Shown one piece after another: positions 1 to 64,000 of a stretch of DNA of 64,000 nt. The notes beneath the pieces are model-generated. The model was not told the origin of the DNA and did no database searches. It was given only the letters and a program-made list of their open reading frames with translations. Both the position numbers and the translations under genes were made by a program. Source of the stretch: Kordiimonas sp. SCSIO 12610 (GTDB lineage Bacteria > Pseudomonadota > Alphaproteobacteria > Sphingomonadales > Kordiimonadaceae); NCBI RefSeq assembly GCF_024398015.1, contig NZ_CP073747.1, positions 2,118,501 to 2,182,500 of the forward strand. The letters are read 5' to 3'. Numbering within the stretch: the first letter of the stretch is position 1; the number at the start of each line of letters is the position of its first letter.

Positions 1-155
1 CACCAAACAGTAATAGCGCGCGCATTGTCGCCTGCATCATGACGGACAGCACGAGGAAAATCACCTTTTTGCCTGGAAATATCAGCAAACACTCGATATC
101 GACCTTCCGAGTGAACTGCTTCGATCGCATCAGAAAATATTTTCTCGTAGTCCAT
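1..155 (-). CDS. hemA: 5-aminolevulinate synthase, N-terminal fragment (runs off left edge)
   Basis: Only the first 51 codons are in the window. The start is the ATG at 155-153, and the peptide begins MDYEKIFSDAIEAVHSEGRY and continues to an ITVW motif at the edge. This matches the conserved N-terminus of alphaproteobacterial ALA synthases, which have MDY, then an HxEGRYR motif, a DIxRxKGxFP motif and an ITVWCxNDYLGM motif. The enzyme is PLP-dependent and condenses glycine with succinyl-CoA to make 5-aminolevulinate, the first step of the C4 tetrapyrrole pathway. The next heme enzyme, hemB, lies under 1 kb away, which supports the call. The PLP lysine and the rest of the fold are outside the window. 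Confidence 0.85.
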   Translation of the reverse strand, partial: MDYEKIFSDAIEAVHSEGRYRVFADISRQKGDFPRAVRHDAGDNARAITVW

Positions 156-256
156 CACACTCTCTCTGTGGATTGAATTTAAGCTAATTTAGCCTATATC
201 GCACCTTTTATGCAATGAATTATAAAGAGTCGATACGCGATTTTGTCGCATACTGA

Positions 257-291
257 AAACGATAAAATCGATCAATCGAAATTTATCGTTT
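257..291. repeat. Inverted repeat between hemA start and marR end
   Basis: Perfect 10-bp arms, AAACGATAAA (257-266) and TTTATCGTTT (282-291), are separated by 15 bp. The repeat lies about 100 bp upstream of the hemA start and 15 bp beyond the marR stop codon. On the minus strand it is followed by only a short T/C stretch, so it is either a weak terminator for marR or an operator for hemA. The function is inferred. Confidence 0.45.
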
Positions 292-305
292 CCGAAACAA
301 CTATA

Positions 306-785
306 TCAAAGGCCAAAGTGTAATTTATCTGACCAGAAACGCTCTAAATTTCTAAGATTACGGCGAAGACTGCGCATATCCTCTTCAGAGATTAGTTCGT
401 CGTTCAAAAGCTCATCAAGATGCTTTTTATAAAGTTCGTCGATCATATCGCGAATTTCATAACCAGCATCTGTAAGGGAAATCCGTACAGAGCGACGGTC
501 ATAGTCAGAGCGCTCGTGCTTCAGATACCCCATTTCCACCAATTTCTTGAGATTGTAGGAAACATTGGAGCCCTGATAATATCCGCGGCTTTTCAATTCA
601 CCCGCAGTCATTTCATTCTCACCAATATTGTGAACCAGAAGCGCCTGTACTGGGTTCAAATCTTCCCGACCAATACGTTCAAGGTGATTTTTCAAAACAT
701 CCAAAAGTCGCCTATGCAAACGTTCTACAAGAGAAAGGATATCCAAAAAAAGATACTTAGGATTATTAAAATCATAACCGCTCAT
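306..785 (-). CDS. MarR-family winged-helix transcriptional regulator
   Basis: This 159-residue protein has MarR architecture. An N-terminal helix region (about 10-50) is followed by a winged helix (about 55-110) with the recognition segment QGSNVSYNLKKLVEMGYL and the wing signature SDYDRRSVRISLTDAG, where the DxR and LT-x-G motifs are typical of the family. The C-terminal dimerisation helices contain many charged residues. The start ATG at 785 is preceded by a GGCGGAA-type ribosome site. It is read towards hemA and away from hemB, so it could control heme biosynthesis; alphaproteobacterial MarR proteins of this subgroup also control cell-envelope genes. The target and ligand cannot be read from the sequence. 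Confidence 0.85.
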   Translation of the reverse strand: MSGYDFNNPKYLFLDILSLVERLHRRLLDVLKNHLERIGREDLNPVQALLVHNIGENEMTAGELKSRGYYQGSNVSYNLKKLVEMGYLKHERSDYDRRSVRISLTDAGYEIRDMIDELYKKHLDELLNDELISEEDMRSLRRNLRNLERFWSDKLHFGL

Positions 786-914
786 AACTATTCCGCCTGA
801 TAATTCATTTTATGTATGGACAAAAATTCATAGATTGCATTTTGCTCGATTTGTCTTAAAGCTTTGTTAAAACTAAAATTGTTGATAAATTTCTTAAAAA
901 TCACCAATCATTGA

Positions 915-1934
<1,020 letters not shown>

Positions 1935-1950
1935 CTTGAATACGCAACAG

Positions 1951-1989
1951 AAAAGGAAGAATAGTATAATAATAGAACTCTATTCTTCC
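1951..1989 (-). terminator. Rho-independent terminator after the 2027-3175 gene
   Basis: A perfect 10-bp stem, GGAAGAATAG (1955-1964) and CTATTCTTCC (1980-1989), is followed on the minus strand by TTTT. It is placed to end transcription of the minus-strand gene that stops at 2027. It may also slow transcripts from hemB in the other direction, but there is no T run on the plus strand. Confidence 0.65.
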
Positions 1990-1990
1990 C

Positions 1991-2028
1991 AATAGTGTTA
2001 AAGAGGCCGCTTCGCCGAGCACACTATT
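1991..2028. repeat. Second inverted repeat overlapping the stop codon of the 2027 gene
   Basis: Arms AATAGTGT (1991-1998) and ACACTATT (2021-2028) pair perfectly, and the interior can form a small GGC/GCC hairpin. It lies directly beside the terminator at 1951-1989 and overlaps the stop codon of the minus-strand gene. It may protect mRNA ends or extend the terminator; this is inference. Confidence 0.5.
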
Positions 2029-3175
2029 ATTGTAGTGGAACAACCTGCGCCATAACACCCCAACCACCAAAACCTTCGCTTACAGCCATGATGATTTCAT
2101 TTTTTCCTGCTTTCAGATGAAGTGGAATGCTATCAAACAGGCCAATGGTACCAAGATAACGATGATCTCGTGATCGCCAGCTATTGTTGCCGCTATATGC
2201 CAGTTCGCCGTTCACATAAACGCGTACGCGGTCACTATAGCCAAAATTTAAGGTCTTAATTTCAGCCTGATCGGCCGAAACATTTGCTTTCGCGAGTACA
2301 AGGTTGTTGCCTCGCGTTCGCCCTGTCAACCGCGCAATATTAATTGCACCCTGCTCTTCCACAAAAAGCTCCTGCCAATTCATATTCGCCAAATCAGTGT
2401 TATCGAGATTAGCCTGCCCCTTCAGCGCATTCGACGCCATAACCTCAGAAACCTGCCATTTGCTGATCAAACCTTCCGGTTTTTGCTGCCTTGGCGCGGC
2501 AGAGCCGGATTGTTCGGATGGCAGTAAAGCATCAATATTCGCGTTCAATTTTGGGCGATAAAAATAGGGTATCAAATCTATATTCTTTTCTACTAGACGA
2601 ATGTCCTTGATCTTTACAGAGGAAACCCGAGATTTAAAACCAATACGCCCGCTTTCCTTCGCAAATTTCAAATAGGGAACGCGGATAATCGGCCGACCAT
2701 CCATTAGAAAAACTGCGCGCCGCCCATTCAAAAGCAGTTGCACATCGATCCAACGACCTCGCTCAAACAAGGCATTCCCCCAGAACCCGTCACCCGCGTA
2801 TAATTGCCATCCCGATAAACCGTTGAATACGGGTGTGTATTGAACAGCATCATCACCGCCACTCAGATGATGCCGAATATAAAATTCATCATAATTATTA
2901 TTGTCTTCGCCGTGGAACATAACACCGGAAAACCCGCGCCCTGCCCCAAGCCACATGGAAAAACGGATTTCGCCATTTGCAAAATCGCTATTTTTCAGCC
3001 ACAAATTACCGTTCTGAAAATATAGAATTTCTGTGTCACCATCCTTTTCAATTTTGAAATCTTCGGTACTGATATCCCAGTCCATACCGCCAAATTCAAT
3101 ATCATCCGCTCTTGAACCACCGACATTCGCCAGTAACAAAAGGGATATTACAATCCATCCGAACCATGTTTGCAT
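2027..3175 (-). CDS. Secreted concanavalin-A-like (LamG/DUF1080-type) domain protein
   Basis: This 382-residue protein has a clear signal peptide (hydrophobic core WIVISLLLLANVGG, probable cleavage after SRA). Residues about 25-190 look like a laminin-G/3-keto-disaccharide-hydrolase type beta sandwich, with FSGVMFHGEDNNNYDEFYIR, a WIDVQLLLNGRRAVFLMDG strand pair and GRIGFKSRVSSVKIKDIRL. A linker is followed by a second beta domain (about 260-380) with VRVYVNGELAYSGNNSWRSR and HLKAGKNEIIMAVSEGFGGW, resembling galactose-binding-like folds. The protein is probably periplasmic or extracellular and may bind carbohydrate. No catalytic residues could be assigned. An AraC regulator lies just upstream on the same strand. 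Confidence 0.6.
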   Translation of the reverse strand: MQTWFGWIVISLLLLANVGGSRADDIEFGGMDWDISTEDFKIEKDGDTEILYFQNGNLWLKNSDFANGEIRFSMWLGAGRGFSGVMFHGEDNNNYDEFYIRHHLSGGDDAVQYTPVFNGLSGWQLYAGDGFWGNALFERGRWIDVQLLLNGRRAVFLMDGRPIIRVPYLKFAKESGRIGFKSRVSSVKIKDIRLVEKNIDLIPYFYRPKLNANIDALLPSEQSGSAAPRQQKPEGLISKWQVSEVMASNALKGQANLDNTDLANMNWQELFVEEQGAINIARLTGRTRGNNLVLAKANVSADQAEIKTLNFGYSDRVRVYVNGELAYSGNNSWRSRDHRYLGTIGLFDSIPLHLKAGKNEIIMAVSEGFGGWGVMAQVVPLQ

Positions 3176-3300
3176 GATGCTCTATCCTCGCTTATCGTGT
3201 TTATTATGAGATAAATACGCCTTCTCAAGCCAAAGCATCAATGCCCAAAGCGGATATTGATTTGTCTATTTCGGAGATTTATCGAGTGTTTGCGAAGACT

Positions 3301-4173
3301 CTATTGATACTGTGTCTGCTGACGAAAGCGGCTTGGGGTCAAACCGCTTACTCGCTTAAACGATTTTGAAAAATGGGCACTATCCGCATACCCAAGGTCA
3401 TAAGCCATTTGTCCAAGGGACATATCACTGTGCCTCAGCAATCGTTTTGCTTCCTCGACAAGGCGCCTTCGAATATAAACACTCGCAGAAAGACCAAGTG
3501 TTTCATTTAAAAGGTGATTCAGGTGCCGCTCAGAAACGGCAATTTCCCGCGCATAAAATTGCACTTGGTGTTGGCTGCGAAAGTTTGTTTCTACAGCCTT
3601 GATAAACTTGGAAACGATGGGATTTTGCGACTGAGAAAATGTTCGGTCATCACCAATGCTTGATGCGATATAGCGTTCTAACTGCAACAATATTTCTGAT
3701 GCACCAGAACGAAGTAATTCGTCAATCAACAGTTCCTGTTTATCCACATCCCGCGCCAATACCTTTAAACGCTGACAAAGCGTATCAAACAACTCTTGAT
3801 CGGGCTTTAGATACACAGGTTTATTCAGTAATGAAAATACCTGAGTTTCATCGACATCGCGCCCATCATATATATACGGCGGCAGAAAATCACTTTCAAA
3901 GGCAAGGCAAACACCATCCAGATTTCTGGCACTCCAGGACCGAATAGAATACGGCCTGAACACCAAAACCCGACCAGACATAACAGTATATGTTTCGCCG
4001 TTCAGGTTAACCTGCCCCTCTCCTTCAGTGATGAAAATAATCTCATAGAAATGAAGCCGATGCGGCCGATTATCAGTAATGAAATTTGGTCTGTTCTTGA
4101 TGCCACCAATATCAACGCCGCGCGGCATACCATATTTATCCGACCAGAAATAAACATCTTCAATCATATTCAT
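3301..4173 (-). CDS. AraC-family transcriptional regulator
   Basis: The N-terminal half is a cupin-like sensing domain (HRLHFYEIIFITEGEGQVNLNG, VMSGRVLVFRPYSIRSW). The C-terminal 100 residues carry the two helix-turn-helix motifs of AraC proteins: YAREIAVSERHLNHLLNETL, then SLGQMAYDLGYADSAHFSKS with FKRVSGLTPSRFRQQ. The frame is open to a GTG at 4185, but the ATG at 4173 has an AGGTG ribosome site about 9 nt upstream and is preferred (290 residues). It may regulate the lectin-fold gene downstream (2027-3175) or the EamA transporter at 4250-5113. The effector is unknown. Confidence 0.88.
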   Translation of the reverse strand: MNMIEDVYFWSDKYGMPRGVDIGGIKNRPNFITDNRPHRLHFYEIIFITEGEGQVNLNGETYTVMSGRVLVFRPYSIRSWSARNLDGVCLAFESDFLPPYIYDGRDVDETQVFSLLNKPVYLKPDQELFDTLCQRLKVLARDVDKQELLIDELLRSGASEILLQLERYIASSIGDDRTFSQSQNPIVSKFIKAVETNFRSQHQVQFYAREIAVSERHLNHLLNETLGLSASVYIRRRLVEEAKRLLRHSDMSLGQMAYDLGYADSAHFSKSFKRVSGLTPSRFRQQTQYQ

Positions 4174-4249
4174 TGAATTATTCACCTATGGTCGCCGTAT
4201 GATATGCCCTGACTGATCCGGAATTTACGTGCAAGATTGCTCTTGCAAA

Positions 4250-5113
4250 CTAGTTGGCTTTCCCTTCACGCAAGAAAGAATAAATCCCCGCACCAACAAC
4301 AATCACACTTCCCAAAATGTTATATCTGTCAGGATATTCTGAAAACATAACGATACCCAGGATGATTGCAAAAACAAGATAACTATAAATAAATGGCGCA
4401 ACGAAACCAACTTCGCCTTGCCTGAACGCAAGCACACTGAACAAATAGCCGAACAAAATTGCAACAGCCGCCAGCGATAGCATTGAAAAATTATATACTG
4501 TTACAGGCTGCCAATCTTCAAACACCATTCCAACAGCCCCCATTATCGTGACCCCAAGCGATGTAAGGAACGCAACCAATTCTGAAGATATTTCTTCTTT
4601 CATCATGCGGGTCGCAATATCCCTTACGACAAGGAAAAACACGGCCCCCAGCGCCACAATAAAATACGGTGAAAAACCGTCACTTCCAGGCCTGATAATA
4701 ATCAGCACTCCAACCAAGCCAATAAATATTGCTATCATTCTGGCTAACGTCAAAGTTTCCCGCAAGGCAACTGCGGCCACAAGCGTCACCATCAAGGGAA
4801 GCACCTGTAGAATGGCACTTACATCCGCGAAGGACACATAAAACAGCGCAAGCAGGAAAAAGATCGTTCCCCCCACTTCACCGACAACCCTTGCAAGCAC
4901 GAGCCAACTTAGGCTTTTACGAATATCTGCAAATCCACCTTGCCTGTAGGTTAAACCACCAAGCAACACTGTCGCGACCAGACCGCGAAGCAATGTAGAT
5001 TGATAAAGCCCCATTTCATCAAAAATAAGCTTCATGAAGGCGTCATTGATGGCAAATCCGGCCATAGCCAGCGTCATGAAGGCGGCGCTTTTGATGTTAT
5101 CTGATATCTGCAT
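4250..5113 (-). CDS. EamA/DMT-family transporter
   Basis: This protein of about 287 residues has roughly ten hydrophobic segments in two EamA repeats, typical of drug/metabolite exporters of the inner membrane. The first repeat holds an LRGLVATVLLGGLTYR motif and the second an FLTSLGVTIMGAVGMVF segment. The substrate is not predictable. GTG at 5116 and ATG at 5113 are adjacent behind an AGGGGG ribosome site, and either could be used. It follows trmJ by a short gap on the same strand, so it may be the last gene of the gltX-cysS-trmJ unit. Confidence 0.85.
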   Translation of the reverse strand: MQISDNIKSAAFMTLAMAGFAINDAFMKLIFDEMGLYQSTLLRGLVATVLLGGLTYRQGGFADIRKSLSWLVLARVVGEVGGTIFFLLALFYVSFADVSAILQVLPLMVTLVAAVALRETLTLARMIAIFIGLVGVLIIIRPGSDGFSPYFIVALGAVFFLVVRDIATRMMKEEISSELVAFLTSLGVTIMGAVGMVFEDWQPVTVYNFSMLSLAAVAILFGYLFSVLAFRQGEVGFVAPFIYSYLVFAIILGIVMFSEYPDRYNILGSVIVVGAGIYSFLREGKAN

Positions 5114-5151
5114 CACTTACGCCCCCTTTAACCATACAGGATACATACGCA

Positions 5152-5877
5152 TTATTCGCTACGCGCCAGCGATTTAATGATACCCCGCATAGTCTGAACT
5201 TCCTGACTGGAAAACCCTGCACTATGCATCAGGTTATGAAGCATCCGGCGCTGGCTATCGCGCCGCCCCGCACTTCTAAAGAAGCCCTTGGCCTCAAGCG
5301 CGCTTTCTAAATGCTCAAGAAGGCCCATAAATTCCTGTTTGCTTGCTTGGCCTTCCGGAAACGCAGCCTGATAGGCTGGGGTTTCATCACGCGTTTGGTC
5401 AAATTCGTATGCGCACAGAATAACCGCCTGCGCCAAGTTTAAACTTCCAAACTCAGGGTTTACAGGCACGGTCAGGATGGTATCCGCAAGCGCCACATCA
5501 TCGCTCGTGAGGCCAGATCGCTCTGGTCCGAAAAGAATTGCAGGCTTTTCGCCCGCATCCAGCTTAACACGCATCTGCGCCGCTGCTTCTTTCGGCGTTG
5601 CAACGGGCTTGGGCATATTACGGTCACGTACCGTGGACGCGAAAACAAGCGTACAATCAGCAATCGCATCTTCAACGGTATCAAAAACCTGCGCGTTATC
5701 AAGAACCACATCAGCACCTGATGCCGCAGGTACCGCAGCAGGGTTCGGCCACCCGTCACGCGGCGCGACAATGCGCATATCGCTCAAGCCAAAATTCAAC
5801 ATGGCACGAGCTGCCTTACCGATATTTTCACCGAGTTGCGGTCGTACCAAAATCATCGCGGGCTGATGTACGGCCAT
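5152..5877 (-). CDS. trmJ: tRNA (cytidine/uridine-2'-O-)-methyltransferase TrmJ
   Basis: This 241-residue SPOUT methyltransferase of the TrmH/TrmJ group methylates the 2'-hydroxyl of tRNA position 32 using SAM. The visible trefoil-knot motifs are QLGENIGKAARAMLNFGL near the N-terminus (residues 13-30), ILFGPERSGLTSDDV (about 116-130) and VPVNPEFGSLNLAQAVILCAY (about 138-158). The C-terminal tail with SAGRRDSQRRMLHNL is a TrmJ-type helical extension. Its start is only 2 bp beyond the cysS stop, which indicates co-transcription with gltX and cysS. Confidence 0.93.
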   Translation of the reverse strand: MAVHQPAMILVRPQLGENIGKAARAMLNFGLSDMRIVAPRDGWPNPAAVPAASGADVVLDNAQVFDTVEDAIADCTLVFASTVRDRNMPKPVATPKEAAAQMRVKLDAGEKPAILFGPERSGLTSDDVALADTILTVPVNPEFGSLNLAQAVILCAYEFDQTRDETPAYQAAFPEGQASKQEFMGLLEHLESALEAKGFFRSAGRRDSQRRMLHNLMHSAGFSSQEVQTMRGIIKSLARSE

Positions 5878-5879
5878 AC

Positions 5880-7217
5880 TTAAGCTTTCCGCCAGGTTGT
5901 TTTACCTGCTGCGTCTTCAAGGATAATCCCTTTAGCAAGCAGTTCATCACGAATACGATCAGATTCTGCAAAATCCTTATTGGCCCGCGCTGTATTTCTG
6001 GCGCCGATCAAAGCTTCGATTTCAGCGGCGTCAACACCATCAACAGCATCCCCTTGGAACCATTCGGTTGCGTCCACATTCAATAGTCCCATGAAGCGCA
6101 ATCCCGCTTTCAATTCAGCGGCAGTTTCAACATTCGCAAGCGCATCAAGCGCGGCAAATGCTTTTGGTGTATTAAGGTCATCCGATAAGGCATCAATAAC
6201 AGTTGACGGAACGTCGGTTGCGGCTTCTACACCGTCCGTCAGACGGTACCATTTATCAAGCCTACGCTTCTGTTCCTTAAGGGCATCAAGACTAAAATCA
6301 ACGGGTTGCCGATAATGCGCCGACAAAAGCGCCATTCGAATTGCCTCGCCCTTATACCCATCACCCAATAAGTCATGAACCGTGTGAAAGTTTCCAAGTG
6401 ACTTGGACATTTTTTCACCGTCCACTGTCAGATACCCATTATGCATCCAGTATTTCACAAAGGTTTCACCGTGGGTACATTCGCTTTGTGCGATTTCATT
6501 TTCATGGTGCGGAAAAATCAAATCCTGACCACCGCCGTGAATATCGATGGTTTCGCCAAAATGCTTTTCGATCATGCACGAGCATTCAAGATGCCAACCA
6601 GGCCTGCCGCGTCCCCATGGACTACCCCATCCGACCTGATTTTCGCTTGATGGCTTCCAAAGCACGAAATCAGCCGGGTCCTTTTTATAGGGCGCCACCT
6701 CAACCCGCGCACCTGCAACCAGTTCATCACGCGAATGATTGGAAAGTCGGCCATAGTTTTCCATTGAAGGCACATGGAACATCACATGCCCCTCAGCTTC
6801 ATAGGCGTGGCCTTTTTCAATGAGCGCACGCATCATCTTTATCATCTCGGGGATGTGCTCAGTGGCTTTAGGTCGTAACGTTGGGTTTAGAATACCAAGT
6901 GCGCCCATATCCTCAAGATAGGCTTTCGCGTATCGATTGGAAATCGTGCGAATTGAAACCCCTTCATCCACCGCCTTTGCCATAATGCGATCGTCGATAT
7001 CCGTAAAATTGGCAGCGAACTTAACCTGATCATCGCCGTAAGTGTGGCGAAGCAGGCGAAAAAGCGTATCAAACACTACAACCGGGCGCGCGTTCCCGAC
7101 ATGGGCATAATCATAAACCGTTGGCCCACACACATACATGCGAACGTTTTCTGGGTCTATGGGCTCAAACTTCTGTTTCTCGCGTGCGAGTGTATTGTAT
7201 ACATAAATACCCGTCAT
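5880..7217 (-). CDS. cysS: Cysteinyl-tRNA synthetase
   Basis: This 445-residue class I synthetase charges tRNA-Cys. The zinc ligand and HIGH region appear as MYVCGPTVYDYAHVGNARP (residues 27-45), and the KMSKS loop as KMSKSLGNF. Other family features are the GRPGWHLECSCM and DIHGGGQDLIFPHHENE segments, which carry further zinc and active-site ligands. The C-terminal anticodon-binding part is shorter than in E. coli but normal for alphaproteobacteria. Its ATG overlaps the gltX stop in an ATGA, so the two synthetases are translationally coupled. Confidence 0.97.
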   Translation of the reverse strand: MTGIYVYNTLAREKQKFEPIDPENVRMYVCGPTVYDYAHVGNARPVVVFDTLFRLLRHTYGDDQVKFAANFTDIDDRIMAKAVDEGVSIRTISNRYAKAYLEDMGALGILNPTLRPKATEHIPEMIKMMRALIEKGHAYEAEGHVMFHVPSMENYGRLSNHSRDELVAGARVEVAPYKKDPADFVLWKPSSENQVGWGSPWGRGRPGWHLECSCMIEKHFGETIDIHGGGQDLIFPHHENEIAQSECTHGETFVKYWMHNGYLTVDGEKMSKSLGNFHTVHDLLGDGYKGEAIRMALLSAHYRQPVDFSLDALKEQKRRLDKWYRLTDGVEAATDVPSTVIDALSDDLNTPKAFAALDALANVETAAELKAGLRFMGLLNVDATEWFQGDAVDGVDAAEIEALIGARNTARANKDFAESDRIRDELLAKGIILEDAAGKTTWRKA

Positions 7218-8545
7218 GCGGCCTCACCCTTCAACCTCGCGGTGACGCGGTCACGGCCAATCAGTGGCAATAGAACACCCATATCCGGGCCATGGTTCTG
7301 ACCTGTTAACGCTTGACGAAGTGGCATAAACAGCGCCTTACCTTTAACGCCAGTTTCAGCTTTCACACGGCCAGTCCATTCACCCCAACTATCACCTGTC
7401 AGTTCACCCGCAGGCAAGAGTTCAAGTGTTTTGGCAATATGGTCAGCGTCTTCAATAACAGGCGTAACCGGTCCATTAATAATGGAAAGCCAGTCTTTTA
7501 CATCCGTCAATTTATTGATGTTTGGCTGGATAGCATTCCAGAACGCTTCATCGATGCCTTCAAGGCGATCCTTTAGATCAGCATAAGGCGTCATACGCAG
7601 GATTTTTGTATTGAGCCACTCAAGCTCATCAGGGTCAAGCTTCGCAGTTGCGCGGCCAAATTTTCCGAAATCAAAGCCTTCGATTAATGGATCAATCGAT
7701 GAGAACGCTTCAATTGGTTCGCTTGTACCAACACGTGCGATTAAGGATATGATCGCCATGGGCTCGAGGCCCGCGTCATCGCGGAATTCGCTGATAGACA
7801 TGGCACCATAACGTTTTGAAAGGCCTTCACCACCTTTGCCTGTCAGCAGCGCAAAATGTGCCATCTCTGGTGCCGAGCCACCAATCGCTTCAAAGATTTG
7901 AACCTGTACGGCAGAATTGGTTACGTGATCTTCACCGCGAACAATATGGGTAATCCCATAATCTATATCATCAATCACACTCGGTAGTGTGTATAGGTAG
8001 CTACCATCACCCCGGATCAGGATCGGATCAGATACAGACGCCATATCAAAGGATACGAAACCACGAATTTTATCGCTCCATTCAATCCGAGACGGAACGT
8101 TTAACTTAAAGCGCCAGTGCGGTGTGCGACCTTCCGCTTCATAGGCTGCAATTTCGTCCGCTGTTAGGCTTAGGGCTGCACGGTCATAAACCGGCGGCTG
8201 ACCACGGCCAAGCTGGATCTTACGCTTCATATCCAACTCTTCCGACGTTTCATAGCAAGGGTACAGACGACCATCAGCTTTCAGTTTTTCAACAACAGCA
8301 TCATAGCGGTCAAAGCGTTCGCTCTGGCGGAATGTATCGTGCCAATGAATACCAAGCCAATTAAGATCAGTCTTAATAAGGTCTTCGTTTTCTTTTGTGG
8401 AACGCTCACGATCAGTGTCATCGATCCGCAGGATAAACTCACCGCCCTGCTGGCAACAGAACAACCAATTCACAAGGGCAGCACGGATGTTACCAAGGTG
8501 GAGTTTACCTGTTGGTGATGGGGCAAAACGAACTTTTACAGACAT
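7214..8545 (-). CDS. gltX: Glutamyl-tRNA synthetase
   Basis: This 443-residue class I synthetase attaches glutamate to tRNA-Glu. The HIGH-like motif is FAPSPTGKLHLGNIRAAL (residues 7-24), and the KMSKS-like motif is GLSKRYGAMS. The C-terminal helical anticodon-binding domain is present but compact. At 443 residues it is somewhat shorter than E. coli GltX (about 470). Many alphaproteobacteria carry two glutamyl-tRNA synthetases, one of which charges tRNA-Gln for amidation; which paralogue this is cannot be told from one copy. It overlaps cysS by 4 bp. Confidence 0.95.
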   Translation of the reverse strand: MSVKVRFAPSPTGKLHLGNIRAALVNWLFCCQQGGEFILRIDDTDRERSTKENEDLIKTDLNWLGIHWHDTFRQSERFDRYDAVVEKLKADGRLYPCYETSEELDMKRKIQLGRGQPPVYDRAALSLTADEIAAYEAEGRTPHWRFKLNVPSRIEWSDKIRGFVSFDMASVSDPILIRGDGSYLYTLPSVIDDIDYGITHIVRGEDHVTNSAVQVQIFEAIGGSAPEMAHFALLTGKGGEGLSKRYGAMSISEFRDDAGLEPMAIISLIARVGTSEPIEAFSSIDPLIEGFDFGKFGRATAKLDPDELEWLNTKILRMTPYADLKDRLEGIDEAFWNAIQPNINKLTDVKDWLSIINGPVTPVIEDADHIAKTLELLPAGELTGDSWGEWTGRVKAETGVKGKALFMPLRQALTGQNHGPDMGVLLPLIGRDRVTARLKGEAA

Positions 8546-8559
8546 GTTCTGTTATCCTT

Positions 8560-8584
8560 AAAAACCGCTATTTCATCTGAGCGG
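8560..8584 (-). terminator. Possible weak terminator between nadE and gltX
   Basis: On the minus strand, CCGCT and AGCGG pair around a 10-nt loop and are followed by TTTTT. The 5-bp stem is short, so this may only partly terminate nadE transcripts before gltX. Confidence 0.35.
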
Positions 8585-8604
8585 AGCATTTAAACTATTG
8601 TTTT

Positions 8605-10272
8605 TTAACGTTCGGCGCTTCTGAAGCCATTCGTGATCGGATAGCGACGGTCACGGCCAAAGTTTTTCCGGGTTATCTTAACCCCCGGCGGTGATTGCCG
8701 ACGTTTATACTCGGCGATATACAGAAGGTGTTCAATTCGCGCAACCTCTGATGCATCGTGGCCACGTTCCACAATCTCAGAAACTGGCATTTCTTCGTCC
8801 ACCAAACACCTCAGCATATCATCCAAGGCTTCATAGGGCGGCAGGCTGTCCTCGTCCTTCTGATCATCCCGTAGTTCTGCGCTTGGCGGCTTGGTGATGA
8901 TATTTTCAGGAATGACAATACCAGCAGGACCAAGGCCGCCCTTGGGCACGCTTGTATTGCGCCAATGGGAAAGTGCAAAAACATCCATTTTATAAACGTC
9001 TTTCAAGACACTATAGCCACCACACATATCGCCGTACAGTGTCGCATAACCAACCGACATTTCTGATTTATTGCCAGTTGTAAGCACCATTTTCCCAAAT
9101 TTGTTCGAAAGCGACATCAACACAAGCCCACGAAGCCGCGACTGGATATTCTCTTCAGTCGTATCTGCATCCAGCCCTTCAAACACAGGCCCAAGCATGT
9201 CATCAAACGCGTCAACACCCGGTTTGATTGCAATCGTATCATATTGAACACCAAGCGCCTTCGCGCATGCTTCAGCGTCCGAAATGCTTTCACCGGATGT
9301 GTATTTCGTCGGCATCATCACACAGTGAACCTTATCAGGGCCCAACGCATCCACCGCAACAGCCGCGGAAAGTGCGCTATCAATACCGCCAGAAAGGCCA
9401 ATCAAAACACCCGGAAAACGATTTTTATGCACATAATCTGTAAGCGCCAGAACCATCGCCTGATAAATATCTTCCATGCGCTCAGGTACATAGCCATCAG
9501 ATTTCGTGACGCACGTTAATTTATCATCTTCCTTACGCCATTCGGTTAAGCAAAAACCCTCTGCCCAACTATCCATCTGCACTGACTGGCTGCCATCAGC
9601 TTCCAAAACAAAACTTGCACCGTCAAAAACAAGCTCATCCTGACCGCCGATCTGATTACAAAACACCAGCGGCAGTTTCGTTTCCGAAACACGCTCCCTC
9701 GCAACTGCAAGGCGCTCATCATATTTATGCTCGTGATACGGACTACATGTTGGCACGAGAAGGATATCCGCGCCATTATCAGCTAGCGATTTCGCTGCGC
9801 TATCGAACCACATATCTTCACAAACCATGACACCAAGCTTAAGCCCGCGAAAGTCCATCGGAAGCGGTGCTTCAGCCTCAGTAAAAACGCGCTTTTCGTC
9901 AAAAACACCGTAATTCGGAAGCTTGTGCTTATAGCGAACTGCCTGAACCTCACCGTTTTCGATCAATAACGAAGCATTCCGGAGAATATCACCGTCATAT
10001 TTGGGAACACCCACAATCAATCCCGGTTTTCCCTCACCTTTTGTAATTGTCTTCAAGCGCTCAATTGCGCTTTCAACCTTGCGAATAAAGAAAGGTTTCA
10101 GGACCAGATCTTCGGGTGGGTATCCGACCACGGAAAGTTCAGGTGTTAACACAAGATCAGCCGATAAACGTATGGCATCATTGTATATTTCTGATATTCG
10201 ATCGCAATTACTATCGACCGCGCCAACCGTCGCATTTATCTGCGCTAAATATATTTTGAGTGCATATGTCAT
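8605..10272 (-). CDS. nadE: Glutamine-dependent NAD+ synthetase
   Basis: This 555-residue two-domain enzyme converts deamido-NAD to NAD+ with ATP and ammonia taken from glutamine. The N-terminal nitrilase-type glutaminase has the Glu-Lys-Cys triad in LTPELSVVGYPPEDL, KHKLPNYGVFDEKRVF and LGVMVCEDMWF. The C-terminal synthetase domain has the pyrophosphatase P-loop GLSGGIDSALSAAVAVDALG and the TTGNKSEMSVGYATLYGDM segment. Length and order match bacterial NadE of the glutamine-dependent type. It is the first gene of the minus-strand run nadE-gltX-cysS-trmJ. Confidence 0.97.
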   Translation of the reverse strand: MTYALKIYLAQINATVGAVDSNCDRISEIYNDAIRLSADLVLTPELSVVGYPPEDLVLKPFFIRKVESAIERLKTITKGEGKPGLIVGVPKYDGDILRNASLLIENGEVQAVRYKHKLPNYGVFDEKRVFTEAEAPLPMDFRGLKLGVMVCEDMWFDSAAKSLADNGADILLVPTCSPYHEHKYDERLAVARERVSETKLPLVFCNQIGGQDELVFDGASFVLEADGSQSVQMDSWAEGFCLTEWRKEDDKLTCVTKSDGYVPERMEDIYQAMVLALTDYVHKNRFPGVLIGLSGGIDSALSAAVAVDALGPDKVHCVMMPTKYTSGESISDAEACAKALGVQYDTIAIKPGVDAFDDMLGPVFEGLDADTTEENIQSRLRGLVLMSLSNKFGKMVLTTGNKSEMSVGYATLYGDMCGGYSVLKDVYKMDVFALSHWRNTSVPKGGLGPAGIVIPENIITKPPSAELRDDQKDEDSLPPYEALDDMLRCLVDEEMPVSEIVERGHDASEVARIEHLLYIAEYKRRQSPPGVKITRKNFGRDRRYPITNGFRSAER

Positions 10273-10333
10273 GGCGCTCTTTTACATGGCTATTAGAGAC
10301 TGCACAAGCCTTGTTATCTTGTGCGTACCTCAA

Positions 10334-10360
10334 GAAAAAAGCGGCTGAAAACCAGCCGCT
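10334..10360 (-). terminator. Rho-independent terminator after aroG
   Basis: On the minus strand, AGCGGCTG and CAGCCGCT form a perfect 8-bp stem with a 5-nt loop, followed by TTTTTT. It sits 26 bp past the stop codon of the DAHP synthase gene and separates it from nadE. Confidence 0.85.
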
Positions 10361-10385
10361 ATTCCGAACACCAAAATGGCTATAC

Positions 10386-11762
10386 CTATTCAGCGGCCTG
10401 AATATTTAATGCATCACGTTCTTCCTTTAATGCTTCCGCAAGCAAGAAAGCGAGCTCAATCGACTGATCGGCATTCAAGCGCGGATCGCAGTGCGTATGA
10501 TAGCGCGAAGCCAACCCTTCTTCCGTCACGGCACTAACACCGCCCGTGCATTCGGTTACATTCTGCCCCGTAAGCTCCAAATGAATACCGCCAGCATAGG
10601 TTCCCTCTGCCTTGTGGCAGGCAAAGAACTGCTTCACTTCGCTCATCACACGGTCAAACGGTCGTGTTTTATAGCCTGTTGACGTTTTCATTACATTACC
10701 GTGCATCGGATCACACGACCAAACGACCTTGAACCCCTCCGATTTTACAGCACGCAATAATCGTGGAAGATGGTCCTCCACATTATCAGCGCCAAATCTG
10801 GAAATTAATGTAAGGCGGCCAGCTTCGTTTTCAGGGTTTAACTTCTCTATCAACCTCAACAGGTCGTCTGTATCTGTGGATGGGCCAACCTTTGACGCAA
10901 TCGGATTAGCAATCCCGCTTAGGAATTCAACATGACCACCATCGACCTGGCGTGTTCTATCACCGACCCAAAGCATATGGGCTGACGTGTCGTACCAATC
11001 GCCTGATGTTGAATCGATACGGGTAAGCGCCTGTTCGTAACCAAGCAAAAGCGCTTCATGGCTTGTGTAGAAATCAGTGCCGCGAAGCTGCTGAACGTCA
11101 GCAGGGTTGATACCGCACGCCTGCATAAACTCAAGCGCTTGACCAATCTGATCCGCAAGCTCACTGTAGCGCCCGCCAGCGCCGCTTTCACGCACGAAAT
11201 CCAGATTCCATTTATGAACCGACACAAGGTTTGCATAGCCACCCTGCGCGAAGGCACGTAATAAATTGAGTGTCGCTGCCGATTGGCTGTACGCGCGTTT
11301 CATACGCTCAGGGTCGGGGACCCGCGCTGCTGCATCAAAGGAAATACCATTGATGATGTCACCGCGGTAACTTGGCAGTTCAACACCTTCGATTGTTTCT
11401 GTTCCGCTTGAGCGTGGTTTCGCAAACTGGCCCGCCAAACGACCAACTTTCACAACCGGGCAACTACCAGCAAATGTGAGAACCACTGCCATTTGAAGAA
11501 GAACACGGAAAGTATCGCGGATATTATCCGGGTGAAATTCCGCAAAACTTTCTGCGCAGTCACCGCCTTGAAGCAAAAAGGCCCGTCCTTCCGCAACTTC
11601 ACCGAGCTGCGCCTTTAGGTTTCTTGCTTCGCCTGCAAAAACAAGCGGCGGATAATTTGAAAGCTCTTGCTCTACTTTATCAACAGCAGTTTGATCCGGA
11701 TACTCTGGCATCTGGATTATTGGCTTTGATCTCCAGCCGTCTGGCTTCCAATCAGTTCTCAC
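10386..11762 (-). CDS. aroG: Class II 3-deoxy-7-phosphoheptulonate (DAHP) synthase
   Basis: This plant-like class II DAHP synthase catalyses the first step of the shikimate pathway, from phosphoenolpyruvate and erythrose 4-phosphate. Recognisable segments are [33 protein letters not shown] (metal-binding cysteine region), [58 protein letters not shown] and [18 protein letters not shown]. The frame is open to a GTG at 11780, but AGGAG lies 7 nt before the GTG at 11762, giving the usual start [14 protein letters not shown] (458 residues). Class II enzymes are common in alphaproteobacteria. It stands alone between a terminator and a divergent promoter region. Confidence 0.95.
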
Positions 11763-12077
11763 TATATTACTCCTATCCACACGACTATAGTCGAACTGGA
11801 CTTTTATTGACTCTGTCTGGCATCTGTTTCGTTGGTTTCAAATGAAACCGTCTTTCCAAAGATTTCAAACAAAGACGAATTTATGAAATTAAATTAGGCA
11901 CTATAAATCATGCTCTCAAGATAATCTCAAGTGATTTATATAAGAAATTGTCGCTATTACAGAAAAAACAAGATTTATATTTACTGAAAGTTTCGAACAT
12001 ACTTATTTAATTTTTTTATCTTTGCTATATAGCCCGTTGATAAGGCAGTACAATCAAACCAAATAAGAGTATCATCC
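11763..12077. other. Divergent intergenic region between aroG and gph
   Basis: About 315 bp of AT-rich DNA separate the two divergent genes. The aroG side holds its ribosome site. I see runs of A and T that could carry -10/-35 elements for both genes, but no dyad, RNA gene or small ORF that I can support. Confidence 0.5.
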
Positions 12078-12746
12078 ATGCAAACGAGTGCCCCTTTTCG
12101 TGTTCAGAAAATCTTGTTCGATCTTGACGGAACACTAGTTGATTCTGCACCAGACCTTCATGCGGCCACCAACCATGTGATGGATCATGTGGGTCGACCA
12201 CTTTTGAAACTTGATCAGGTCAGGCACATGGTTGGGCAAGGAGCTAAGAAACTGATCGAGCTGGGCCTGAACGCAACAGGTGGGAGTGAAAATCATAATA
12301 TTGACGACCTTCTTCCCGTGTTTCTGGATTATTACCGTTCCAACATTGCAAATGGCACCTATTTTTATGACGGTGCGCTGGAATTGATTAAAGCGCTGAA
12401 AGCAAAAGGCCTTGGCGTTGCGATTTGCACAAACAAACCTATCGGACTTGCCAATATATTGCTGCATGAACTTGGGGCGCACGGTCTTTTTGACGTGATA
12501 ACTGGGGGCGATAGCTTTGCTTTTAAAAAACCTGACCCAAAGCATATCATCGCTACAGCAGACATGATGGAAGGCGACGGCGAATGCCTTATGGTAGGCG
12601 ATACATTCAACGATATTGACGCCGCGAAAGCGGCCAATATTCCAAGCATTGCGGTAAGTTTTGGGTACTCGGCAACACCAGCAACCGAACTTGGGGCCGA
12701 CATAACTGTTGACCACCTGATCGACATTCTAAAATACATAGAATAA
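12078..12746 (+). CDS. gph: Phosphoglycolate phosphatase (HAD superfamily)
   Basis: This 222-residue HAD hydrolase has motif I FDLDGTLVDSAPDL (residues 14-27), motif II threonine in VAICTNKP, the conserved lysine in FKKPDPKHI, and motif IV in MVGDTFNDIDAAKAANI. The cap helices after motif I and the AVSFGYS segment fit Gph, which dephosphorylates 2-phosphoglycolate made by DNA repair or photorespiration-like reactions. The ATG at 12078 has an AAGAG sequence about 9 nt upstream. It is divergent from aroG and convergent with the next gene. Other small HAD phosphatases cannot be fully excluded. Confidence 0.87.
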   Translation: MQTSAPFRVQKILFDLDGTLVDSAPDLHAATNHVMDHVGRPLLKLDQVRHMVGQGAKKLIELGLNATGGSENHNIDDLLPVFLDYYRSNIANGTYFYDGALELIKALKAKGLGVAICTNKPIGLANILLHELGAHGLFDVITGGDSFAFKKPDPKHIIATADMMEGDGECLMVGDTFNDIDAAKAANIPSIAVSFGYSATPATELGADITVDHLIDILKYIE

Positions 12747-12792
12747 TGATAGCTTGAAATACCGTATAGAGCGCTTTCTCTAGCATTGGGTA

Positions 12793-13734
12793 TCAGGCAT
12801 TTTTTCTGGCAATCAAGATAATACCTGCTGAGCATAAAATAAGCGCAGCACCGTGATAAATGGTGAACTCCTCGCCCAAAAAACTGATCGCGATCATACT
12901 TGTGGCAATAGGCCCCACAGTGCCTGAGATTGCTGTGCGCTCGGGCCCAATCCTTGCGATAGCTTCTGAAATCATAAAACTCGGTATCACAGTACCAATC
13001 ATCGAAAGTGCTACTAAAATCCAGAATGCATCGACGCTTGGTATATCAAGGCTATTGCCTTGTGTTAGAGCGTAAAAAATTAATGTGTGAAGCACGATAA
13101 AGATTGTCGAAACCGTCCAAACGCTACCAGTATAGAAGGCACTTCCATACGCAGCTATAAGGTTTTTTGAAACCAACACACTAACGGCAAAAACAAGCGC
13201 TGAAACACCAACCATCAAAGCACCAAATATAACATCGTTACCTGACGATAATGCATTGCCACCACCGGATAGAAATTCATGCCCGAAAATTATAAAAACC
13301 CCAAGGTAAGTCAGGATAGCGGCAACAATCATTTTAAGGGTTGGTAGTTTGCGGGCGAGGATGGCTGTCCCCAATACAACAAGTGCTGGATAGCTAAACA
13401 AGATAACGCGCTCTAACTGAACAGAAATATAATGCAAACTATAGAAGCTTAAAAAGCCCGCTAGATAATAGCCCATAAACCCACAGAAAATTAGCTTAAA
13501 CCGATCCATATTAGATATATTTTGGATAGATCGTCGGCGAACTGCCCGGATTGTTATAATGATAAACACAGGTACCGATAAAAGCATTCGGTAAAAAAGA
13601 ACAAGCTCGGTTGATAATCCATACTGATAGGAAAATTTAACAAAAATCCCCTTGCTGGAAAATAGCACAGCACCAAAAGTCGCTAATATAAAACCCCACA
13701 AAAGGCTGTCTTTATCATTCATTGATTTTAGCAT
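12793..13734 (-). CDS. EamA/DMT-family transporter
   Basis: This 313-residue protein has about ten transmembrane segments in two EamA repeats. The N-terminal segment FGAVLFSSKGIFVKFSYQYG and the second-half signature ALSMIGTVIPSFMISEAIARIGPERTAISG are typical of the family. It is probably an inner-membrane metabolite exporter of unknown substrate. It ends close to gph in a convergent arrangement and lies just downstream, with a gap of about 118 bp, of the HPr-rel-A-type cassette transcribed on the same strand. Confidence 0.85.
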   Translation of the reverse strand: MLKSMNDKDSLLWGFILATFGAVLFSSKGIFVKFSYQYGLSTELVLFYRMLLSVPVFIIITIRAVRRRSIQNISNMDRFKLIFCGFMGYYLAGFLSFYSLHYISVQLERVILFSYPALVVLGTAILARKLPTLKMIVAAILTYLGVFIIFGHEFLSGGGNALSSGNDVIFGALMVGVSALVFAVSVLVSKNLIAAYGSAFYTGSVWTVSTIFIVLHTLIFYALTQGNSLDIPSVDAFWILVALSMIGTVIPSFMISEAIARIGPERTAISGTVGPIATSMIAISFLGEEFTIYHGAALILCSAGIILIARKNA

Positions 13735-13852
13735 TATCTGGCTCTTGTGAGGGACTAGGAAATGGGGATAGTAGAAACAACCAAGGCAGCGTCAACCGTA
13801 TAATTTCAGGGAAACGAATATAAACAAGAATATTACGGTCAAATATCCCGGT

Positions 13853-14926
13853 TCATCCGAATAGATTATTATCAAGAAAATCCTTCGGAAGTTTCTTCTC
13901 TGGCTTTCTGAAGGCCTTAGTCACTAAATGCTTTAGCAACATGAAAAACGGCATGCGTAACCAGTGACCACGAAGATAAAGCCATAATTTCGCAAAACGA
14001 CAAAAAGTTCCTTCGTCAATTCGAGCGTTCATCACTTTCGTTAAAATCATAACGGAAGCAGGTATTTTCACATCAGAGCTCACCTGCAATTGCCCAATAA
14101 CTATCCTTGCATCAGGATGATCAAAATAGCGCTCTAACATAATCAACGATACAAACAGCGCCCTTTGTGCACCAACCGTTTTAGCACGTTCGGACAATTG
14201 CTCTCTCTCATCCCTGGTTAATGCATCAAACAAATAATAGATTTCTATCAAGCTGCGGGCGGGCGTATCTAGCTCGCCGTCGTAAAACACATGATAGGAT
14301 GCATGCAAAAATCGATCAATTGGAGTGAACGTGCATAAATTCCGGCCTTCAATGTTAACTGCCGCTTTTATCATTTTTTCATGCGCAATTTGAACCCTGG
14401 CGGTTTTGGGTGTCAGTCTATGATGAACATCTATCAGTGTGCGGCGTCGTTGATGCCGCATTGGGGGAAGTTCATGCATCCATTCACGGTAATAGGCCTG
14501 ATCATAATCATTGTTTGTTGTCTCATCACCCTGCCACCCTGCTAATGTCAGTGCTTGCTCGACTAGTTCCAGCTTGTTTTCAACGACCATAATGTCCAAG
14601 TCACTGACCCTGCGCCCGTCACTGGCGCGGTGTTCTGTTACTACGTAACTTCCACCCTTCAGGAGGATGGGACATACCTCATAACCTAAAAGAGCGCGTT
14701 CAATACGGTTTGCCTCAAATTGCAGCATACGCGTATCATAGTCTGCACGAATGACAGCATTCTGAAACAACTCGAAAAGCTTTCCATCAGTTTCAGTCAT
14801 GTGCCTGTGGGCAACTTGCGCCATAATATGCTCACGTTCAGCAAAATTGATGAAGGCATAGAGCTCTTCTGCACTTTCTGGCAATTCACCAAGCCCAACA
14901 GCAATTTTCAACCAATTGCGCTTCAT
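13853..14926 (-). CDS. Nucleotidyltransferase family protein (PF14907-type), HPr-rel-A cassette
   Basis: This 357-residue protein resembles the uncharacterised nucleotidyltransferase family often found with exosortase and HprK-related genes. The nucleotidyltransferase core is visible at about residues 85-130: CPILLKGGSYVV, then RRVSDLDIMVVENKLEL, where the SDLDIMV strand supplies the metal-binding aspartates. A later IDVHHRLTPK segment corresponds to a third acidic or histidine site. The rest is helical and resembles the family's C-terminal region. Its ATG overlaps the HprK-like gene stop as ATGA, so the two are translationally coupled. The acceptor molecule is unknown. Confidence 0.75.
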   Translation of the reverse strand: MKRNWLKIAVGLGELPESAEELYAFINFAEREHIMAQVAHRHMTETDGKLFELFQNAVIRADYDTRMLQFEANRIERALLGYEVCPILLKGGSYVVTEHRASDGRRVSDLDIMVVENKLELVEQALTLAGWQGDETTNNDYDQAYYREWMHELPPMRHQRRRTLIDVHHRLTPKTARVQIAHEKMIKAAVNIEGRNLCTFTPIDRFLHASYHVFYDGELDTPARSLIEIYYLFDALTRDEREQLSERAKTVGAQRALFVSLIMLERYFDHPDARIVIGQLQVSSDVKIPASVMILTKVMNARIDEGTFCRFAKLWLYLRGHWLRMPFFMLLKHLVTKAFRKPEKKLPKDFLDNNLFG

Positions 14927-15828
14927 AGGCCCATGTCCGTAGAAATTTCGCCAAACAATCTAAGCGCATCTTCGCTTGAGCCATACACCATCTCATAGGC
15001 TTCCGCCGTTGATGACAGGTCATTAAGCGCAGTGAAGGCCTTTTCTCCAATCACCTGATAATTCGTAGAGCTTGCTAAAAGCCGCATAACCGTGTCTGCA
15101 TTTTTGACTTTTGTGAGTGTTGCCACCGCGCCTTTCTCGAATTTCGGGAACAGAACCAGCTTTGCTGAGGCATGTATATTGCTATTTTCAATATCGTTTG
15201 GACGTGCGCGCCGATAGGCAACATCCCCTTTTGGTCCATCTTTAATAATATCACTGATCCAGTCATCGCCAGCGATTTCACGAACGACCTCTATCGACTC
15301 ATTCTTTAACGAAACAGGTCTTGGGTAAGGCCTTAGCTTTACTGTTTCCAGATCAACAATACCAAACTCGTCAGAAAGTAATCGAAACCCCTTTTCCATC
15401 AAAAGCGACGTTAGGGTGCTTTTGCCGCCGCCCGAGGCTGCGGAAATAATTACACTGCCCTTTGAATTCGCAACAACACCTGCATGGAGAATAAGATATC
15501 GATATGTCCGCAGTGCAACTGAAATATTCAGTCCCATTTCAAATGCAAGGGCTGCCATTTTTTCCGGTAACGGCACCGCAGGAAACTGAAATCCGGGATC
15601 AGGGACGATTTGTTGTTTTATCAAACCTCGAAGAACATTGGGGGCACGGATATCAAGATAATGATCATGTAACTGCGACCCATGATCTGCAAATTTATAA
15701 TCGCGGTACATATCATGAAGATGATCAAGAACAATCGATGACTGTGCTTTCAACCGTGCAGAAAAATCGCCGATATGCAGCAGCAATTCACCCTTTTTAA
15801 TATGCTCTTTAATTTCGTGACTGTTCAT
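14923..15828 (-). CDS. HprK-related kinase A
   Basis: This protein of about 301 residues has a C-terminal HPr-kinase-like domain and an N-terminal region unlike that of true HprK. The P-loop ISAASGGGKSTLTSLL (K136) and the downstream LLSDEFGIVD (D154, E155) correspond to the ATP-binding and Asp motifs of HprK. The segment YLILHAGVVANSKGSVII precedes the P-loop, as in this kinase family. The start is taken as the ATG at 15828, which overlaps the PqqD-like stop as ATGA; a GTG at 15834 is also in frame. True HprK phosphorylates Ser46 of HPr, and no HPr gene is in the window, so the substrate here is probably different. Confidence 0.78.
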   Translation of the reverse strand: MNSHEIKEHIKKGELLLHIGDFSARLKAQSSIVLDHLHDMYRDYKFADHGSQLHDHYLDIRAPNVLRGLIKQQIVPDPGFQFPAVPLPEKMAALAFEMGLNISVALRTYRYLILHAGVVANSKGSVIISAASGGGKSTLTSLLMEKGFRLLSDEFGIVDLETVKLRPYPRPVSLKNESIEVVREIAGDDWISDIIKDGPKGDVAYRRARPNDIENSNIHASAKLVLFPKFEKGAVATLTKVKNADTVMRLLASSTNYQVIGEKAFTALNDLSSTAEAYEMVYGSSEDALRLFGEISTDMGL

Positions 15829-16142
15829 GCGCACTTATAGCTATGGTCAAGTGGGCTAATCAAGCCGACATTATCCATATCATTCAATGTATGATCTATC
15901 AGCGACAGTGGGCAATCTTCTTCCGTCAGGTCCAGAGCTCGCCAAACTGTTTGCGCCAACTCTGATGACTTGAGAGGGGTATCGCAAAGAATTTCAAAAA
16001 TTTCATAGGAAAGGAAATTAAGAATATGGGTTTCACCCGACACCCGGTGGTAAACATACCAAGTCTCATCATAGGGTCGAACGAGGCAACATGATTTATC
16101 TGCTGTCCAGACAGTATTTTGATTACCTGGTCCCGCAAGCAT
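15825..16142 (-). CDS. PqqD-family protein of the HPr-rel-A system
   Basis: This 105-residue protein has a PqqD-like fold, the winged-helix-like domain that binds leader peptides in RiPP pathways. The sequence DETWYVYHRVSGETHILNFL (about residues 27-46) and the following YEIFEILCDTPLKSSELAQ match the PqqD_rel signature of two strands followed by helices. The gene starts 5 bp after the stop of the secreted-protein gene and overlaps the kinase gene, which suggests one operon. PqqD relatives usually present a substrate peptide to an enzyme. That role is inferred here. Confidence 0.72.
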   Translation of the reverse strand: MLAGPGNQNTVWTADKSCCLVRPYDETWYVYHRVSGETHILNFLSYEIFEILCDTPLKSSELAQTVWRALDLTEEDCPLSLIDHTLNDMDNVGLISPLDHSYKCA

Positions 16143-16147
16143 TTAAT

Positions 16148-16699
16148 TTATGGCTGATTGACAAAATCAAGAATGGACACAAGGCATGACACGCCTGGGA
16201 AACCACTGTTTGCCCCGCCCTGGTCTGCAAACCGTGCAGCAAGAACCAGATAAAGCCCAGTATCACCAGATACATTGAACTGACCCGTTGAATCTACAAA
16301 CTGGCCAGGTTCAAAGGTCGTATTATTATCAAAGCGATAAATAACATACTGGCAATCCAAAGTTACATTTGGACCATTGCCATTATCATCGCATTCGCGT
16401 GGGCGATATTGCGCTGGTACTGTACCCTCTGGGAACACATAATCTGCCCGGCGTTGAATTCTGCGGACCCGGCCATTAGTGACGCGGTTATTACGAATAT
16501 TAACGCGGTCGGTAACCCAGGCTGCCCCGTCTGAGTTCACCAGAATAACCAGCCCGCGTGGGATAGTTATTGTACAGTCCAAGGCAGAATTTGCAACAGA
16601 CTGCGCCGATGCGCGCAGACTTAGCATCATTGGCATGCCGGCAACGCCTAACTGTAAAACGCGGCGGCGCTCCTTCAGGCGACGTTCTTCCTCAGACAT
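16148..16699 (-). CDS. Secreted four-cysteine protein with Arg-rich (Tat-like) signal, first gene of the kinase cassette
   Basis: I do not recognise this family. From the ATG at 16699 the protein has 183 residues. It begins with an arginine-rich N-region ending ERRRVLQLGVAG, a hydrophobic stretch and an RASAQS cleavage-like site, resembling a Tat or Sec signal peptide. The mature part is beta-rich and has four cysteines in LDCTI, RECDD, LDCQY and VSCLV, which could form two disulfides. The frame is open upstream to a TTG at 16744 with a distant AAAGG. Directly followed by the PqqD-like and HprK-like genes, it is a candidate substrate of that system. Confidence 0.6.
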   Translation of the reverse strand: MSEEERRLKERRRVLQLGVAGMPMMLSLRASAQSVANSALDCTITIPRGLVILVNSDGAAWVTDRVNIRNNRVTNGRVRRIQRRADYVFPEGTVPAQYRPRECDDNGNGPNVTLDCQYVIYRFDNNTTFEPGQFVDSTGQFNVSGDTGLYLVLAARFADQGGANSGFPGVSCLVSILDFVNQP

Positions 16700-16994
16700 A
16701 TTTCCATGCTCAGCGTTTGGACGATTTGTTTCATTCTTTTGCAATGATCATCAGCCTTTAGTCATACTCAGTAATAGATTTACTATGTTTAGTGTACAGC
16801 AACTATAAATTTTCACAAAGCTATTCAGTTTATTTATAACAGTTTCTTTAATGTAACGTGAATATTCACAAAATTCCTTCTATAACTTCATATTAATGCA
16901 ACAAATATCGATTAATGGGCTCGTTTATGGTTAATCTAACAGTAACGAATTAGATTGATACCCTGAAGATAGTTATTCAACCGAGATAAATCAT
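16700..16994. other. Divergent intergenic region before phoR
   Basis: About 295 AT-rich bases lie between the secreted-protein gene and phoR. The phoR ATG at 16995 has a GAGA sequence upstream. A TTAA-N7-GTAA motif at 16931-16945 is one base off the CtrA box, too weak to call. I see no RNA gene or convincing Pho box here. Confidence 0.4.
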
Positions 16995-18347
16995 ATGGCG
17001 ACAACTCTTGCAAAAATTCGCGAAAAAATCAGTGCCCGCCTTGCGCTTGTTTTTATCGTAATCGTAATGGCGCTATTGTGGTTTTTTAATCATATTGATC
17101 TTTTCGCAACTGTAATTCTTAGCTTGAGCGCGGCCTTTATTCTGTTTCAAATGGAAGTGAAATATCGCCGCAGAACATTAAAAAAGAAAAGAAAAACAGC
17201 GCAAAACGATCGACGCATAGAACAAGAAGGCATTATGTCCTTGAGGACGCATGCCCTAAACGGTTTACCCTCACCAACTCTATTGATTGATCACAAAAGG
17301 CGCATATTGTTCGCCAATGACAGTGCGAAAGAATTACTAGATGACGAATTGAACGGCAAAGACATATCACTGTTTCTTCGCCAGCCTAAGTTCATTGATG
17401 CCATTACCAAAGCCTTGAACGGCGAAGTTGATACAGAAAATGATAGTTTCATCCGCTATACATCAAACAGCGAAAGAAGTTTTGATGTAACAATCGCCCC
17501 TATCAAACCGGACAACAGTACGGAAAATCATCAGGCAACGATTTTCTTTTATGAAGTTACAAGCCTTCTGAAAACTGAGCAAATGCGGGTTGATTTTGTC
17601 GCAAACGCAAGCCATGAACTCAGAACGCCATTGACGTCCCTTATGGGTTTCATCGAAACACTGCAAGGCCCAGCCAAAGAAGATTTAGACGCACACCATA
17701 GGTTCCTCGGCATCATGCAAAAAGAAGCTGACCGGATGGTGCTTTTGGTTGATGATCTATTATCCTTATCAAGAATTGAAATGGCACGCTACCAGGCGCC
17801 GGAAACGCCCGCTAAGGTAGAATTGATCATTGGCAATGCTCTTGATTCTATTGAAAAACTGGCAGAAAAACGCGGAATTACTTTGCGTACAGAATTTGAG
17901 GCAGATCTACCTCTGGCTATTTTAGATACCGGCCAGATCACTCAGGTTCTTCTAAACCTTTTGACCAATGCAGCAAAATACGCAGATCAGGACAGTACGG
18001 TTCATATTGTTGCCCAACGAAACAACGGCAATCATATAGAAATTATTGTCCGCGATGAGGGCCCTGGCATCCCACCAGAACACCTTGCGCGACTGACCGA
18101 AAGGTTTTACCGAGTAGATACAGCCCGCTCGAGAGAAATGGGCGGAACAGGCCTTGGTCTTGCAATTGTGAAGCACATATTGCTGCGCCATAATAGTCAA
18201 CTCAACATTCGAAGCACAGTCGGTGAAGGAACAAGCTTCAGTTTCCGCCTTCAAATAGCAGAGCCAGATAGTAATGGTACAGATCAAAAAAGCAGCGCCA
18301 TTACCGAAGATAGCAACGCAGTAAGCGCTGAAAACAGGAATGATTAA
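16995..18347 (+). CDS. phoR: Phosphate regulon sensor histidine kinase PhoR
   Basis: This 450-residue membrane kinase has two N-terminal transmembrane segments (about 15-50), a PAS domain (about 88-180: LPSPTLLIDHKRRILFANDS), a HisKA domain with the phospho-accepting H207 in NASHELRTPLTSLMGFIETL, and an HATPase_c domain. The ATPase domain has N-box LLNLLTNAAKYA, G1 VRDEGPGIP and G2 GGTGLGLAIVKHIL. The VANASHELRTPL box and PhoB downstream identify PhoR, which phosphorylates PhoB when phosphate is scarce. The gene is first in a phoR-pstS-phoB order. The short loop between the two transmembrane segments leaves no large periplasmic sensor, as is usual for PhoR. Confidence 0.93.
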   Translation: MATTLAKIREKISARLALVFIVIVMALLWFFNHIDLFATVILSLSAAFILFQMEVKYRRRTLKKKRKTAQNDRRIEQEGIMSLRTHALNGLPSPTLLIDHKRRILFANDSAKELLDDELNGKDISLFLRQPKFIDAITKALNGEVDTENDSFIRYTSNSERSFDVTIAPIKPDNSTENHQATIFFYEVTSLLKTEQMRVDFVANASHELRTPLTSLMGFIETLQGPAKEDLDAHHRFLGIMQKEADRMVLLVDDLLSLSRIEMARYQAPETPAKVELIIGNALDSIEKLAEKRGITLRTEFEADLPLAILDTGQITQVLLNLLTNAAKYADQDSTVHIVAQRNNGNHIEIIVRDEGPGIPPEHLARLTERFYRVDTARSREMGGTGLGLAIVKHILLRHNSQLNIRSTVGEGTSFSFRLQIAEPDSNGTDQKSSAITEDSNAVSAENRND

Positions 18348-18359
18348 ACGATATAGTGC

Positions 18360-18408
18360 ATGTAACAAAATTGTAGCTATACTGTAATAATCGTCACATC
18401 CGTGTCAT
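18360..18408 (+). promoter_or_regulatory. Candidate Pho-box array upstream of the pstS-like gene
   Basis: Direct half-sites lie at 11-bp steps: ATGTAAC (18360), TTGTAGC (18371) and CTGTAAT (18382). After a phase shift come TCGTCAC (18391) and GTGTCAT (18402). PhoB binds 7-bp CTGTCAT-like repeats separated by 4 bp, which the last pair fits best (GTCA spaced 11 bp). The array lies 71 bp before the pstS start, in the right place for PhoB activation. Confidence 0.55.
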
Positions 18409-18478
18409 ATACCTGAATTATTAACAATAATGCTCTGAGTAGACTAAGTTTATTTGCCAAAGTTTATGGAGACCTTGC

Positions 18479-19582
18479 TTGAACCTTTTGCAGCAAATTA
18501 TATCTTTAGGACTGACTTCTATTCTTGTGCCTTCAGCATTGCTTGCTCAATCTGCGTTTGTTCAACCTGAGGAAGGTCAAATTCACATTGCAGGTTCTTC
18601 AACGGTTTTTCCTTTTGTCACTAAAGTCGCAACTGAATATACCGAGAAAACAGGGAATGCCTATCCCACTATCGAAGCAACGGGCACGGGAGCAGGCATC
18701 ATTCAGTTTTGCAGCAATACCCCAGACATTTCGATTGATATTGCTACGGCCTCCAGACGCATACTTACCAGCGAAATCCAACTTTGCTTCAACAATGCTC
18801 ATTCAGAAATTATTGAGATTAAATTGGGCTATGACGGTATCGGTTTAACACGGTCACGACTTGCGAGCGATATGGCACTTTCGCTCAAAGATATATATCT
18901 GGCCCTTGCCGCAAAATTACCATCAACGGACAGCAATGGTAACGTAATCCTGATCGATAACCCGTATAAAACATGGAATGAAATAAACCCTTCACTGCCT
19001 GAGGAACCAATACATTTTTTTGGCCCTCCTGCCACATCAGGTACGAGGGATGCATTTGATGAATTAGTATTATTTGAGGGTTGCTTGAACGCTTCTGAGG
19101 GCGACGCCGGTGAAGTAGAACAAGCCAGCAAATGCAGTGAAATCAGAACCGACGGTATTTATACTGAAATCGGCGAAAATGATGACCTTATCATCCAGCG
19201 CTTGCAAACCAATGATACTGCGGTTGGAATTATAGGGTTCAATTTCCTCAATCGAAATAACGCGATCTTACAAGCAATCCCTATAGCGCATATTGGCTCT
19301 AAACCTCAATTGCCAACAAGCGATAATATTAAAAACGGTAATTACCCGATTTCCAGAACATTATATCTTTATATCAAAAAAGATCGGATGGAATCCTCAG
19401 ACGCATTGCAGGCTTACATCAATGAATTAACCAGTGAAGCAGCCTTTGGCGATGATGGATATTTGGCGAAAGAAGGCCTAATACCGCTTAGTATCAAAAA
19501 TCGAAACGCTACGGTCGAAACGCTGGAAAAAATGAGAACTCTGAAACGGGATATTGATATCCCGGCAACGACATTACAGTAG
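18479..19582 (+). CDS. pstS: PstS-like phosphate-binding periplasmic protein
   Basis: This 367-residue solute-binding protein has an N-terminal signal peptide ending near ALLAQS. The first phosphate-binding loop is IHIAGSSTVFPFVTKVA (residues about 35-51), followed by GTGAGIIQFC. A second binding region, GPPATSGTRDAFDEL, matches the PstS pattern. The start is a TTG at 18479, with GGAGA ending 6 nt before it; the ATG at 18466 is out of frame. It delivers phosphate to the PstCAB transporter and, through it, to PhoU-PhoR signalling. Here pstC, pstA, pstB and phoU are absent between pstS and phoB, so the transporter must be encoded elsewhere or the protein has a signalling role. Confidence 0.85.
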   Translation: MNLLQQIISLGLTSILVPSALLAQSAFVQPEEGQIHIAGSSTVFPFVTKVATEYTEKTGNAYPTIEATGTGAGIIQFCSNTPDISIDIATASRRILTSEIQLCFNNAHSEIIEIKLGYDGIGLTRSRLASDMALSLKDIYLALAAKLPSTDSNGNVILIDNPYKTWNEINPSLPEEPIHFFGPPATSGTRDAFDELVLFEGCLNASEGDAGEVEQASKCSEIRTDGIYTEIGENDDLIIQRLQTNDTAVGIIGFNFLNRNNAILQAIPIAHIGSKPQLPTSDNIKNGNYPISRTLYLYIKKDRMESSDALQAYINELTSEAAFGDDGYLAKEGLIPLSIKNRNATVETLEKMRTLKRDIDIPATTLQ

Positions 19583-19636
19583 AAATTCAACTAAATAAAC
19601 AACTCTCAAATGGCAGAGTTTCTAGGAGTGAGAAAC

Positions 19637-20326
19637 GTGAAAACTCAAGTTCTTTTAATCGAAGATGATATAAGCATCACAGAGCTTGTTCGTTACAATC
19701 TGGAAAAAGCTGACTTCACCATTGAAACAGCAAAGGATGGGGAAGAAGGCCTTATTTTGGCAACAGACCAGACCCCAGATGTTATTCTGCTTGATTGGAT
19801 GCTACCAAACCTGTCAGGCCTTGAAATTTGCAGACGCCTGCGCAGGAACAATAAGACAGCGAATGTACCAATTATCATGCTAACGGCTCGCGCTGACGAA
19901 CCGGACCGTGTTCGCGGACTGGAAACTGGGGCTGACGATTATGTCACGAAACCGTTCTCTCCGAAGGAATTAATCGCTCGCATCCACGCTGTTCTACGGC
20001 GTGTTCGCCCTGCCCTCGCTGCTGAGTGCCTGACGTTTGAAGACATCACACTCGATAATGTTGCACACCGTGTTACACGCGGCGAAAATCCGATTCATTT
20101 GGGGCCAACCGAGTATCGCCTTCTGCGCCATTTCATTGAAAATCCCGGTCGTGTTTTCTCCCGTGAACAACTATTAGATTCGGTCTGGGGCCATGATATT
20201 TATGTGGAAGCACGAACCGTTGACGTACACATCAGACGTCTGAGGAAGGCAATGAATGAATACGGTGACCCTGATTATATCCGAACCGTAAGGTCAGCAG
20301 GTTACGCGCTCGATAAGAAACGATAG
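19637..20326 (+). CDS. phoB: Phosphate regulon response regulator PhoB
   Basis: This OmpR-type regulator has a receiver domain with phospho-acceptor D53 in VILLDWMLPNLSG, the acidic pocket IEDD near the N-terminus and the lysine in DDYVTKPFSPKEL. The C-terminal winged helix contains LGPTEYRLLRHFIENPGRVF and VDVHIRRLRKAM, the recognition-helix region. The GTG at 19637 is chosen because AGGAG lies 8 nt upstream and it gives the normal 229-residue PhoB; a longer frame starts at an ATG at 19610 without a ribosome site. It binds Pho boxes after phosphorylation by PhoR. It ends 1 bp from the convergent amidotransferase gene. Confidence 0.95.
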   Translation: MKTQVLLIEDDISITELVRYNLEKADFTIETAKDGEEGLILATDQTPDVILLDWMLPNLSGLEICRRLRRNNKTANVPIIMLTARADEPDRVRGLETGADDYVTKPFSPKELIARIHAVLRRVRPALAAECLTFEDITLDNVAHRVTRGENPIHLGPTEYRLLRHFIENPGRVFSREQLLDSVWGHDIYVEARTVDVHIRRLRKAMNEYGDPDYIRTVRSAGYALDKKR

Positions 20327-20327
20327 A

Positions 20328-22226
20328 TCAGGATACTTGAAGCCTCATAAGCGAGCGCTCCAGAATTAAAAGAGACCACAGTATTTGCTGATGGTCTTTT
20401 TTCTTTGCCAAATGTTCTGACACATAAGTTTCAACTACACTAAGGTCTATCAACCCTGTTGCTTTCAAGACATCACTTGTTGCTAGATCTTTCACTTCTG
20501 CCAGCAAGTCAGTTCTCAGCAAATCTGCGACGGGAAGAACAAAACCCTGTTTTGGTCTTTTAAAAATGTCCGCAATTCCAAGCCTGTCCAGAACCCCACG
20601 TAATGGCGCCTTACCCTTACCTTTGTTGAAAAACGAATGGCTCTTTTGCCCCAGTGTCCATTCAACAAATTCATGATCGAGAAAAGGGACTCTGGCTTCC
20701 AACGAACAGGCCATACTGGCGCGGTCTAGCTTGGTCAGGATATCACCAGGTAAATAGGTTAGAAGATCAATCATCTGAACCCGCCGAAAAGGATCATCAA
20801 TATTCACTTGATCCGTAATTTTTTGAAACGTTTGAACCGGATGGTAGCCATTCAATGCGGTTTTCATCGCTGGTGTATAGAGGCCTAACCGATCACGATC
20901 TGCGCATTTACTAACGCTGTTGAAATAGGCCTCAATATCGGTTTTGGCCAAACTTTCAAATGTTGATTTCGCGCGAAGAAAACGCGGCCAACGATCGAGT
21001 TTTGGATACACGCGTCCCAAGAAACCAAATACGGGCCGCCGTAACCAAAGTGGGATTAATCGTCTACTTTGCTCTTCCAGTAAGTGCATCCTGTAGCGCC
21101 TATAACCGCCGAGCAATTCGTCAGCGCCGTCACCAGACAAGGAAACCGTAACCTTTTCCCGAGCAAGCTTACTGACATCATAGGTGGGCGCAGCAGAGTG
21201 GTCAGCAAATGGTTCTCCGAAATGGTCGATGATTTTATCGAGGACATCACCATGAAGGGAATTGATGGTTTTAACCTCGTGCTTCAGACCAAAATGCTTG
21301 GCTATATCGCGGGCATGGTTCGCTTCATCAAATCGGGGATCATTCGAACCGATTGTACTTGCCTTGATTGGTTTCGTGCTATTTGCGCTCATTACACCTA
21401 CGATAATGGACGAATCTACACCGCCAGATAAAAATGCCCCAAGCGGAACATCGGCAATCATTCGCCTTTTTACAGCACGCTCAATTCGCTCAAAGATACC
21501 AGTATTCGATTTTGTTCCTTCTTTTAAGAAATCAACAGGGTTCCAATATCTTTCTATCCGAACTTCTTTGGACTGTTTACTAAAGACCAGGCTGTGCCCG
21601 GGTAATAGCTTGCTTGTGCCTTCAATGATTGTTTTTGGGTCAGGCACATATCCAAGTGCCAAATAGTCTTCCAGTGCGTCAGGGCGAATATCTCGGGTAA
21701 TTCCCTGATGGCACAGTAACGCATTAAACTCGGATGCGAACACAAAACTCTTCGAACCATTATCGCCGTCAACTTCAGCGTAATAAAAGGGTTTGATACC
21801 GAGCCTATCCCGTGCTGCAAAAAGGGATTGCTCTTCTGTGTCCCAAACTACAAAGGCAAACATACCGTTCAATTTATGGAGGCACTCCCTACCCCATTCG
21901 ATATAGGCATATAAGAGAACTTCTGTATCTGATTGGGTTTTAAAGACGTAACCACAATCTATAAGGTCTTCCCGCAGGTTTTGATGGTTATAAATCTCAC
22001 CATTAAAAATAATCACATATCTACCGGACGCATCCAGCATTGGTTGCTGACCCGCTTCGACATCAATCACTGAAAGCCGCCTATGTCCCAATGTTGAAAA
22101 TTTATCCTGATAGAAACCTTCGCCGTCCGGCCCTCGGTGCGTAAGCGCATCCGCCATCGCTTTTACGGTCTTATGGTCTGACGATTGTACCCCAGATAAA
22201 TTTATTATGCCCGCTATGCCACACAT
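20328..22226 (-). CDS. XrtA-system amidotransferase 1 (asparagine-synthase-like)
   Basis: This 632-residue glutamine-hydrolysing asparagine synthase homologue is of the subfamily found with exosortase A loci. It has the N-terminal nucleophile C2 in MCGIAGIINLSG, the glutaminase motif HRGPDGEG, and the synthetase P-loop-like SGGVDSSIIVGVMSA. Further matches are SLSGDGADELLGGYRRY and the C-terminal LEARVPFLDHEFVEW. Members are thought to amidate sugar-acid residues of the exopolysaccharide. Its ATG shares one base with the epsI stop (TGATG), so it is translationally coupled and is the last gene of the minus-strand exosortase operon. Confidence 0.9.
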   Translation of the reverse strand: MCGIAGIINLSGVQSSDHKTVKAMADALTHRGPDGEGFYQDKFSTLGHRRLSVIDVEAGQQPMLDASGRYVIIFNGEIYNHQNLREDLIDCGYVFKTQSDTEVLLYAYIEWGRECLHKLNGMFAFVVWDTEEQSLFAARDRLGIKPFYYAEVDGDNGSKSFVFASEFNALLCHQGITRDIRPDALEDYLALGYVPDPKTIIEGTSKLLPGHSLVFSKQSKEVRIERYWNPVDFLKEGTKSNTGIFERIERAVKRRMIADVPLGAFLSGGVDSSIIVGVMSANSTKPIKASTIGSNDPRFDEANHARDIAKHFGLKHEVKTINSLHGDVLDKIIDHFGEPFADHSAAPTYDVSKLAREKVTVSLSGDGADELLGGYRRYRMHLLEEQSRRLIPLWLRRPVFGFLGRVYPKLDRWPRFLRAKSTFESLAKTDIEAYFNSVSKCADRDRLGLYTPAMKTALNGYHPVQTFQKITDQVNIDDPFRRVQMIDLLTYLPGDILTKLDRASMACSLEARVPFLDHEFVEWTLGQKSHSFFNKGKGKAPLRGVLDRLGIADIFKRPKQGFVLPVADLLRTDLLAEVKDLATSDVLKATGLIDLSVVETYVSEHLAKKKDHQQILWSLLILERSLMRLQVS

Positions 22227-22939
22227 CAGAAAGCCCCCTCAGCGTGATCAATATTAACTTCAGCGAGGTAACGCGTCAGAACCGAGCGCGCGTACTCGGT
22301 ATTATCGTCAATTTTTGTCGCAGCAACAATAACTGACGCTGGCGCTTTGCCTATACCTAGTCGTGCAATCGCACTATATAGCTTTACCTGCCAATCGCTG
22401 TTTCCAGGCCACTTCCCACCAATTTCATAACTATAAAATACCAGCAAGCGTTCATCGCCGCGCCATAAGGTTTTCTCATCATATTGAACATCTCCAATCT
22501 GATGTTTCACCTCGTTATTTGATGGGATTAACTGCCAACCATCCACCAAATATGTATCATAATAACCAAGTAGGCTTTTACTACCCGATTGATCGCTGTA
22601 TCCACCCTTGAAAGCAAATATGAAATCAGCGCCCCGGCGCAGTGTTGCTGATTGCATATCATCTAACTCAAAAAATTTTGGTACATATGTAATGGTGGAA
22701 TTTTCAAGCTGACGATAACCACAATCGTCACAAATTAATGATGATAGTTGAATTTCAGCCTTTGGGGCTTCATCAACCTTTGACGTATATAGTCCTGAAA
22801 CTATTGGTAAAAAAACGAATATAATCACAAGGTAAGCAAAGCCTTGCTTCTTTTGGTCATCCGGTAAATTACCAACATTTTCTCGCCCCGTCTTTTGCGC
22901 TCGTAGGTCAATATCCGAAAACCGATATGCAATCGGCAA
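22226..22939 (-). CDS. epsI: EpsI-type exosortase-associated protein (frame-shifted from xrtA)
   Basis: This 237-residue EpsI-domain protein has one membrane segment (FAYLVIIFVFLPIVSGL, about residues 34-50) and then a soluble periplasmic beta domain with WRGDERLLVFYSYEIGGKWP and ARSVLTRYLAEVN, usual for exosortase-associated EpsI. The only start before the membrane segment is a TTG at 22939 inside the xrtA coding region, with no ribosome site. In many proteobacteria EpsI is fused to the C-terminus of XrtA. Here the frames are offset by +1 with a 32-bp overlap, so this may be the C-terminal half of a broken or recoded fusion. Confidence 0.8.
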   Translation of the reverse strand: MPIAYRFSDIDLRAQKTGRENVGNLPDDQKKQGFAYLVIIFVFLPIVSGLYTSKVDEAPKAEIQLSSLICDDCGYRQLENSTITYVPKFFELDDMQSATLRRGADFIFAFKGGYSDQSGSKSLLGYYDTYLVDGWQLIPSNNEVKHQIGDVQYDEKTLWRGDERLLVFYSYEIGGKWPGNSDWQVKLYSAIARLGIGKAPASVIVAATKIDDNTEYARSVLTRYLAEVNIDHAEGAF

Positions 22940-23720
22940 TCAGGATAACCAGAACAACCGAGAGAAACCCCCAACCATAAACAATATGATCGACGTCTTT
23001 TGCGAAAGATTGATCTGTATTTTCAGCGATCAATAGGATTGTAAGAACACGGACAATATTCGCAGCAACCGGCACAATCATAGATGCGATAAGAATAGCA
23101 ATTCTACGCCAAACACTTTCAAACACCAAATGGCTCAAAAGTACACCTGTCACCAAACTCGTGAAGAAAAACCGCACCCCTGCACAGGCTTGCGCCACCT
23201 CATAAAGGCCGCTGGACAGTGTTATCAACACACCTTCGGCTTGATATTCAATACCCAGCAAATTCAGTGACGCAATCACCATTTCTGCTGTTATCAATTG
23301 TAACGGCGTAACAATCGACTGCCCAAACGGGATCATCAAGAAAAGAAACAGGCTCGGGAATAAAATCGCTTTATAAAATCTGACCCCAAACGCAGAAATT
23401 ATAATTCCCTGAAGTGCAAGAACGAGGGCAATATGCTCAAAAAGCCTAACTTCCGCTGCAGTTCCCATCAACCAAAGGATGGTAGCTACCATAAGAACTA
23501 CACATCCCCACAATGAATAGCCCACAGGTATCTTTTTAAGGCTAGTCCTTCTGCTCCAGATCAAAGCCGCAGATATGAAGGGTACAAACAGGCCGTGTGA
23601 AAAAGTATCGACAGTCCATATAATATGGAAAAGGTGCCCAAGGCTATCAAACCAGCCAATGCAAAGCGCAATCACACCCAGCATAAATAGCAGATAATGC
23701 TTTTGCGGGCCTTTCATCAT
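22908..23720 (-). CDS. xrtA: Exosortase A
   Basis: This 270-residue inner-membrane cysteine protease/transpeptidase has about eight hydrophobic helices. It is predicted to cleave PEP-CTERM sorting signals of exported proteins. The three catalytic residues of the family can be placed: C179 in VAQACAGVRFF, R224 in PVAANIVRVL and H245 in DVDHIVYGWGF. The start overlaps the upstream glycosyltransferase stop (ATGA at 23720). The protein ends shortly after the last helix with ISVFGY. A matching PEP-CTERM substrate is encoded at 40786-42873. See the epsI entry for the reading-frame break at its 3' end. Confidence 0.93.
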   Translation of the reverse strand: MMKGPQKHYLLFMLGVIALCIGWFDSLGHLFHIIWTVDTFSHGLFVPFISAALIWSRRTSLKKIPVGYSLWGCVVLMVATILWLMGTAAEVRLFEHIALVLALQGIIISAFGVRFYKAILFPSLFLFLMIPFGQSIVTPLQLITAEMVIASLNLLGIEYQAEGVLITLSSGLYEVAQACAGVRFFFTSLVTGVLLSHLVFESVWRRIAILIASMIVPVAANIVRVLTILLIAENTDQSFAKDVDHIVYGWGFLSVVLVILIADCISVFGY

Positions 23721-24937
23721 GCAGGTTCTTTCAAAAGGTTTGAAATAGTTTTATCGAGCTTCGCAAAGGTTCGGACCCAAGCAAATTCCGCTTCAACAAA
23801 ATTACGCGCATTTTTGCCAATTCTCTGTGCCTTCTCCGTGTACTCAATAAATTCAAGAACCGCGTCAGCATAAGCGTGTTCATCGTCAGCAATAATAATC
23901 GTATTTTCAGATATCGCTTCAATGCCTTCGTTAGCAAGGGTGGTTGCAACAACGGCTTTTCCCATCGCCATGCCCTCTAAAACCTTATTTTGTATCCCGC
24001 GGGCCGTTCGCAGAGGAGCAACAATCACATCAGCCTTCGCAATCTCTTGGGCCATATCTTCCACGTAGCCCGTAACATGTATATTTGACTGACTGCCAAG
24101 TTTCTTAACTTCGGATGCAACCGGGCCGCCAGCAATCCGGAAAATAGCCTCGCTGTATTTCTCTAAAACATACGGCCAGATACTGCTCGCAAACCATAAT
24201 ACGGCATCAACATTTGGCTTGTAATCCATTGCACCTGTGAACAGCACAACAGGCGTATCAGCACTTTTGGCTTCCTTATAGTTTTCGGGATCAAATTTCT
24301 CTAAGTCCACACCATTTGTGAGAGCATCAACTTTATCCTCAAGACTATCATTGGTTAGCCTATTGAATAATGCCGCCTCTGCTGAACTTACGAAAAATGT
24401 CTTCCATGATTTCTTTGCAGCGTGTTCTTCATAGCGTAACAATGTTTTTGCTTCACGGTGATAAAGTGCTGATAAGGGAAAAATGCTTGTGCGTGCATAG
24501 TCAGCCCATTTGGCAGAGTCCACATCAACCAAATCAACAACATAGGGGATATCAAACTCCAATGCGCTATCAACAAACTCCATCATCGCGCCTGAGAAAA
24601 CATAGATAAGATCAATTTCCTGAGTAATACACAGTTCGCGTACATATGCCTTCATCTTGGCTTGTGGGTAGGCCACAACTGACTGAGGTTTACCTGTTAC
24701 AAATCCACGAAGTGATCTTAAAAGCTGACCCGGTTTAGAGACCAGTTCAAAATGCATACTGGCTGCATGCTCGTCCAAAAAGGATGTGTGAACCATATCC
24801 TTTTTATCATCAATGAAATACCCCAAATGTACCGTATGGGATTTCAAAAGATGCTCGAGAATATGCCATGACCTGATTTTATCCCCCTTATTGGGGGGAT
24901 AGGGAATTCTGTGCGCCAGGAATAGAATATTTGCCAT
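23717..24937 (-). CDS. XrtA/PEP-CTERM-associated sugar transferase (GT4-like, TIGR03087 type)
   Basis: This 406-residue glycosyltransferase has two Rossmann halves. The N-terminal signature FLAHRIPYPPNKGDKIRSWH identifies the exosortase-associated sugar transferase family. The donor-binding C-terminal half contains VLFTGAMDYKPNVDAVLWFA and the EX7E-like region VIVAPLRTARGIQNKVLEGMAM. It probably adds a sugar to the lipid-linked repeat unit at the cytoplasmic face of the inner membrane. Start and stop are packed against femAB and xrtA in the same operon. Confidence 0.88.
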   Translation of the reverse strand: MANILFLAHRIPYPPNKGDKIRSWHILEHLLKSHTVHLGYFIDDKKDMVHTSFLDEHAASMHFELVSKPGQLLRSLRGFVTGKPQSVVAYPQAKMKAYVRELCITQEIDLIYVFSGAMMEFVDSALEFDIPYVVDLVDVDSAKWADYARTSIFPLSALYHREAKTLLRYEEHAAKKSWKTFFVSSAEAALFNRLTNDSLEDKVDALTNGVDLEKFDPENYKEAKSADTPVVLFTGAMDYKPNVDAVLWFASSIWPYVLEKYSEAIFRIAGGPVASEVKKLGSQSNIHVTGYVEDMAQEIAKADVIVAPLRTARGIQNKVLEGMAMGKAVVATTLANEGIEAISENTIIIADDEHAYADAVLEFIEYTEKAQRIGKNARNFVEAEFAWVRTFAKLDKTISNLLKEPA

Positions 24938-24940
24938 AGC

Positions 24941-25996
24941 TTACCCCAAATGCCGCGAAATATACGGACCAATTAGGTTCGCGAGGCCAAGTGGCAGTTT
25001 TTTCCAAAGGTTACTCATCAGTCCGTATTTACTATTACCGGCAGACAAGTCAGGAAGTTTCGCATCACCAAGCAATAGATATTCATACTCAAGCGGTGTG
25101 GGTTCAAAACCCCAATTTTTTTTGAATTTATAGGGCCCGCTATCAATTTTAGAACGCCCGAAATCGAACAATGTTTTACCGCGCTCTAACGCACGTTCCA
25201 TTGTATGCCAATACATAAAATCATGTGCGCCAAATGTGCGATGCCCTTCTGCTGATCCCGCGTAATATGGTAAAACGCTGTTCCGTCCGTAGAAATTCAA
25301 CAAGCTAGCAATAGCAGTATTTTCATTGTTTCGCACAATCAACATTTCAGAACTCGTGCCGAAAATATCTAAAATCACTTCAAATAATTTCTTGGGGAAA
25401 ACAGGCGTTCCTAATCGGTGAACACTGCTAGCATAAAGCGCATAAAACACATCAAGGTCGTTCGTTTCCTCAAGCGTTAATCCAGCAGACAAAGCTTTCC
25501 TGACGACCGCACGCTGCTTGCGCGGGATCGCGAGCATTCTTTGTTCCTTATCTGTCACTATCGGCTTTACAAATGTCGCGGATTTTCCCCTGTCAATCTG
25601 CCACCCCGCTGCTGCATATTGTTCCCCGTCATGCCGTGCACGCTGGTTTCTATATTCGATCACATCAATGCCCATGCGTTTTGCGATATCTGTCGCTGCT
25701 GCATCCAATGTATCATAATGCGCCTGATCATAAGCCAGCGGACCACCATAAACAGCAAACATCGATGACGTTACTGCCTTTCCAAAGAGCAAACTGTTCC
25801 TAATCGTTAGCGGCAAAACGCCAAAAACCTCGCCTGCCTTTTCCGCAATCAGATAGATGCATTTATGCCCTGCCCCTTTTTCGACCACATGCCGCCAATC
25901 ATAATTATGAAAAAAGGTGGCATCAGGGTGGTCAGCCACAAACGCATCCCATCCCGCTTTATCACGGTCATTTGCTTCACGAACAGATACTGTCAT
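24941..25996 (-). CDS. FemAB-family XrtA/PEP-CTERM-associated protein
   Basis: This 351-residue protein of the GNAT-like FemAB fold has two tandem acyltransferase domains (ATFFHNYDWRHVVEKGAGHKC at the start, GAHDFMYWHTMERALERGKTLFDFGRSKIDSGPYKFKKNWG near the end, broken here by position rather than by motif). FemAB proteins transfer aminoacyl groups from tRNA, and the exosortase-linked subgroup is thought to modify the polysaccharide or its anchor. It overlaps the upstream deacetylase gene by 4 bp (ATGA) and lies 3 bp before the sugar transferase gene. The exact substrate is unknown. Confidence 0.87.
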   Translation of the reverse strand: MTVSVREANDRDKAGWDAFVADHPDATFFHNYDWRHVVEKGAGHKCIYLIAEKAGEVFGVLPLTIRNSLLFGKAVTSSMFAVYGGPLAYDQAHYDTLDAAATDIAKRMGIDVIEYRNQRARHDGEQYAAAGWQIDRGKSATFVKPIVTDKEQRMLAIPRKQRAVVRKALSAGLTLEETNDLDVFYALYASSVHRLGTPVFPKKLFEVILDIFGTSSEMLIVRNNENTAIASLLNFYGRNSVLPYYAGSAEGHRTFGAHDFMYWHTMERALERGKTLFDFGRSKIDSGPYKFKKNWGFEPTPLEYEYLLLGDAKLPDLSAGNSKYGLMSNLWKKLPLGLANLIGPYISRHLG

Positions 25997-26916
25997 GGCT
26001 TATTCCCATACTGATCTGTCACTGGACGGTAAATCACATCCTCCATGGTGCCCCATTCATAGTCTCTAAGGAGCTTATGAAGTTTTTGCACCATACTATT
26101 TTGACCGACATGATGCCGGAAACGAGATTTAAAGGGCGCCTGTTTTATTGTTGGTTGATCCGGGTCATATTCCCAAGGGTGCGTATAAAACACGCCGGGT
26201 GTCGCTTGTTGGTTAGCACCTTTTCTGAAGAGCCGATTCCCCAAAAAATATGGCAATAAACGGAAATACCCACCACCGGATACTGGGAGTGTTTTACCCA
26301 TAAGTTTATATGTCGTCATTGGAATTTCGAGTATATCCAACCCGGCGTTTGGGAAAAAGGGCCGCTTGGGTGCTGCCGGCATCCCATAATGATCATGTTC
26401 AACTGGATATATACTCGAAGAATATGAGAAACCCATTTCAGCAAGGTCTTCATAAACCCACCATACATTCTCTGATAACGAAAAACTGGGTGCACGGTAG
26501 CCTATGACCGATTTGCCAGAGATATCCTCAAGAATTGATTTTGCTTTGTGGGTATCGCGCTTAAATGCGTCGCTTGATAAGTTAAATAGTCTTTTATGAT
26601 CAAGGCCATGACAAGCAAGTTCATGCCCCGATAAGGCAATTTTTTTAATGATATCAGGGTGCCGTGCCCCCACATATCCAAGCGTAAAAAAAGTGGCCTT
26701 TACGTTATAGGCACTCAGAATATCCAAGAGTAGAGAGACCTGATATTCGACCCTGCTTTCTTTATCTGCCCATTCGTTTTCATGAATTACAGCCTCATAC
26801 GCACCAACCTGAAACCATTCTTCAACATCAATCGACAAAACATGACGATGATCATAGACAATATCATCGGCTATTTCTTGAATAGACGTTTCAATTAATG
26901 GCGCGTCATTGTTCAT
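25993..26916 (-). CDS. XrtA-system polysaccharide deacetylase
   Basis: This NodB-fold carbohydrate esterase has motif 1 LSIDVEEWFQVGAYE, with the catalytic-base and metal aspartate, a metal-binding motif 2 in GHELACHGLDHKRLF, and motif 3 IGYRAPSFSLSE. The C-terminal motifs are seen in DILEIPMTTY and VFYTHPWEYDPDQP, the second with the histidine. It would remove acetyl groups from the exopolysaccharide. I start it at the ATG at 26916 (307 residues), where a GAGG lies 7 nt upstream and the overlap with the ATPase gene is 11 bp; the frame is open to 26979. Confidence 0.9.
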   Translation of the reverse strand: MNNDAPLIETSIQEIADDIVYDHRHVLSIDVEEWFQVGAYEAVIHENEWADKESRVEYQVSLLLDILSAYNVKATFFTLGYVGARHPDIIKKIALSGHELACHGLDHKRLFNLSSDAFKRDTHKAKSILEDISGKSVIGYRAPSFSLSENVWWVYEDLAEMGFSYSSSIYPVEHDHYGMPAAPKRPFFPNAGLDILEIPMTTYKLMGKTLPVSGGGYFRLLPYFLGNRLFRKGANQQATPGVFYTHPWEYDPDQPTIKQAPFKSRFRHHVGQNSMVQKLHKLLRDYEWGTMEDVIYRPVTDQYGNKP

Positions 26917-27910
26917 CTGGCGCCTCGGTGCGCGAATTTTGATCAACAAGTCTTTCAACAATTTTGGTAAGTTGGCCAATCATTTGATGTTGTTGCGTAA
27001 TGATTGTCTCTAACTGATCCAAACGTCCACTAGATTGCCCCTCTGGCAAGTCAACAGTTTGCGTTTCATGACTTGAGGAACTTTGCGTTTCTTCGAAATC
27101 TGTATCGCTACTCATATCAGCGATAACAGCGCGTACAGTTTCACCCGAAATTTCATGCAATTCTTCAAGAGCACCAAAAAGCATAACCCGTGAACACAGG
27201 GTATTCAGTTTGCGCGGTACGCCTGCCGCATAGTCATAAATGGCCGCCACAGCATCAACCGTAAAACCCGGATCTCCCTTCCAGCCGACAAGGGATAATC
27301 TATGTTCAAGATAGTCAGCCAATTCTTCTTTTTCCATTGGCCCCAAATGGTGGGTTGCGATCACACGTTGACGAAGTTGCTCAAGTTCTGGCGAACCAAA
27401 AATAATATCCCGAAATTCAGGCTGACCAACAAGGAAGCTTTGCAGCAATGCATTGTCACCTTCCTGAAAATTTGAAAGCATTCGCATTTCTTCAAGTGCA
27501 GAAATTGATAAATTCTGGGCCTCGTCAACAACAAGTAGAACCCGCTTGCCATTTTTATAATTGTCCCGAAGAAAACGCTCTATCCTGAGCAATAGATGCC
27601 CTTTATCACCCTCAGCACTCAACCCAAATGCAGAGGCCACACCGCGCAACAAACCAATACCACCAAGCTGCGTACTGACAAGCATTGCAGCTACATATTC
27701 GTCGCGGTCCAGCGTATTGAAAAGGTGCCTTAGAAGCGTTGTTTTCCCTGTACCGATATCGCCAGTGACAACAATAAACCCTTCGCCCTGATGAAGGCCA
27801 TAGGTTAAGTAAGCCATCGCTTTTTTGTGTGTACGCGAACTAAAATAAAATTTAGGGTCCGGCGTTAACTGGAAAGGTCGCGCGTTTAAATTATAAAATT
27901 TCTCGTACAT
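26906..27910 (-). CDS. XrtA-associated secretion-type ATPase
   Basis: This 334-residue AAA ATPase resembles ExeA/GspA-type ATPases. The N-terminal FYNLNARPFQLTPDPKFYF is characteristic of the PEP-CTERM locus subfamily. It has Walker A VVTGDIGTGKTTLLRHLF (residues about 47-64), Walker B VLLVVDEAQNLS and a sensor region in LRQRVIATHHLGPM. A charged coiled-coil tail (about 270-334) with many Gln and Ser residues follows. It likely energises or regulates assembly or secretion of the exopolysaccharide. It lies 5 bp after the outer-membrane barrel gene stop and overlaps the deacetylase gene. Confidence 0.9.
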   Translation of the reverse strand: MYEKFYNLNARPFQLTPDPKFYFSSRTHKKAMAYLTYGLHQGEGFIVVTGDIGTGKTTLLRHLFNTLDRDEYVAAMLVSTQLGGIGLLRGVASAFGLSAEGDKGHLLLRIERFLRDNYKNGKRVLLVVDEAQNLSISALEEMRMLSNFQEGDNALLQSFLVGQPEFRDIIFGSPELEQLRQRVIATHHLGPMEKEELADYLEHRLSLVGWKGDPGFTVDAVAAIYDYAAGVPRKLNTLCSRVMLFGALEELHEISGETVRAVIADMSSDTDFEETQSSSSHETQTVDLPEGQSSGRLDQLETIITQQHQMIGQLTKIVERLVDQNSRTEAPDEQ

Positions 27911-27915
27911 GCGCG

Positions 27916-29427
27916 TTAGAACGTCCCTCTGATGAAAGCAGAAACCGCGTTTTCCCGAATATCTTGCCCTGCTTCGTTTGATAACCTGTCAGAGTAATTA
28001 TAAGATACAGAAAGATTAATATGTCGTGAAAGGCGGCGCGTCCAAGAAACCGATCCTAAAATAAAATTATCAACACGCGCGGAATTTTCAAACTCTGTAC
28101 GGCGGTAACTGGCCGCCACCCGAAGGGTTGTCTTGCGATCAAGGTTACGATCATACCCAACAGAACCGCCCAAGGTTCTTGCTGTACCGGTATTATTATC
28201 AAAGGTTCGCCACTCAGCATCGCCAGTAACAAACAATGTTGTCCGTTTTCTGAACCATTCCAAGCGCACACGGCCGAAACGTCTGCGAAAATCAACATCA
28301 GACAAGGTAAAGCTGGGATCAATATTATTCAGCGTACGCCCATTACCGTCAACAATACCGAATTGATTGTTAAAATTAAAGGTGTCCAGATTGTCGTTCA
28401 AAATCAGGCTGTTTGTTGATAATTCGTCAGTATAGCTCGCTTCAATATTCACCCTTTTACTAAGGCGATGAAAGAAACTACCAGATACTGTTGTCCGTTC
28501 ACCGTCCTTACCCGCACGCGCAGTAAGCGTTAATCGGTCGCTTGGTGTCCACAGGAAACCAGAGTTCCAGAAAAAACCGTCATTATCCAATAAGAATATA
28601 TTGAAATCGTTATTTGAAACACCGGCCGATCCAACGAGGGCAAACTCACGCGTTAGCTTATAGGTCAGGTCAACGCCAGCACGGTCGTCCCGAAAACTTC
28701 CGGCTTCGTCGATTGATCTTGAAACCCGCCGAGCATTTGCAAACAATTGCCACCGTAGATTACTAAATCGGTCGCCAGAGTCTACCAGTGCCGTCACTTC
28801 ATGCGAAACAGAGTCAGAGAAGAAAGTGCTGAGGTTTTCATTATCCAGGTCATCAGCGGGGCTAAATGTTAACCCCAACTCATAACCGATTGACCAATTG
28901 GCAACATTGTTAAATCGGCCCTGAAGACGCGCTTCCCCCGTATAGGTTTGCACGACTTGTCGGTTCGCACTTCTGTTCGCAATATTACCCGAAAATCCTT
29001 CTTCACGGTCAAGGAACGTTTCCTGAATAGTCGCCCGCCCTGACAGGAAAAAATGATCCCTGACCACCTCGGCATTCGCCAAACCAAAGAGATTGTGTCG
29101 AATATCAGTATCGCCATCGTTCAGGAACCAAAGAAAATCTGCTGAATAATCAAGGGAGCCCTCGAAACGGCGGCCATTACCGCGAAGGTTAATACCCGGT
29201 GAGGCACGAAGTACTAAATCGCTAACCCGATCATTTTCCTGAAGGTTTACATTATCAGAGAAGGTTGCACCAACTTCAAGGCGGGGTTCAATCGCATAAT
29301 CCTGCTGACGTTTCGTATCATCGTCATCTTGCGACCATACAGATTGAGACGCACCAAGACAGGCAAGCAAAACACAGCTTTGCTTCAGATAGCTAGAGAA
29401 TCGGCAATTCCTGCTTTCCTTCTGCAC
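27916..29427 (-). CDS. PEP-CTERM/XrtA-system outer-membrane beta-barrel protein (TIGR03016 type)
   Basis: This 503-residue protein has a signal peptide (SCVLLACLGASQSVWSQ, cleavage after WSQ) and a repetitive pattern of alternating hydrophobic/polar strands ending in phenylalanine (ENAVSAFIRGTF), as in outer-membrane barrels. Segments such as LRASPGINLRGNGRRFEGSL and VSYNYSDRLSNEAGQ match the exosortase-associated barrel family, which may act as a polysaccharide secretin or export channel. The start is a GTG at 29427, 3 bp after the tyrosine-kinase gene stop, with no strong ribosome site, so it probably relies on coupling. Confidence 0.87.
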   Translation of the reverse strand: MQKESRNCRFSSYLKQSCVLLACLGASQSVWSQDDDDTKRQQDYAIEPRLEVGATFSDNVNLQENDRVSDLVLRASPGINLRGNGRRFEGSLDYSADFLWFLNDGDTDIRHNLFGLANAEVVRDHFFLSGRATIQETFLDREEGFSGNIANRSANRQVVQTYTGEARLQGRFNNVANWSIGYELGLTFSPADDLDNENLSTFFSDSVSHEVTALVDSGDRFSNLRWQLFANARRVSRSIDEAGSFRDDRAGVDLTYKLTREFALVGSAGVSNNDFNIFLLDNDGFFWNSGFLWTPSDRLTLTARAGKDGERTTVSGSFFHRLSKRVNIEASYTDELSTNSLILNDNLDTFNFNNQFGIVDGNGRTLNNIDPSFTLSDVDFRRRFGRVRLEWFRKRTTLFVTGDAEWRTFDNNTGTARTLGGSVGYDRNLDRKTTLRVAASYRRTEFENSARVDNFILGSVSWTRRLSRHINLSVSYNYSDRLSNEAGQDIRENAVSAFIRGTF

Positions 29428-29430
29428 GGG

Positions 29431-30483
29431 TTATCTACCACCATATCCATAGTAGGACGCGAATTTTTTATTGCTGCCGCTATAATGGGTTTTATTCAAA
29501 ACCAGATTAATGTTTTCACAAGCACTGATCATATTCAGGCTCTCTTTAATCTGTGGTTCTGTTGTTTTCTCAGCTTCAATTACGAATACGGTTTGTCCCA
29601 TATAAAGCGCTAACACTGACGCGGCGGAGCTTGCGAGAACCGGCGGACTATCAAAAATAATGATCCGATCATTATACCGGCTGGATAACTCATTCACCAT
29701 TTTTTCCATGCGGTCACTGGCAAGAAGTTCTGTCGTTAAGTTGTGTTGGCGCCCCGCTGGTAGAAGCACAAGATTTGGAATACTGGTTCTTACCAAGCAG
29801 TCACCAAGGTCTACTTCCTTGTCAGCAACTGCATCCATAAGCCCTTTTCCGCCGGCAACCCCTAACCTGTTCAACACTTCAGGTTTGGAGAAATCAGCAT
29901 CAACCAAAAGAACTGTAACATCCTGTTCGGTTGCAATCGATAGTGCCAAATTAATCGCCGAGAAGGTTTTTCCTTCACCAGGGCTTGAACTGGTCACAAG
30001 AACAATATTGCTATTTTTCTTGTCCTCGTTTCCTTTTGCAAAAGCGTTTAACAAAATGCTGCGCTTAATAATCCTGAATTCTTCCGACATTAGGTTGGGT
30101 GGCATATCAGGTGTGATAAAACCAGCGTCCCTTAGGGCCAGAAGGTCGATATCTTGCGCCTTTGATTTTGCCTGATCGTTAGAACTCTTTTGAGGATCAG
30201 CTTCGGCCTTTTGGGCAGTTTTGTCTTTGGTTACTGCATCATTATCGACATCAGATGCATCATCAGCATTTTCATCAGGCTGCGGTGAAACTTGCTGAGC
30301 GTTTTTGGCACCTGACCCACTTAAACCACGAAACGATGATAAATCGTCATTTGTATTTGCATCTGTCGATAAAGCACTAGGGTCTGGCTTCTCGCTAACC
30401 TGTTTGAGAGACGATGGTTTCTCCAGGTTTTCTGCTGCACGTTCAAGGAGTGATGCTTTCTTTTCTTCTCGCTTATCAGTCAT
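29431..30483 (-). CDS. XrtA-associated tyrosine autokinase
   Basis: This 350-residue BY-kinase catalytic protein has a Ser/Asp/Lys-rich acidic N-terminal half (about 1-120), then Walker A in SSPGEGKTFSAINLALSIA, Walker A' in VLLVDADFSKPEV and Walker B in RIIIFDSPPVLA. The C-terminal tail is short and rich in Tyr and Gly, ending YYGYGGR, which would be the autophosphorylation cluster. With the separate Wzz-like protein upstream it forms the usual BY-kinase pair that controls chain length and export of the exopolysaccharide. The ATG at 30483 has GGGGA 6 nt upstream. Confidence 0.92.
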   Translation of the reverse strand: MTDKREEKKASLLERAAENLEKPSSLKQVSEKPDPSALSTDANTNDDLSSFRGLSGSGAKNAQQVSPQPDENADDASDVDNDAVTKDKTAQKAEADPQKSSNDQAKSKAQDIDLLALRDAGFITPDMPPNLMSEEFRIIKRSILLNAFAKGNEDKKNSNIVLVTSSSPGEGKTFSAINLALSIATEQDVTVLLVDADFSKPEVLNRLGVAGGKGLMDAVADKEVDLGDCLVRTSIPNLVLLPAGRQHNLTTELLASDRMEKMVNELSSRYNDRIIIFDSPPVLASSAASVLALYMGQTVFVIEAEKTTEPQIKESLNMISACENINLVLNKTHYSGSNKKFASYYGYGGR

Positions 30484-30496
30484 GAATGATCCCCAC

Positions 30497-32125
30497 TTAT
30501 CCTAAACTCGGACCGCCGAGAAAATCGAATGCCAAAAGAGCCGCAAAAGTTCCAAACAAGAGCAAACTCGTCCCGACGAAGAAAACCAGTTCAATACTAC
30601 GTTTGCGATTTTCCTCATCACTAAGCGTTTTTGTGACATTGCCTAACACTGGCAAATCAAATTGTGCACGCAATTGTTCAACAGTGATAATCACTGGCCT
30701 CAACTGCGACATCATGAAGGCGACACCAATACCCGCAACGATACCGCCCAAAAGACTACCCACCATATAAAGAAGCCTTGGCGGGCCGCTTGGCCTCGAT
30801 GGGCGTGTTGGTTCTTCAACAACGTTTAAGGCAACCGCATCACCAGAGTTTTCAACACCACGGCGGATTTCCAAATCCTGCTGCTGATTGACAAATTCAT
30901 TATACTGTTGACGAATAGAATTATAATCACGGCTTAAGCGTTGTTCTTCCGCTTCAATTTCCGGCACACGTTTCGCTTTTTCTTCCATTTGTGCGATCAA
31001 TTCGCTTTGATCATCCCGGCGTTTTTCCAAGGCAGCGATCTCTGTTTTCTTGGTAATTAACTCAAGGCTTAGGCTTTCATAAAGCTTATTGGGGACTTCA
31101 ATGGTCAAATTGGATTTCGCACCTGTTTCAGCAGTATTTTTCAATTCTTCTTCAACCGCACGGCGCTGTTCTTCGTATTGCTCTTTCAAGGTAGATATCT
31201 GACGCGTCACATTTACAACATCAGGGTGACGGTCAGTATAGCCAATCGACTTATAATCATCATATCGCTTCTCAAGCTCAGCAATACGTTCTTCAAGCGG
31301 GTCGCGTGCCGCACTGTTGCCGCCATTTCTCGCGGAAATTGGTTCACGCAACGTTGGGGGAACGCTGCTTCTTTGTTCATCCAACGCGTCAATCGTCGCA
31401 TTCAATTCTGAAATCGCATTCAAAGTCAGCTTTAAATTATTTTTACTGTCTTCCAACCTCGAAAGGAAACTTCCCTGACCACCCAAAAATTCAAGATTGT
31501 CTTGTTTGAAGGCTGCATGTCGACGCTCGGATTCTTCAAGTCGTTTTTGATATTCCTCGACCCTTTCGGCGATAAAGCCCTCCGCACTTGCTGTCTGCAA
31601 AAGGCCCTCTTCCGAATTCCGTTCAAGGAAATAAGAAACCAAGTTCACAACAACCAACCGTGCAACATCAGCCCGCTCACGGTCATTCAATCGTGGCTCA
31701 TCGATCTCAAACTGGATACGGAACAAACCACCTTCCAAAGAGCTCACCCTAATGTTTTGACGCAAGTAAGCGATTAACTCGTCTTTCTCGACTTCCGTTG
31801 TCGCCAACTTTTCCAAACTGAGGATACGTTGAATAATTTTCTCAAGGTTGTTGCGCGTAACCAAGGTTCTGCGAACGACATCAACTTGTCTCGTAACATC
31901 AACATCAATTCCCAGATTGCGCGCAATTGAAGGCAATAGTGTTTCTGCGTCAACAAAAATACGTGCATAAGATTGGTACTTATATGGCATCGCGAGCACA
32001 ATCGCCCAACCTAGCAAGCAAATGATCCATGCAGTCACTAACATCCACCAACGCTTACGCCAAATGCCGTAGGCAGCGGCTGTTAATCGCTGTGTTAATT
32101 CATGTATGCCAAGGGAAGTTGCCAT
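30497..32125 (-). CDS. XrtA-system polysaccharide chain-length determinant (Wzz-like)
   Basis: This 542-residue inner-membrane protein has two transmembrane anchors, one near residue 30 (WWMLVTAWIICLLGWAIVLA) and one near the C-terminus (ELVFFVGTSLLLFGTFAALL), and a third weaker segment near 450. Between them lies a long periplasmic coiled coil (about 170-420) rich in Glu, Gln and Lys. The YKYQSYARIFVDAETLLPS segment after the first helix is typical of the PEP-CTERM chain-length family. It works with the tyrosine kinase downstream and the export lipoprotein upstream to build the polymer export machine. Confidence 0.92.
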   Translation of the reverse strand: MATSLGIHELTQRLTAAAYGIWRKRWWMLVTAWIICLLGWAIVLAMPYKYQSYARIFVDAETLLPSIARNLGIDVDVTRQVDVVRRTLVTRNNLEKIIQRILSLEKLATTEVEKDELIAYLRQNIRVSSLEGGLFRIQFEIDEPRLNDRERADVARLVVVNLVSYFLERNSEEGLLQTASAEGFIAERVEEYQKRLEESERRHAAFKQDNLEFLGGQGSFLSRLEDSKNNLKLTLNAISELNATIDALDEQRSSVPPTLREPISARNGGNSAARDPLEERIAELEKRYDDYKSIGYTDRHPDVVNVTRQISTLKEQYEEQRRAVEEELKNTAETGAKSNLTIEVPNKLYESLSLELITKKTEIAALEKRRDDQSELIAQMEEKAKRVPEIEAEEQRLSRDYNSIRQQYNEFVNQQQDLEIRRGVENSGDAVALNVVEEPTRPSRPSGPPRLLYMVGSLLGGIVAGIGVAFMMSQLRPVIITVEQLRAQFDLPVLGNVTKTLSDEENRKRSIELVFFVGTSLLLFGTFAALLAFDFLGGPSLG

Positions 32126-32163
32126 TATTCTACACTATCACCAAATCAACAAAACTGTTGGGT

Positions 32164-32823
32164 TTAAAAAATACTCTCTGGAATAATGAGAACATCGCCT
32201 GGAAGAATTTTAACGTTCGAACGAATATCGCCGTCCTTTATCAAGGATTCGATCCGAACCGAATATTCCTTCTGCTGACCATTTTCAAAGCGTACCAAAG
32301 TCGCCCTGTCGCCAGCTGCGAACTCGGTCAAGCCACCGACATCGATCATTACATCCAAGAGCGTCATATTTGCACGGTAAGCTATTGACTGCGGGTTGGT
32401 CGCTTCACCAACTACACGCACCTGCTGTGAGAACGGCCCAACAAATCCGCGAACAATCACGGTTACAATTGGTTGCTGCAAATAGTCAGCAAGTTTTGCT
32501 TCAATATCACGCGCAAGCTGACTTGGTGTTTTACCTGTTGCTGGCAAATCCTCCACAAGCGGCATTGAAAAGCGACCATCGGGCCTCACTGTGATGCCGA
32601 GTGAAAGCTCAGGGTTACGCCATACGAAAATTTCAAGGTCATCACGTGGACCAATTAAATAATTTTCGCCAGGTCCTTCCTCAGGTGGAACAAAAGGTGC
32701 AGGAGGAAGTTCAGGATATCCAGAACCACATGCTGCAACGATAAACGATGAAATCATCAGCGCAGTAACAGTCTTAAAATATCGTTTTGACTTTCGAACC
32801 AAATACATGATTGAAAACTTCAT
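32164..32823 (-). CDS. XrtA/PEP-CTERM-associated polysaccharide export lipoprotein (Wza-like)
   Basis: This 219-residue outer-membrane lipoprotein has a signal sequence and lipobox (IVAACGSGYP, with Cys about residue 32). It then has a polysaccharide-export domain (YLIGPRDDLEIFVWRNPELS and VRPDGRFSMPLVEDLPATG) and a SLBB-like domain (VRVVGEATNPQSIAYRANMT). It probably forms the export channel with the outer-membrane barrel. The ATG at 32823 is preceded by a near-perfect GGAGG ribosome site. It is the first gene of the operon running down to the amidotransferase at 20328. Confidence 0.92.
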   Translation of the reverse strand: MKFSIMYLVRKSKRYFKTVTALMISSFIVAACGSGYPELPPAPFVPPEEGPGENYLIGPRDDLEIFVWRNPELSLGITVRPDGRFSMPLVEDLPATGKTPSQLARDIEAKLADYLQQPIVTVIVRGFVGPFSQQVRVVGEATNPQSIAYRANMTLLDVMIDVGGLTEFAAGDRATLVRFENGQQKEYSVRIESLIKDGDIRSNVKILPGDVLIIPESIF

Positions 32824-33016
32824 CTAATCCTCCAATTTCACCGCCCGGATGAAACTCTTTTATTCGTTACAATAAACTCATAAAATCTAATATAAATAAA
32901 AACTTGATACTAATTTATTAACAAAATTACATACAATTTTAATCAATATAAGACACTTTACAACTAACAATCTTCAGATCGTTATTCAGTGACCTATATG
33001 ACTGCTAAACGCTGCG

Positions 33017-33154
33017 TTAAAATCGTTCAGCATTCTTGCGTTGCTTTTTGATTTCATCTGTATGGAATTCTAAGTGATCGTCAAATTTAAGGCTATAAAC
33101 AATCACAAAAATAATCAGCAAACAGAAACCAATATAGTATAGTGTTTCAAGCAT
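33017..33154 (-). CDS. Small single-span membrane peptide (45 residues)
   Basis: I do not recognise this family. The frame starts at the ATG at 33154, 25 bp after the galE stop, and runs to a TAA at 33017. The N-terminal half (YYIGFCLLIIFVIVYSL) is a clear transmembrane segment, and the tail is charged (KFDDHLEFHTDEIKKQRKN). A purine-rich AAGGAG stands 14 nt upstream, with AGAG closer. Its position between galE and the export operon suggests a small membrane regulator or accessory protein of the exopolysaccharide machine. Its short length keeps confidence modest. Confidence 0.42.
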   Translation of the reverse strand: MLETLYYIGFCLLIIFVIVYSLKFDDHLEFHTDEIKKQRKNAERF

Positions 33155-33179
33155 ACTCTAACTCTTGGCTCCTTTATTA

Positions 33180-34172
33180 TCATTTCGTCTTAACAGAAAC
33201 TGAACGATACCAACGATATGCTGTTTCGATGATATCTTCCAGATTATTATACTTTGGCGACCAATTAAGCGTTTCTTTTAATTTGGCTGTATCCGCCGTA
33301 ACCGAAGCGGGGTCACCCTTTCGCCTCTTACCAACGGACACCATAAGCTTATTCCCCGTTACGTTTTCAACTGCATGAATAATATCAAAAACGCTATACC
33401 CTTGGCCGTAGCCCAAATTCAACGTATGTGAAGCGCCTGTATCCAATATATTTTTCAGCGTCGCAACGTGCGCGTCAGCCAGATCATTCACACTAATATA
33501 ATCCCTGACACCACTGCCGTCCTTCGTACCAAAATCATCACCAAAAACGACTAGGGGTGTTTCATTTTCCAAGGCATGAAAACAACGGGCAATCAGATGC
33601 TTGGCATTAACGTTCATTGAACCATGCCGCATATCAGCGTCTGCGCCAGCAACATTAAAATATCGCAGTATTCCGCATGGCATTTGCGCGCTATCGCATG
33701 AATTACGTATAATATTTTCCGCGAAAAGTTTTGACTGACCATAAGGATTGATAGGGCTGCATCGCATGTCCTCACGCGCCGCATGTTCAATATTCCCATA
33801 TACCGCCGCTGTTGAAGAGAAAATAAAACCACGAATTCCCACCGCAACAGCAACATCCAATAACGTGTTTGTCGCAATTAGATTATTATCATAATACTCA
33901 AACGGCTCTTTTATGGACGCATCGACCTCAATCGACGCTGCAAAATGCATAACAGCATTAATCTCATTCTCAAGGAATATCGTTTTTAGTAGCGATCTAT
34001 CCTGAACCTTACCTTCATAGAATCTGGTATTAGAGTGGAAGCTCGCCCGTTGCCCTGTTGACAAATCATCGAGAACTATAACCGAATAGCCACTATCGAG
34101 AAGAGCAAGCACAGTTTGGCCCCCTATATATCCAGCGCCGCCGGTGACTAATATTGCAGGCATTTTCCCCAT
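33180..34172 (-). CDS. galE: UDP-glucose 4-epimerase
   Basis: This 330-residue short-chain dehydrogenase of the extended type interconverts UDP-glucose and UDP-galactose. NAD-binding glycines are seen in LVTGGAGYIGGQTVL (residues 7-21). The catalytic Ser region is in FIFSSTAAVYGN and the YxxxK pair in NPYGQSKLFAEN. The C-terminal part with VGKRRKGDPASVTADT resembles GalE substrate-binding loops. It supplies UDP-galactose for the exopolysaccharide. Only 1 bp separates it from the upstream glycosyltransferase gene. It is not a core gene of exosortase loci, so it may reflect the local polymer composition. Confidence 0.93.
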   Translation of the reverse strand: MGKMPAILVTGGAGYIGGQTVLALLDSGYSVIVLDDLSTGQRASFHSNTRFYEGKVQDRSLLKTIFLENEINAVMHFAASIEVDASIKEPFEYYDNNLIATNTLLDVAVAVGIRGFIFSSTAAVYGNIEHAAREDMRCSPINPYGQSKLFAENIIRNSCDSAQMPCGILRYFNVAGADADMRHGSMNVNAKHLIARCFHALENETPLVVFGDDFGTKDGSGVRDYISVNDLADAHVATLKNILDTGASHTLNLGYGQGYSVFDIIHAVENVTGNKLMVSVGKRRKGDPASVTADTAKLKETLNWSPKYNNLEDIIETAYRWYRSVSVKTK

Positions 34173-34173
34173 T

Positions 34174-35358
34174 TTAGCTCACAGCATCCCTGAATATTTC
34201 ATATTGTCCAAGCGATGTTGCATCCCAAGAGTATTTACATGCATGTTCGCGAACCAAATTTCGATCAACATTGCTGGATAACAAACTTTGAACCGACTGT
34301 GCGATGACCATTGGGTCATCACCTTCGACAATGCGGCCAACATTCTGGTTAGTCACAATATCCCCAGCTGCCCCCACATCACGTGTGACGACGGGAGTTC
34401 CGCAAGCCTGCGCTTCCAGAAGGACATTCGCCCACCCTTCCCGGTCAGATGGCAATAGTAATACATCCGCAGAGCTGTAATATTTCGCCATCTCTTCTGG
34501 CTTTTTTTGCCCCAAGAACACGGCTCGGTTCATGATACCTAACGCATTAGCCTGTTGTTCCAGCTTGTCTCGCTCCGGGCCCTCACCGACAATAAGTGTC
34601 GTCAAATCTGGAATTTTCAGTGTAACTTCCAAGACAATATCGAGGCGCTTGCGCGCGATCAACCACCCCGCATAAATCATAGTGTTACCAGTGAGGTTCA
34701 GGTCATTTCTAATCTTATCGCGTTCCTGTGGGAAAAAACGGTCGGTATCCACCCCATTTCTAAGCACAGTTATTTTTTCAGGGTCTGCACCCTGCTGTAT
34801 CAGTTCCTCCCTTAAGGAGCTACTAACGGTGATTGTCTTGTATGATTTATCGATCGCTTCAAGAATTTGCTGGCGGGCAACAGGGTCTTGCCGGGCAATT
34901 TGGGTTACATCGCTGCCGCGCGCGGTCAACGTAAACGGCTTACCCAAGGTTTCAGCTAATTTCATCGCCGCTACACCGTCAGGGTATAAATAGTGCGCAT
35001 CAATTATATCAAAATCAAACCCGTCTGAGATCAGTGTTTCTAACCTACTGATTGCGGATTTATAGAGTGCGGTTGGATTAAACCGCTCACCCAGTTTTGG
35101 TATCGTTAAGAACCGTGGATGATAGATATCAATATCATGTCTTAACTCCCGTTTTGGGACGGCACCAGCACGACCGTAGCGGCCAAATATTTTATTCTTA
35201 AATGGAAAATATGGAACGGGCGCAACCACCTTGGCTTCGACATTCTCGGTCGCTACCAAATGCCTTAACCTGTTTTCTACAAAAATACCTAATGTTGGCT
35301 CATATTGATGCGGAAATAAACTCGAAAACAGCAATATTTTTATATTCTTATTATCCAC
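34174..35358 (-). CDS. Glycosyltransferase family 4 protein
   Basis: This 394-residue GT-B retaining glycosyltransferase has the N-terminal donor/acceptor half starting ILLFSSLFPHQYEPTLGIFV and FDIIDAHYLYPDGVAAMKLA. The C-terminal half carries ITVLRNGVDTDRFFPQ, LIVGEGPERDKLEQQA and the EX7E-like motif LLPSDREGWANVLLEAQACG. It probably adds one sugar to the lipid-linked repeat unit. It sits between prsT and galE in the same direction with short gaps (10 and 1 bp), so it belongs to the same transcript. Confidence 0.9.
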   Translation of the reverse strand: MDNKNIKILLFSSLFPHQYEPTLGIFVENRLRHLVATENVEAKVVAPVPYFPFKNKIFGRYGRAGAVPKRELRHDIDIYHPRFLTIPKLGERFNPTALYKSAISRLETLISDGFDFDIIDAHYLYPDGVAAMKLAETLGKPFTLTARGSDVTQIARQDPVARQQILEAIDKSYKTITVSSSLREELIQQGADPEKITVLRNGVDTDRFFPQERDKIRNDLNLTGNTMIYAGWLIARKRLDIVLEVTLKIPDLTTLIVGEGPERDKLEQQANALGIMNRAVFLGQKKPEEMAKYYSSADVLLLPSDREGWANVLLEAQACGTPVVTRDVGAAGDIVTNQNVGRIVEGDDPMVIAQSVQSLLSSNVDRNLVREHACKYSWDATSLGQYEIFRDAVS

Positions 35359-35368
35359 TTCTAATGCA

Positions 35369-38230
35369 TCACTTTAAAATAGATAATTGCTGCAAAGCAT
35401 CTTCACGTCCGAAGAAAGGTTCGCTGCCTTGCAATGCTATCTCCAGCTCGCGAATAGCGCCGTCCTGGTCACCGTTCGCCAGCAATGCCATCCCATAATG
35501 GTACCTGAGCTGTGAGTTATCCGCGTCTCTTTTCAGTGCGCTTTCAAAGGCCTGAATGGCACCATCTATATTTCGCTCCACCTGCAATAAGATCCAGCCA
35601 TAGACATCAAGAACATAAGCGTCATTCGGGGCAATCAATCGGGCTCGATCAGCAAACAATGTCGGCTCGCCCGTTCCTGTTTCCTGATAGGATCGCGCCA
35701 ATTTCGCCAAAATCAAAGCAGAGGTGTTCCCTGATCGGATGAGAGTCTCGTAATGGGGAATAGCCTCGCCAAATTGCTCGTTATCAAAGAAAAGGTCTGC
35801 CAGCCGTGATTGAGCAAGCATATTTTGTGGGGCTCCCTCTAGCAACTGCTGGATCAGTTCAATCGCCCTTTCACGGTCACCGCTGCTTGCCCGAATCTTC
35901 AAGGCCTCAGCTAGGGCCAAGTTAATTTCAGTATTTTGCTCGTTTTCGGCATTTTCAATCAATCCTGTGTAAATTGTAATTGCTTTACTCATGTCCCCCA
36001 GCGCTTCATAGGCTTTCCCCAGCACAGCGAGAGACATATCCGACGGGAGGAGCGATGGATCGAGCTTTTGCTGACTTGCCTCAACTTGCTCAAAATTTAA
36101 GCGTCCAACGTTCGCCGCAAAACTATACCATTCTATCATCTTCACCGTATCATCGTCAGGCGCAAGTCGACTCGCGCGCTCAAACGCATCAATAGCGCCA
36201 GCCCTTAAGCCCGATTTCAAAAGCGCACGGCCATAAAGAATATTCGCGCTCAATGGGTCAATATTAGAGACCCTATATTTTGAAAGAACTCGCGCTGCCG
36301 GGGCATAGGATTGCATCGTAAGTAACTGTTCACCCAACCTTCCGAATTTCGCAATTTGCTGCGAACTCCGCCCAATAGATCTAAGGTGCGATATCGCCTG
36401 TGCTCTCGCCCCTGAGCGATCAAGAGCCCTTGCGTAATCAACCGCCAGATCAATATCCGTAGGGAACGCTTGTAAAACAGCTGAAAACAATGAAATTGCT
36501 TCGTCCAATTTCTCATTATCATTCTGTTCCAACAAAGCCTTTGCGAGGATCGCAATAGCACGCATGTCACTTGGATTGGCGCGTATGAAACTGCGCAAAT
36601 CATCCTCTACAGCCGCAAAGTTGCCAAGCGCCATATTGGCAAGCCCTCTATTCTTAAGGGCTGCACCGTAATTCGCATTCAGGGAAATTGCCTTGTCAAA
36701 TGCAGCAATCGCTTCGACATGGTTTCCCATCCGATAATTCAAGCTGCCCAACATATTCTGGCCAAAGGCTCGATCAGGGGCGATTGTCAGGATTTTCTGA
36801 ATGGTTTCCTGAGCACTATCATAATCTTCTGCACGCATTTGCATACTTGCCAGAATACCAAGATTCTGAAGGTCTGCTTTCTGATTACCAACAAGGTTTT
36901 CAAACGCCGAAATTGATTGGGTATCCTGATTAAGAACATAGCCACTCAGGATAGAACTCAGATTGATTTGACCGCCTATTGCTTCATCAACCGCTTTGCC
37001 GTCAAACTTGGCTTGTTCAAAGTATGTCCTGGCCTGCTCGGCTTGCCCTAAACCCGCTAAGGCCGCACCTGCGATCACCAGATGATTATTGGTCCTGTCT
37101 TTTGACGCAATCACGGGACTAATCGCTTTGTAGGCTTCTTGGTAACGTTCGCTCCTTAGGTAGGATGCGGCAAGCAATGTCCGGATCTCTACAGCCGTTG
37201 GAAGTGCTGTTAAGCCGCGCTCGAGAACATAAATTGCCTGTGAATATTCACCGAGCGCATATGCCACAATCCCGCGCAGGTAAATTGCAGGCAAAAACCT
37301 TTCTGTCAGCCTTCGTGTTCGTCCTAGCAAATTATCCGCGAGCTTATAATCACCATTCTGCGTTGCAATGACCGCACTCATGTAAAGCGCAAGCGGATGG
37401 TTGGGCGTTCCTTCATAAACCTTATCCAAATAGGCTTCTGCTTCTGCAAATTGTGCCCGCGCTATATTCAAACTCGCTAGCTCAAGGTTAGCTAACAGAT
37501 TACCTGGAAATAATTCCACCGCTTTTAGAAAATACCCTTCTGCGGCCGCTCTTTCACCTTGATATTGTTTGATCAAACCGCTTGTGTATTGCACCATTGT
37601 GTTGTTTGGTGCTCGAACTTCCGCCAAACGAAGATATTCGTCCGCGCGGTCAAGATTGCCCGAACGAAGATCAAGACGAGCCAATCCCAAATACGCAGAA
37701 AAGCCTTCAGGAAACCGTTCCTTTGCTTGCTCGTAAATCAACCTTGCAGCATCAAACCGTCCTTCGGCAAAATTGGCGTCTGCCATGACGATCAAAGCTT
37801 CTGCTTGCTGATTTTCCGCGATTTCCGCGCCGCTTAGGATATCAATTGCTTTTGCATATTGCCCTTGCACCAAGAATGATTTTGCATAAGGAACTGCAGT
37901 TTCGGCATATGTGGCACCAAGGGCTTTGGCCCTATCGACTGCGGTCTCTGCCGCTATACCAGCGCCCTTTTCCAGGTAAATACGGGCGAGCGTCAAATAT
38001 GAGTTTTTATCTGCACGCCCTTCAGCATTATTTTTTTGAATGAGGGCTATTGCGGCATCATAATCGCGCGCCTTCAAAAGCACATCTATTTGTGCTTCAT
38101 CACCATCCTGCGCAAAGCTCGTTGTTGACCAAAGCGAACCGAACAGGCCAGCGGTCAAACCAATCAATCGAAAAGGCCTGTATTTCGACCTGTTTCTGTT
38201 CTGACTTTTTATGCCTACAACATGCCCCAT
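35369..38230 (-). CDS. prsT: PEP-CTERM system TPR-repeat protein PrsT
   Basis: This 953-residue exported protein has a signal segment (LIGLTAGLFGSLWSTTSFAQ) and roughly twenty tetratricopeptide repeats, seen as many A-L-G/A-Y-A alternations such as GQYAKAIDILSGA, GNHVEAIAAFDKAISLNANYGAALKNRG and NIDGAIQAFESALKRDADNSQLRYHYG. Length and composition match the PrsT family of exosortase loci. Most members are lipoproteins, but here I see a signal-peptidase I site (SFAQDG) instead of a clear lipobox. It likely scaffolds the assembly of the export complex in the periplasm. It lies 2 bp after the initiating transferase gene. Confidence 0.88.
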   Translation of the reverse strand: MGHVVGIKSQNRNRSKYRPFRLIGLTAGLFGSLWSTTSFAQDGDEAQIDVLLKARDYDAAIALIQKNNAEGRADKNSYLTLARIYLEKGAGIAAETAVDRAKALGATYAETAVPYAKSFLVQGQYAKAIDILSGAEIAENQQAEALIVMADANFAEGRFDAARLIYEQAKERFPEGFSAYLGLARLDLRSGNLDRADEYLRLAEVRAPNNTMVQYTSGLIKQYQGERAAAEGYFLKAVELFPGNLLANLELASLNIARAQFAEAEAYLDKVYEGTPNHPLALYMSAVIATQNGDYKLADNLLGRTRRLTERFLPAIYLRGIVAYALGEYSQAIYVLERGLTALPTAVEIRTLLAASYLRSERYQEAYKAISPVIASKDRTNNHLVIAGAALAGLGQAEQARTYFEQAKFDGKAVDEAIGGQINLSSILSGYVLNQDTQSISAFENLVGNQKADLQNLGILASMQMRAEDYDSAQETIQKILTIAPDRAFGQNMLGSLNYRMGNHVEAIAAFDKAISLNANYGAALKNRGLANMALGNFAAVEDDLRSFIRANPSDMRAIAILAKALLEQNDNEKLDEAISLFSAVLQAFPTDIDLAVDYARALDRSGARAQAISHLRSIGRSSQQIAKFGRLGEQLLTMQSYAPAARVLSKYRVSNIDPLSANILYGRALLKSGLRAGAIDAFERASRLAPDDDTVKMIEWYSFAANVGRLNFEQVEASQQKLDPSLLPSDMSLAVLGKAYEALGDMSKAITIYTGLIENAENEQNTEINLALAEALKIRASSGDRERAIELIQQLLEGAPQNMLAQSRLADLFFDNEQFGEAIPHYETLIRSGNTSALILAKLARSYQETGTGEPTLFADRARLIAPNDAYVLDVYGWILLQVERNIDGAIQAFESALKRDADNSQLRYHYGMALLANGDQDGAIRELEIALQGSEPFFGREDALQQLSILK

Positions 38231-38232
38231 GA

Positions 38233-39624
38233 TTATCTTGCCCCTGATGGAAATAAAACAACACGAACGGTTTGAAGTATAATCAGCAAATCAAATACAA
38301 GCGAATAATTCTTGATATAATATAAATCAAACTCAAGCTTACGGCGCGCATCATCAATCGAAGCACCGTATGGATATTGGATTTGCGCCCACCCCGTTAA
38401 GCCCGGTTTTACATAATGCCGCTCTCGGTAGAATGGGACTTCGCTTCCAATTTTCTCTACAAAATACGGTCTTTCAGGCCTTGGCCCCACAAAACTCATC
38501 TGCCCTCTAAGCACGTTGACGAGTTGAGGAAGTTCATCGATCCGCGTCATTCGAATAAAGCGTCCTATTGTCGTGATGCGAGGGTCCTTTTCCTCTGCCC
38601 ATTTCGGTGCATTTGCGTTTTCTGCATTTACAATCATGCTTCTAAATTTCAATAATTCAAAGCGTTCACCAAACTGGCCGATACGTTCCTGACGATATAA
38701 CGCTGGTCCTCGACTGGTCAGTTTCACAAGAATTGCCGTCAACAATATGATCGGAAATGTCAGAACCAAGAGAATGCTGCTCGCCAACATATCCAGAATA
38801 CGTTTGCCAATCAGTTCTATATCGTTGGTGCCCTTGAACCCTTCGGAATAAATGATCCATTCAGCGCTCAATGATTCCAGTTTGACATATCCACGAACGC
38901 GTTCGTTGAAGGTAGAAAATTCCTGAACCTCAATACCCTGTAATTTACAGGCGATCATTGCCTCCATGGGCAGCCGACTGTCAGCATCATCGTTCGCAAC
39001 TATGATAAGTTCAGCCCGTTCCGTCAGGGCAAACTTATCAAATTGTGAAAAATTATCGATTGAAACAGCACTATCAATTTTGACAGCTTCGCCAGGGATT
39101 TGGCACACGGCCACCACCCGCAACCCCGCTTCACGAGCGGACGCAATATAATCATTGATATATTTCGCTTTGCTACCGGCCCCAAGAATAATAACACGCC
39201 GGTTCCATCGTCTTTGCCACAAAACTTTCAAAAAGAACAAATGGCCGATGAAAACACCCACGGCGCCGATAAACAATGCCAGGATCAGTATGGAACGCCA
39301 TAAAGGCAAAAACGGAAAAAGATAAGCCGTCGCAAATAGTAAAAGGCTACTGACTGCAAAACTTATAAAAAGGCGGATGAAAAATACTTTGGAAGCGCGA
39401 ACGCTATCACTATGGTAGCATCCTACACTGAACATTACAGGTACGATGATTAACGGGAACAACAGCTTGGCAACCAAGGCCTCTGTTCCCACTAACAAAT
39501 CGATATCAAGCGCGCTCAAGCGGAGCCATTCAGCCAGAAATATACTCGCTGTCAGAACGGCCACATCCCCTATGGCCAGCCCCAGTTTTACGGGAGAAAT
39601 ATAATGACGAAAAAGCCGTACCAT
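38233..39624 (-). CDS. XrtA-system initiating sugar transferase (EpsB/WcaJ-like, TIGR03013 type)
   Basis: This protein of about 463 residues has four N-terminal membrane helices, a Rossmann-like CoA-binding domain (VIILGAGSKAKYINDYI), a fifth hydrophobic segment and the C-terminal bacterial sugar transferase domain. That domain contains LLKFRSMIVNAE, ITTIGRFIRMTRIDELPQLVNVLRG, MSFVGPRPERPYF and KPGLTGWAQIQYPYG, the hallmarks of polyprenyl-phosphate hexose-1-phosphate transferases. It starts glycan synthesis on undecaprenyl phosphate. The ATG at 39624 has AAGG 6 nt upstream and is preferred to a TTG at 39630. Confidence 0.93.
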   Translation of the reverse strand: MVRLFRHYISPVKLGLAIGDVAVLTASIFLAEWLRLSALDIDLLVGTEALVAKLLFPLIIVPVMFSVGCYHSDSVRASKVFFIRLFISFAVSSLLLFATAYLFPFLPLWRSILILALFIGAVGVFIGHLFFLKVLWQRRWNRRVIILGAGSKAKYINDYIASAREAGLRVVAVCQIPGEAVKIDSAVSIDNFSQFDKFALTERAELIIVANDDADSRLPMEAMIACKLQGIEVQEFSTFNERVRGYVKLESLSAEWIIYSEGFKGTNDIELIGKRILDMLASSILLVLTFPIILLTAILVKLTSRGPALYRQERIGQFGERFELLKFRSMIVNAENANAPKWAEEKDPRITTIGRFIRMTRIDELPQLVNVLRGQMSFVGPRPERPYFVEKIGSEVPFYRERHYVKPGLTGWAQIQYPYGASIDDARRKLEFDLYYIKNYSLVFDLLIILQTVRVVLFPSGAR

Positions 39625-39726
39625 AATCAACCTTACCTCAACGATGATGACAGTACGCTTAACCGTTTATTCATTCAAGATATTGTTGTTAAGGCAAAAG
39701 TTTCTTTTTAGGCCTGACACACCCCC

Positions 39727-40605
39727 TCAGACATCGGGGACATCTAAAAGAGTAGCAGCACCAGAAATCACGCCGATTGCCAATGCAATCCCACACCCTT
39801 GACCAGTACCAACATATTCGCCAACAACTGGGTTAATATTCGCAAAAGACAGGGTATCACGTTGCTCTATGGATGAAAACGAAGCAACGCGAACATGATC
39901 CACATAGCTATTATCAATTGAGTGCAAAAGAACAAATGCCGCTAGTGCGCCCCACCCTTCGACCAAAACAGGAAGTCTTCTGCTCCGCGCCGCAATCATT
40001 GCGCCGATAATTGCCGCAATCTCACGACCTCCATGTTTTTGGAGCAGCTCAAGATATGTTGCGGTATTTACGGCATCTCTAGTGTCTTTCAGCAAATCTT
40101 CGCAAGCCTTGATAATTTTAATCGCTTGCTGCTGATTGCCGGGTGCCAAATCACTTAAGCCCAATATATCGCCGCCTGAAGCCGTCGCTTCCATTCCAAA
40201 CGCTATTGCACCCATGCAATCACGCTCGCTCCAATCCTGTGACAAGTCATGAGGAACTTCGGGCGCGAGTTCAAGGATGCGCAGGCCAATTCCGTTTTTG
40301 ACACACATATGGTTAACCGGTGTCCGTCCCTTCGATGCCCTTTCAATATAGTCTTTCACGACATCAATATCTGATATGCCTTTGTAAGCAGACGCCAAAA
40401 TGCATATGTGCGCTTCCTTAACAGAAAGCCTTTCGGCTTCCTGCCACATCGACAACCAGGATAACAACCCCTTAAGGCCGAAACTATCCGTAACTGGCTT
40501 AGTCGATAACTCGTTCTCCAGCTGAGTACATTTTTCGGTATCACCAGCAGGCAGCTGGGATAACAGATGATCTAGATCAGCAAATGGTGACTGTTCTGAA
40601 GACAT
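39727..40605 (-). CDS. Degenerate CobT-like protein (nicotinate-nucleotide:DMB phosphoribosyltransferase homologue)
   Basis: This 292-residue protein aligns by eye along its length with CobT, which makes alpha-ribazole phosphate from dimethylbenzimidazole and nicotinate mononucleotide in cobalamin synthesis. The best match is HGGREIAAIIGAMIAARSRR followed by LPVLVEGWGALAAFVLLHSI, and the C-terminal IALAIGVISGAATLL. However, the catalytic Glu in the MRLGEGSG motif of CobT is replaced (VGTGQGCG, T267), the GxGNTT-like loop reads APGNQQQA, and the DHG segment reads AYKG. It is also about 50 residues shorter. No other cobalamin gene is nearby. It probably lacks CobT activity. Confidence 0.7.
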   Translation of the reverse strand: MSSEQSPFADLDHLLSQLPAGDTEKCTQLENELSTKPVTDSFGLKGLLSWLSMWQEAERLSVKEAHICILASAYKGISDIDVVKDYIERASKGRTPVNHMCVKNGIGLRILELAPEVPHDLSQDWSERDCMGAIAFGMEATASGGDILGLSDLAPGNQQQAIKIIKACEDLLKDTRDAVNTATYLELLQKHGGREIAAIIGAMIAARSRRLPVLVEGWGALAAFVLLHSIDNSYVDHVRVASFSSIEQRDTLSFANINPVVGEYVGTGQGCGIALAIGVISGAATLLDVPDV

Positions 40606-40680
40606 GTAGGGAACCCTTATAATAAGAAATTTAATACGGCTTTATGCATGGCTTGGATGACAAATCAACCTTTTCTCAAT

Positions 40681-40703
40681 ACATGTTCATTATCTGTACA
40701 TGT
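40681..40703. repeat. ACATGT-N11-ACATGT dyad in the divergent promoter region
   Basis: Two perfect ACATGT hexamers (40681-40686 and 40698-40703) are separated by 11 bp. They lie 78 bp upstream of the cobT-like start and 83 bp upstream of the PEP-CTERM gene. The spacing fits an operator for a dimeric regulator. The regulator is unknown. Confidence 0.4.
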
Positions 40704-40785
40704 GATAACCCGCTTAATACTGGTCATTTTACTTGTAATCGCTTATAGTTAGGCAAAGTTTTGTATTTGTTTCGTGGTGTAACTT

Positions 40786-42873
40786 ATGTTCGGCAGTAGT
40801 AAATCAATGATTATGACAACCCTAGCAACAGGCATTGTTCTGGCTGCGGGTGTTATCCTATACGGTGAATATCAGGGAATTTCAGACAGTAAAAACAAAG
40901 AGTTACCAATATCAAGTTTTTTACCCCCTGTGTCTAGTGATGTTATATTACCGCCCCCAGCAAATGTTTTTGTAACGACGACACCTCAAGAAACAATTCC
41001 TGGCATTCGGCGCTTAAAGCTTGTTCGCCCTAACCTAAACAAAACAGAAACTGGCGAACAAAGCGAAGAAGACGCACGCGATTATTACCTTACGGGCACC
41101 CGCAGTGCTGATTTAATCAGAGAACCGGTTGATGCCCAAATTGAAACATTTCCCAGCGCTTCGCTTGAGGACGCAGTTAAGGGTGCATTATCAGTTGACG
41201 AATGGGGCTTTCAAGCGGTTCAAAATTATCTGAACCAAGCACTTGGTGATGAAGATCAATTGAAGCTGCGCATGGATGCGCTGTTAACTCGCCTCGGTGA
41301 AATGGCACCAGATTATGATTTGGCAACGGTTGCTGACGCGGCCAATCTAATCATCGAAGCAGGTTCCAGAACATATTGGACTGCCTTTATGGTACCCGTT
41401 GTTTTAGATCCGAACTTTCAGTTAACCGATAACGCACAAGGTTGGGATTTAGGCCCCGCGGGCCTGGAACCCTATCCTGAATTTATCCGAGTTAGTCCCG
41501 CAAACAAAATCGTTGTCGGTAGACAGATGCGCCAGATAAACACGGGCGATGAACAGTCAATCCTGCGCCAAGGTATCCGCGACATTCAAACGTTTAGTGT
41601 TAGCGGGCTTGAAAATGGTCGTTACCGAGTCATCGTTTTATCCTCGCAAATGAATAACAATGTCGAACCTCTTTACCCGTTCGGCGTAAACATTAAACGC
41701 AATGGCGCGACAATTAATCTGGTTGATACACGGGCAACCGATGAATTGGTCCCCGTGATGGTTTTGGCCACAAACGGCCCCGGTCGCCTATCGGATACGC
41801 CAAATATTATTGACGCAAGCTTGAATGGCACCCCACCTGCAACGGGACATATGTTGATCACTAGAGCCGATATTATCGATGGCAGCCTAACGATCAATTT
41901 CAATCAGCTTGGCAGGCAAGATACGTATGTGACATCTGTTATTATTTATAACGAGCCTGAAACAAGTATCGAGGAAGAACTCGCGCTTCAAATTGCAGAA
42001 TTCCTTCAGGATATTGCGCCTGCCGCCGGTGGAAATTTAACGCGTGAACAAATTTTAGCGAACCTGCCAATTGTAGACCCGGTGTTAGTCTTCTCGGATG
42101 GTGGTAATGGCCTTCCGGTTCCAGGAAGTAACAACCCGCCACCTCCAGGGCAATTCCCTGATGATACAGGTGGTCCGGGTACTGGCTTCCCCCCTCCTGG
42201 CGGCAATCCTCCTCCTGGCGGTAATCCTCCTCCTGGCGGCAATCCTCCTCCTGGTGGTAATCCTCCTCCTGGCGGTAATCCTCCTCCTGGTGGTAATCCT
42301 CCTCCTGGTGGTAATCCTCCTCCTGGTGGTAATCCTCCTCCGGGCGGTAATCCTCCTCCAGGCGGTAATCCTCCTCCGGGCGGTAATCCGCCGCCAACTG
42401 CAACAGCATCATTGGTTGCGGAGGCTGGGGTATATGATCCAATCGACCTTGGTGAAGATTTCACCCTTGATGCTTGTGGATCAACCTTCAATTCGGCGAT
42501 CCTCTGCTCCATTACAAGCTTAGAATCATTTGAGCTGACATGGTTACTTGGGGAAAATATTTTAGGTACGGGCCAAACGGTTCTATTAAACAGCGGTGAA
42601 GGTACATTATTCAGTGCAACAGGCGACTATAATGTAACCCTACAAATTCGCTTTGACGGTACATTGTTGGGTGAAGGTGAGCTGGTAAACTTGATTACAG
42701 GTGGAACCATATTCCTACCGGGTGACATCATCCTGACTAGCCTTGATACTGCGATAATAAGTATTGTCGCCGCATCAGTTCCAGAACCCGCAACCGGATT
42801 AATCCTGATCCCTGGCTTGCTCTTCATGGCACGAAGGCAAAAGCGTAAAAAGCGCCAGCTTGGAACCATATGA
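40786..42873 (+). CDS. PEP-CTERM sorting-domain protein with Pro/Gly repeat
   Basis: This 695-residue exported protein starts with a hydrophobic signal/anchor (TLATGIVLAAGVILYG). Its C-terminal tail carries the classic sorting signal: VPEP (residues 665-668), a hydrophobic stretch (TGLILIPGLLFM) and a basic end (ARRQKRKKRQ), making it an XrtA substrate. A beta-rich central domain (about 190-400) with FSVSGLENGRYRVIVLSSQ precedes a linker of 11 copies of PPPGGN (residues about 469-534). After that comes a PKD/Ig-like domain (about 540-650) with two cysteines. It may be a cell-surface or extracellular matrix protein. It is divergent from the CobT-like gene. Confidence 0.85.
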   Translation: MFGSSKSMIMTTLATGIVLAAGVILYGEYQGISDSKNKELPISSFLPPVSSDVILPPPANVFVTTTPQETIPGIRRLKLVRPNLNKTETGEQSEEDARDYYLTGTRSADLIREPVDAQIETFPSASLEDAVKGALSVDEWGFQAVQNYLNQALGDEDQLKLRMDALLTRLGEMAPDYDLATVADAANLIIEAGSRTYWTAFMVPVVLDPNFQLTDNAQGWDLGPAGLEPYPEFIRVSPANKIVVGRQMRQINTGDEQSILRQGIRDIQTFSVSGLENGRYRVIVLSSQMNNNVEPLYPFGVNIKRNGATINLVDTRATDELVPVMVLATNGPGRLSDTPNIIDASLNGTPPATGHMLITRADIIDGSLTINFNQLGRQDTYVTSVIIYNEPETSIEEELALQIAEFLQDIAPAAGGNLTREQILANLPIVDPVLVFSDGGNGLPVPGSNNPPPPGQFPDDTGGPGTGFPPPGGNPPPGGNPPPGGNPPPGGNPPPGGNPPPGGNPPPGGNPPPGGNPPPGGNPPPGGNPPPGGNPPPTATASLVAEAGVYDPIDLGEDFTLDACGSTFNSAILCSITSLESFELTWLLGENILGTGQTVLLNSGEGTLFSATGDYNVTLQIRFDGTLLGEGELVNLITGGTIFLPGDIILTSLDTAIISIVAASVPEPATGLILIPGLLFMARRQKRKKRQLGTI
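42190..42387 (+). repeat. Tandem 18-bp repeat, 11 units, encoding PPPGGN
   Basis: Eleven direct 18-bp units of the form CCTCCTCCTGG(C/T)GG(C/T)AAT run from 42190 to 42387 and keep the reading frame. Variants are confined mainly to third positions: GGT units cluster in the middle and CCG/CCA variants at the 3' end. This is typical of slippage or unequal crossing-over in a coding minisatellite. Confidence 0.95.
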
Positions 42874-42910
42874 AAATCATAATGATTTCGAAAGTATGGT
42901 AAAAATAATA

Positions 42911-42948
42911 AAAAACCCTCTCTAGCATTTTGCCAAAGCGGGTTTTTA
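42911..42948. terminator. Bidirectional AT-rich hairpin between the PEP-CTERM gene and the XRE gene
   Basis: AAAAACCC (42912-42919) and GGGTTTTT (42941-42948) can pair around a 21-nt loop, with T runs on both strands. It lies between two convergent genes, in the right place for a shared terminator. The long loop lowers confidence. Confidence 0.4.
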
Positions 42949-42968
42949 TATAAATTAGCTAGGTATAA

Positions 42969-43367
42969 TTACATACCGTATTCGTCAACACCGCTTGACA
43001 ACAAACGAGCCAAGCCAAGGACTTTCTTACGAATGCGAGGGTCAGCAATTCTGTAATATGCTTCCACAAGTTCTTGTGTTTCCTGTTTTGTGAAAACGTC
43101 ATCGTCAAGAACACTTGCTTCATCGTACCCTGGTAGCTTTGTCTCTGCCCCTTCAAAGAAGTAAGCTACAGGCACGTCTAGCGTATTAGACATTTTGAAC
43201 AATCGGCTTGAACCAATACGGTTAGTACCACGTTCGTATTTTTGAACTTGTTGAAAGGTAACTCCCAATTCATTACCAAGTTCTGTCTGCGACAATCCAA
43301 GCATTTTTCTGCGTGCACGAACACGCTGCCCGACATGGACATCAATTGGGTCTGGCGTTTTTAACAT
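42969..43367 (-). CDS. XRE-family helix-turn-helix regulator
   Basis: This 132-residue Cro/CI-type regulator has the helix-turn-helix in residues about 10-65: VGQRVRARRKMLGLSQTELG, then VTFQQVQKYERGTNRIGSSR. The C-terminal half (about 80-132) is acidic then helical, ending in ELVEAYYRIADPRIRKKVLGLARLL. It resembles the widespread alphaproteobacterial PraR/SinR-like group, members of which regulate surface attachment and polymers. It would be a fair candidate for control of the neighbouring exopolysaccharide or PEP-CTERM genes, but no operator was found. The ATG at 43367 has AGGAAAAG upstream. Confidence 0.87.
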   Translation of the reverse strand: MLKTPDPIDVHVGQRVRARRKMLGLSQTELGNELGVTFQQVQKYERGTNRIGSSRLFKMSNTLDVPVAYFFEGAETKLPGYDEASVLDDDVFTKQETQELVEAYYRIADPRIRKKVLGLARLLSSGVDEYGM

Positions 43368-43614
43368 TTACTTTTCCTGGGTTACGATCATTATTTTTTT
43401 GATCTTTGGTTACGATTATTTTTTTACTCGCATCCATTCATAGTGGACACATATTTCCAATCGCATTTTATTACTCAATCCCTAAAATCGTTATATTGCA
43501 GTTTTTCTGAAAAGACAACAATTTACAACCTTAGGCAGGCATATACTTATACTAAATTTTTCTTTTTATTTAGAATTATAACTGATTTTACCTCCATATT
43601 CCTAGTAAATCGTT

Positions 43615-46257
43615 TTAGTTTAAAGACTTTTCCAACAATTCTCTGACATCATCGCTCAGCGAATGTTTTTTCAACAAGTCATCTAGTAGAGATTGTATTT
43701 TTAGCTGCCTTGCATGATCCAAGCGTTTCCATTGCCCAAGCGGAGCAACCAATCTTGCCGCTGTTTGGGGGTTAATACGATCAACCTTCAATACAACATC
43801 CGCCAGAAATTCGTACCCTGCTCCACTCTCATCGTGAAAACCAGCTTGATTTAAAACCGAAAAGCTAGAGACCAATGCCCGCAAACGGTTCGGGTTTACA
43901 AAAGAGAAGTGTTGATGCTTTAGAAGCGAGCGAACTGTCGACAAGACATCTGAGCGTTTACTTACTGCCTGCACCGCGAACCATTTATCAATAACCAACG
44001 CCTCATGTTTCCATCGCTCAAAAAACTGCGCGAGAGCAGTGTTTCTATAGTCAAAATCACTAGATGACAGTAACCCGAGAGCAGCGATCTCATCCGTCAT
44101 ATTCTGCGAGTTGTCGAACTGTTTACTAAGGATATCCTCACCAACCGACGTTCGGGCCAAGTATCCAAGCAATGTATTTTTATAGCGCCGAACACCTTGT
44201 TGCTTTGGCCTATTGCATTCATCAAATGCTTGCAGTTCATTATATTTATCAAGAATTGGCTCAAAATAGCGATTTGCAATCTGATCGGCAACAAACTCGC
44301 GCGCTTTATGTAACGTTTGCGGCCTTAGGGGCTGCATATGCTGGCCTACATCAATTTCGCCGGGAAGCGTAAGGAGTTCAGCGAGAAAGGCTGGGTCCGT
44401 ATCATCATCGCTGATTAACCGTTCAAATGTAGAATAATAGCTTTCCGGAGCGTGAAATTCCTCATTACTCTCAAGCTTTTGAGCCGCAGTTAGAATAATA
44501 TTGCGGCCAATTGTTTGCAAAGCATCAGAGCGGACAAAAGGATCGATATCAAAAGATGCGAGTGTGAGCAATTCCTCAGTGTCCAGATCATGATCAATAT
44601 GCACGGGTGCGGAAAATTCACGCATTATGCTTGGCACAACGTTTTTTCCGACACCTTCGAACCTGAATGTCTGCTTAGCGTCTGTTAAATGTAATAAAGT
44701 TGGCGGCGCGTTATTTTCGCTACTTTCACCATTGACCGAACGTGCTTTATCAACCCAAGCAATCTTTATAGGAACATGAAGCGGGTCATATTCAATTTCG
44801 GCCCCATTGATTGAAATCGATTGCTCAACAGTCAACAAAACATCATCGCCGTCACACTCTCGCGTGAACGAAAGTTTGGGTGTCCCAGCCGTTGAATACC
44901 ACCTTCTGAATTGCCTGAGGTCAATATCAGAAGCAGCCTCCATTGCACAGACAAAATCTTCACAGGTAACCGCCTGACCGTCATGACGTTCAAAATAGAT
45001 ATCCATCCCGCGTCGAAAAGCTTCGGCCCCGAGAAGGCTATGCATCATACGAATAACTTCAGCACCTTTATTGTACACTGTTGCTGAATAAAAATTATTA
45101 ATTTCTATGTATTTTTCCGGGCGAACGGGATGCGCGAGCGGCCCTGCATCCTCAGGAAATTGATGCATTCTGAGAACACGAACATCATCCAGGCGCTTAA
45201 CAGCCCGCGACTGCATATCGCTTGAAAATTCCTGATCCCTGAAGACCGTCAGTCCCTCTTTCAGACTTAATTGAAACCACTCGCGGCATGTAACCCGGTT
45301 TCCGGTCCAGTTGTGGAAATATTCATGCCCTATTACGCCCTCAATATTATTATAATCCTGATCAGTCGCTGTTTCAGGGCTGGCAAGCACATATTTGGTA
45401 TTGAATATGTTCAATCCCTTATTTTCCATCGCCCCCATGTTAAAGTCAGCGACTGCAACAATATTATATATATCCAGATCATACTCGAGGCCGTATGTTT
45501 CTTCGTCCCAGCGCATCGAATTTTTCAGCGATTGCATCGCGTGATCACATTTCGAAATATCTTCCTCGGCAGCATAGATATTTAGTTCGACAGACCGTCC
45601 AGACATCGTCGTGAACTCATCGGACAAACATGCCAATTTCCCAGCGACCATTGCGAACAAATAGCTGGGTTTAGGAAACGGGTCATCCCATTCGGCGAAA
45701 TGAAATCCATTGGGCATCTGGCCTTTTTTTATAAGGTTTCCATTGGATAAAAGAACAGGATAGTCCGCTTTGGAAGCTTCTATCCGAACCTTATATTTCG
45801 CCATCACATCAGGACGATCCAGGAAATATGTAATGTGACGAAAGCCTTCCGCTTCGCACTGGGTACAAAAGTTACCGCTCGACTTATAAAGCCCTTCAAG
45901 GCGTGTATTTTCAGCAGGCTTTAGTTTCGTGACAATCTTTAATGTAAAATCAGCAGCCGTATCGTGAATGATGAGAGAGGTTTCATTCTTCACATAATCA
46001 TCGGGCTTTAAGGGAATGCCGTCAATTTCTATGGAAACCAGTTCCATAAACGGCCCACCATCGAGGCATAGTGGCTCTGTGCTGGCCGCATCAGACCGCG
46101 TAAAGTGCGAAAGTGCTGTAACGAGCGCGTCGTCACCGCTTAGTTCAAATAGCAAAGACACCTCATCGATTTGATAAGGTGCCGGTTTATAGTCTTTTAG
46201 GTAAATTTCAGTTTTGGAATTGGCCGTATGAGCATTCTGGTCCAATTGTTCAGTCAT
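43615..46257 (-). CDS. pepN: Aminopeptidase N (M1 family)
   Basis: This zinc metallopeptidase of 880 residues releases N-terminal amino acids from peptides in the cytoplasm. The exopeptidase motif is GAMENKGLNIFN, and the zinc site is HEYFHNWTGNRVTCR, with the third ligand glutamate in LKEGLTVFRDQEF. The C-terminal helical domain is full length. The frame is open to 46347, but the ATG at 46257 has AGGA about 9 nt upstream, gives the usual PepN N-terminus (TEIYLKDYKPAPYQI follows) and reduces overlap with the regulator gene to 8 bp. Co-expression with the Lrp-type regulator is likely. Confidence 0.96.
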   Translation of the reverse strand: MTEQLDQNAHTANSKTEIYLKDYKPAPYQIDEVSLLFELSGDDALVTALSHFTRSDAASTEPLCLDGGPFMELVSIEIDGIPLKPDDYVKNETSLIIHDTAADFTLKIVTKLKPAENTRLEGLYKSSGNFCTQCEAEGFRHITYFLDRPDVMAKYKVRIEASKADYPVLLSNGNLIKKGQMPNGFHFAEWDDPFPKPSYLFAMVAGKLACLSDEFTTMSGRSVELNIYAAEEDISKCDHAMQSLKNSMRWDEETYGLEYDLDIYNIVAVADFNMGAMENKGLNIFNTKYVLASPETATDQDYNNIEGVIGHEYFHNWTGNRVTCREWFQLSLKEGLTVFRDQEFSSDMQSRAVKRLDDVRVLRMHQFPEDAGPLAHPVRPEKYIEINNFYSATVYNKGAEVIRMMHSLLGAEAFRRGMDIYFERHDGQAVTCEDFVCAMEAASDIDLRQFRRWYSTAGTPKLSFTRECDGDDVLLTVEQSISINGAEIEYDPLHVPIKIAWVDKARSVNGESSENNAPPTLLHLTDAKQTFRFEGVGKNVVPSIMREFSAPVHIDHDLDTEELLTLASFDIDPFVRSDALQTIGRNIILTAAQKLESNEEFHAPESYYSTFERLISDDDTDPAFLAELLTLPGEIDVGQHMQPLRPQTLHKAREFVADQIANRYFEPILDKYNELQAFDECNRPKQQGVRRYKNTLLGYLARTSVGEDILSKQFDNSQNMTDEIAALGLLSSSDFDYRNTALAQFFERWKHEALVIDKWFAVQAVSKRSDVLSTVRSLLKHQHFSFVNPNRLRALVSSFSVLNQAGFHDESGAGYEFLADVVLKVDRINPQTAARLVAPLGQWKRLDHARQLKIQSLLDDLLKKHSLSDDVRELLEKSLN

Positions 46258-46753
46258 CTTTGCTTTTCCTGCGCCGTGATCTTCCTTTACCATTGAATGC
46301 ATACTCAAGTGGCAAAGCAGTTGTATATTTAATGCGTTCCATAGCAAATGAGGAGCTTACATCGCTCAGCTCAACGCGTTTAATCAATTCCTTATAGAAT
46401 TGATCATAGGATGCCATATCAGGTACGACAACCCGCATTAAATAATCAACTTCACCGCTCATGCGGTACAATTCAACAACTTCTGGAAACTCGGCGACAA
46501 CTTTCGCAAATTCTTCCAACCAGTTCCAATCATGCTCTTTTGTTCTGATAGAGATAAAAACATCTAGGGGAACATTAATTTTTTCACGGTCAACCAAGGC
46601 AACCCGGCGCGTAATGTATCCTTCGCTTTCCAGCATTTGAATACGCCGCCAACATGGTGTCGTCGAAAGCCCAACAGTTTCTGCAATATCAGCAGTACTT
46701 AACGTTGTATCCTTTTGAAGAAGGTTAAGGATTTTGCAGTCAATATCATCCAT
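46250..46753 (-). CDS. Lrp/AsnC-family transcriptional regulator
   Basis: This regulator of about 167 residues starts MDDIDCKILNLLQKD at the ATG at 46753, which has AGGGA 6 nt upstream; in-frame starts further upstream exist. The winged helix-turn-helix covers LSTADIAETVGLSTTPCWRR (about 18-38). The C-terminal RAM/ligand domain contains VVELYRMSGEVDYLMRVVVP. Such proteins sense amino acids and control their metabolism. It overlaps pepN by a few bases, suggesting joint transcription and a link to peptide or amino-acid use. It has a basic tail (KGRSRRRKSK). Confidence 0.9.
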   Translation of the reverse strand: MDDIDCKILNLLQKDTTLSTADIAETVGLSTTPCWRRIQMLESEGYITRRVALVDREKINVPLDVFISIRTKEHDWNWLEEFAKVVAEFPEVVELYRMSGEVDYLMRVVVPDMASYDQFYKELIKRVELSDVSSSFAMERIKYTTALPLEYAFNGKGRSRRRKSKDD

Positions 46754-46775
46754 GTTCATTCCCTGGCTTTTATAG

Positions 46776-46797
46776 GTGGGTGGCAAAAGCCACCCAC
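46776..46797. repeat. Strong hairpin between doxX and the Lrp-type gene
   Basis: GTGGGTGGC and GCCACCCAC (9 bp, perfect) flank an AAAA loop. It follows the doxX stop on the minus strand and precedes the regulator start, but it has no T run, so it may be an attenuator, RNA-stability element or Rho-assisted end of the bufferin operon. Confidence 0.55.
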
Positions 46798-46837
46798 AAT
46801 TTCTGCAAACAAAGCACTCGGCTTTGAATTTTTATAA

Positions 46838-47305
46838 TTATTTATCGCCGTATATTTTTTGACGGATAATATGGTCAAAGGATGCTTTGCCTGGTCCCAT
46901 TGTGAGGACAGCAAGAAGGGCAAAAACCCACGCAATATTTGAAAGCATATCATGGCCAGAATATGAGATATTGATGACAATAGTCATAACTAGCAAACCT
47001 GCAGCTGCAAAACGGCCACCAAGACCTAAAGCCAACATGATTGGCAAAAATGTTTCGCCGTAAAGCGCAAGCGTAGCTGCTGTTTCTGGTGACAAAACAG
47101 GAACGCTATATTCGCTTTCAAACAATGTTACCGTGAACGACCCAAGATCAAAATATTCGCCGCTGAACGGGTCTGTGCTGGCAGCTTTACTTCTGCCTGA
47201 AACATAAAACGGATGAGCAACAGCTAAGCGAGCACCCAAAAGAGCTAAAAAACTTTTACCCGGAAGGCCTTCCAGTAAATCAATAATCTTTTTTATGAAC
47301 AACAT
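46838..47305 (-). CDS. DoxX-family membrane protein, bufferin operon
   Basis: This protein of about 155 residues has four hydrophobic helices (e.g. TAATLALYGETFLPIMLALGLG, split by the family GETFLPI motif; NIAWVFALLAVLTMGPG). DoxX proteins are inner-membrane components often paired with MNIO/bufferin genes. The start is taken as the ATG at 47305, where AGGAG lies 9 nt upstream; an upstream TTG at 47311 is too close to the ribosome site. It is the last gene of the bufA-bufB-bufC-doxX run. Its biochemical role is not established. Confidence 0.88.
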   Translation of the reverse strand: MLFIKKIIDLLEGLPGKSFLALLGARLAVAHPFYVSGRSKAASTDPFSGEYFDLGSFTVTLFESEYSVPVLSPETAATLALYGETFLPIMLALGLGGRFAAAGLLVMTIVINISYSGHDMLSNIAWVFALLAVLTMGPGKASFDHIIRQKIYGDK

Positions 47306-47326
47306 TACCAAGTTCTCCTATATTTA

Positions 47327-48061
47327 TTAGGCTGCACGCGTAAACATGCCACGTTCCGCCATTTTTTTTATCTCAGCATGATGAGAAGCATTTTCACCCG
47401 TTCCTTGCAAGTTGCCCCTGTGAAAATCCTTAACTAACGCTAACTGAATATCATTGATTGCTTGAAGCTGAACCGCCCCATCAATACGAATAACAAGGGC
47501 ATTTTGCCCTCCCTGGTCCACATGCACCGCTTCAGGAGGCATTTGCCCAGTTCCGACCATCCATAAACTTAAAATAGGATGCTCACTGGAGATTACCTGC
47601 ATCTGTGGTACCAAACATAACGTTTCATCGGATAATGCAGCGTCAACATCATCCGGCAAAATCGCAGTCTGTTCATATGAATTCTGAATAACATGCACGG
47701 CCCATTCCAGTCGGAGTAAATCCGCGATATAGGGAACAGTTTCCGCATGTTCATAAGTCTCAAAAAACTCAGCCAAAGCGCCGCCATATTCAACCAATTG
47801 TGCTTTTTCGGGCGGGGTATTAAGCACAAAGTGCTTAGCCGCCGCCTCAAAAAATGCTTCACCAACAAAGGCCTGCACCACTGGGAAAACAGCTTTCAAA
47901 CTCGCGGTTAGAGTTTCTTTGTAATTATTGCGGTGAATTTGCATGCGCTGCGACGGCTTCAAGCCATTACCAATAATAGCAGAGCTAACATCATCAAGCG
48001 CATGATCATCACCAAGGATTGCACGTTTCATATCGTGCTGTAATTTCGCTAAATCTGACAT
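47327..48061 (-). CDS. bufC: BufC/HvfC-type partner protein (DUF2063)
   Basis: This 244-residue protein begins with the DUF2063 N-terminal helical domain (LKPSQRMQIHRNNYKETLTA is diagnostic, followed by VFPVVQAFVGEAFFEAAAKHF). The C-terminal half is a second small domain, with LCLVPQMQVISSEHPILSLW. In bufferin clusters BufC is the partner that presents the precursor peptide to the BufB oxygenase. It starts 3 bp after bufB. The same order (A-B-C-DoxX) is common in proteobacteria. Confidence 0.9.
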   Translation of the reverse strand: MSDLAKLQHDMKRAILGDDHALDDVSSAIIGNGLKPSQRMQIHRNNYKETLTASLKAVFPVVQAFVGEAFFEAAAKHFVLNTPPEKAQLVEYGGALAEFFETYEHAETVPYIADLLRLEWAVHVIQNSYEQTAILPDDVDAALSDETLCLVPQMQVISSEHPILSLWMVGTGQMPPEAVHVDQGGQNALVIRIDGAVQLQAINDIQLALVKDFHRGNLQGTGENASHHAEIKKMAERGMFTRAA

Positions 48062-48064
48062 AAC

Positions 48065-48943
48065 TTATGCCGATTCTTTTAAACTATCGTTTTCAATATC
48101 AGCCATAATTGCCTGCGCTTTGCTGGCTTCATTATGAAGGATATCAAAATCAGGGATATTGTTATCCCATTCAATCAAGCTTGGCTTTTCACCGGACCGT
48201 TCGATCAAGCGACGGTATAGTGCCCAGACATCATCCGAAACTGCGCTTCCATGATCGTCGATCCGCAGTTCAACACCGTCAACGTCTTTGATCAGGTGGC
48301 CTGCAAGGTGAATTTCACCAATAAGATCTACCGGCACACTGTCAATATAGTCCTCAGGTGACCAGCCCATATTACGGCCGGAAACGAAAACATTATTCAC
48401 GTCCATTAATAGACCGCAGCCTGTTCTTTCGCTGATTGCTGAAAGAAATTCGACCTCAGGCATCGTTGTAGCGTTGAACGCCATGTAACTAGAGGGATTT
48501 TCTACAAGAATTTTACGGCCCAAGGCATCCTGAACAGTGTTCACATTATCTGTGACGATATTCAAGGTTTCTTCATTTAACGGCAACGGGAGTAGATCAT
48601 TCAAATAATGACCGCCTTCTACCGACCAGGCTAAATGCTCTGAAACAAGCGTAGGATTATAACGATCAACGAGATCTCTAAATCGTTTTATATGATCTTT
48701 GCTAATTCCTTCGGCGGAACCAAGCGACATACCAACTCCGTGAATGGAAAGTGGGTATTTTTCAACGATTGCCTCAAGAAAACGATGGTGGGCCCCACCA
48801 TCTACCATGTAGTTCTCTGCATGGATTTCAAAAAACGCAATAGAAGGAGCACGTTCCAGAACCATTTGATAATATTGGCTCTTCAAGCTAACACCAACAG
48901 GCAAAGCGCCCAGAGATCTCAATGATGTTTCTGCTTTATACAT
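48065..48943 (-). CDS. bufB: Multinuclear non-heme iron oxidase BufB (DUF692/MNIO)
   Basis: This protein of about 292 residues has a TIM-barrel MNIO fold that oxidises cysteine residues of the bufferin precursor, in known cases forming thiooxazole or oxazolone groups. Metal-binding His, Glu and Asp motifs are visible in order: FFEIHAENYM, IHGVGMSLGS, VSEHLAWS, LVENPSSYM, LLMDVNNVFVSGRN, IGEIHLAGH, RIDDHGSAV and IEWDNNIPD. The ATG at 48943 has GGGG about 5 nt upstream; an upstream GTG at 48961 lacks a ribosome site. It sits between bufA and bufC in one operon. Confidence 0.93.
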   Translation of the reverse strand: MYKAETSLRSLGALPVGVSLKSQYYQMVLERAPSIAFFEIHAENYMVDGGAHHRFLEAIVEKYPLSIHGVGMSLGSAEGISKDHIKRFRDLVDRYNPTLVSEHLAWSVEGGHYLNDLLPLPLNEETLNIVTDNVNTVQDALGRKILVENPSSYMAFNATTMPEVEFLSAISERTGCGLLMDVNNVFVSGRNMGWSPEDYIDSVPVDLIGEIHLAGHLIKDVDGVELRIDDHGSAVSDDVWALYRRLIERSGEKPSLIEWDNNIPDFDILHNEASKAQAIMADIENDSLKESA

Positions 48944-48986
48944 ACGTGCCCCATCTATCACTTTATAAGAAGTTCGCTACGAGAGC

Positions 48987-49250
48987 TTATTTCTTCTTTT
49001 TACCGCCTGCGATACGCTCGCAAAGACCAGCTGGAACGTAAACCCACTCTTCTGGGTGGTTGTCTACTTTAGCCTGGCCAGCACATGAGTGTGCAGATGT
49101 ACCACAGTCGTTTTGACCTTTAGCAACGATACCGAAGCATTTTTCTTGTTTCTTGTCAGCTGCATTAGCAACGCCAGCAGTCATAGTCATAGCGAACGCT
49201 ACAGCACCAGTAGTTGCAACAACATTTTTTGTAAGGTTATTGATTTTCAT
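48987..49250 (-). CDS. bufA: Bufferin-type metallophore precursor BufA (DUF2282)
   Basis: This 87-residue exported precursor has a signal peptide ending near VANA, then a short mature region with four cysteines at residues 38, 49, 56 and 77 (EKCFGI, NDCGTS, HSCAGQ and GLCERI). The mature part also has WVYVPAGLCE and ends in a lysine-rich tail. DUF2282 proteins with adjacent MNIO and DUF2063 genes are bufferins. After cysteine modification they bind copper in the periplasm. The ATG at 49250 has an AGAGGA ribosome site upstream. It is the first gene of the bufABC-doxX operon. Confidence 0.93.
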   Translation of the reverse strand: MKINNLTKNVVATTGAVAFAMTMTAGVANAADKKQEKCFGIVAKGQNDCGTSAHSCAGQAKVDNHPEEWVYVPAGLCERIAGGKKKK

Positions 49251-49474
49251 GTTCCATTTCCTCTTAAGTAGGTAACTGAATTTTCATGCATTGGCATAGC
49301 CGCCGCTGCATAAAAGATAATATAGTACTTAATCAGAAAATAAAAAATAATATGAAAATCACGAGTTAGTGAGGTAAAGTTTTTCTCAATTCACAAGGAA
49401 GATAGGAATTTTTTACTAATATCAAAATTCGTAGAAATCCAAAGTCCATAGAAAAAAACGGCAGAAAACAAAGG

Positions 49475-52369
49475 TTACCGACCCGAAAAATCGTTCCGGT
49501 AATCACGCATAAATGTTTGTAATTTTTCTACGCTTGCAATTTGACTGGCTATAGACCCCAATTCACGACCAGAAAGTTGTTGATCGCTCGTGAGCAATGT
49601 GAACGCTCGTGAGAAATCTCCGTCCCGCATTTGGTTACCATAACGACGACGCGCCTCAATCAGGCCAGCACGATCTTCTGTAAATGTCATCGCAATAGCC
49701 ATGCGAATAAGATTAAGCTTTTCGACGGCTTCAAGCTGGGCATCATTACGCCAGCCGTCGCCTAAGAGACGCCGCGAAACCGCAATAAAGCGCTGCCAGT
49801 CTTTTGACGCCCAGTAAATATCTGCACGCAAACGATCAGCGGCTGCACTACGGTCGCTCTCAATCAGGATTTCGGCTTCTTCAAACCGTGCACTTTCAAT
49901 TAAAGCGCGGCTTTCGATACGCATCCTCTCAATCTCGATATCTTGTGGCAGTCTTGGCTCTCTGGTTGCGCGCAGCATTTCAAGAGCCTTCTGTGGATTC
50001 TTATCGAGCAAATATATCTTGGCCAAATTACCCGCAATTTGTGCCCTCGCCGCTCCTTCCAATCGTTCAGCTACTTGATATTCAAGCAACTCCGCCGCAC
50101 GGCCTAAAAGGTCCAACGAAACCAAACGATCTGAAAGTCGCCTGATCATCAAATCACCACGTGTGCCAAAAGGAGCGAGTTCTTCAAATTCAAAAAACAA
50201 GGCAATCGCGCTCACCGGCGGTAAATCATCCGCCTTTCCACCCAAAAACAGGTCGGAAAAAACAGTTCCCATTCTGGAGGCCACGGAAAATTCACGTGAT
50301 AAATCCGGATAATATGTCAGTGTTAAACGTAGTAAGCTTAAGCCAGCTGCATAATTTTTTGTCTTGAAATAGAGATCAGCGAGTTTACTCATTATCTCGA
50401 CTTCAAGCCGATCACCGCGCCAGCGATACCTAAGGCGCTCTAATTCTTCAATAGCAACACTATCAGAAATTTCTTCTTTCTCTAACTGGCCCAGAACCTT
50501 CTGGAAAGTGGCTCCCGTCGCGATGTCATGCTCAAGCGCGCCGCTTAGATCTTCATATTGGAGAAGCGATACATCTGTGTTCCCCATCTTTTCCTGAAGC
50601 TGTGCACTTAGATATATAGACTCGCTAAGTTGCCTTTCGCTCAGGTTCAAACCATTGAACAATTGTAATTCTTCTCTCGCCAGATCAAGATCGCCATTTT
50701 CCAATGCGGCTCTTATCACTGCGAGTTGAATGTCTGCCTTGTCTCCATCGTCATAGGTACCAATAACATCCTTACCTAATCTGTAATGCTCCAGAGCTTC
50801 ATCGAACTGCCCTCTCGCTTCAGCGATTAAGGTTTTCCAAAGCTCAATATCCTGCTCGGAAGAGAGTGCCTGAATGGATAGATCGCGATCAGCGGCTTCC
50901 AAACGCCCTTGTTTGAAGTTAGCGACCCCCCTGACTGCAACAAATTCTGCATTTTCCCGCAGTGTTGGGTCAAAATCTTCCATCAATGCCAAAGCACCAA
51001 GAGCTTCGGCTGCGCGGCCATGGGCCAGATAAAAGCGCGCCAAGCGCCACCGAAGCGCATTTTTCTCTTCACCCTCGCTAATTGAAATTTCATAGAATAA
51101 ACGCGATTTCTGTTTTTGGTATTCCCAATCTTCACCTTCACGCCATGCTTTGAAATCAATCAAGCGTTTGAACTGTGTATTACCTGCATCCTCATTGTTG
51201 CGAGCAAAACTAATATCCCCTTCAGAGATCGAGACCCCTTCACGGAAACGCTCTACACGAACGGTATCTGTCTGCGGTATAACTGCAATGCCCTGCGATG
51301 TTTCAAGTACACTCGCCATCGCATAATCATAATGCTCTGGCACACCCCGGCCTTGGTCCAAAAGCGGTAATATGGCGAACACATCACCCACAACCGGATC
51401 TTCAATTTCTATTTTCCGCCCAATATTTGCAACAGGTATAAAAACCTGCTGACCACTTGATTCGACGCGGCGGATAGGGCTGAGCGGAAACCGAGGTTTC
51501 GCAATATTGTCCTTGAAGGCAATCGTCCAACGGGCCCCGTCTTTTGTAACAACCGTGCTTTGATTATCCAGCACATCCATGCGGATCACAGTTGCGTCGA
51601 TATTTTCGTCCTGAACAAAACTATTAATCCGGGCCCCTGCTGTTTGTAATACGGTCCCTATTTGATTGGCCGGAACGGTAAACGGGCGATCAAATATGAC
51701 CCAAAGTGTTTGTGCGCGTTCAAACACAGCAAGCCCAGCGTTGCTTGGAATATCAAAATTAACTTTCAACTCTTCAAAGGTAGCCGATGCGCTTAACGTA
51801 AGCGGAGCGCCATTTTCTACGACAGGGTTTAAAGGTGCAGTTACGTCTTCTGCGTTCGTATCTTGGTTAGAGAGGTTATCATCAACATCAGCAGCCGTAT
51901 CGGAGGTTTGACCAGAAGAGCTTTGATCAGAAGTATTCTGATCATCAACAGTTTGCGGAACGCTTGCTACGATTGCTTGTTCTGCTGTCTCCAGCGCATC
52001 AATCACAATGAAGGTGTTGGACCGAAAGTGCTTCAATCCTCCGCTTTCTGGTACAGTGAAGCTTACGATCGTCAAACCAGCATCTTTGGTAACAACCGGT
52101 GCCGAAATAAAGGTCAGGTTCGTACTGTTGAACGCAGACAAGTCAGGATCAAAATTGGCGTCAAATGTAACTGTAATTCTATTACCATCTTTGATTGCCC
52201 GATAAGGAATTTCGACGGGAAAATCAAACACAACACGCGAATAATCAGGATGCTGGCCCAAACGAACATTAACAACAGGAACGTCCTGCAAGGCAGCGGA
52301 TTGCGAGCCCATAAAGAAAAGGCCAAACATGGCAATCACACTAATCATGATTATTCTAAAAAATGCCAT
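49475..52369 (-). CDS. Large exported AMIN-like/TPR protein of the flagellar motor operon
   Basis: This 964-residue protein has a signal peptide (MISVIAMFGLFFMGSQSAAL). Its N-terminal beta region (about 28-115, VVNVRLGQHPDYSRVVFDF) resembles an AMIN domain, which binds peptidoglycan or the envelope. An acidic Gln/Asp/Thr-rich linker (about 130-170) follows, then another beta domain, and a long C-terminal half (about 400-950) of TPR-like helices such as GRAAEALGALALMEDFDP and GNTDVSLLQYEDLSGALEH. It overlaps the upstream MotB-like gene by 14 bp, so it belongs to the same transcript. I do not recognise a named family; a scaffold for the stator is inferred. Confidence 0.72.
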   Translation of the reverse strand: MAFFRIIMISVIAMFGLFFMGSQSAALQDVPVVNVRLGQHPDYSRVVFDFPVEIPYRAIKDGNRITVTFDANFDPDLSAFNSTNLTFISAPVVTKDAGLTIVSFTVPESGGLKHFRSNTFIVIDALETAEQAIVASVPQTVDDQNTSDQSSSGQTSDTAADVDDNLSNQDTNAEDVTAPLNPVVENGAPLTLSASATFEELKVNFDIPSNAGLAVFERAQTLWVIFDRPFTVPANQIGTVLQTAGARINSFVQDENIDATVIRMDVLDNQSTVVTKDGARWTIAFKDNIAKPRFPLSPIRRVESSGQQVFIPVANIGRKIEIEDPVVGDVFAILPLLDQGRGVPEHYDYAMASVLETSQGIAVIPQTDTVRVERFREGVSISEGDISFARNNEDAGNTQFKRLIDFKAWREGEDWEYQKQKSRLFYEISISEGEEKNALRWRLARFYLAHGRAAEALGALALMEDFDPTLRENAEFVAVRGVANFKQGRLEAADRDLSIQALSSEQDIELWKTLIAEARGQFDEALEHYRLGKDVIGTYDDGDKADIQLAVIRAALENGDLDLAREELQLFNGLNLSERQLSESIYLSAQLQEKMGNTDVSLLQYEDLSGALEHDIATGATFQKVLGQLEKEEISDSVAIEELERLRYRWRGDRLEVEIMSKLADLYFKTKNYAAGLSLLRLTLTYYPDLSREFSVASRMGTVFSDLFLGGKADDLPPVSAIALFFEFEELAPFGTRGDLMIRRLSDRLVSLDLLGRAAELLEYQVAERLEGAARAQIAGNLAKIYLLDKNPQKALEMLRATREPRLPQDIEIERMRIESRALIESARFEEAEILIESDRSAAADRLRADIYWASKDWQRFIAVSRRLLGDGWRNDAQLEAVEKLNLIRMAIAMTFTEDRAGLIEARRRYGNQMRDGDFSRAFTLLTSDQQLSGRELGSIASQIASVEKLQTFMRDYRNDFSGR

Positions 52370-53084
52370 ATGCGCCTCTCACCTGTTTGTCGGTGACTAT
52401 AACAATATCAATACGTTCGGATAGGTCATATTTTTGTTGTAAAGTCAATTGATCGTCAAGCTGTTGCAAGCGGGTATCAGCATATGCAGTAACCCCAATG
52501 GGCAATTGATATCCTGCCTCAGTCATCAGGCCTGCCAGCACTCTGGCACGCGTCAATGACAATTCCCAGTTCGAAACAAATTTGGCGTTTTGAATTTCAC
52601 GGCGATCAGAGTGACCTTCAACAATGATTCGATTCCCCAATCGTACCAAGGGTTTTATAATCGCTTCTGCAACCAAACCAGCCGTATTCGATTGGGTAAT
52701 ATCCTTATCGTCAAAAAGGAGCGATGTCGGCAAGGAAATGATAAACCGATCCGCAAGCATATTCATTTGAACGCTCGCTAGCGAAGGTTCGTTTTCAATT
52801 GCCTGACGAAGCAAACCTTCAACATAACTGAGTTTAAATCCCTGTTCTTGTCGTTCGCGTTGCAGGTCAGGGGTGTCGTGCGGTGTTTCCGCAACCTTTG
52901 CTCGGCTCGGATTAAATTCGCGGTTCATCGTTTGAACGATTGGTTCCCACTGTTCAAACTGAATGGCATTCATTGAAAACACCATCACAAAGAATGTCAG
53001 GAGCAGCGACAAAAGATCAGCAAATGTGATCATCCATGTTGCGCCCTGATCACCCCTTCCATCCACTTTCAGAAAATCAGCCAT
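52356..53084 (-). CDS. MotB/OmpA-type stator-like protein (keeps the ion-binding Asp)
   Basis: This 242-residue protein has one N-terminal membrane helix, ITFADLLSLLLTFFVMVFSM, where the aspartate matches the ion-binding residue of MotB. The C-terminal OmpA-like peptidoglycan-binding domain contains IIVEGHSDRREIQNAKFVSN and WELSLTRARVLAGLMTEAGY. This fits a MotB-type stator subunit. No motA-like gene is in the window. It overlaps the upstream MotB-like gene by 8 bp and the downstream TPR gene by 14 bp. It could be the main MotB or a paralogue. Confidence 0.82.
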   Translation of the reverse strand: MADFLKVDGRGDQGATWMITFADLLSLLLTFFVMVFSMNAIQFEQWEPIVQTMNREFNPSRAKVAETPHDTPDLQRERQEQGFKLSYVEGLLRQAIENEPSLASVQMNMLADRFIISLPTSLLFDDKDITQSNTAGLVAEAIIKPLVRLGNRIIVEGHSDRREIQNAKFVSNWELSLTRARVLAGLMTEAGYQLPIGVTAYADTRLQQLDDQLTLQQKYDLSERIDIVIVTDKQVRGAYGIF

Positions 53085-53787
53085 CGTTCGCTCCCTGTGG
53101 TGGGGTCGAATTCGGCCTTAGCTTCAAAGTGTTTCTGTAGGCTTTGGCTTCGCGGAAAACAGCAATGATCTGATCATCGTCAATGGCTGTAAAACCAGTC
53201 GAAAATTGTCCTGCTCTAATTCCTTGGGTGCGCAAATAACGGGCAAGTGCCCCTGCCCGCCTAACTGCAATTTCCTGCGACCGTGTTAAGTCCTTTGAAG
53301 CGAGCGTGCTACCGGTTCCAAACATGAAAGCAACATCCAATGACCCGCCCGCATTCACATTGTTAAGGTCATTAACAATTTCTTGCAGGAAACCCTGCCT
53401 TGCGGAACCAAGTTCCAGTGCCCCGCGCTCAAACAGATAACGAACCGGGAATTGAATCTGTAAAGCGCGCCCACCCTCATTTGAGAAACGACCTTGGATT
53501 TCAAACTCGGCGTAAAATCGTCCCTGAATTTTTGTCAGCAAGTCATCAAGCGGCGCGCTTACAATCTCATCAGATTGTAAATCAACATCACTCGCCGGGG
53601 ACGGGTTCTGGTTTGAAAATGTATTATTCACACTCTCAAGTGCGGCGGATGATTTCGCCGTCGCCTGATTTGAAATAGAATTCAATATAATAAAAAAAGC
53701 CAAAAGAATGAGATACAAAGACACAAAAAGGCTCATGGTGGTATCACCACCCATGAGCCTTTTACCATATGACTGTTCTTCGTACAT
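53077..53787 (-). CDS. MotB-like single-span OmpA-domain protein (no Asp in helix)
   Basis: This 236-residue protein has one membrane helix near the N-terminus, TMSLFVSLYLILLAFFIILN, preceded by GGD. Aligned with the next gene, the ion-binding aspartate position is a serine. The C-terminal part resembles an OmpA-like domain (SLDVAFMFGTGSTLASKDL, AVRRAGALARYLRTQGIRAG), with a weaker match than true MotB. It probably is an accessory partner of the stator. The first 30 codons encode an unusual hairpin (see 53726-53763). A short hairpin separates it from cheZ. Confidence 0.7.
   Translation of the reverse strand: MYEEQSYGKRLMGGDTTMSLFVSLYLILLAFFIILNSISNQATAKSSAALESVNNTFSNQNPSPASDVDLQSDEIVSAPLDDLLTKIQGRFYAEFEIQGRFSNEGGRALQIQFPVRYLFERGALELGSARQGFLQEIVNDLNNVNAGGSLDVAFMFGTGSTLASKDLTRSQEIAVRRAGALARYLRTQGIRAGQFSTGFTAIDDDQIIAVFREAKAYRNTLKLRPNSTPPQGANDG
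53726..53763 (-). repeat. Terminator-like inverted repeat inside the start of the MotB-like gene
   Basis: On the minus strand AAAAGGCTCATGG, one bulged G, and TGGT pair with ACCACCATGAGCCTTTT around a GAT loop, and the stem is followed by TTTTTGTG. The stem is about 17 bp and lies at codons 9 to 21 of the gene at 53077-53787. Confidence 0.8.
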
Positions 53788-53808
53788 GCCTTCTATCAGC
53801 CTTAAACC

Positions 53809-53827
53809 AATCCCGGCACCCGGGATT
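53809..53827. repeat. Short hairpin between cheZ and the MotB-like gene
   Basis: AATCCCGG and CCGGGATT form an 8-bp stem around a 3-nt loop. There is no T run, so termination is unlikely. It may separate translation of cheZ and the next gene or stabilise RNA ends. Confidence 0.5.
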
Positions 53828-53842
53828 AGCCATTAGTTCCCA

Positions 53843-54490
53843 TTAAAAATCAAAACTAGCCAGAATTGCGTCAATTTCATCCTGACTGTTTCCTTCACCT
53901 TCAAGCTGAGGACCATTTAGAAGATCATCATCCTCTATGGCAACGCCTTCATCGTCCGTTTCAACTTCTTCAACCGGTTCAATATATTCATCACCAATTG
54001 CATCTGCGAGAGCATCCAAGCGTTCTTCCAAATGCGCGAGAACTTTATTTACCTTTGTAATACGTTGTCCAGTAAGGTCCTGAAAACTTGACGCTTCAAA
54101 AAGTTCGGTAGAAACCTCTTCAAGGCGCTTTGCAGAGGCTTCATCAACATTTTCAGCAACCTCAGAGATTGCTTCCGCTGCATCCATAATTGTACTGGCT
54201 GCTGACTCTGTCGCATCAACAATTGCATCCAGTTGCTCATTCGCATCTGGAATATCACGATTAGAAATTGATTTGGCATTAATACTTGATAGCTCGCGTT
54301 TCGCTGCACCAACAAAGCGAACCAATTCATGCAGTTCATGTGCTAATTCACGAACATCTTCATTATTGGAACCGTTGATCATACTTCCAACAACATTGCC
54401 GATATCCTCAATTGCAACGTTTTCACCGTGATTTTCCTTAAGTGCGTCAACACGGTCCTGGAGGCTAACAGGGGTTGCCTGCTTATTCAT
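53843..54490 (-). CDS. cheZ: CheY-P phosphatase CheZ
   Basis: This helical protein of about 215 residues has the CheZ hallmark SSFQDLTGQRITKVNKVLAHL (about residues 133-152), where Gln and Asp help hydrolyse CheY-P. The C-terminal peptide SQDEIDAILASFDF binds CheY. The middle is a long coiled coil. I choose the ATG at 54490, because AGGAG lies 8 nt upstream; the ATG at 54496 is only 2 nt away from it. The operon position between motE and the MotB-like genes is as in other alphaproteobacteria. It switches off the CheY signal at the flagellar motor. Confidence 0.9.
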   Translation of the reverse strand: MNKQATPVSLQDRVDALKENHGENVAIEDIGNVVGSMINGSNNEDVRELAHELHELVRFVGAAKRELSSINAKSISNRDIPDANEQLDAIVDATESAASTIMDAAEAISEVAENVDEASAKRLEEVSTELFEASSFQDLTGQRITKVNKVLAHLEERLDALADAIGDEYIEPVEEVETDDEGVAIEDDDLLNGPQLEGEGNSQDEIDAILASFDF

Positions 54491-54517
54491 TCCCATTACT
54501 CCTGTAGCTCAATTGCA

Positions 54518-54559
54518 GCATATTATGCATACTGGCCTGAGCATATTATTTATACTGAC
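54518..54559. repeat. Imperfect direct repeat upstream of cheZ
   Basis: GCATATTATGCATACTGGC (54518-54536) and GCATATTATTTATACTGAC (54541-54559) match at 16 of 19 positions with a 23-bp step, close to two helical turns. It lies 28 bp upstream of the cheZ start and could be an operator or tandem promoter element. Confidence 0.45.
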
Positions 54560-54633
54560 GATTAATATCACCGGAAAAAGTTAATTTCTTACCAATAAAC
54601 AAAGATTTAGATCGTATTTTTGTGGATACAATA

Positions 54634-55317
54634 TTATCGGCCACTAACTTCTAAATCTTCGATACTTGGAGGCTGGGCGAACTCAGCTAAACTGGTCGTT
54701 AAATCACGCGCCTTAGAGGGGTCCATAGCAGCCAGGATCAACGCAAATTTCGCTTCTTTCATACGTGTTGCAATATCAAGCTGAACCGCATCAGGAAGGT
54801 TTTCAAAAATCGGCGCCGCAGCCTTTGGCTTCATGGTTTCATAGATTTTAACAACTTTCGCAAATTCTTTTTCTTCACGCTCATTAAAGATACGAAGCGA
54901 AGATTTGATGCTCGCTTCCAATTGCTCCAGTTGGGCAATCTTATCATCAATCCGTTTTTCGTTGGCTTCAAGTAACCGTTCCTGAAGATCAAGTTGGGTT
55001 GCACGCTCATCGAGTTGAAGGCGGCGTGCCCTTAACTGGGAATTCAAATCTATTTCCGTGCGGCTAGGTAAACCAAGTGACGCTGGATCAAGCGTTGGTG
55101 TTGAGGGAACACTCGCTTCTCCTTCTGACTGGTCCTGGACATCCTCTTGTGCGCCGTCATTTTCCTCACCTTCGGTTTCCTGTTCCGCGGCGACCACCGG
55201 CGTATTTAAAAGCTCAATCCCCGTATAAACATCAAAAACACGAACACTCAGCGCTAAAAAAGCAACTGCGATCAACAAAGGAAATAATCTTACCCGACTT
55301 ATCAGTGCATTCATCAT
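54634..55317 (-). CDS. motE: MotE-family protein
   Basis: This 227-residue protein has an N-terminal membrane anchor (LFPLLIAVAFLALSVRVFDV), an acidic Glu/Gln/Asp-rich linker (about 45-72), a coiled coil (about 90-140) and a C-terminal MgtE_N/FliG-like helical domain (KIYETMKPKAAAPIFENL, TRMKEAKFALILAAMDP). The arrangement is typical of alphaproteobacterial MotE, which chaperones MotC in Sinorhizobium. Here it sits between DUF6468 and cheZ, in the same order as in related flagellar clusters. The protein is probably exported to the periplasm but tethered. Confidence 0.87.
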   Translation of the reverse strand: MMNALISRVRLFPLLIAVAFLALSVRVFDVYTGIELLNTPVVAAEQETEGEENDGAQEDVQDQSEGEASVPSTPTLDPASLGLPSRTEIDLNSQLRARRLQLDERATQLDLQERLLEANEKRIDDKIAQLEQLEASIKSSLRIFNEREEKEFAKVVKIYETMKPKAAAPIFENLPDAVQLDIATRMKEAKFALILAAMDPSKARDLTTSLAEFAQPPSIEDLEVSGR

Positions 55318-55349
55318 TCTATTCTATCCTTCAAGAAAACAGTTATTTC

Positions 55350-55754
55350 TCAGCGGGCTTCTTTCAAAGCTGCAAGAATTTCTTTTTGCTGTTTTCCTGC
55401 TTTATCTGCTGGTTCAGATTTCTCATTGCCGTAATTTGCAATATTGCGGTCAATTCGGTCCGCAAGGTTATTCCCGGCCTCAGTAATCAGTGTTAGTTCG
55501 TCAACTAACTTGTTCGCCTGTGCGATTTGAACACCCATTCTTTCTTCCACATCCTTTGAAGAAGAAGAAATATCTTTGACACTCTTTTGGGCCTGAAGAA
55601 CAGAAATATTTAAGCTGTCCATCAACTCTCGCATTTCCACTTGCCCGTCCTTAATTGTCTGCAATCGTTTGTAAACAATCATACAAACTACAATCACCGC
55701 AATTAAGAGTGTTGCTAATATCCCATCAACGACAAGTTCCATAACAGGTGTCAT
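55350..55754 (-). CDS. DUF6468 flagellar-cluster protein
   Basis: This 134-residue protein has one N-terminal membrane helix (VVDGILATLLIAVIVVCMIVY) and a Glu/Lys/Gln-rich coiled-coil tail with a LVDELTLITEAGNNLADRID segment. It matches the small uncharacterised family found between fliM and motE in alphaproteobacteria. It lies 12 bp after fliM and about 30 bp before motE. Its function is not known; location suggests an accessory of the motor or switch. Confidence 0.82.
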   Translation of the reverse strand: MTPVMELVVDGILATLLIAVIVVCMIVYKRLQTIKDGQVEMRELMDSLNISVLQAQKSVKDISSSSKDVEERMGVQIAQANKLVDELTLITEAGNNLADRIDRNIANYGNEKSEPADKAGKQQKEILAALKEAR

Positions 55755-55766
55755 ACTTTAACCTAT

Positions 55767-56903
55767 TTACTCTTCGCTTACTGCGTTGCCCTGCAAGCGT
55801 TCCGCAGTTCTGCGAACCTGAACAGCAACATTTTGCCCAGCGCGGCCAATCGCACCACTAATCATCGGAACATCACCGCATTTAATAACGACCTCGTCCT
55901 TCGGGGTCTTATTAAACATAACAGTTTGCCCGACCTCTAAATTCATCACGTCATTAAGTGACATAGTGACTTCATCCATCACAACATCAAGTTCGACATC
56001 AGCACTCCAGAGTTCAGTCGCAAGGTGTGTTTCCCAAATCGAATCTCGGCCAAATTTTTCACCCATGAACCGCTGAAGCAGAAGCTCACGTACGGGTTCT
56101 AATGTAGCATATGGGAACAAAACTTCAACACGACCACCGCGGTCTTCCATATCAACGCGCAATTTGATCAAAACTGCTGCGTTCGGAGGCCTTGCAATGG
56201 TTGCAAACCGGGGGTTGGTTTCAAGTCGGTCAAAGGTGAAGTTCACAGGGCTTAATGGCTCAAACGCACCGCACATGTCCTTCAATATGACCGAGATCAT
56301 CCGTTCCACAAGGGTCTGCTCAATTGTTGTGTACGGGCGACCTTCAATACGCATTGCCGCAGTACCACGCCGACCACCAAGCAGCACATCAACAATAGAA
56401 TAAATAAGACTGGAATCGATTGTCATCAATCCATAGTTATCCCATTCCTCTGCACGGAAAACGGCAAGCATCGCAGGCAGCGGGATCGAATTCAGATAAT
56501 CACCGAAACGAACCGAGGTAATATTGTCAAGCGAGACTTCAATATTATCAGATGTGAAGTTCCGAAGCGATGTTGACATCATTCGAACCATGCGGTCGAA
56601 AACGATATCAAGCATGGGCAAGCGTTCATAGGATACGAGCGCACTATTGATCAAAGCTTGGATGCCGGTTGTTTCACCGCCATCACCGTCGCCGTCAAAC
56701 CCTAAAAGGCTATCAATCTCATCCTGATCGAGAACGCGGCCGGGAACGCCGCCGTCATCTTCATCATCTTCATCATCCGCCATGGCTTCCCATTCAGCAG
56801 CCATCGCATCCTGGTCTTCACCGCCATCTTCACCCTCTTCGGCCATTGCTTCCCACTCGGCAAGCATTGCCTCTTCATCAACGGGTTCGTCATCATCAGC
56901 CAT
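55767..56903 (-). CDS. fliM: Flagellar motor switch protein FliM
   Basis: This protein of about 378 residues is the C-ring component that binds CheY-P and sets rotation. The N-terminal CheY-binding peptide is DQDEIDSLLGF (about residues 58-68). The middle domain contains RLPMLDIVFDRMVRMMSTSL and the C-terminal SpoA-like domain LNDVMNLEVGQTVMF and VIKCGDVPMISGAIGRAG. Before the CheY-binding peptide lies an unusual acidic stretch with two copies of AEWEAMA. I choose the ATG at 56903 rather than the TTG at 56915. It forms an operon with fliL upstream and DUF6468 downstream. Confidence 0.95.
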   Translation of the reverse strand: MADDDEPVDEEAMLAEWEAMAEEGEDGGEDQDAMAAEWEAMADDEDDEDDGGVPGRVLDQDEIDSLLGFDGDGDGGETTGIQALINSALVSYERLPMLDIVFDRMVRMMSTSLRNFTSDNIEVSLDNITSVRFGDYLNSIPLPAMLAVFRAEEWDNYGLMTIDSSLIYSIVDVLLGGRRGTAAMRIEGRPYTTIEQTLVERMISVILKDMCGAFEPLSPVNFTFDRLETNPRFATIARPPNAAVLIKLRVDMEDRGGRVEVLFPYATLEPVRELLLQRFMGEKFGRDSIWETHLATELWSADVELDVVMDEVTMSLNDVMNLEVGQTVMFNKTPKDEVVIKCGDVPMISGAIGRAGQNVAVQVRRTAERLQGNAVSEE

Positions 56904-57046
56904 GATTGTATCCAAATAAAGCTGTTAATAGGTGATCAAGCATAAAATACCATATGAATAAATACGCTGATCATTTCCAGCGAACTAATAAGCAAAATTC
57001 AAACCAACTTACACTTTGTGTTACAGAGGTTTGAAAACATACCCCA

Positions 57047-57613
57047 TCATGATCCTTGAATTATAAATTCCTGAAACAGGACATCCTTCACTCGGGACGG
57101 AGCGACAGACTGGTTTATCCGCGACAGTAATTCTTCCTTCACATGCAAAACACCACGCGCACCATCAATATCCTCAGGGCGAAGTTCCCGCATATAGACA
57201 TTGAATTCATCCATAATTCTCGGCAATTTTGCCTCAACATCGGCCCGAAAACTTTCACGGTCAATCTCAAGGGTAATCTGTGCGCGCAGGAAGCTACTGC
57301 CCTGTCCACCAGTATTTAAATTATAAAGTTGGGGATCAAGTTCGATGAAAAGCGTCTTTAATTCTTCAGGAGTTTTTTCAGCTTCGGCCTCGGCATTTGC
57401 ATTTTCGTCAGCCACACTCTGGGATAACTCATCAAGCTCATCAACTTTGGGCTTTTCTTCTTCACCGCCAAGTAAAAACACAAGAGCGACAATGATTATT
57501 ATAAGAACAAGAGCACCTGCCCCAGCGAATATCACCAGCTTTTTGCCGCTTAATTTCTTCTTCTCGAGACCTTCTGTTAAATCATCGGTCGCATTTGCTT
57601 CTTCATCTGCCAT
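57047..57613 (-). CDS. fliL: Flagellar basal-body-associated protein FliL
   Basis: This 188-residue protein has one membrane helix (LVIFAGAGALVLIIIIVALV, about residues 25-44), an acidic linker (about 50-85), and a periplasmic FliL domain (LFIELDPQLYNLNTGGQGS, LPRIMDEFNVYMRELRPEDI, INQSVAPSRVKDVLFQEFII). It supports stator function under load. It is the first gene of the minus-strand flagellar run and diverges from flgF. Lys and Glu runs at the N-terminus are typical. Confidence 0.93.
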   Translation of the reverse strand: MADEEANATDDLTEGLEKKKLSGKKLVIFAGAGALVLIIIIVALVFLLGGEEEKPKVDELDELSQSVADENANAEAEAEKTPEELKTLFIELDPQLYNLNTGGQGSSFLRAQITLEIDRESFRADVEAKLPRIMDEFNVYMRELRPEDIDGARGVLHVKEELLSRINQSVAPSRVKDVLFQEFIIQGS

Positions 57614-57978
57614 TTAATAAAGCCGCCATTTCATTGCCTGTATATAATATATCGGCGTTATGCCTGAATTTTATATCAATATTTTTCACATCTTATCTTT
57701 ATTTATATATAGTTAACAAGGTGTAAAAATCATTAAATATCAGTGGCATAATCGTAAAACAATTTTCTGGCGGAAAAAGCTGCCAACATCACACCTAAAT
57801 ATACCCAAATTGTATCGGCAAAAATGGTCGCCCTCCACTAAGCATTACGTGCAAAGACGATAAATTATTGTAATATATACAGAAAATATTTGGCACACTT
57901 TCTGCTTACACAAATACAACAAAAATAATAACTGCGTTAAAAGCAAAAAAATAAAATGCTATTTGCAGGAGAAGTAAT
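57614..57978. other. Divergent flagellar promoter region, fliL and flgF
   Basis: This 365-bp AT-rich region holds the sigma-54 site described separately (57891-57906). On the fliL side I found no equally good -24/-12 site; a TTGGCA at about 57781-57786 read on the minus strand has wrong spacing. No small ORF or RNA is supported. Confidence 0.5.
57891..57906 (+). promoter_or_regulatory. Sigma-54 promoter of flgF operon
   Basis: TGGCACACTTTCTGCT matches the -24/-12 consensus TGGCAC-N5-TTGCW with GG and GC at the correct 10-bp gap and one mismatch in the TTGC part. It ends 72 bp before the flgF start. Confidence 0.72.
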
Positions 57979-58725
57979 ATGGACACCGCATTATATGTGG
58001 GGTTAGCCCAAAGAACTGCGCTCAGAAGGCGCATGGATGTTGTTGCACATAATGTTGCAAACATGTCGACAACAGCCTTTAACAAAGAAAGAGTGGTTTT
58101 CCGCCAGCATTTGGTGGATGCACCCAACGCTGCTGCCACAAGAGGCGGCAAGATTTCCTATGTTTTGGATCATGGTATTGTCCGGAACCTAGAGGTAGGC
58201 ACACCTGTAACAACCAACAATCCGCTGGATATTTTCATTTCCAAGGGCGGATACCTTGCAGTTGAAGGTCAGAACGGCGATACGTTGTACACACGTAATG
58301 GCCGTATGCGTGTTGATACCGACAATTTCATTACACTATTAAGCGGCGAACGGGTGCTTGATACTGATGGCAATCCTATTCAATTAGAAAACGGTGATAC
58401 TCGAGTTGACATCTCAGAAGATGGTACAATTTCGAACGAGTTAGGTACCGTTGCACAGCTTAATATTTCAACGTTTGCAAGCGAGCAATCATTGCAGCGA
58501 GTTGGCACATCACTTTATGAAACTGATCAAGATCCACTTGATCCAGTAAATGCCCCGCGTGTTGAAATTACCCAAAAAGCGTATGAAAGCTCCAACGTGA
58601 ATGCGATAGAATCAACTGTCGAGATGATTGATGTTCTCCGCACTTACCAACAAGCAGAGCAGCGCGCAAAAGATATAGCGGACCTCCGTGAAGACGCACT
58701 TCGTCGTCTCTCCAGAGTTCAATAG
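57979..58725 (+). CDS. flgF: Flagellar basal-body rod protein FlgF
   Basis: This 248-residue rod protein of the flagellar proximal rod has the N-terminal rod motif RRRMDVVAHNVANMSTTAFN (about residues 14-33) and the C-terminal rod motif QKAYESSNVNAIESTVEMID (about 206-225). The centre contains YTRNGRMRVD, as in FlgF/FlgG. It lies first in the flgF-flgG-flgA-flgH operon behind a sigma-54 site, and AGGAGAAG precedes its ATG. Rod proteins are exported by the flagellar type III system. Confidence 0.95.
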   Translation: MDTALYVGLAQRTALRRRMDVVAHNVANMSTTAFNKERVVFRQHLVDAPNAAATRGGKISYVLDHGIVRNLEVGTPVTTNNPLDIFISKGGYLAVEGQNGDTLYTRNGRMRVDTDNFITLLSGERVLDTDGNPIQLENGDTRVDISEDGTISNELGTVAQLNISTFASEQSLQRVGTSLYETDQDPLDPVNAPRVEITQKAYESSNVNAIESTVEMIDVLRTYQQAEQRAKDIADLREDALRRLSRVQ

Positions 58726-58759
58726 ATAGTCCGGTCAGAGTTCAAGAAAGGATAGTTCC

Positions 58760-59545
58760 ATGAGAGCACTTAGTTCCGCAGCAACAGGTATGCTGGCACA
58801 GCAGCTTAATGTTGATACAATCTCAAACAATATTGCCAACCTCAACACAACTGGCTTCAAGCGCCAACGTGCTGAATTTCAGGATCTGCTCTATGAAAAC
58901 ATTGAGCGCGCAGGCTCTAACTCATCGGACGCTGGTACAACATTGCCTAGCGGTATTCAGGTTGGTGTCGGTGTTCGTGCGGCAGGCATATATCGTATTG
59001 ATGAGCAAGGTAGCTTAGAGAACACAGGTAATACATTCGACATAGCGATTAACGGAAACGGGTTTTTCCGTATCCAGTTACCTGACGGTCAGGATGCCTA
59101 TACACGCGCAGGATCATTTCAGATTGACCAAAACGGACAGTTAGTGACACCGCAGGGTTTTATCGTCCAGCCACAGATTACGATCCCACAGGAAGCACGC
59201 GACATCTCAGTTAATGAGCAAGGCGAGGTTTCTTTCAGCCTGGCTGGGCAGGTTCAGCCTTCGGTCGCTGGTCAGCTTGACCTTGCAATCTTCCCGAACA
59301 GTGTTGGTCTGGAAGCGATCGGTGGAAACTTGCTGCTTGAAACTCAGGCATCAGGTGCTGCAAACATTGCAACACCAGGAACACAGGGTTTTGGAACCGT
59401 TCTACAAGGATTTCTGGAGCGCTCAAACGTGAATGCAGTTAGTGAGATTACAGCCCTTATATCTGCACAGCGCGCATACGAGCTGAACTCACAAGTCATT
59501 CAGACCGCTGACGAAATGCTCAGCACAGCCGGCCAGCTTCGTTAA
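58760..59545 (+). CDS. flgG: Flagellar distal rod protein FlgG
   Basis: This 261-residue protein of the distal rod has the N-terminal motif MRALSSAATGMLAQQLNVDT and SNNIANLNTTGFKRQRAEF, and the C-terminal RSNVNAVSEITALISAQRAY and ELNSQVIQTADEMLSTAGQL. These are the FlgG hallmarks. AAGGA lies 8 nt upstream of the ATG. It follows flgF by 34 bp in the same operon. Confidence 0.97.
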   Translation: MRALSSAATGMLAQQLNVDTISNNIANLNTTGFKRQRAEFQDLLYENIERAGSNSSDAGTTLPSGIQVGVGVRAAGIYRIDEQGSLENTGNTFDIAINGNGFFRIQLPDGQDAYTRAGSFQIDQNGQLVTPQGFIVQPQITIPQEARDISVNEQGEVSFSLAGQVQPSVAGQLDLAIFPNSVGLEAIGGNLLLETQASGAANIATPGTQGFGTVLQGFLERSNVNAVSEITALISAQRAYELNSQVIQTADEMLSTAGQLR

Positions 59546-59581
59546 TTTTAACATTTAACCTGAAAACAAAGTGATAAGATC

Positions 59582-60556
59582 ATGAAAACCTTAGGGAATA
59601 AGATAAATAAGATCGTCAAAGCGGGACTCGTAGCATCCATTTTTGGACTATCACCTTCCGTGTTAGCAAACGATCTAATCTCGAACCTGAGCGTAACCGA
59701 CGACATGGTAAGATTAAGTGATCTTTTCACGGACACAGGAGCGAAAGGCGAAGAAATTGTTCTAAAAGCTCCTGCCCCCGGTAAAAGCATGCAAATATCC
59801 AGTTATCAACTGGAGAAAATTGCCACCAAATATAGCCTCGACTGGGAAAAACCTGAGTATCTCAAGCGCGTAAAATTAACCAGAGAAGGAACCGCGGTAA
59901 AAATCGGTGACATTCAACAGATTATAAAAGATCAATTGGACGCAGAAGGTATATCGGATGATGTTGCGGTTAAGATTTTTGGTCACAGAAAAGGTGTTTA
60001 CCTGCCTGTAACAGCGGACATTTATGATATTGAAATCACCGAAATGGAAGTTTCAGACCGGCAGGACCGTTTTTCGGCAACCCTAAACCTTCCCATTGGT
60101 AATGACGAGAGTAAAACACTCCGCATTACAGGTTCAATCGACCAAATTGAAGCGATCCCCGTGTTCGCCAGAACCATCAAGCCCGGTGAAGTTATCAGCG
60201 AAGACGATATCACATGGCAGGACGTTTCCATTAAGCGGATCAGTAACCGCACAATCAGCAGTGCAAACGCCCTTATTGGTCAAACGGTGAAACGCCCCAT
60301 TAAGGCCGGAAAGATATTGGTTGCATCAGATGTTCAAACCCCTGTGGCCATTGCCAAAGGCGAGCAGCTTACGCTGATTTACAAAGTCGGGTCTATGCAA
60401 CTGACGGCTGGAGCACGCGCCCTTGAAAACGGCGGCGTGGGCGACATCATTAATGTGATGAACCTGCAATCCCGGCAATCAGTGGAGGCCAAGATTACCT
60501 CACCTGGCCTTGCGACTGTATCAACACACAATGTTTTAACCCTCGCGTCCCGCTAG
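59582..60556 (+). CDS. flgA: Flagellar basal-body P-ring formation protein FlgA
   Basis: This 324-residue protein has a signal peptide (GLVASIFGLSPSVLA) and is exported to the periplasm, where it chaperones FlgI for P-ring assembly. The C-terminal SAF-like domain is seen in TIKPGEVISEDDITWQDVSI, NALIGQTVKRPIKAGKILVA and GEQLTLIYKVGSMQLTAGAR, and ends with NLQSRQSVEAKI. It is longer at the N-terminus than E. coli FlgA but similar to alphaproteobacterial forms. It lies between flgG and flgH. Confidence 0.9.
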   Translation: MKTLGNKINKIVKAGLVASIFGLSPSVLANDLISNLSVTDDMVRLSDLFTDTGAKGEEIVLKAPAPGKSMQISSYQLEKIATKYSLDWEKPEYLKRVKLTREGTAVKIGDIQQIIKDQLDAEGISDDVAVKIFGHRKGVYLPVTADIYDIEITEMEVSDRQDRFSATLNLPIGNDESKTLRITGSIDQIEAIPVFARTIKPGEVISEDDITWQDVSIKRISNRTISSANALIGQTVKRPIKAGKILVASDVQTPVAIAKGEQLTLIYKVGSMQLTAGARALENGGVGDIINVMNLQSRQSVEAKITSPGLATVSTHNVLTLASR

Positions 60557-60604
60557 ACAGGAATTTAAGGCACCGGACTTAATGGTGCTAACGGAGAAGA
60601 AACT

Positions 60605-61402
60605 ATGAAACGATCTTATGAAAAGCAATTGAAGCTATTGAGCTCTGTCGCGCTGGTTTCACTTCTAAGCGCATGTGGTAGCCTGGATCGAATAAAGGAT
60701 ATTGGGAAAGAACCTGATTTGACGCCAATTACCGAGGTAAAGGCGCCAGTGCGTCAACGCTCAATCAGCGTTCCTCTACCACAAAACGCTCCCCAGAAAC
60801 ACGAAGCCAATTCCCTATGGCGAACTGGCGCAAGGGCCTTTTTTAAAGACCAGCGTGCGTCAAACGTTGGGGACTTGCTGACAGTACAAATTGACATCCA
60901 GGATCAGGCACAAATTGGTAACACGACTGCAAAAAGTCGAACGACTGCGGAAGATTCTGGTATCGAGAACTTTCTTGGTATTCCTCAAGGGATTGATAAT
61001 TTGATTGGTAGCGGTGCTGCAGCGGGTTCAACACGCGCCGCAATTGCCCAAGGATTTGATCCTGCTAACCTTGTAGGTATCGATTCAACCAATAGCTATA
61101 ATGGTACAGGAACCGTTAACCGCAGTGAAACCATCAGCTTAACAGCAGCCGTGATGGTTACAGAAGTTTTACCGAATGGCAATTTAGTCATTCAAGGCCG
61201 TCAAGAAGTGCGCGTGAATTTTGAAAAACGTGAGCTACTGATTGCCGGCATAATTCGCCCAGCCGATATATCCAGTTCCAATGTGATCCAACATACTCAG
61301 ATCGCAGAGGCACGGATTTCGTACGGCGGCAAAGGGCAACTCACCGACGTACAGCAACCACGTTATGGAACACAGCTGTATGATATTATTTTCCCATTTT
61401 AA
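60605..61402 (+). CDS. flgH: Flagellar L-ring protein FlgH
   Basis: This 265-residue outer-membrane lipoprotein has a signal peptide and lipobox (LLSACGSL, Cys about residue 23). Diagnostic segments are NSLWRTGARAFFKDQRASNV, the glycine/Ser-rich middle with GTGTVNRSETISLTAAVMVT, and NGNLVIQGRQEVRVNFEKR. It forms the L-ring bushing in the outer membrane. GGAGAAG precedes its ATG. It is the last gene of the operon, followed by a strong terminator. Confidence 0.96.
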   Translation: MKRSYEKQLKLLSSVALVSLLSACGSLDRIKDIGKEPDLTPITEVKAPVRQRSISVPLPQNAPQKHEANSLWRTGARAFFKDQRASNVGDLLTVQIDIQDQAQIGNTTAKSRTTAEDSGIENFLGIPQGIDNLIGSGAAAGSTRAAIAQGFDPANLVGIDSTNSYNGTGTVNRSETISLTAAVMVTEVLPNGNLVIQGRQEVRVNFEKRELLIAGIIRPADISSSNVIQHTQIAEARISYGGKGQLTDVQQPRYGTQLYDIIFPF

Positions 61403-61464
61403 TCAAGGAGGTGGAGTATAAGTATCTAACTTTTTATACTTCTCAAAAAATAGCAAACTTTATC

Positions 61465-61498
61465 GGCCAAACACCAGACGTGGGTTTGGCCTTTTTTT
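61465..61498 (+). terminator. Rho-independent terminator of the flgFGAH operon
   Basis: GGCCAAAC and GTTTGGCC (8 bp, with two further G-C pairs after a bulged A) are followed by seven T bases. It lies 62 bp past the flgH stop. Confidence 0.9.
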
Positions 61499-61520
61499 CG
61501 CAAAATCAAAAGATCGTAAT

Positions 61521-61545
61521 AAAAAAGCCAGCAAAATATGCTGGC
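61521..61545 (-). terminator. Rho-independent terminator of dksA
   Basis: On the minus strand, GCCAGCA and TGCTGGC pair around a 5-nt loop and are followed by six T bases. It lies about 29 bp past the dksA stop and, with the flgH terminator, insulates the convergent genes. Confidence 0.85.
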
Positions 61546-61573
61546 CTTAATTATTACAAATTACTTCAAAAAC

Positions 61574-62005
61574 TTATTCGTCACGGTGGACTTTTTCCGC
61601 GCGCTCATGAGCCTCCTGAGCTTCAATCGTCATTGTTGCGATTGGCCGCGCATCCAAGCGTCTTAGGCTGATAGGATCACCAGAGACTTCGCAGTAACCA
61701 TACTCGCCCTCTTCGATCCGGCGAAGCGCAGAGTCAATTTTAGAAACCAACTTTCTTTGACGATCGCGGGTTCTAAGCTCTACGGACCAATCAGTCTCAG
61801 AAGAAGCACGGTCAGCAATATCAGGCTCGCGTAAATTATCTTCTTGTAAGTTTTGTAATGTCTCCGCTGACTCACGGAGGATATCATCTTTCCAATCTTC
61901 TAATTTCCTGCGGAAATACTCTAATTGATTGGCATTCATAAACTCTTCATCCGGGGAAGGCATGTAACCTTCAGGAAGCTCAACAGCGGTATTCTCTTGC
62001 GTCAT
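61574..62005 (-). CDS. dksA: RNA polymerase-binding transcription factor DksA
   Basis: This 143-residue protein has a coiled coil (about 30-95, EYFRRKLEDWKDDILRESAE and the DRASSETDWSVELRTRDRQR segment, where the aspartate at the tip acts on the polymerase) and a C-terminal globular part. The zinc-finger region YGYCEVSGDPISLRRLDARP keeps only one of the four cysteines of E. coli DksA, which is usual for the alphaproteobacterial version. It mediates the stringent response with ppGpp. It is monocistronic, with its own terminator. Confidence 0.93.
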   Translation of the reverse strand: MTQENTAVELPEGYMPSPDEEFMNANQLEYFRRKLEDWKDDILRESAETLQNLQEDNLREPDIADRASSETDWSVELRTRDRQRKLVSKIDSALRRIEEGEYGYCEVSGDPISLRRLDARPIATMTIEAQEAHERAEKVHRDE

Positions 62006-62155
62006 CTAAACTGCCCGTTATCTCAAATTTTTTATTAAGTTGACTTTTCTCAGTTTTCTGAGTTTGGCGTTATATAGTATCTTCACAGCACGAGTACAAG
62101 AGCGAATGGTGCATTGTAAGATAACTTTAAGATGAAGTCTTGAGGTCAAGCTGGG

Positions 62156-62578
62156 TTACATACCCAATTTGGCAAGCTCAACCTCTGCGCGCAATTCGAT
62201 TTCCTCAAGTATTTCATTGAGTTGCTGATCGCCCTGAGTAGCTTTTTGATTTCGTGCCAAGCTGGCAAGTGAGCGAAGATTTGCCACTGGTATTGCACCC
62301 AAAAGCAATCCTTTGCGCACCTCTTCCAGAAGATCGAGCATTTCATTTGCTCTATTCAGTCCTTTTGATCGACCACCTGACACAGAATCAGGTGCTTCCT
62401 GAAGTGATAGTAATGCATCAACAGTAGCAAGTGGGCTTGGGCCGCCAACATTGCTCGCCTGCCCTGTATCCTGAGGCCCTGAGAGCGCACTTGAAAAAGC
62501 TGCACCATCACTGGCCTGCTTCGCACCTGTTTTTTTAATTGTTTTGGACGTTACCCGCCCCGAGCCTGTAATTTTCAT
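62156..62578 (-). CDS. fliX: Flagellar assembly regulator FliX
   Basis: This 140-residue protein matches FliX, an alphaproteobacterial factor that links basal-body assembly to FlbD and sigma-54-dependent flagellar genes. The N-terminus starts MKITGSGRVTSKTIKKTG. The C-terminal half has the family pattern LLSLQEAPD, RANEMLDLLEEVRKGLLLGA and EILEEIELRAEVELAKLGM. It diverges from flgI, as in Caulobacter. The finding that flgI has a sigma-54 site fits its known circuit. Confidence 0.88.
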   Translation of the reverse strand: MKITGSGRVTSKTIKKTGAKQASDGAAFSSALSGPQDTGQASNVGGPSPLATVDALLSLQEAPDSVSGGRSKGLNRANEMLDLLEEVRKGLLLGAIPVANLRSLASLARNQKATQGDQQLNEILEEIELRAEVELAKLGM

Positions 62579-62704
62579 AATGCCAATTTAATTCGATAAT
62601 TCTTGTTCGGCAAGCCTTGCTGGGTATTTAAGGAAAATAATACCCATAAGGTATCGCACCTCAATTTTATTGATTAAATACAATAACTTATATGCAGCAA
62701 AAAA

Positions 62705-62720
62705 TGGCATGAATTTCGCT
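62705..62720 (+). promoter_or_regulatory. Sigma-54 promoter of flgI
   Basis: TGGCATGAATTTCGCT has the GG and GC of the -24/-12 boxes at the correct gap, with mismatches at C6 and one T of the TTGC box. It ends 48 bp before the chosen flgI start. Confidence 0.62.
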
Positions 62721-62768
62721 TTATCTGAATTGAAATAATTCCATATGAAAATAAAGGGAAAAAACGCC

Positions 62769-63917
62769 ATGAAAACACTCAAGCAAGACAAGATTGTCAC
62801 GCAGAATGTTAGCATGTTTATTATCGCGCTTATTGTAGCCGTCGTTTTTGCCCTTTTGACACCCTCCAGCTTACTTGCATCATCACGCATCAAAGACATT
62901 ACATCTGTCGAAGGCGTAAGAGAGAACCAACTGGTCGGTTACGGATTAGTCGTTGGCCTAAACGGCACAGGAGATACTTTCCAGAACGTCCCCCATACTG
63001 AGCAAAGCCTTGTTGCTATGCTTGAGCGTTTCGGCACTAACATTAACGGCGAACAACTAAGGCCTGAAAATGTTGCAACCGTGATTGTAACTGCTGATTT
63101 ACCAGCCTTTGCACGCCCAGGAACACGCATTGATGTCTCTGTTAGTTCAATTGGTGATGCGGATGACCTTAGGGGTGGTACCCTTGTTGTGACACCGCTA
63201 CAAGGTGCGAACGGCGAAGTTTATGCGGTAGCTCAGGGAACTGTTGCAGTTGCAGGATTTAACGTCCAAGGCGCAGCAGCACAGATTGTTCAAGGCGTTC
63301 CAACCAGTGGCCGCATTGCAAACGGCGCGATCATTGAAAATGAAGTAAATTTTGAACTCGCGAACCTATCATCCGTAAAACTATCGCTGCACAATCCTGA
63401 TTTCACAACAGCCAAAAGAATTGCTGCTGCCATCAACCAGCACCTTGGCAGCACGCTTTCAATTGCCCTTGACCCATCAACAGTAAGAATTAGCCGACCT
63501 GTTGGCTATAAATTACCGATGTTTAATCTTTTACAGGAAATTGAGCTTTTGGAAGTTGAACCCGACCAACGAGCACGCGTTTTAATTGATGAGCGCACAG
63601 GCATCATCGTTATGGGCAATCAGGTACGGATCAACCCCGTTGCGATCGCACAAGGTAACCTGGTAATTAATATTCAGGAAGGTGCTCAGGTTTCACAGCC
63701 AAATGCCCTCGCTGAAGGGGATACAGTTGCCGTACCGCAGACAGATATTTCAATTGAAGAAGTTGGTACAGAACTTCGCCTACTCCCCGACGCTGTTACA
63801 CTGCGTGAACTGGTTGATGGCCTCAATGCGCTTGGTGTGTCACCGCGAGACATGATTTCTATCCTGCAAGCCATAAAGGCGGCCGGCGCCATGCAAGCCG
63901 AAATCGAGGTGATATAA
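62769..63917 (+). CDS. flgI: Flagellar P-ring protein FlgI
   Basis: This protein of 382 residues forms the P-ring in the peptidoglycan layer. A long N-terminal signal region ends near LLASSRIKDI. Diagnostic segments are LVGYGLVVGLNGTGDTFQN, the FARPGTRIDVSVSSIGDADD and LRGGTLVVTPLQGANGEVYA pair, and the C-terminal VTLRELVDGLNALGVSPRD. The ATG at 62769 is preferred because AAGGGA lies upstream; the frame extends to 62745. It diverges from fliX behind a sigma-54 site and is followed by a probable flgJ. Confidence 0.96.
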   Translation: MKTLKQDKIVTQNVSMFIIALIVAVVFALLTPSSLLASSRIKDITSVEGVRENQLVGYGLVVGLNGTGDTFQNVPHTEQSLVAMLERFGTNINGEQLRPENVATVIVTADLPAFARPGTRIDVSVSSIGDADDLRGGTLVVTPLQGANGEVYAVAQGTVAVAGFNVQGAAAQIVQGVPTSGRIANGAIIENEVNFELANLSSVKLSLHNPDFTTAKRIAAAINQHLGSTLSIALDPSTVRISRPVGYKLPMFNLLQEIELLEVEPDQRARVLIDERTGIIVMGNQVRINPVAIAQGNLVINIQEGAQVSQPNALAEGDTVAVPQTDISIEEVGTELRLLPDAVTLRELVDGLNALGVSPRDMISILQAIKAAGAMQAEIEVI

Positions 63918-63919
63918 TC

Positions 63920-64000
63920 ATGACGTTTCAATCACTAGATATATCAAGCGGTGCGAGCCAGCTATTTGCAAACGGGAACATCCAGTCCCAAGCATCAAAA
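63920..64000 (+). CDS. Probable rod-binding protein FlgJ/CheL, N-terminal fragment (runs off right edge)
   Basis: The first 27 codons (MTFQSLDISSGASQLFANGN and then IQSQASK) are in the window. GAGG lies 10 nt upstream of the ATG, which is 2 bp past the flgI stop. In alphaproteobacteria a short rod-binding protein gene commonly follows flgI, so FlgJ is the best guess. The sequence shown is too short to prove it. Confidence 0.5.
   Translation, partial: MTFQSLDISSGASQLFANGNIQSQASK

Follow-up and report, generated by a model that had tools for sequence, protein, structure and literature searches.

A candidate substrate family for the HPr-rel-A kinase cassette of Kordiimonas and its relatives

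The window analyzed here (64,000 nucleotides of Kordiimonas sp. SCSIO 12610, contig NZ_CP073747.1) carries a minus-strand operon of four genes, which encode, in this order, an exported protein of a family that we name LDR, a PqqD-like protein, an HprK-like kinase and a PF14907 nucleotidyltransferase (Table 1). It seems fairly likely to us that this cassette works as a RiPP-like unit dedicated to the post-translational modification of a single family of exported proteins, which would be tagged before export; LDR is probably what the other three gene products decorate. The basis of this reading is the gene set, its synteny and conservation, intact catalytic motifs, kinship with lasso-peptide enzymes and a partial linkage to XrtA.

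Gene content and known families

All four genes lie on the minus strand, and a sequence-only reading of the window had correctly noted their packing in one direction, with two ATGA-overlapping pairs, and the four cysteines of the exported protein (C42, C103, C116 and C172). The PqqD gene begins 5 bases past the end of the LDR gene, for which an alternative start is possible (TTG at 16744). The kinase start codon is GTG, and an in-frame ATG at 15828 gives the ATGA overlap with the PqqD gene; the junction between the nucleotidyltransferase and kinase genes is also an ATGA overlap.

Table 1. Features of the cassette and its surroundings (positions within the window; scores are against the family model named)
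Feature	Position	Strand	Remarks
PF14907 nucleotidyltransferase	13853..14926	-	357 aa; 117.9 bits (cut-off 31.2)
HprK-related kinase A	14923..15834	-	303 aa; TIGR04352 240.4 bits (cut-off 200)
PqqD-like peptide chaperone	15825..16142	-	105 aa; TIGR04353 49.3 bits (cut-off 35)
LDR, exported protein with RR-type leader and four cysteines, likely substrate	16148..16699	-	183 aa
LDR C-terminal motif PGVSCLVS (residues 168-175), proposed acceptor region	16175..16198	-	acceptor role putative
LDR leader core (residues 11-33), proposed PqqD docking site and Tat-type signal	16601..16669	-	from conservation; docking and Tat use putative
PhoR-like histidine kinase, divergent from LDR, recurrent neighbour outside the cassette	16995..18347	+	best matches PhoR and PnpS, below cut-offs
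XrtA/PEP-CTERM-type amidotransferase (AsnB-like)	20328..22226	-	best match TIGR03108, 757.5 bits (under cut-off 816.9)
EpsI-type protein	22226..22939	-	TIGR02914 39.4 bits (under cut-off 42.8)
Exosortase A (XrtA)	22908..23720	-	TIGR03109 252.9 bits (cut-off 208)
Remaining XrtA polysaccharide locus	23717..39630	-	ten genes over NCBIfam cut-offs; 33180-34172 and 34174-35358 outside the scan
Secreted protein, PEP-CTERM-like tail read by eye	40786..42873	+	no NCBIfam match at E 1e-5

The PqqD-like protein and the kinase both exceed the curated cut-offs of the HPr-rel-A system (NCBIfam TIGR04353 and TIGR04352). The cassette is thus not wholly undescribed, and the earlier suggestion of a modification system not yet described has to be narrowed, because NCBIfam already lists these two proteins under that name. 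The HPr-rel-A model lines name no exported partner (the full curator notes may mention one), and LDR and its linkage are added here; we found no substrate of the HPr-rel-A families in the literature.

The PqqD-like protein yielded no family in a Pfam scan, and its profile had no match in PDB by sequence at E 0.01. The core of the kinase can be aligned with HPr kinases of solved structure, and H117, the GxGKST motif, D155 and E156 are found in 99-100% of 147 other loci. Residues K90, G91, R105, D109, D111 and D166 of the nucleotidyltransferase are likewise found in 99-100% of 139 other loci; it had no match in PDB by sequence at E 1, but its predicted structure (pLDDT 92) has Pol-beta-type matches, including MenT1 (E 1.9e-4) and ANT(2'')-Ia (E 1.1e-3).

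Linkage of LDR to the kinase

We surveyed 148 distinct HprK_rel_A loci of Pseudomonadota, where distinct loci differ over the last 200 kinase residues; every locus was chosen by its kinase, which is therefore present in 148 out of 148 by selection. The window's kinase as a single query had no match among named genomes, and searching with the kinase alignment returned 571 relatives, the 80 best of which were retained. We read the loci of all 31 genomes above 187 bits from a first kinase search (two below the cut-off; the window included), of all 11 genomes over the cut-off from a second (nine of them new) and of 40 of the 58 new genomes from a third.

An LDR gene occupies the upstream slot in 139 of the 148 loci, so the secreted-protein gene is no rare neighbour of the other three, which would have spoken against the sequence-only reading, but their regular partner. 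Counted anywhere in the locus, PqqD is found in 134 loci (out of 148) and the nucleotidyltransferase in 140 (out of 148). Spacing is tight: the LDR gene ends at most 150 bases from the start of the PqqD ORF in 121 of the 129 loci holding both, and the nucleotidyltransferase gene overlaps the kinase end or lies at most 60 bases from it in 133 out of 140 loci. The LDR profile was made by iteration on these same loci, with position as the control: 143 of 145 LDR matches fall upstream on the same strand, a slot to which 1,207 of the 15,235 ORFs in the 148 loci belong, and with such a concentration the linkage is not due to chance. No LDR was found in L137, L144, L157, L218 and L244, five loci whose upstream sequence exceeds 6.8 kb.

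A second LDR gene, apart from any cassette, occurs in seven relatives and keeps the leader and the motif, as one would predict for a leader that acts as the address; PqqD, kinase and nucleotidyltransferase had no match within the 16 kb read around these genes, whose neighbours we take to be sigma factors.

Conserved ends of the LDR proteins

Searches to E 1 assigned LDR to no Pfam or NCBIfam family. In the window's clade the RR-type leader and, near the C-terminus, a PGxSCxxS motif are kept and the body drifts: mean pairwise identity among 22 Kordiimonadales-type sequences is 69% for the leader versus 36% for the body, and the motif is 61% identical versus the same 36%. R12 and P23 of the leader and P168, G169, S171, C172 and S175 of the motif are invariant in the 22 sequences, and the cysteines are invariant within the clade. 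Across the family (most ORFs about 120-300 aa), [ST]Cxx[ST] is found near the C-terminus in 71 out of 141 proteins by regular expression, and no single Ser or Thr is universal among all LDR proteins.

Among 62 members, R11 and R12 each reach at least 90%, and generic Tat models give weak matches, in four members at the most (TIGR01409 weakly in three, PF10518 in one). The predicted fold of the window's LDR is moderately confident (mean pLDDT 79) and matched nothing in PDB at E 0.001 or better, where a repeat with VIA-align covered mainly residues 1-42 and barely the mature part. LDR ends in SCLVSILDFVNQP and has no PEP-CTERM sorting tail.

Related loci

The parallel with lasso-peptide tailoring that the sequence-only reading had drawn is supported by lasso-type clusters, which carry relatives of the kinase, PqqD and PF14907 genes. 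Kinase relatives (K) are found in the lasso-type loci L252, L254 and L264, and both K and N in L270, where an ABC exporter, PF14907, an HprK-like kinase, a sulfotransferase and an AsnB-type gene occur together with a lasso-type PqqD protein at 78.2 bits (below the cut-off of 80); a B2 peptidase was not identified in these loci. The cassette thus shares related PqqD/B1, HprK-like kinase and PF14907 proteins with the lasso K/N clusters (paeninodin, pseudomycoidin), which sometimes hold a sulfotransferase. It differs from them in that Pfam and NCBIfam scans of its four proteins found neither lasso cyclase nor B2 protease, and in its candidate substrate, a protein that is larger and has an RR leader for export.

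The same three protein families also recur as a PqqD-HprK fusion with a PF14907 partner, adjoining in L257. In contrast to the cassette, only weak LDR-like ORFs (E 0.007-0.05) lie near the fusion and PF14907-type kinases (L257, L262 and L271). In the kinase tree (midpoint-rooted, with canonical HprK on a long branch), kinases of lasso-type and of fusion loci fall in groups separate from the cassette kinases; PsmK, PsmN and PadeK sequences were outside this comparison. We assigned the group labels, with family-search support for L252, L254, L264 and L270 (lasso-type) and L257, and a weak PqqD-type match for L259.

Linkage to XrtA loci

The window also holds an XrtA/PEP-CTERM exopolysaccharide sorting locus. 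The AsnB-like gene, which had been thought possibly unrelated to the cassette, opens this locus, and 26 of the 148 loci have a homologue close to the cassette; in 12 of these it lies downstream of the nucleotidyltransferase gene and on its strand. As a lasso cyclase this gene was rejected (NF033535 221.4 versus a cut-off of 525; TIGR03108 matches best). The genes between 23717 and 39630 encode stp1, FemAB, a deacetylase, an ATPase, TIGR03016, a tyrosine autokinase, a chain-length protein, an export protein, PrsT and an EpsB-type transferase; the secreted protein at 40786..42873 presumably ends in a PEP-CTERM-like tail. LDR departs from the XrtA/PEP-CTERM system in lacking such a tail and an excess of sigma-54-type sites: matches upstream of LDR in 139 regions were no better than in antisense or shuffled controls (scored with a generic consensus in place of the published PEP-CTERM logos for motifs 1 and 2).

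A match to exosortase came up in 68 out of 98 kinase genomes. Exosortase occurs in 10/11 kinase genomes versus 42/374 others in the class sample and in 32/61 versus 47/337 in the phylum sample; in both samples at most six first-look candidates per genome were scored and some may be missed. Strict dependence is not supported, as 29/61 (phylum) and 1/11 (class) kinase genomes gave no exosortase match. In 26 of the 36 own-order genomes with computed distances the exosortase lies 4.7-14.5 kb from the kinase; the other 10 all belong to one family (f5) and have it on a different contig or at a distance of some 85 kb or more.

Proposed mechanism and alternatives

The scheme that we infer for an LDR-modifying cassette covers leader binding, substrate, site, chemistry, Tat route and function. 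In the cytoplasm the PqqD-like protein would hold the conserved LDR leader, and the HprK-like kinase would phosphorylate an LDR hydroxyl, in this clade most likely a Ser of PGxSCxxS. The PF14907 enzyme would attach a second group at this phosphate or hydroxyl; its fold points to a nucleotide, the lasso precedent to a sugar. The RR leader would export the tagged LDR, probably via Tat, and then be cleaved, and the product may serve the cell surface. Passages in PMC8498205 and PMC9266682 describe an HPr-type kinase that phosphorylates the C-terminal Ser of lasso precursors and credit PsmN with adding one or two hexoses to that Ser; passages in PMC7533575 and PMC8498205 describe binding of leader peptides by PqqD-type proteins. 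Several observations count against the scheme: the lasso precedent modifies the last residue, which the candidate Ser of LDR is not, and the precedent is a hexose where the PF14907 fold suggests nucleotidyl transfer. We also count against it the LDR-less loci, the weak Tat matches, the variable Ser/Thr and the iterated profile.

It is unlikely, in our view, that the kinase and nucleotidyltransferase act instead on an intermediate (a sugar or a lipid) of the adjoining polysaccharide locus, with LDR a separate periplasmic helper and PqqD a mere adaptor. The exosortase enrichment and the amidotransferase genes near kinases would fit this, as would related PF14907 and kinase pairs that have no LDR match at E 0.01; PqqD-type proteins, however, bind leader peptides (PMC7533575, PMC8498205), the relatives of known activity modify peptides, and nine of the ten f5 loci with a distant exosortase keep LDR. 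A conserved leader followed by variable sequence, and enzyme families common to lasso-type clusters, could also suggest a cryptic RiPP pathway in which LDR is a long precursor releasing a small modified peptide; this is improbable given the size of LDR, its moderately confident fold with clade-invariant cysteines, and four proteins without protease or cyclase.

A regulatory role, in which the kinase would be an HPr(Ser) kinase serving carbon or phosphate control and placed beside phoR by design, is very improbable. It could claim the HprK-type core and the divergent gene of PhoR type that 38 of the 148 loci have, but the kinase fails the canonical HPr kinase/phosphorylase model (TIGR00679, 12.2 bits versus a cut-off of 240), and Pho-box control was rejected, with six matches in the window versus 4.7 expected and none in the LDR-phoR gap. 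Action of the kinase on a distant HPr only is likewise unlikely, because a canonical HprK is encoded separately in the genome, next to HPr, EIIA-man and RapZ.

Implications

With LDR as the probable substrate, the HPr-rel-A families gain a candidate family of substrates, a motif that may act as acceptor, and a reaction that can be tested. A more speculative extension, which we consider unlikely, is protein-polysaccharide coupling, in which a phosphate-linked nucleotide or sugar, added in the cytoplasm to a Tat-exported protein, would prime the tying or organization of XrtA-type exopolysaccharide. If the modification reading is true, the logic of lasso-peptide tailoring would reach whole exported proteins, and the cassette genes would be tied to the poorly understood XrtA/PEP-CTERM polysaccharide systems.

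Gene arrangement and distribution

The sequence-only reading proposed a cassette of four genes, and these are confirmed to be adjacent and all on the minus strand of the window, with a 5'-3' sequence of LDR (an exported protein with an RR-type leader and a C-terminal PGxSCxxS motif), PqqD-like, HprK-like kinase and PF14907 nucleotidyltransferase. The two ATGA overlaps it described (PqqD/kinase and kinase/nucleotidyltransferase) are borne out, and LDR and PqqD are 5 bases apart. By NCBIfam naming, the PqqD-like protein and the HprK-like kinase are parts of the HPr-rel-A system. Hits above cut-off to the kinase model (TIGR04352) come from 29 of the 41 relatives; the class sample contributes 11 of its 385 genomes, and the phylum sample 61 of its 398. 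The closest named record among the matches listed (which may omit the window's own genome) is an uncultured Kordiimonas, its kinase being 66% identical.

We examined 159 loci plus the window, with distinct kinases in 148. LDR occupies the upstream same-strand slot in 139 of these 148 loci; 134 of the loci have a PqqD hit and 140 a nucleotidyltransferase hit. The slot lacks LDR in nine loci: the upstream sequence is 26 bases in L225 and 601 bases in L243, an LDR-like ORF is found downstream in L121 and on the opposite strand in L164, and LDR is absent from L137, L144, L157, L218 and L244. Four loci (L092, L105, L107 and L117) have tandem LDR pairs.

Coordinates of the cassette genes and other features
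Locus	Feature	Position	Strand
Window	LDR (183 aa)	16148-16699	-
Window	PqqD-like	15825-16142	-
Window	HprK-like kinase	14923-15834	-
Window	PF14907 nucleotidyltransferase	13853-14926	-
Window	LDR-PhoR-like gap	16745-16994	
Window	XrtA/PEP-CTERM polysaccharide locus	~20.3-39.6 kb	
Window	whole span, with the following protein (presumed PEP-CTERM-like tail)	20328-42873	
L121	short LDR-like ORF, downstream of nucleotidyltransferase, not upstream of PqqD	794-1021	
L135	TPR-sulfotransferase between kinase and nucleotidyltransferase	5289-7004	
L162	TPR-sulfotransferase between kinase and nucleotidyltransferase	5271-6968	
L138	TPR-sulfotransferase after kinase	7873-9651	
L249	second exosortase	G000:C1:629361-630128	
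L257	PqqD-kinase (HprK-like) fusion	7545-8759	
L259	HprK-like kinase with weak internal PqqD-type match	7349-8482	
L262	small ORF	7005-7208	
L271	small ORF	6826-7071	
L264	gene matching no NCBIfam family	7762-8598	
L270	lasso-type PqqD, slightly below cut-off		
L270	ABC exporter		
L270	PF14907 protein (141.6 bits)		
L270	HprK-like kinase		
L270	sulfotransferase		
L270	AsnB-type gene		

The exported protein

No Pfam or NCBIfam family was found for LDR at E 1, and 62 diverse members gave scattered weak family matches only. Over 22 LDRs of the window's family the mean identity is 69% in the leader, 61% in the C-terminal motif and 36% in the body; among the residues that never vary are R12 and P23 in the leader, C42, and, within the motif, P168, G169, S171, C172 and S175. 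Many LDRs of this family have aspartate-rich inserts, and outside the window's clade the body is of several types. By regular expression, [ST]Cxx[ST] lies within 40 residues of the end in 71 of 141 LDRs and an AAxLN-type motif is present in 37 (one LDR has both); 34 match neither. The structure model (mean pLDDT 79, leader low) had no significant match in a PDB search.

Seven of the 41 relatives searched encode a second LDR elsewhere, leader and motif kept, with no other cassette gene in the 16 kb read at each; the same search found a single LDR gene in the window's own genome. Six of these seven orphan paralogs adjoin what we take to be a sigma factor gene. A divergent PhoR-like gene lies beside LDR in 38 of 148 loci; no Pho-box excess was seen in the window, and the gap between its LDR and PhoR-like gene has no Pho box. 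PMC1569441 describes sigma-54-type sites ahead of PEP-CTERM genes; no enrichment of such sites is seen upstream of LDR.

The enzymes and related systems

H117, the GxGKST loop and D155-E156 of the kinase are retained in 99-100% of 147 other loci, and the HPr kinases 2qmh and 1jb1 align with it over these residues. That it is the genome's canonical HPr kinase is ruled out, as a separate HprK (150 residues, adjoining HPr, EIIA-man and RapZ) is present. Kinases of the HPr-rel-A (support 96/99), lasso-type (96/100) and fusion-type (98/95) sets fall into three separate groups in a 49-kinase tree. Residues K90, G91, R105, D109, D111 and D166 of the nucleotidyltransferase are retained in 99-100% of 139 other loci. 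Its structure model (pLDDT 92) has MenT1 as the sole match below 0.001 (E 1.9e-4) and matches ANT(2'')-Ia at E 1.1e-3, so the protein is modelled as a Pol-beta-type nucleotidyltransferase.

Among sampled Alphaproteobacteria, L252, L254 and L264 (16 proteins scanned) combine an HprK-like kinase with matches to lasso-type PqqD and cyclase, three members each; no B2 peptidase was identified in them. PF14907 or PF14907-type genes adjoin the kinases of L257 and L259, and such kinases have weak LDR-like ORFs (E 0.007-0.05) nearby in L257, L262 and L271. The small ORFs of L262 and L271, with a weak LDR-like leader, lie directly upstream of HprK-like kinases outside HPr-rel-A. The TPR-sulfotransferases of L135, L162 and L138 (no nucleotidyltransferase was found in L138) hint at a further tailoring step. 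For the paeninodin and pseudomycoidin systems, PMC8498205 and PMC9266682 describe phosphorylation of the C-terminal serine by the kinase; the addition of one or two hexoses is ascribed to PsmN, with nucleotidyl transfer followed by host glycosylation as a possible alternative.

Association with exosortases

The AsnB-like gene is the first gene of the XrtA/PEP-CTERM polysaccharide locus, in which 11 genes score above NCBIfam cut-offs and the amidotransferase and EpsI below theirs. The protein following it, which we take to have a PEP-CTERM-like tail, contains a PPGGN-type repeat region. The genome carrying this locus has a second exosortase elsewhere. In Porphyromonas, a uronamide linking sugar requires an AsnB homologue, to which PSI-BLAST ties the TIGR03108 (XrtA-type amidotransferase) proteins (PMC7468200).

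Exosortases are found in 68 of 98 kinase genomes when the samples are combined. Among relatives, 31 of 31 kinase genomes have one versus seven of 10 others; the class sample has 10 of 11 versus 42 of 374 (Fisher 9e-9), and the phylum sample 32 of 61 versus 47 of 337 (Fisher 3e-10). These p-values exaggerate the association since the genomes are kin by descent. Exosortase and kinase are 4.7-14.5 kb apart in 26 of 36 own-order genomes measured; in the remaining 10, all of one family, the exosortase is ~85 kb or more off or on another contig. The literature searched (subscription journals lie mostly outside it, and it is therefore no proof of absence) yielded no mention of HPr-rel-A, HprK-related kinase, TIGR04352 or PF14907, and no paper naming both PqqD and exosortase.

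For the cassette's reaction, the residue it acts on, the route of export and its role, our account is one of inference. Our strongest claim is a joint one: LDR is the regular partner of the HPr-rel-A enzymes, and is likely their substrate.
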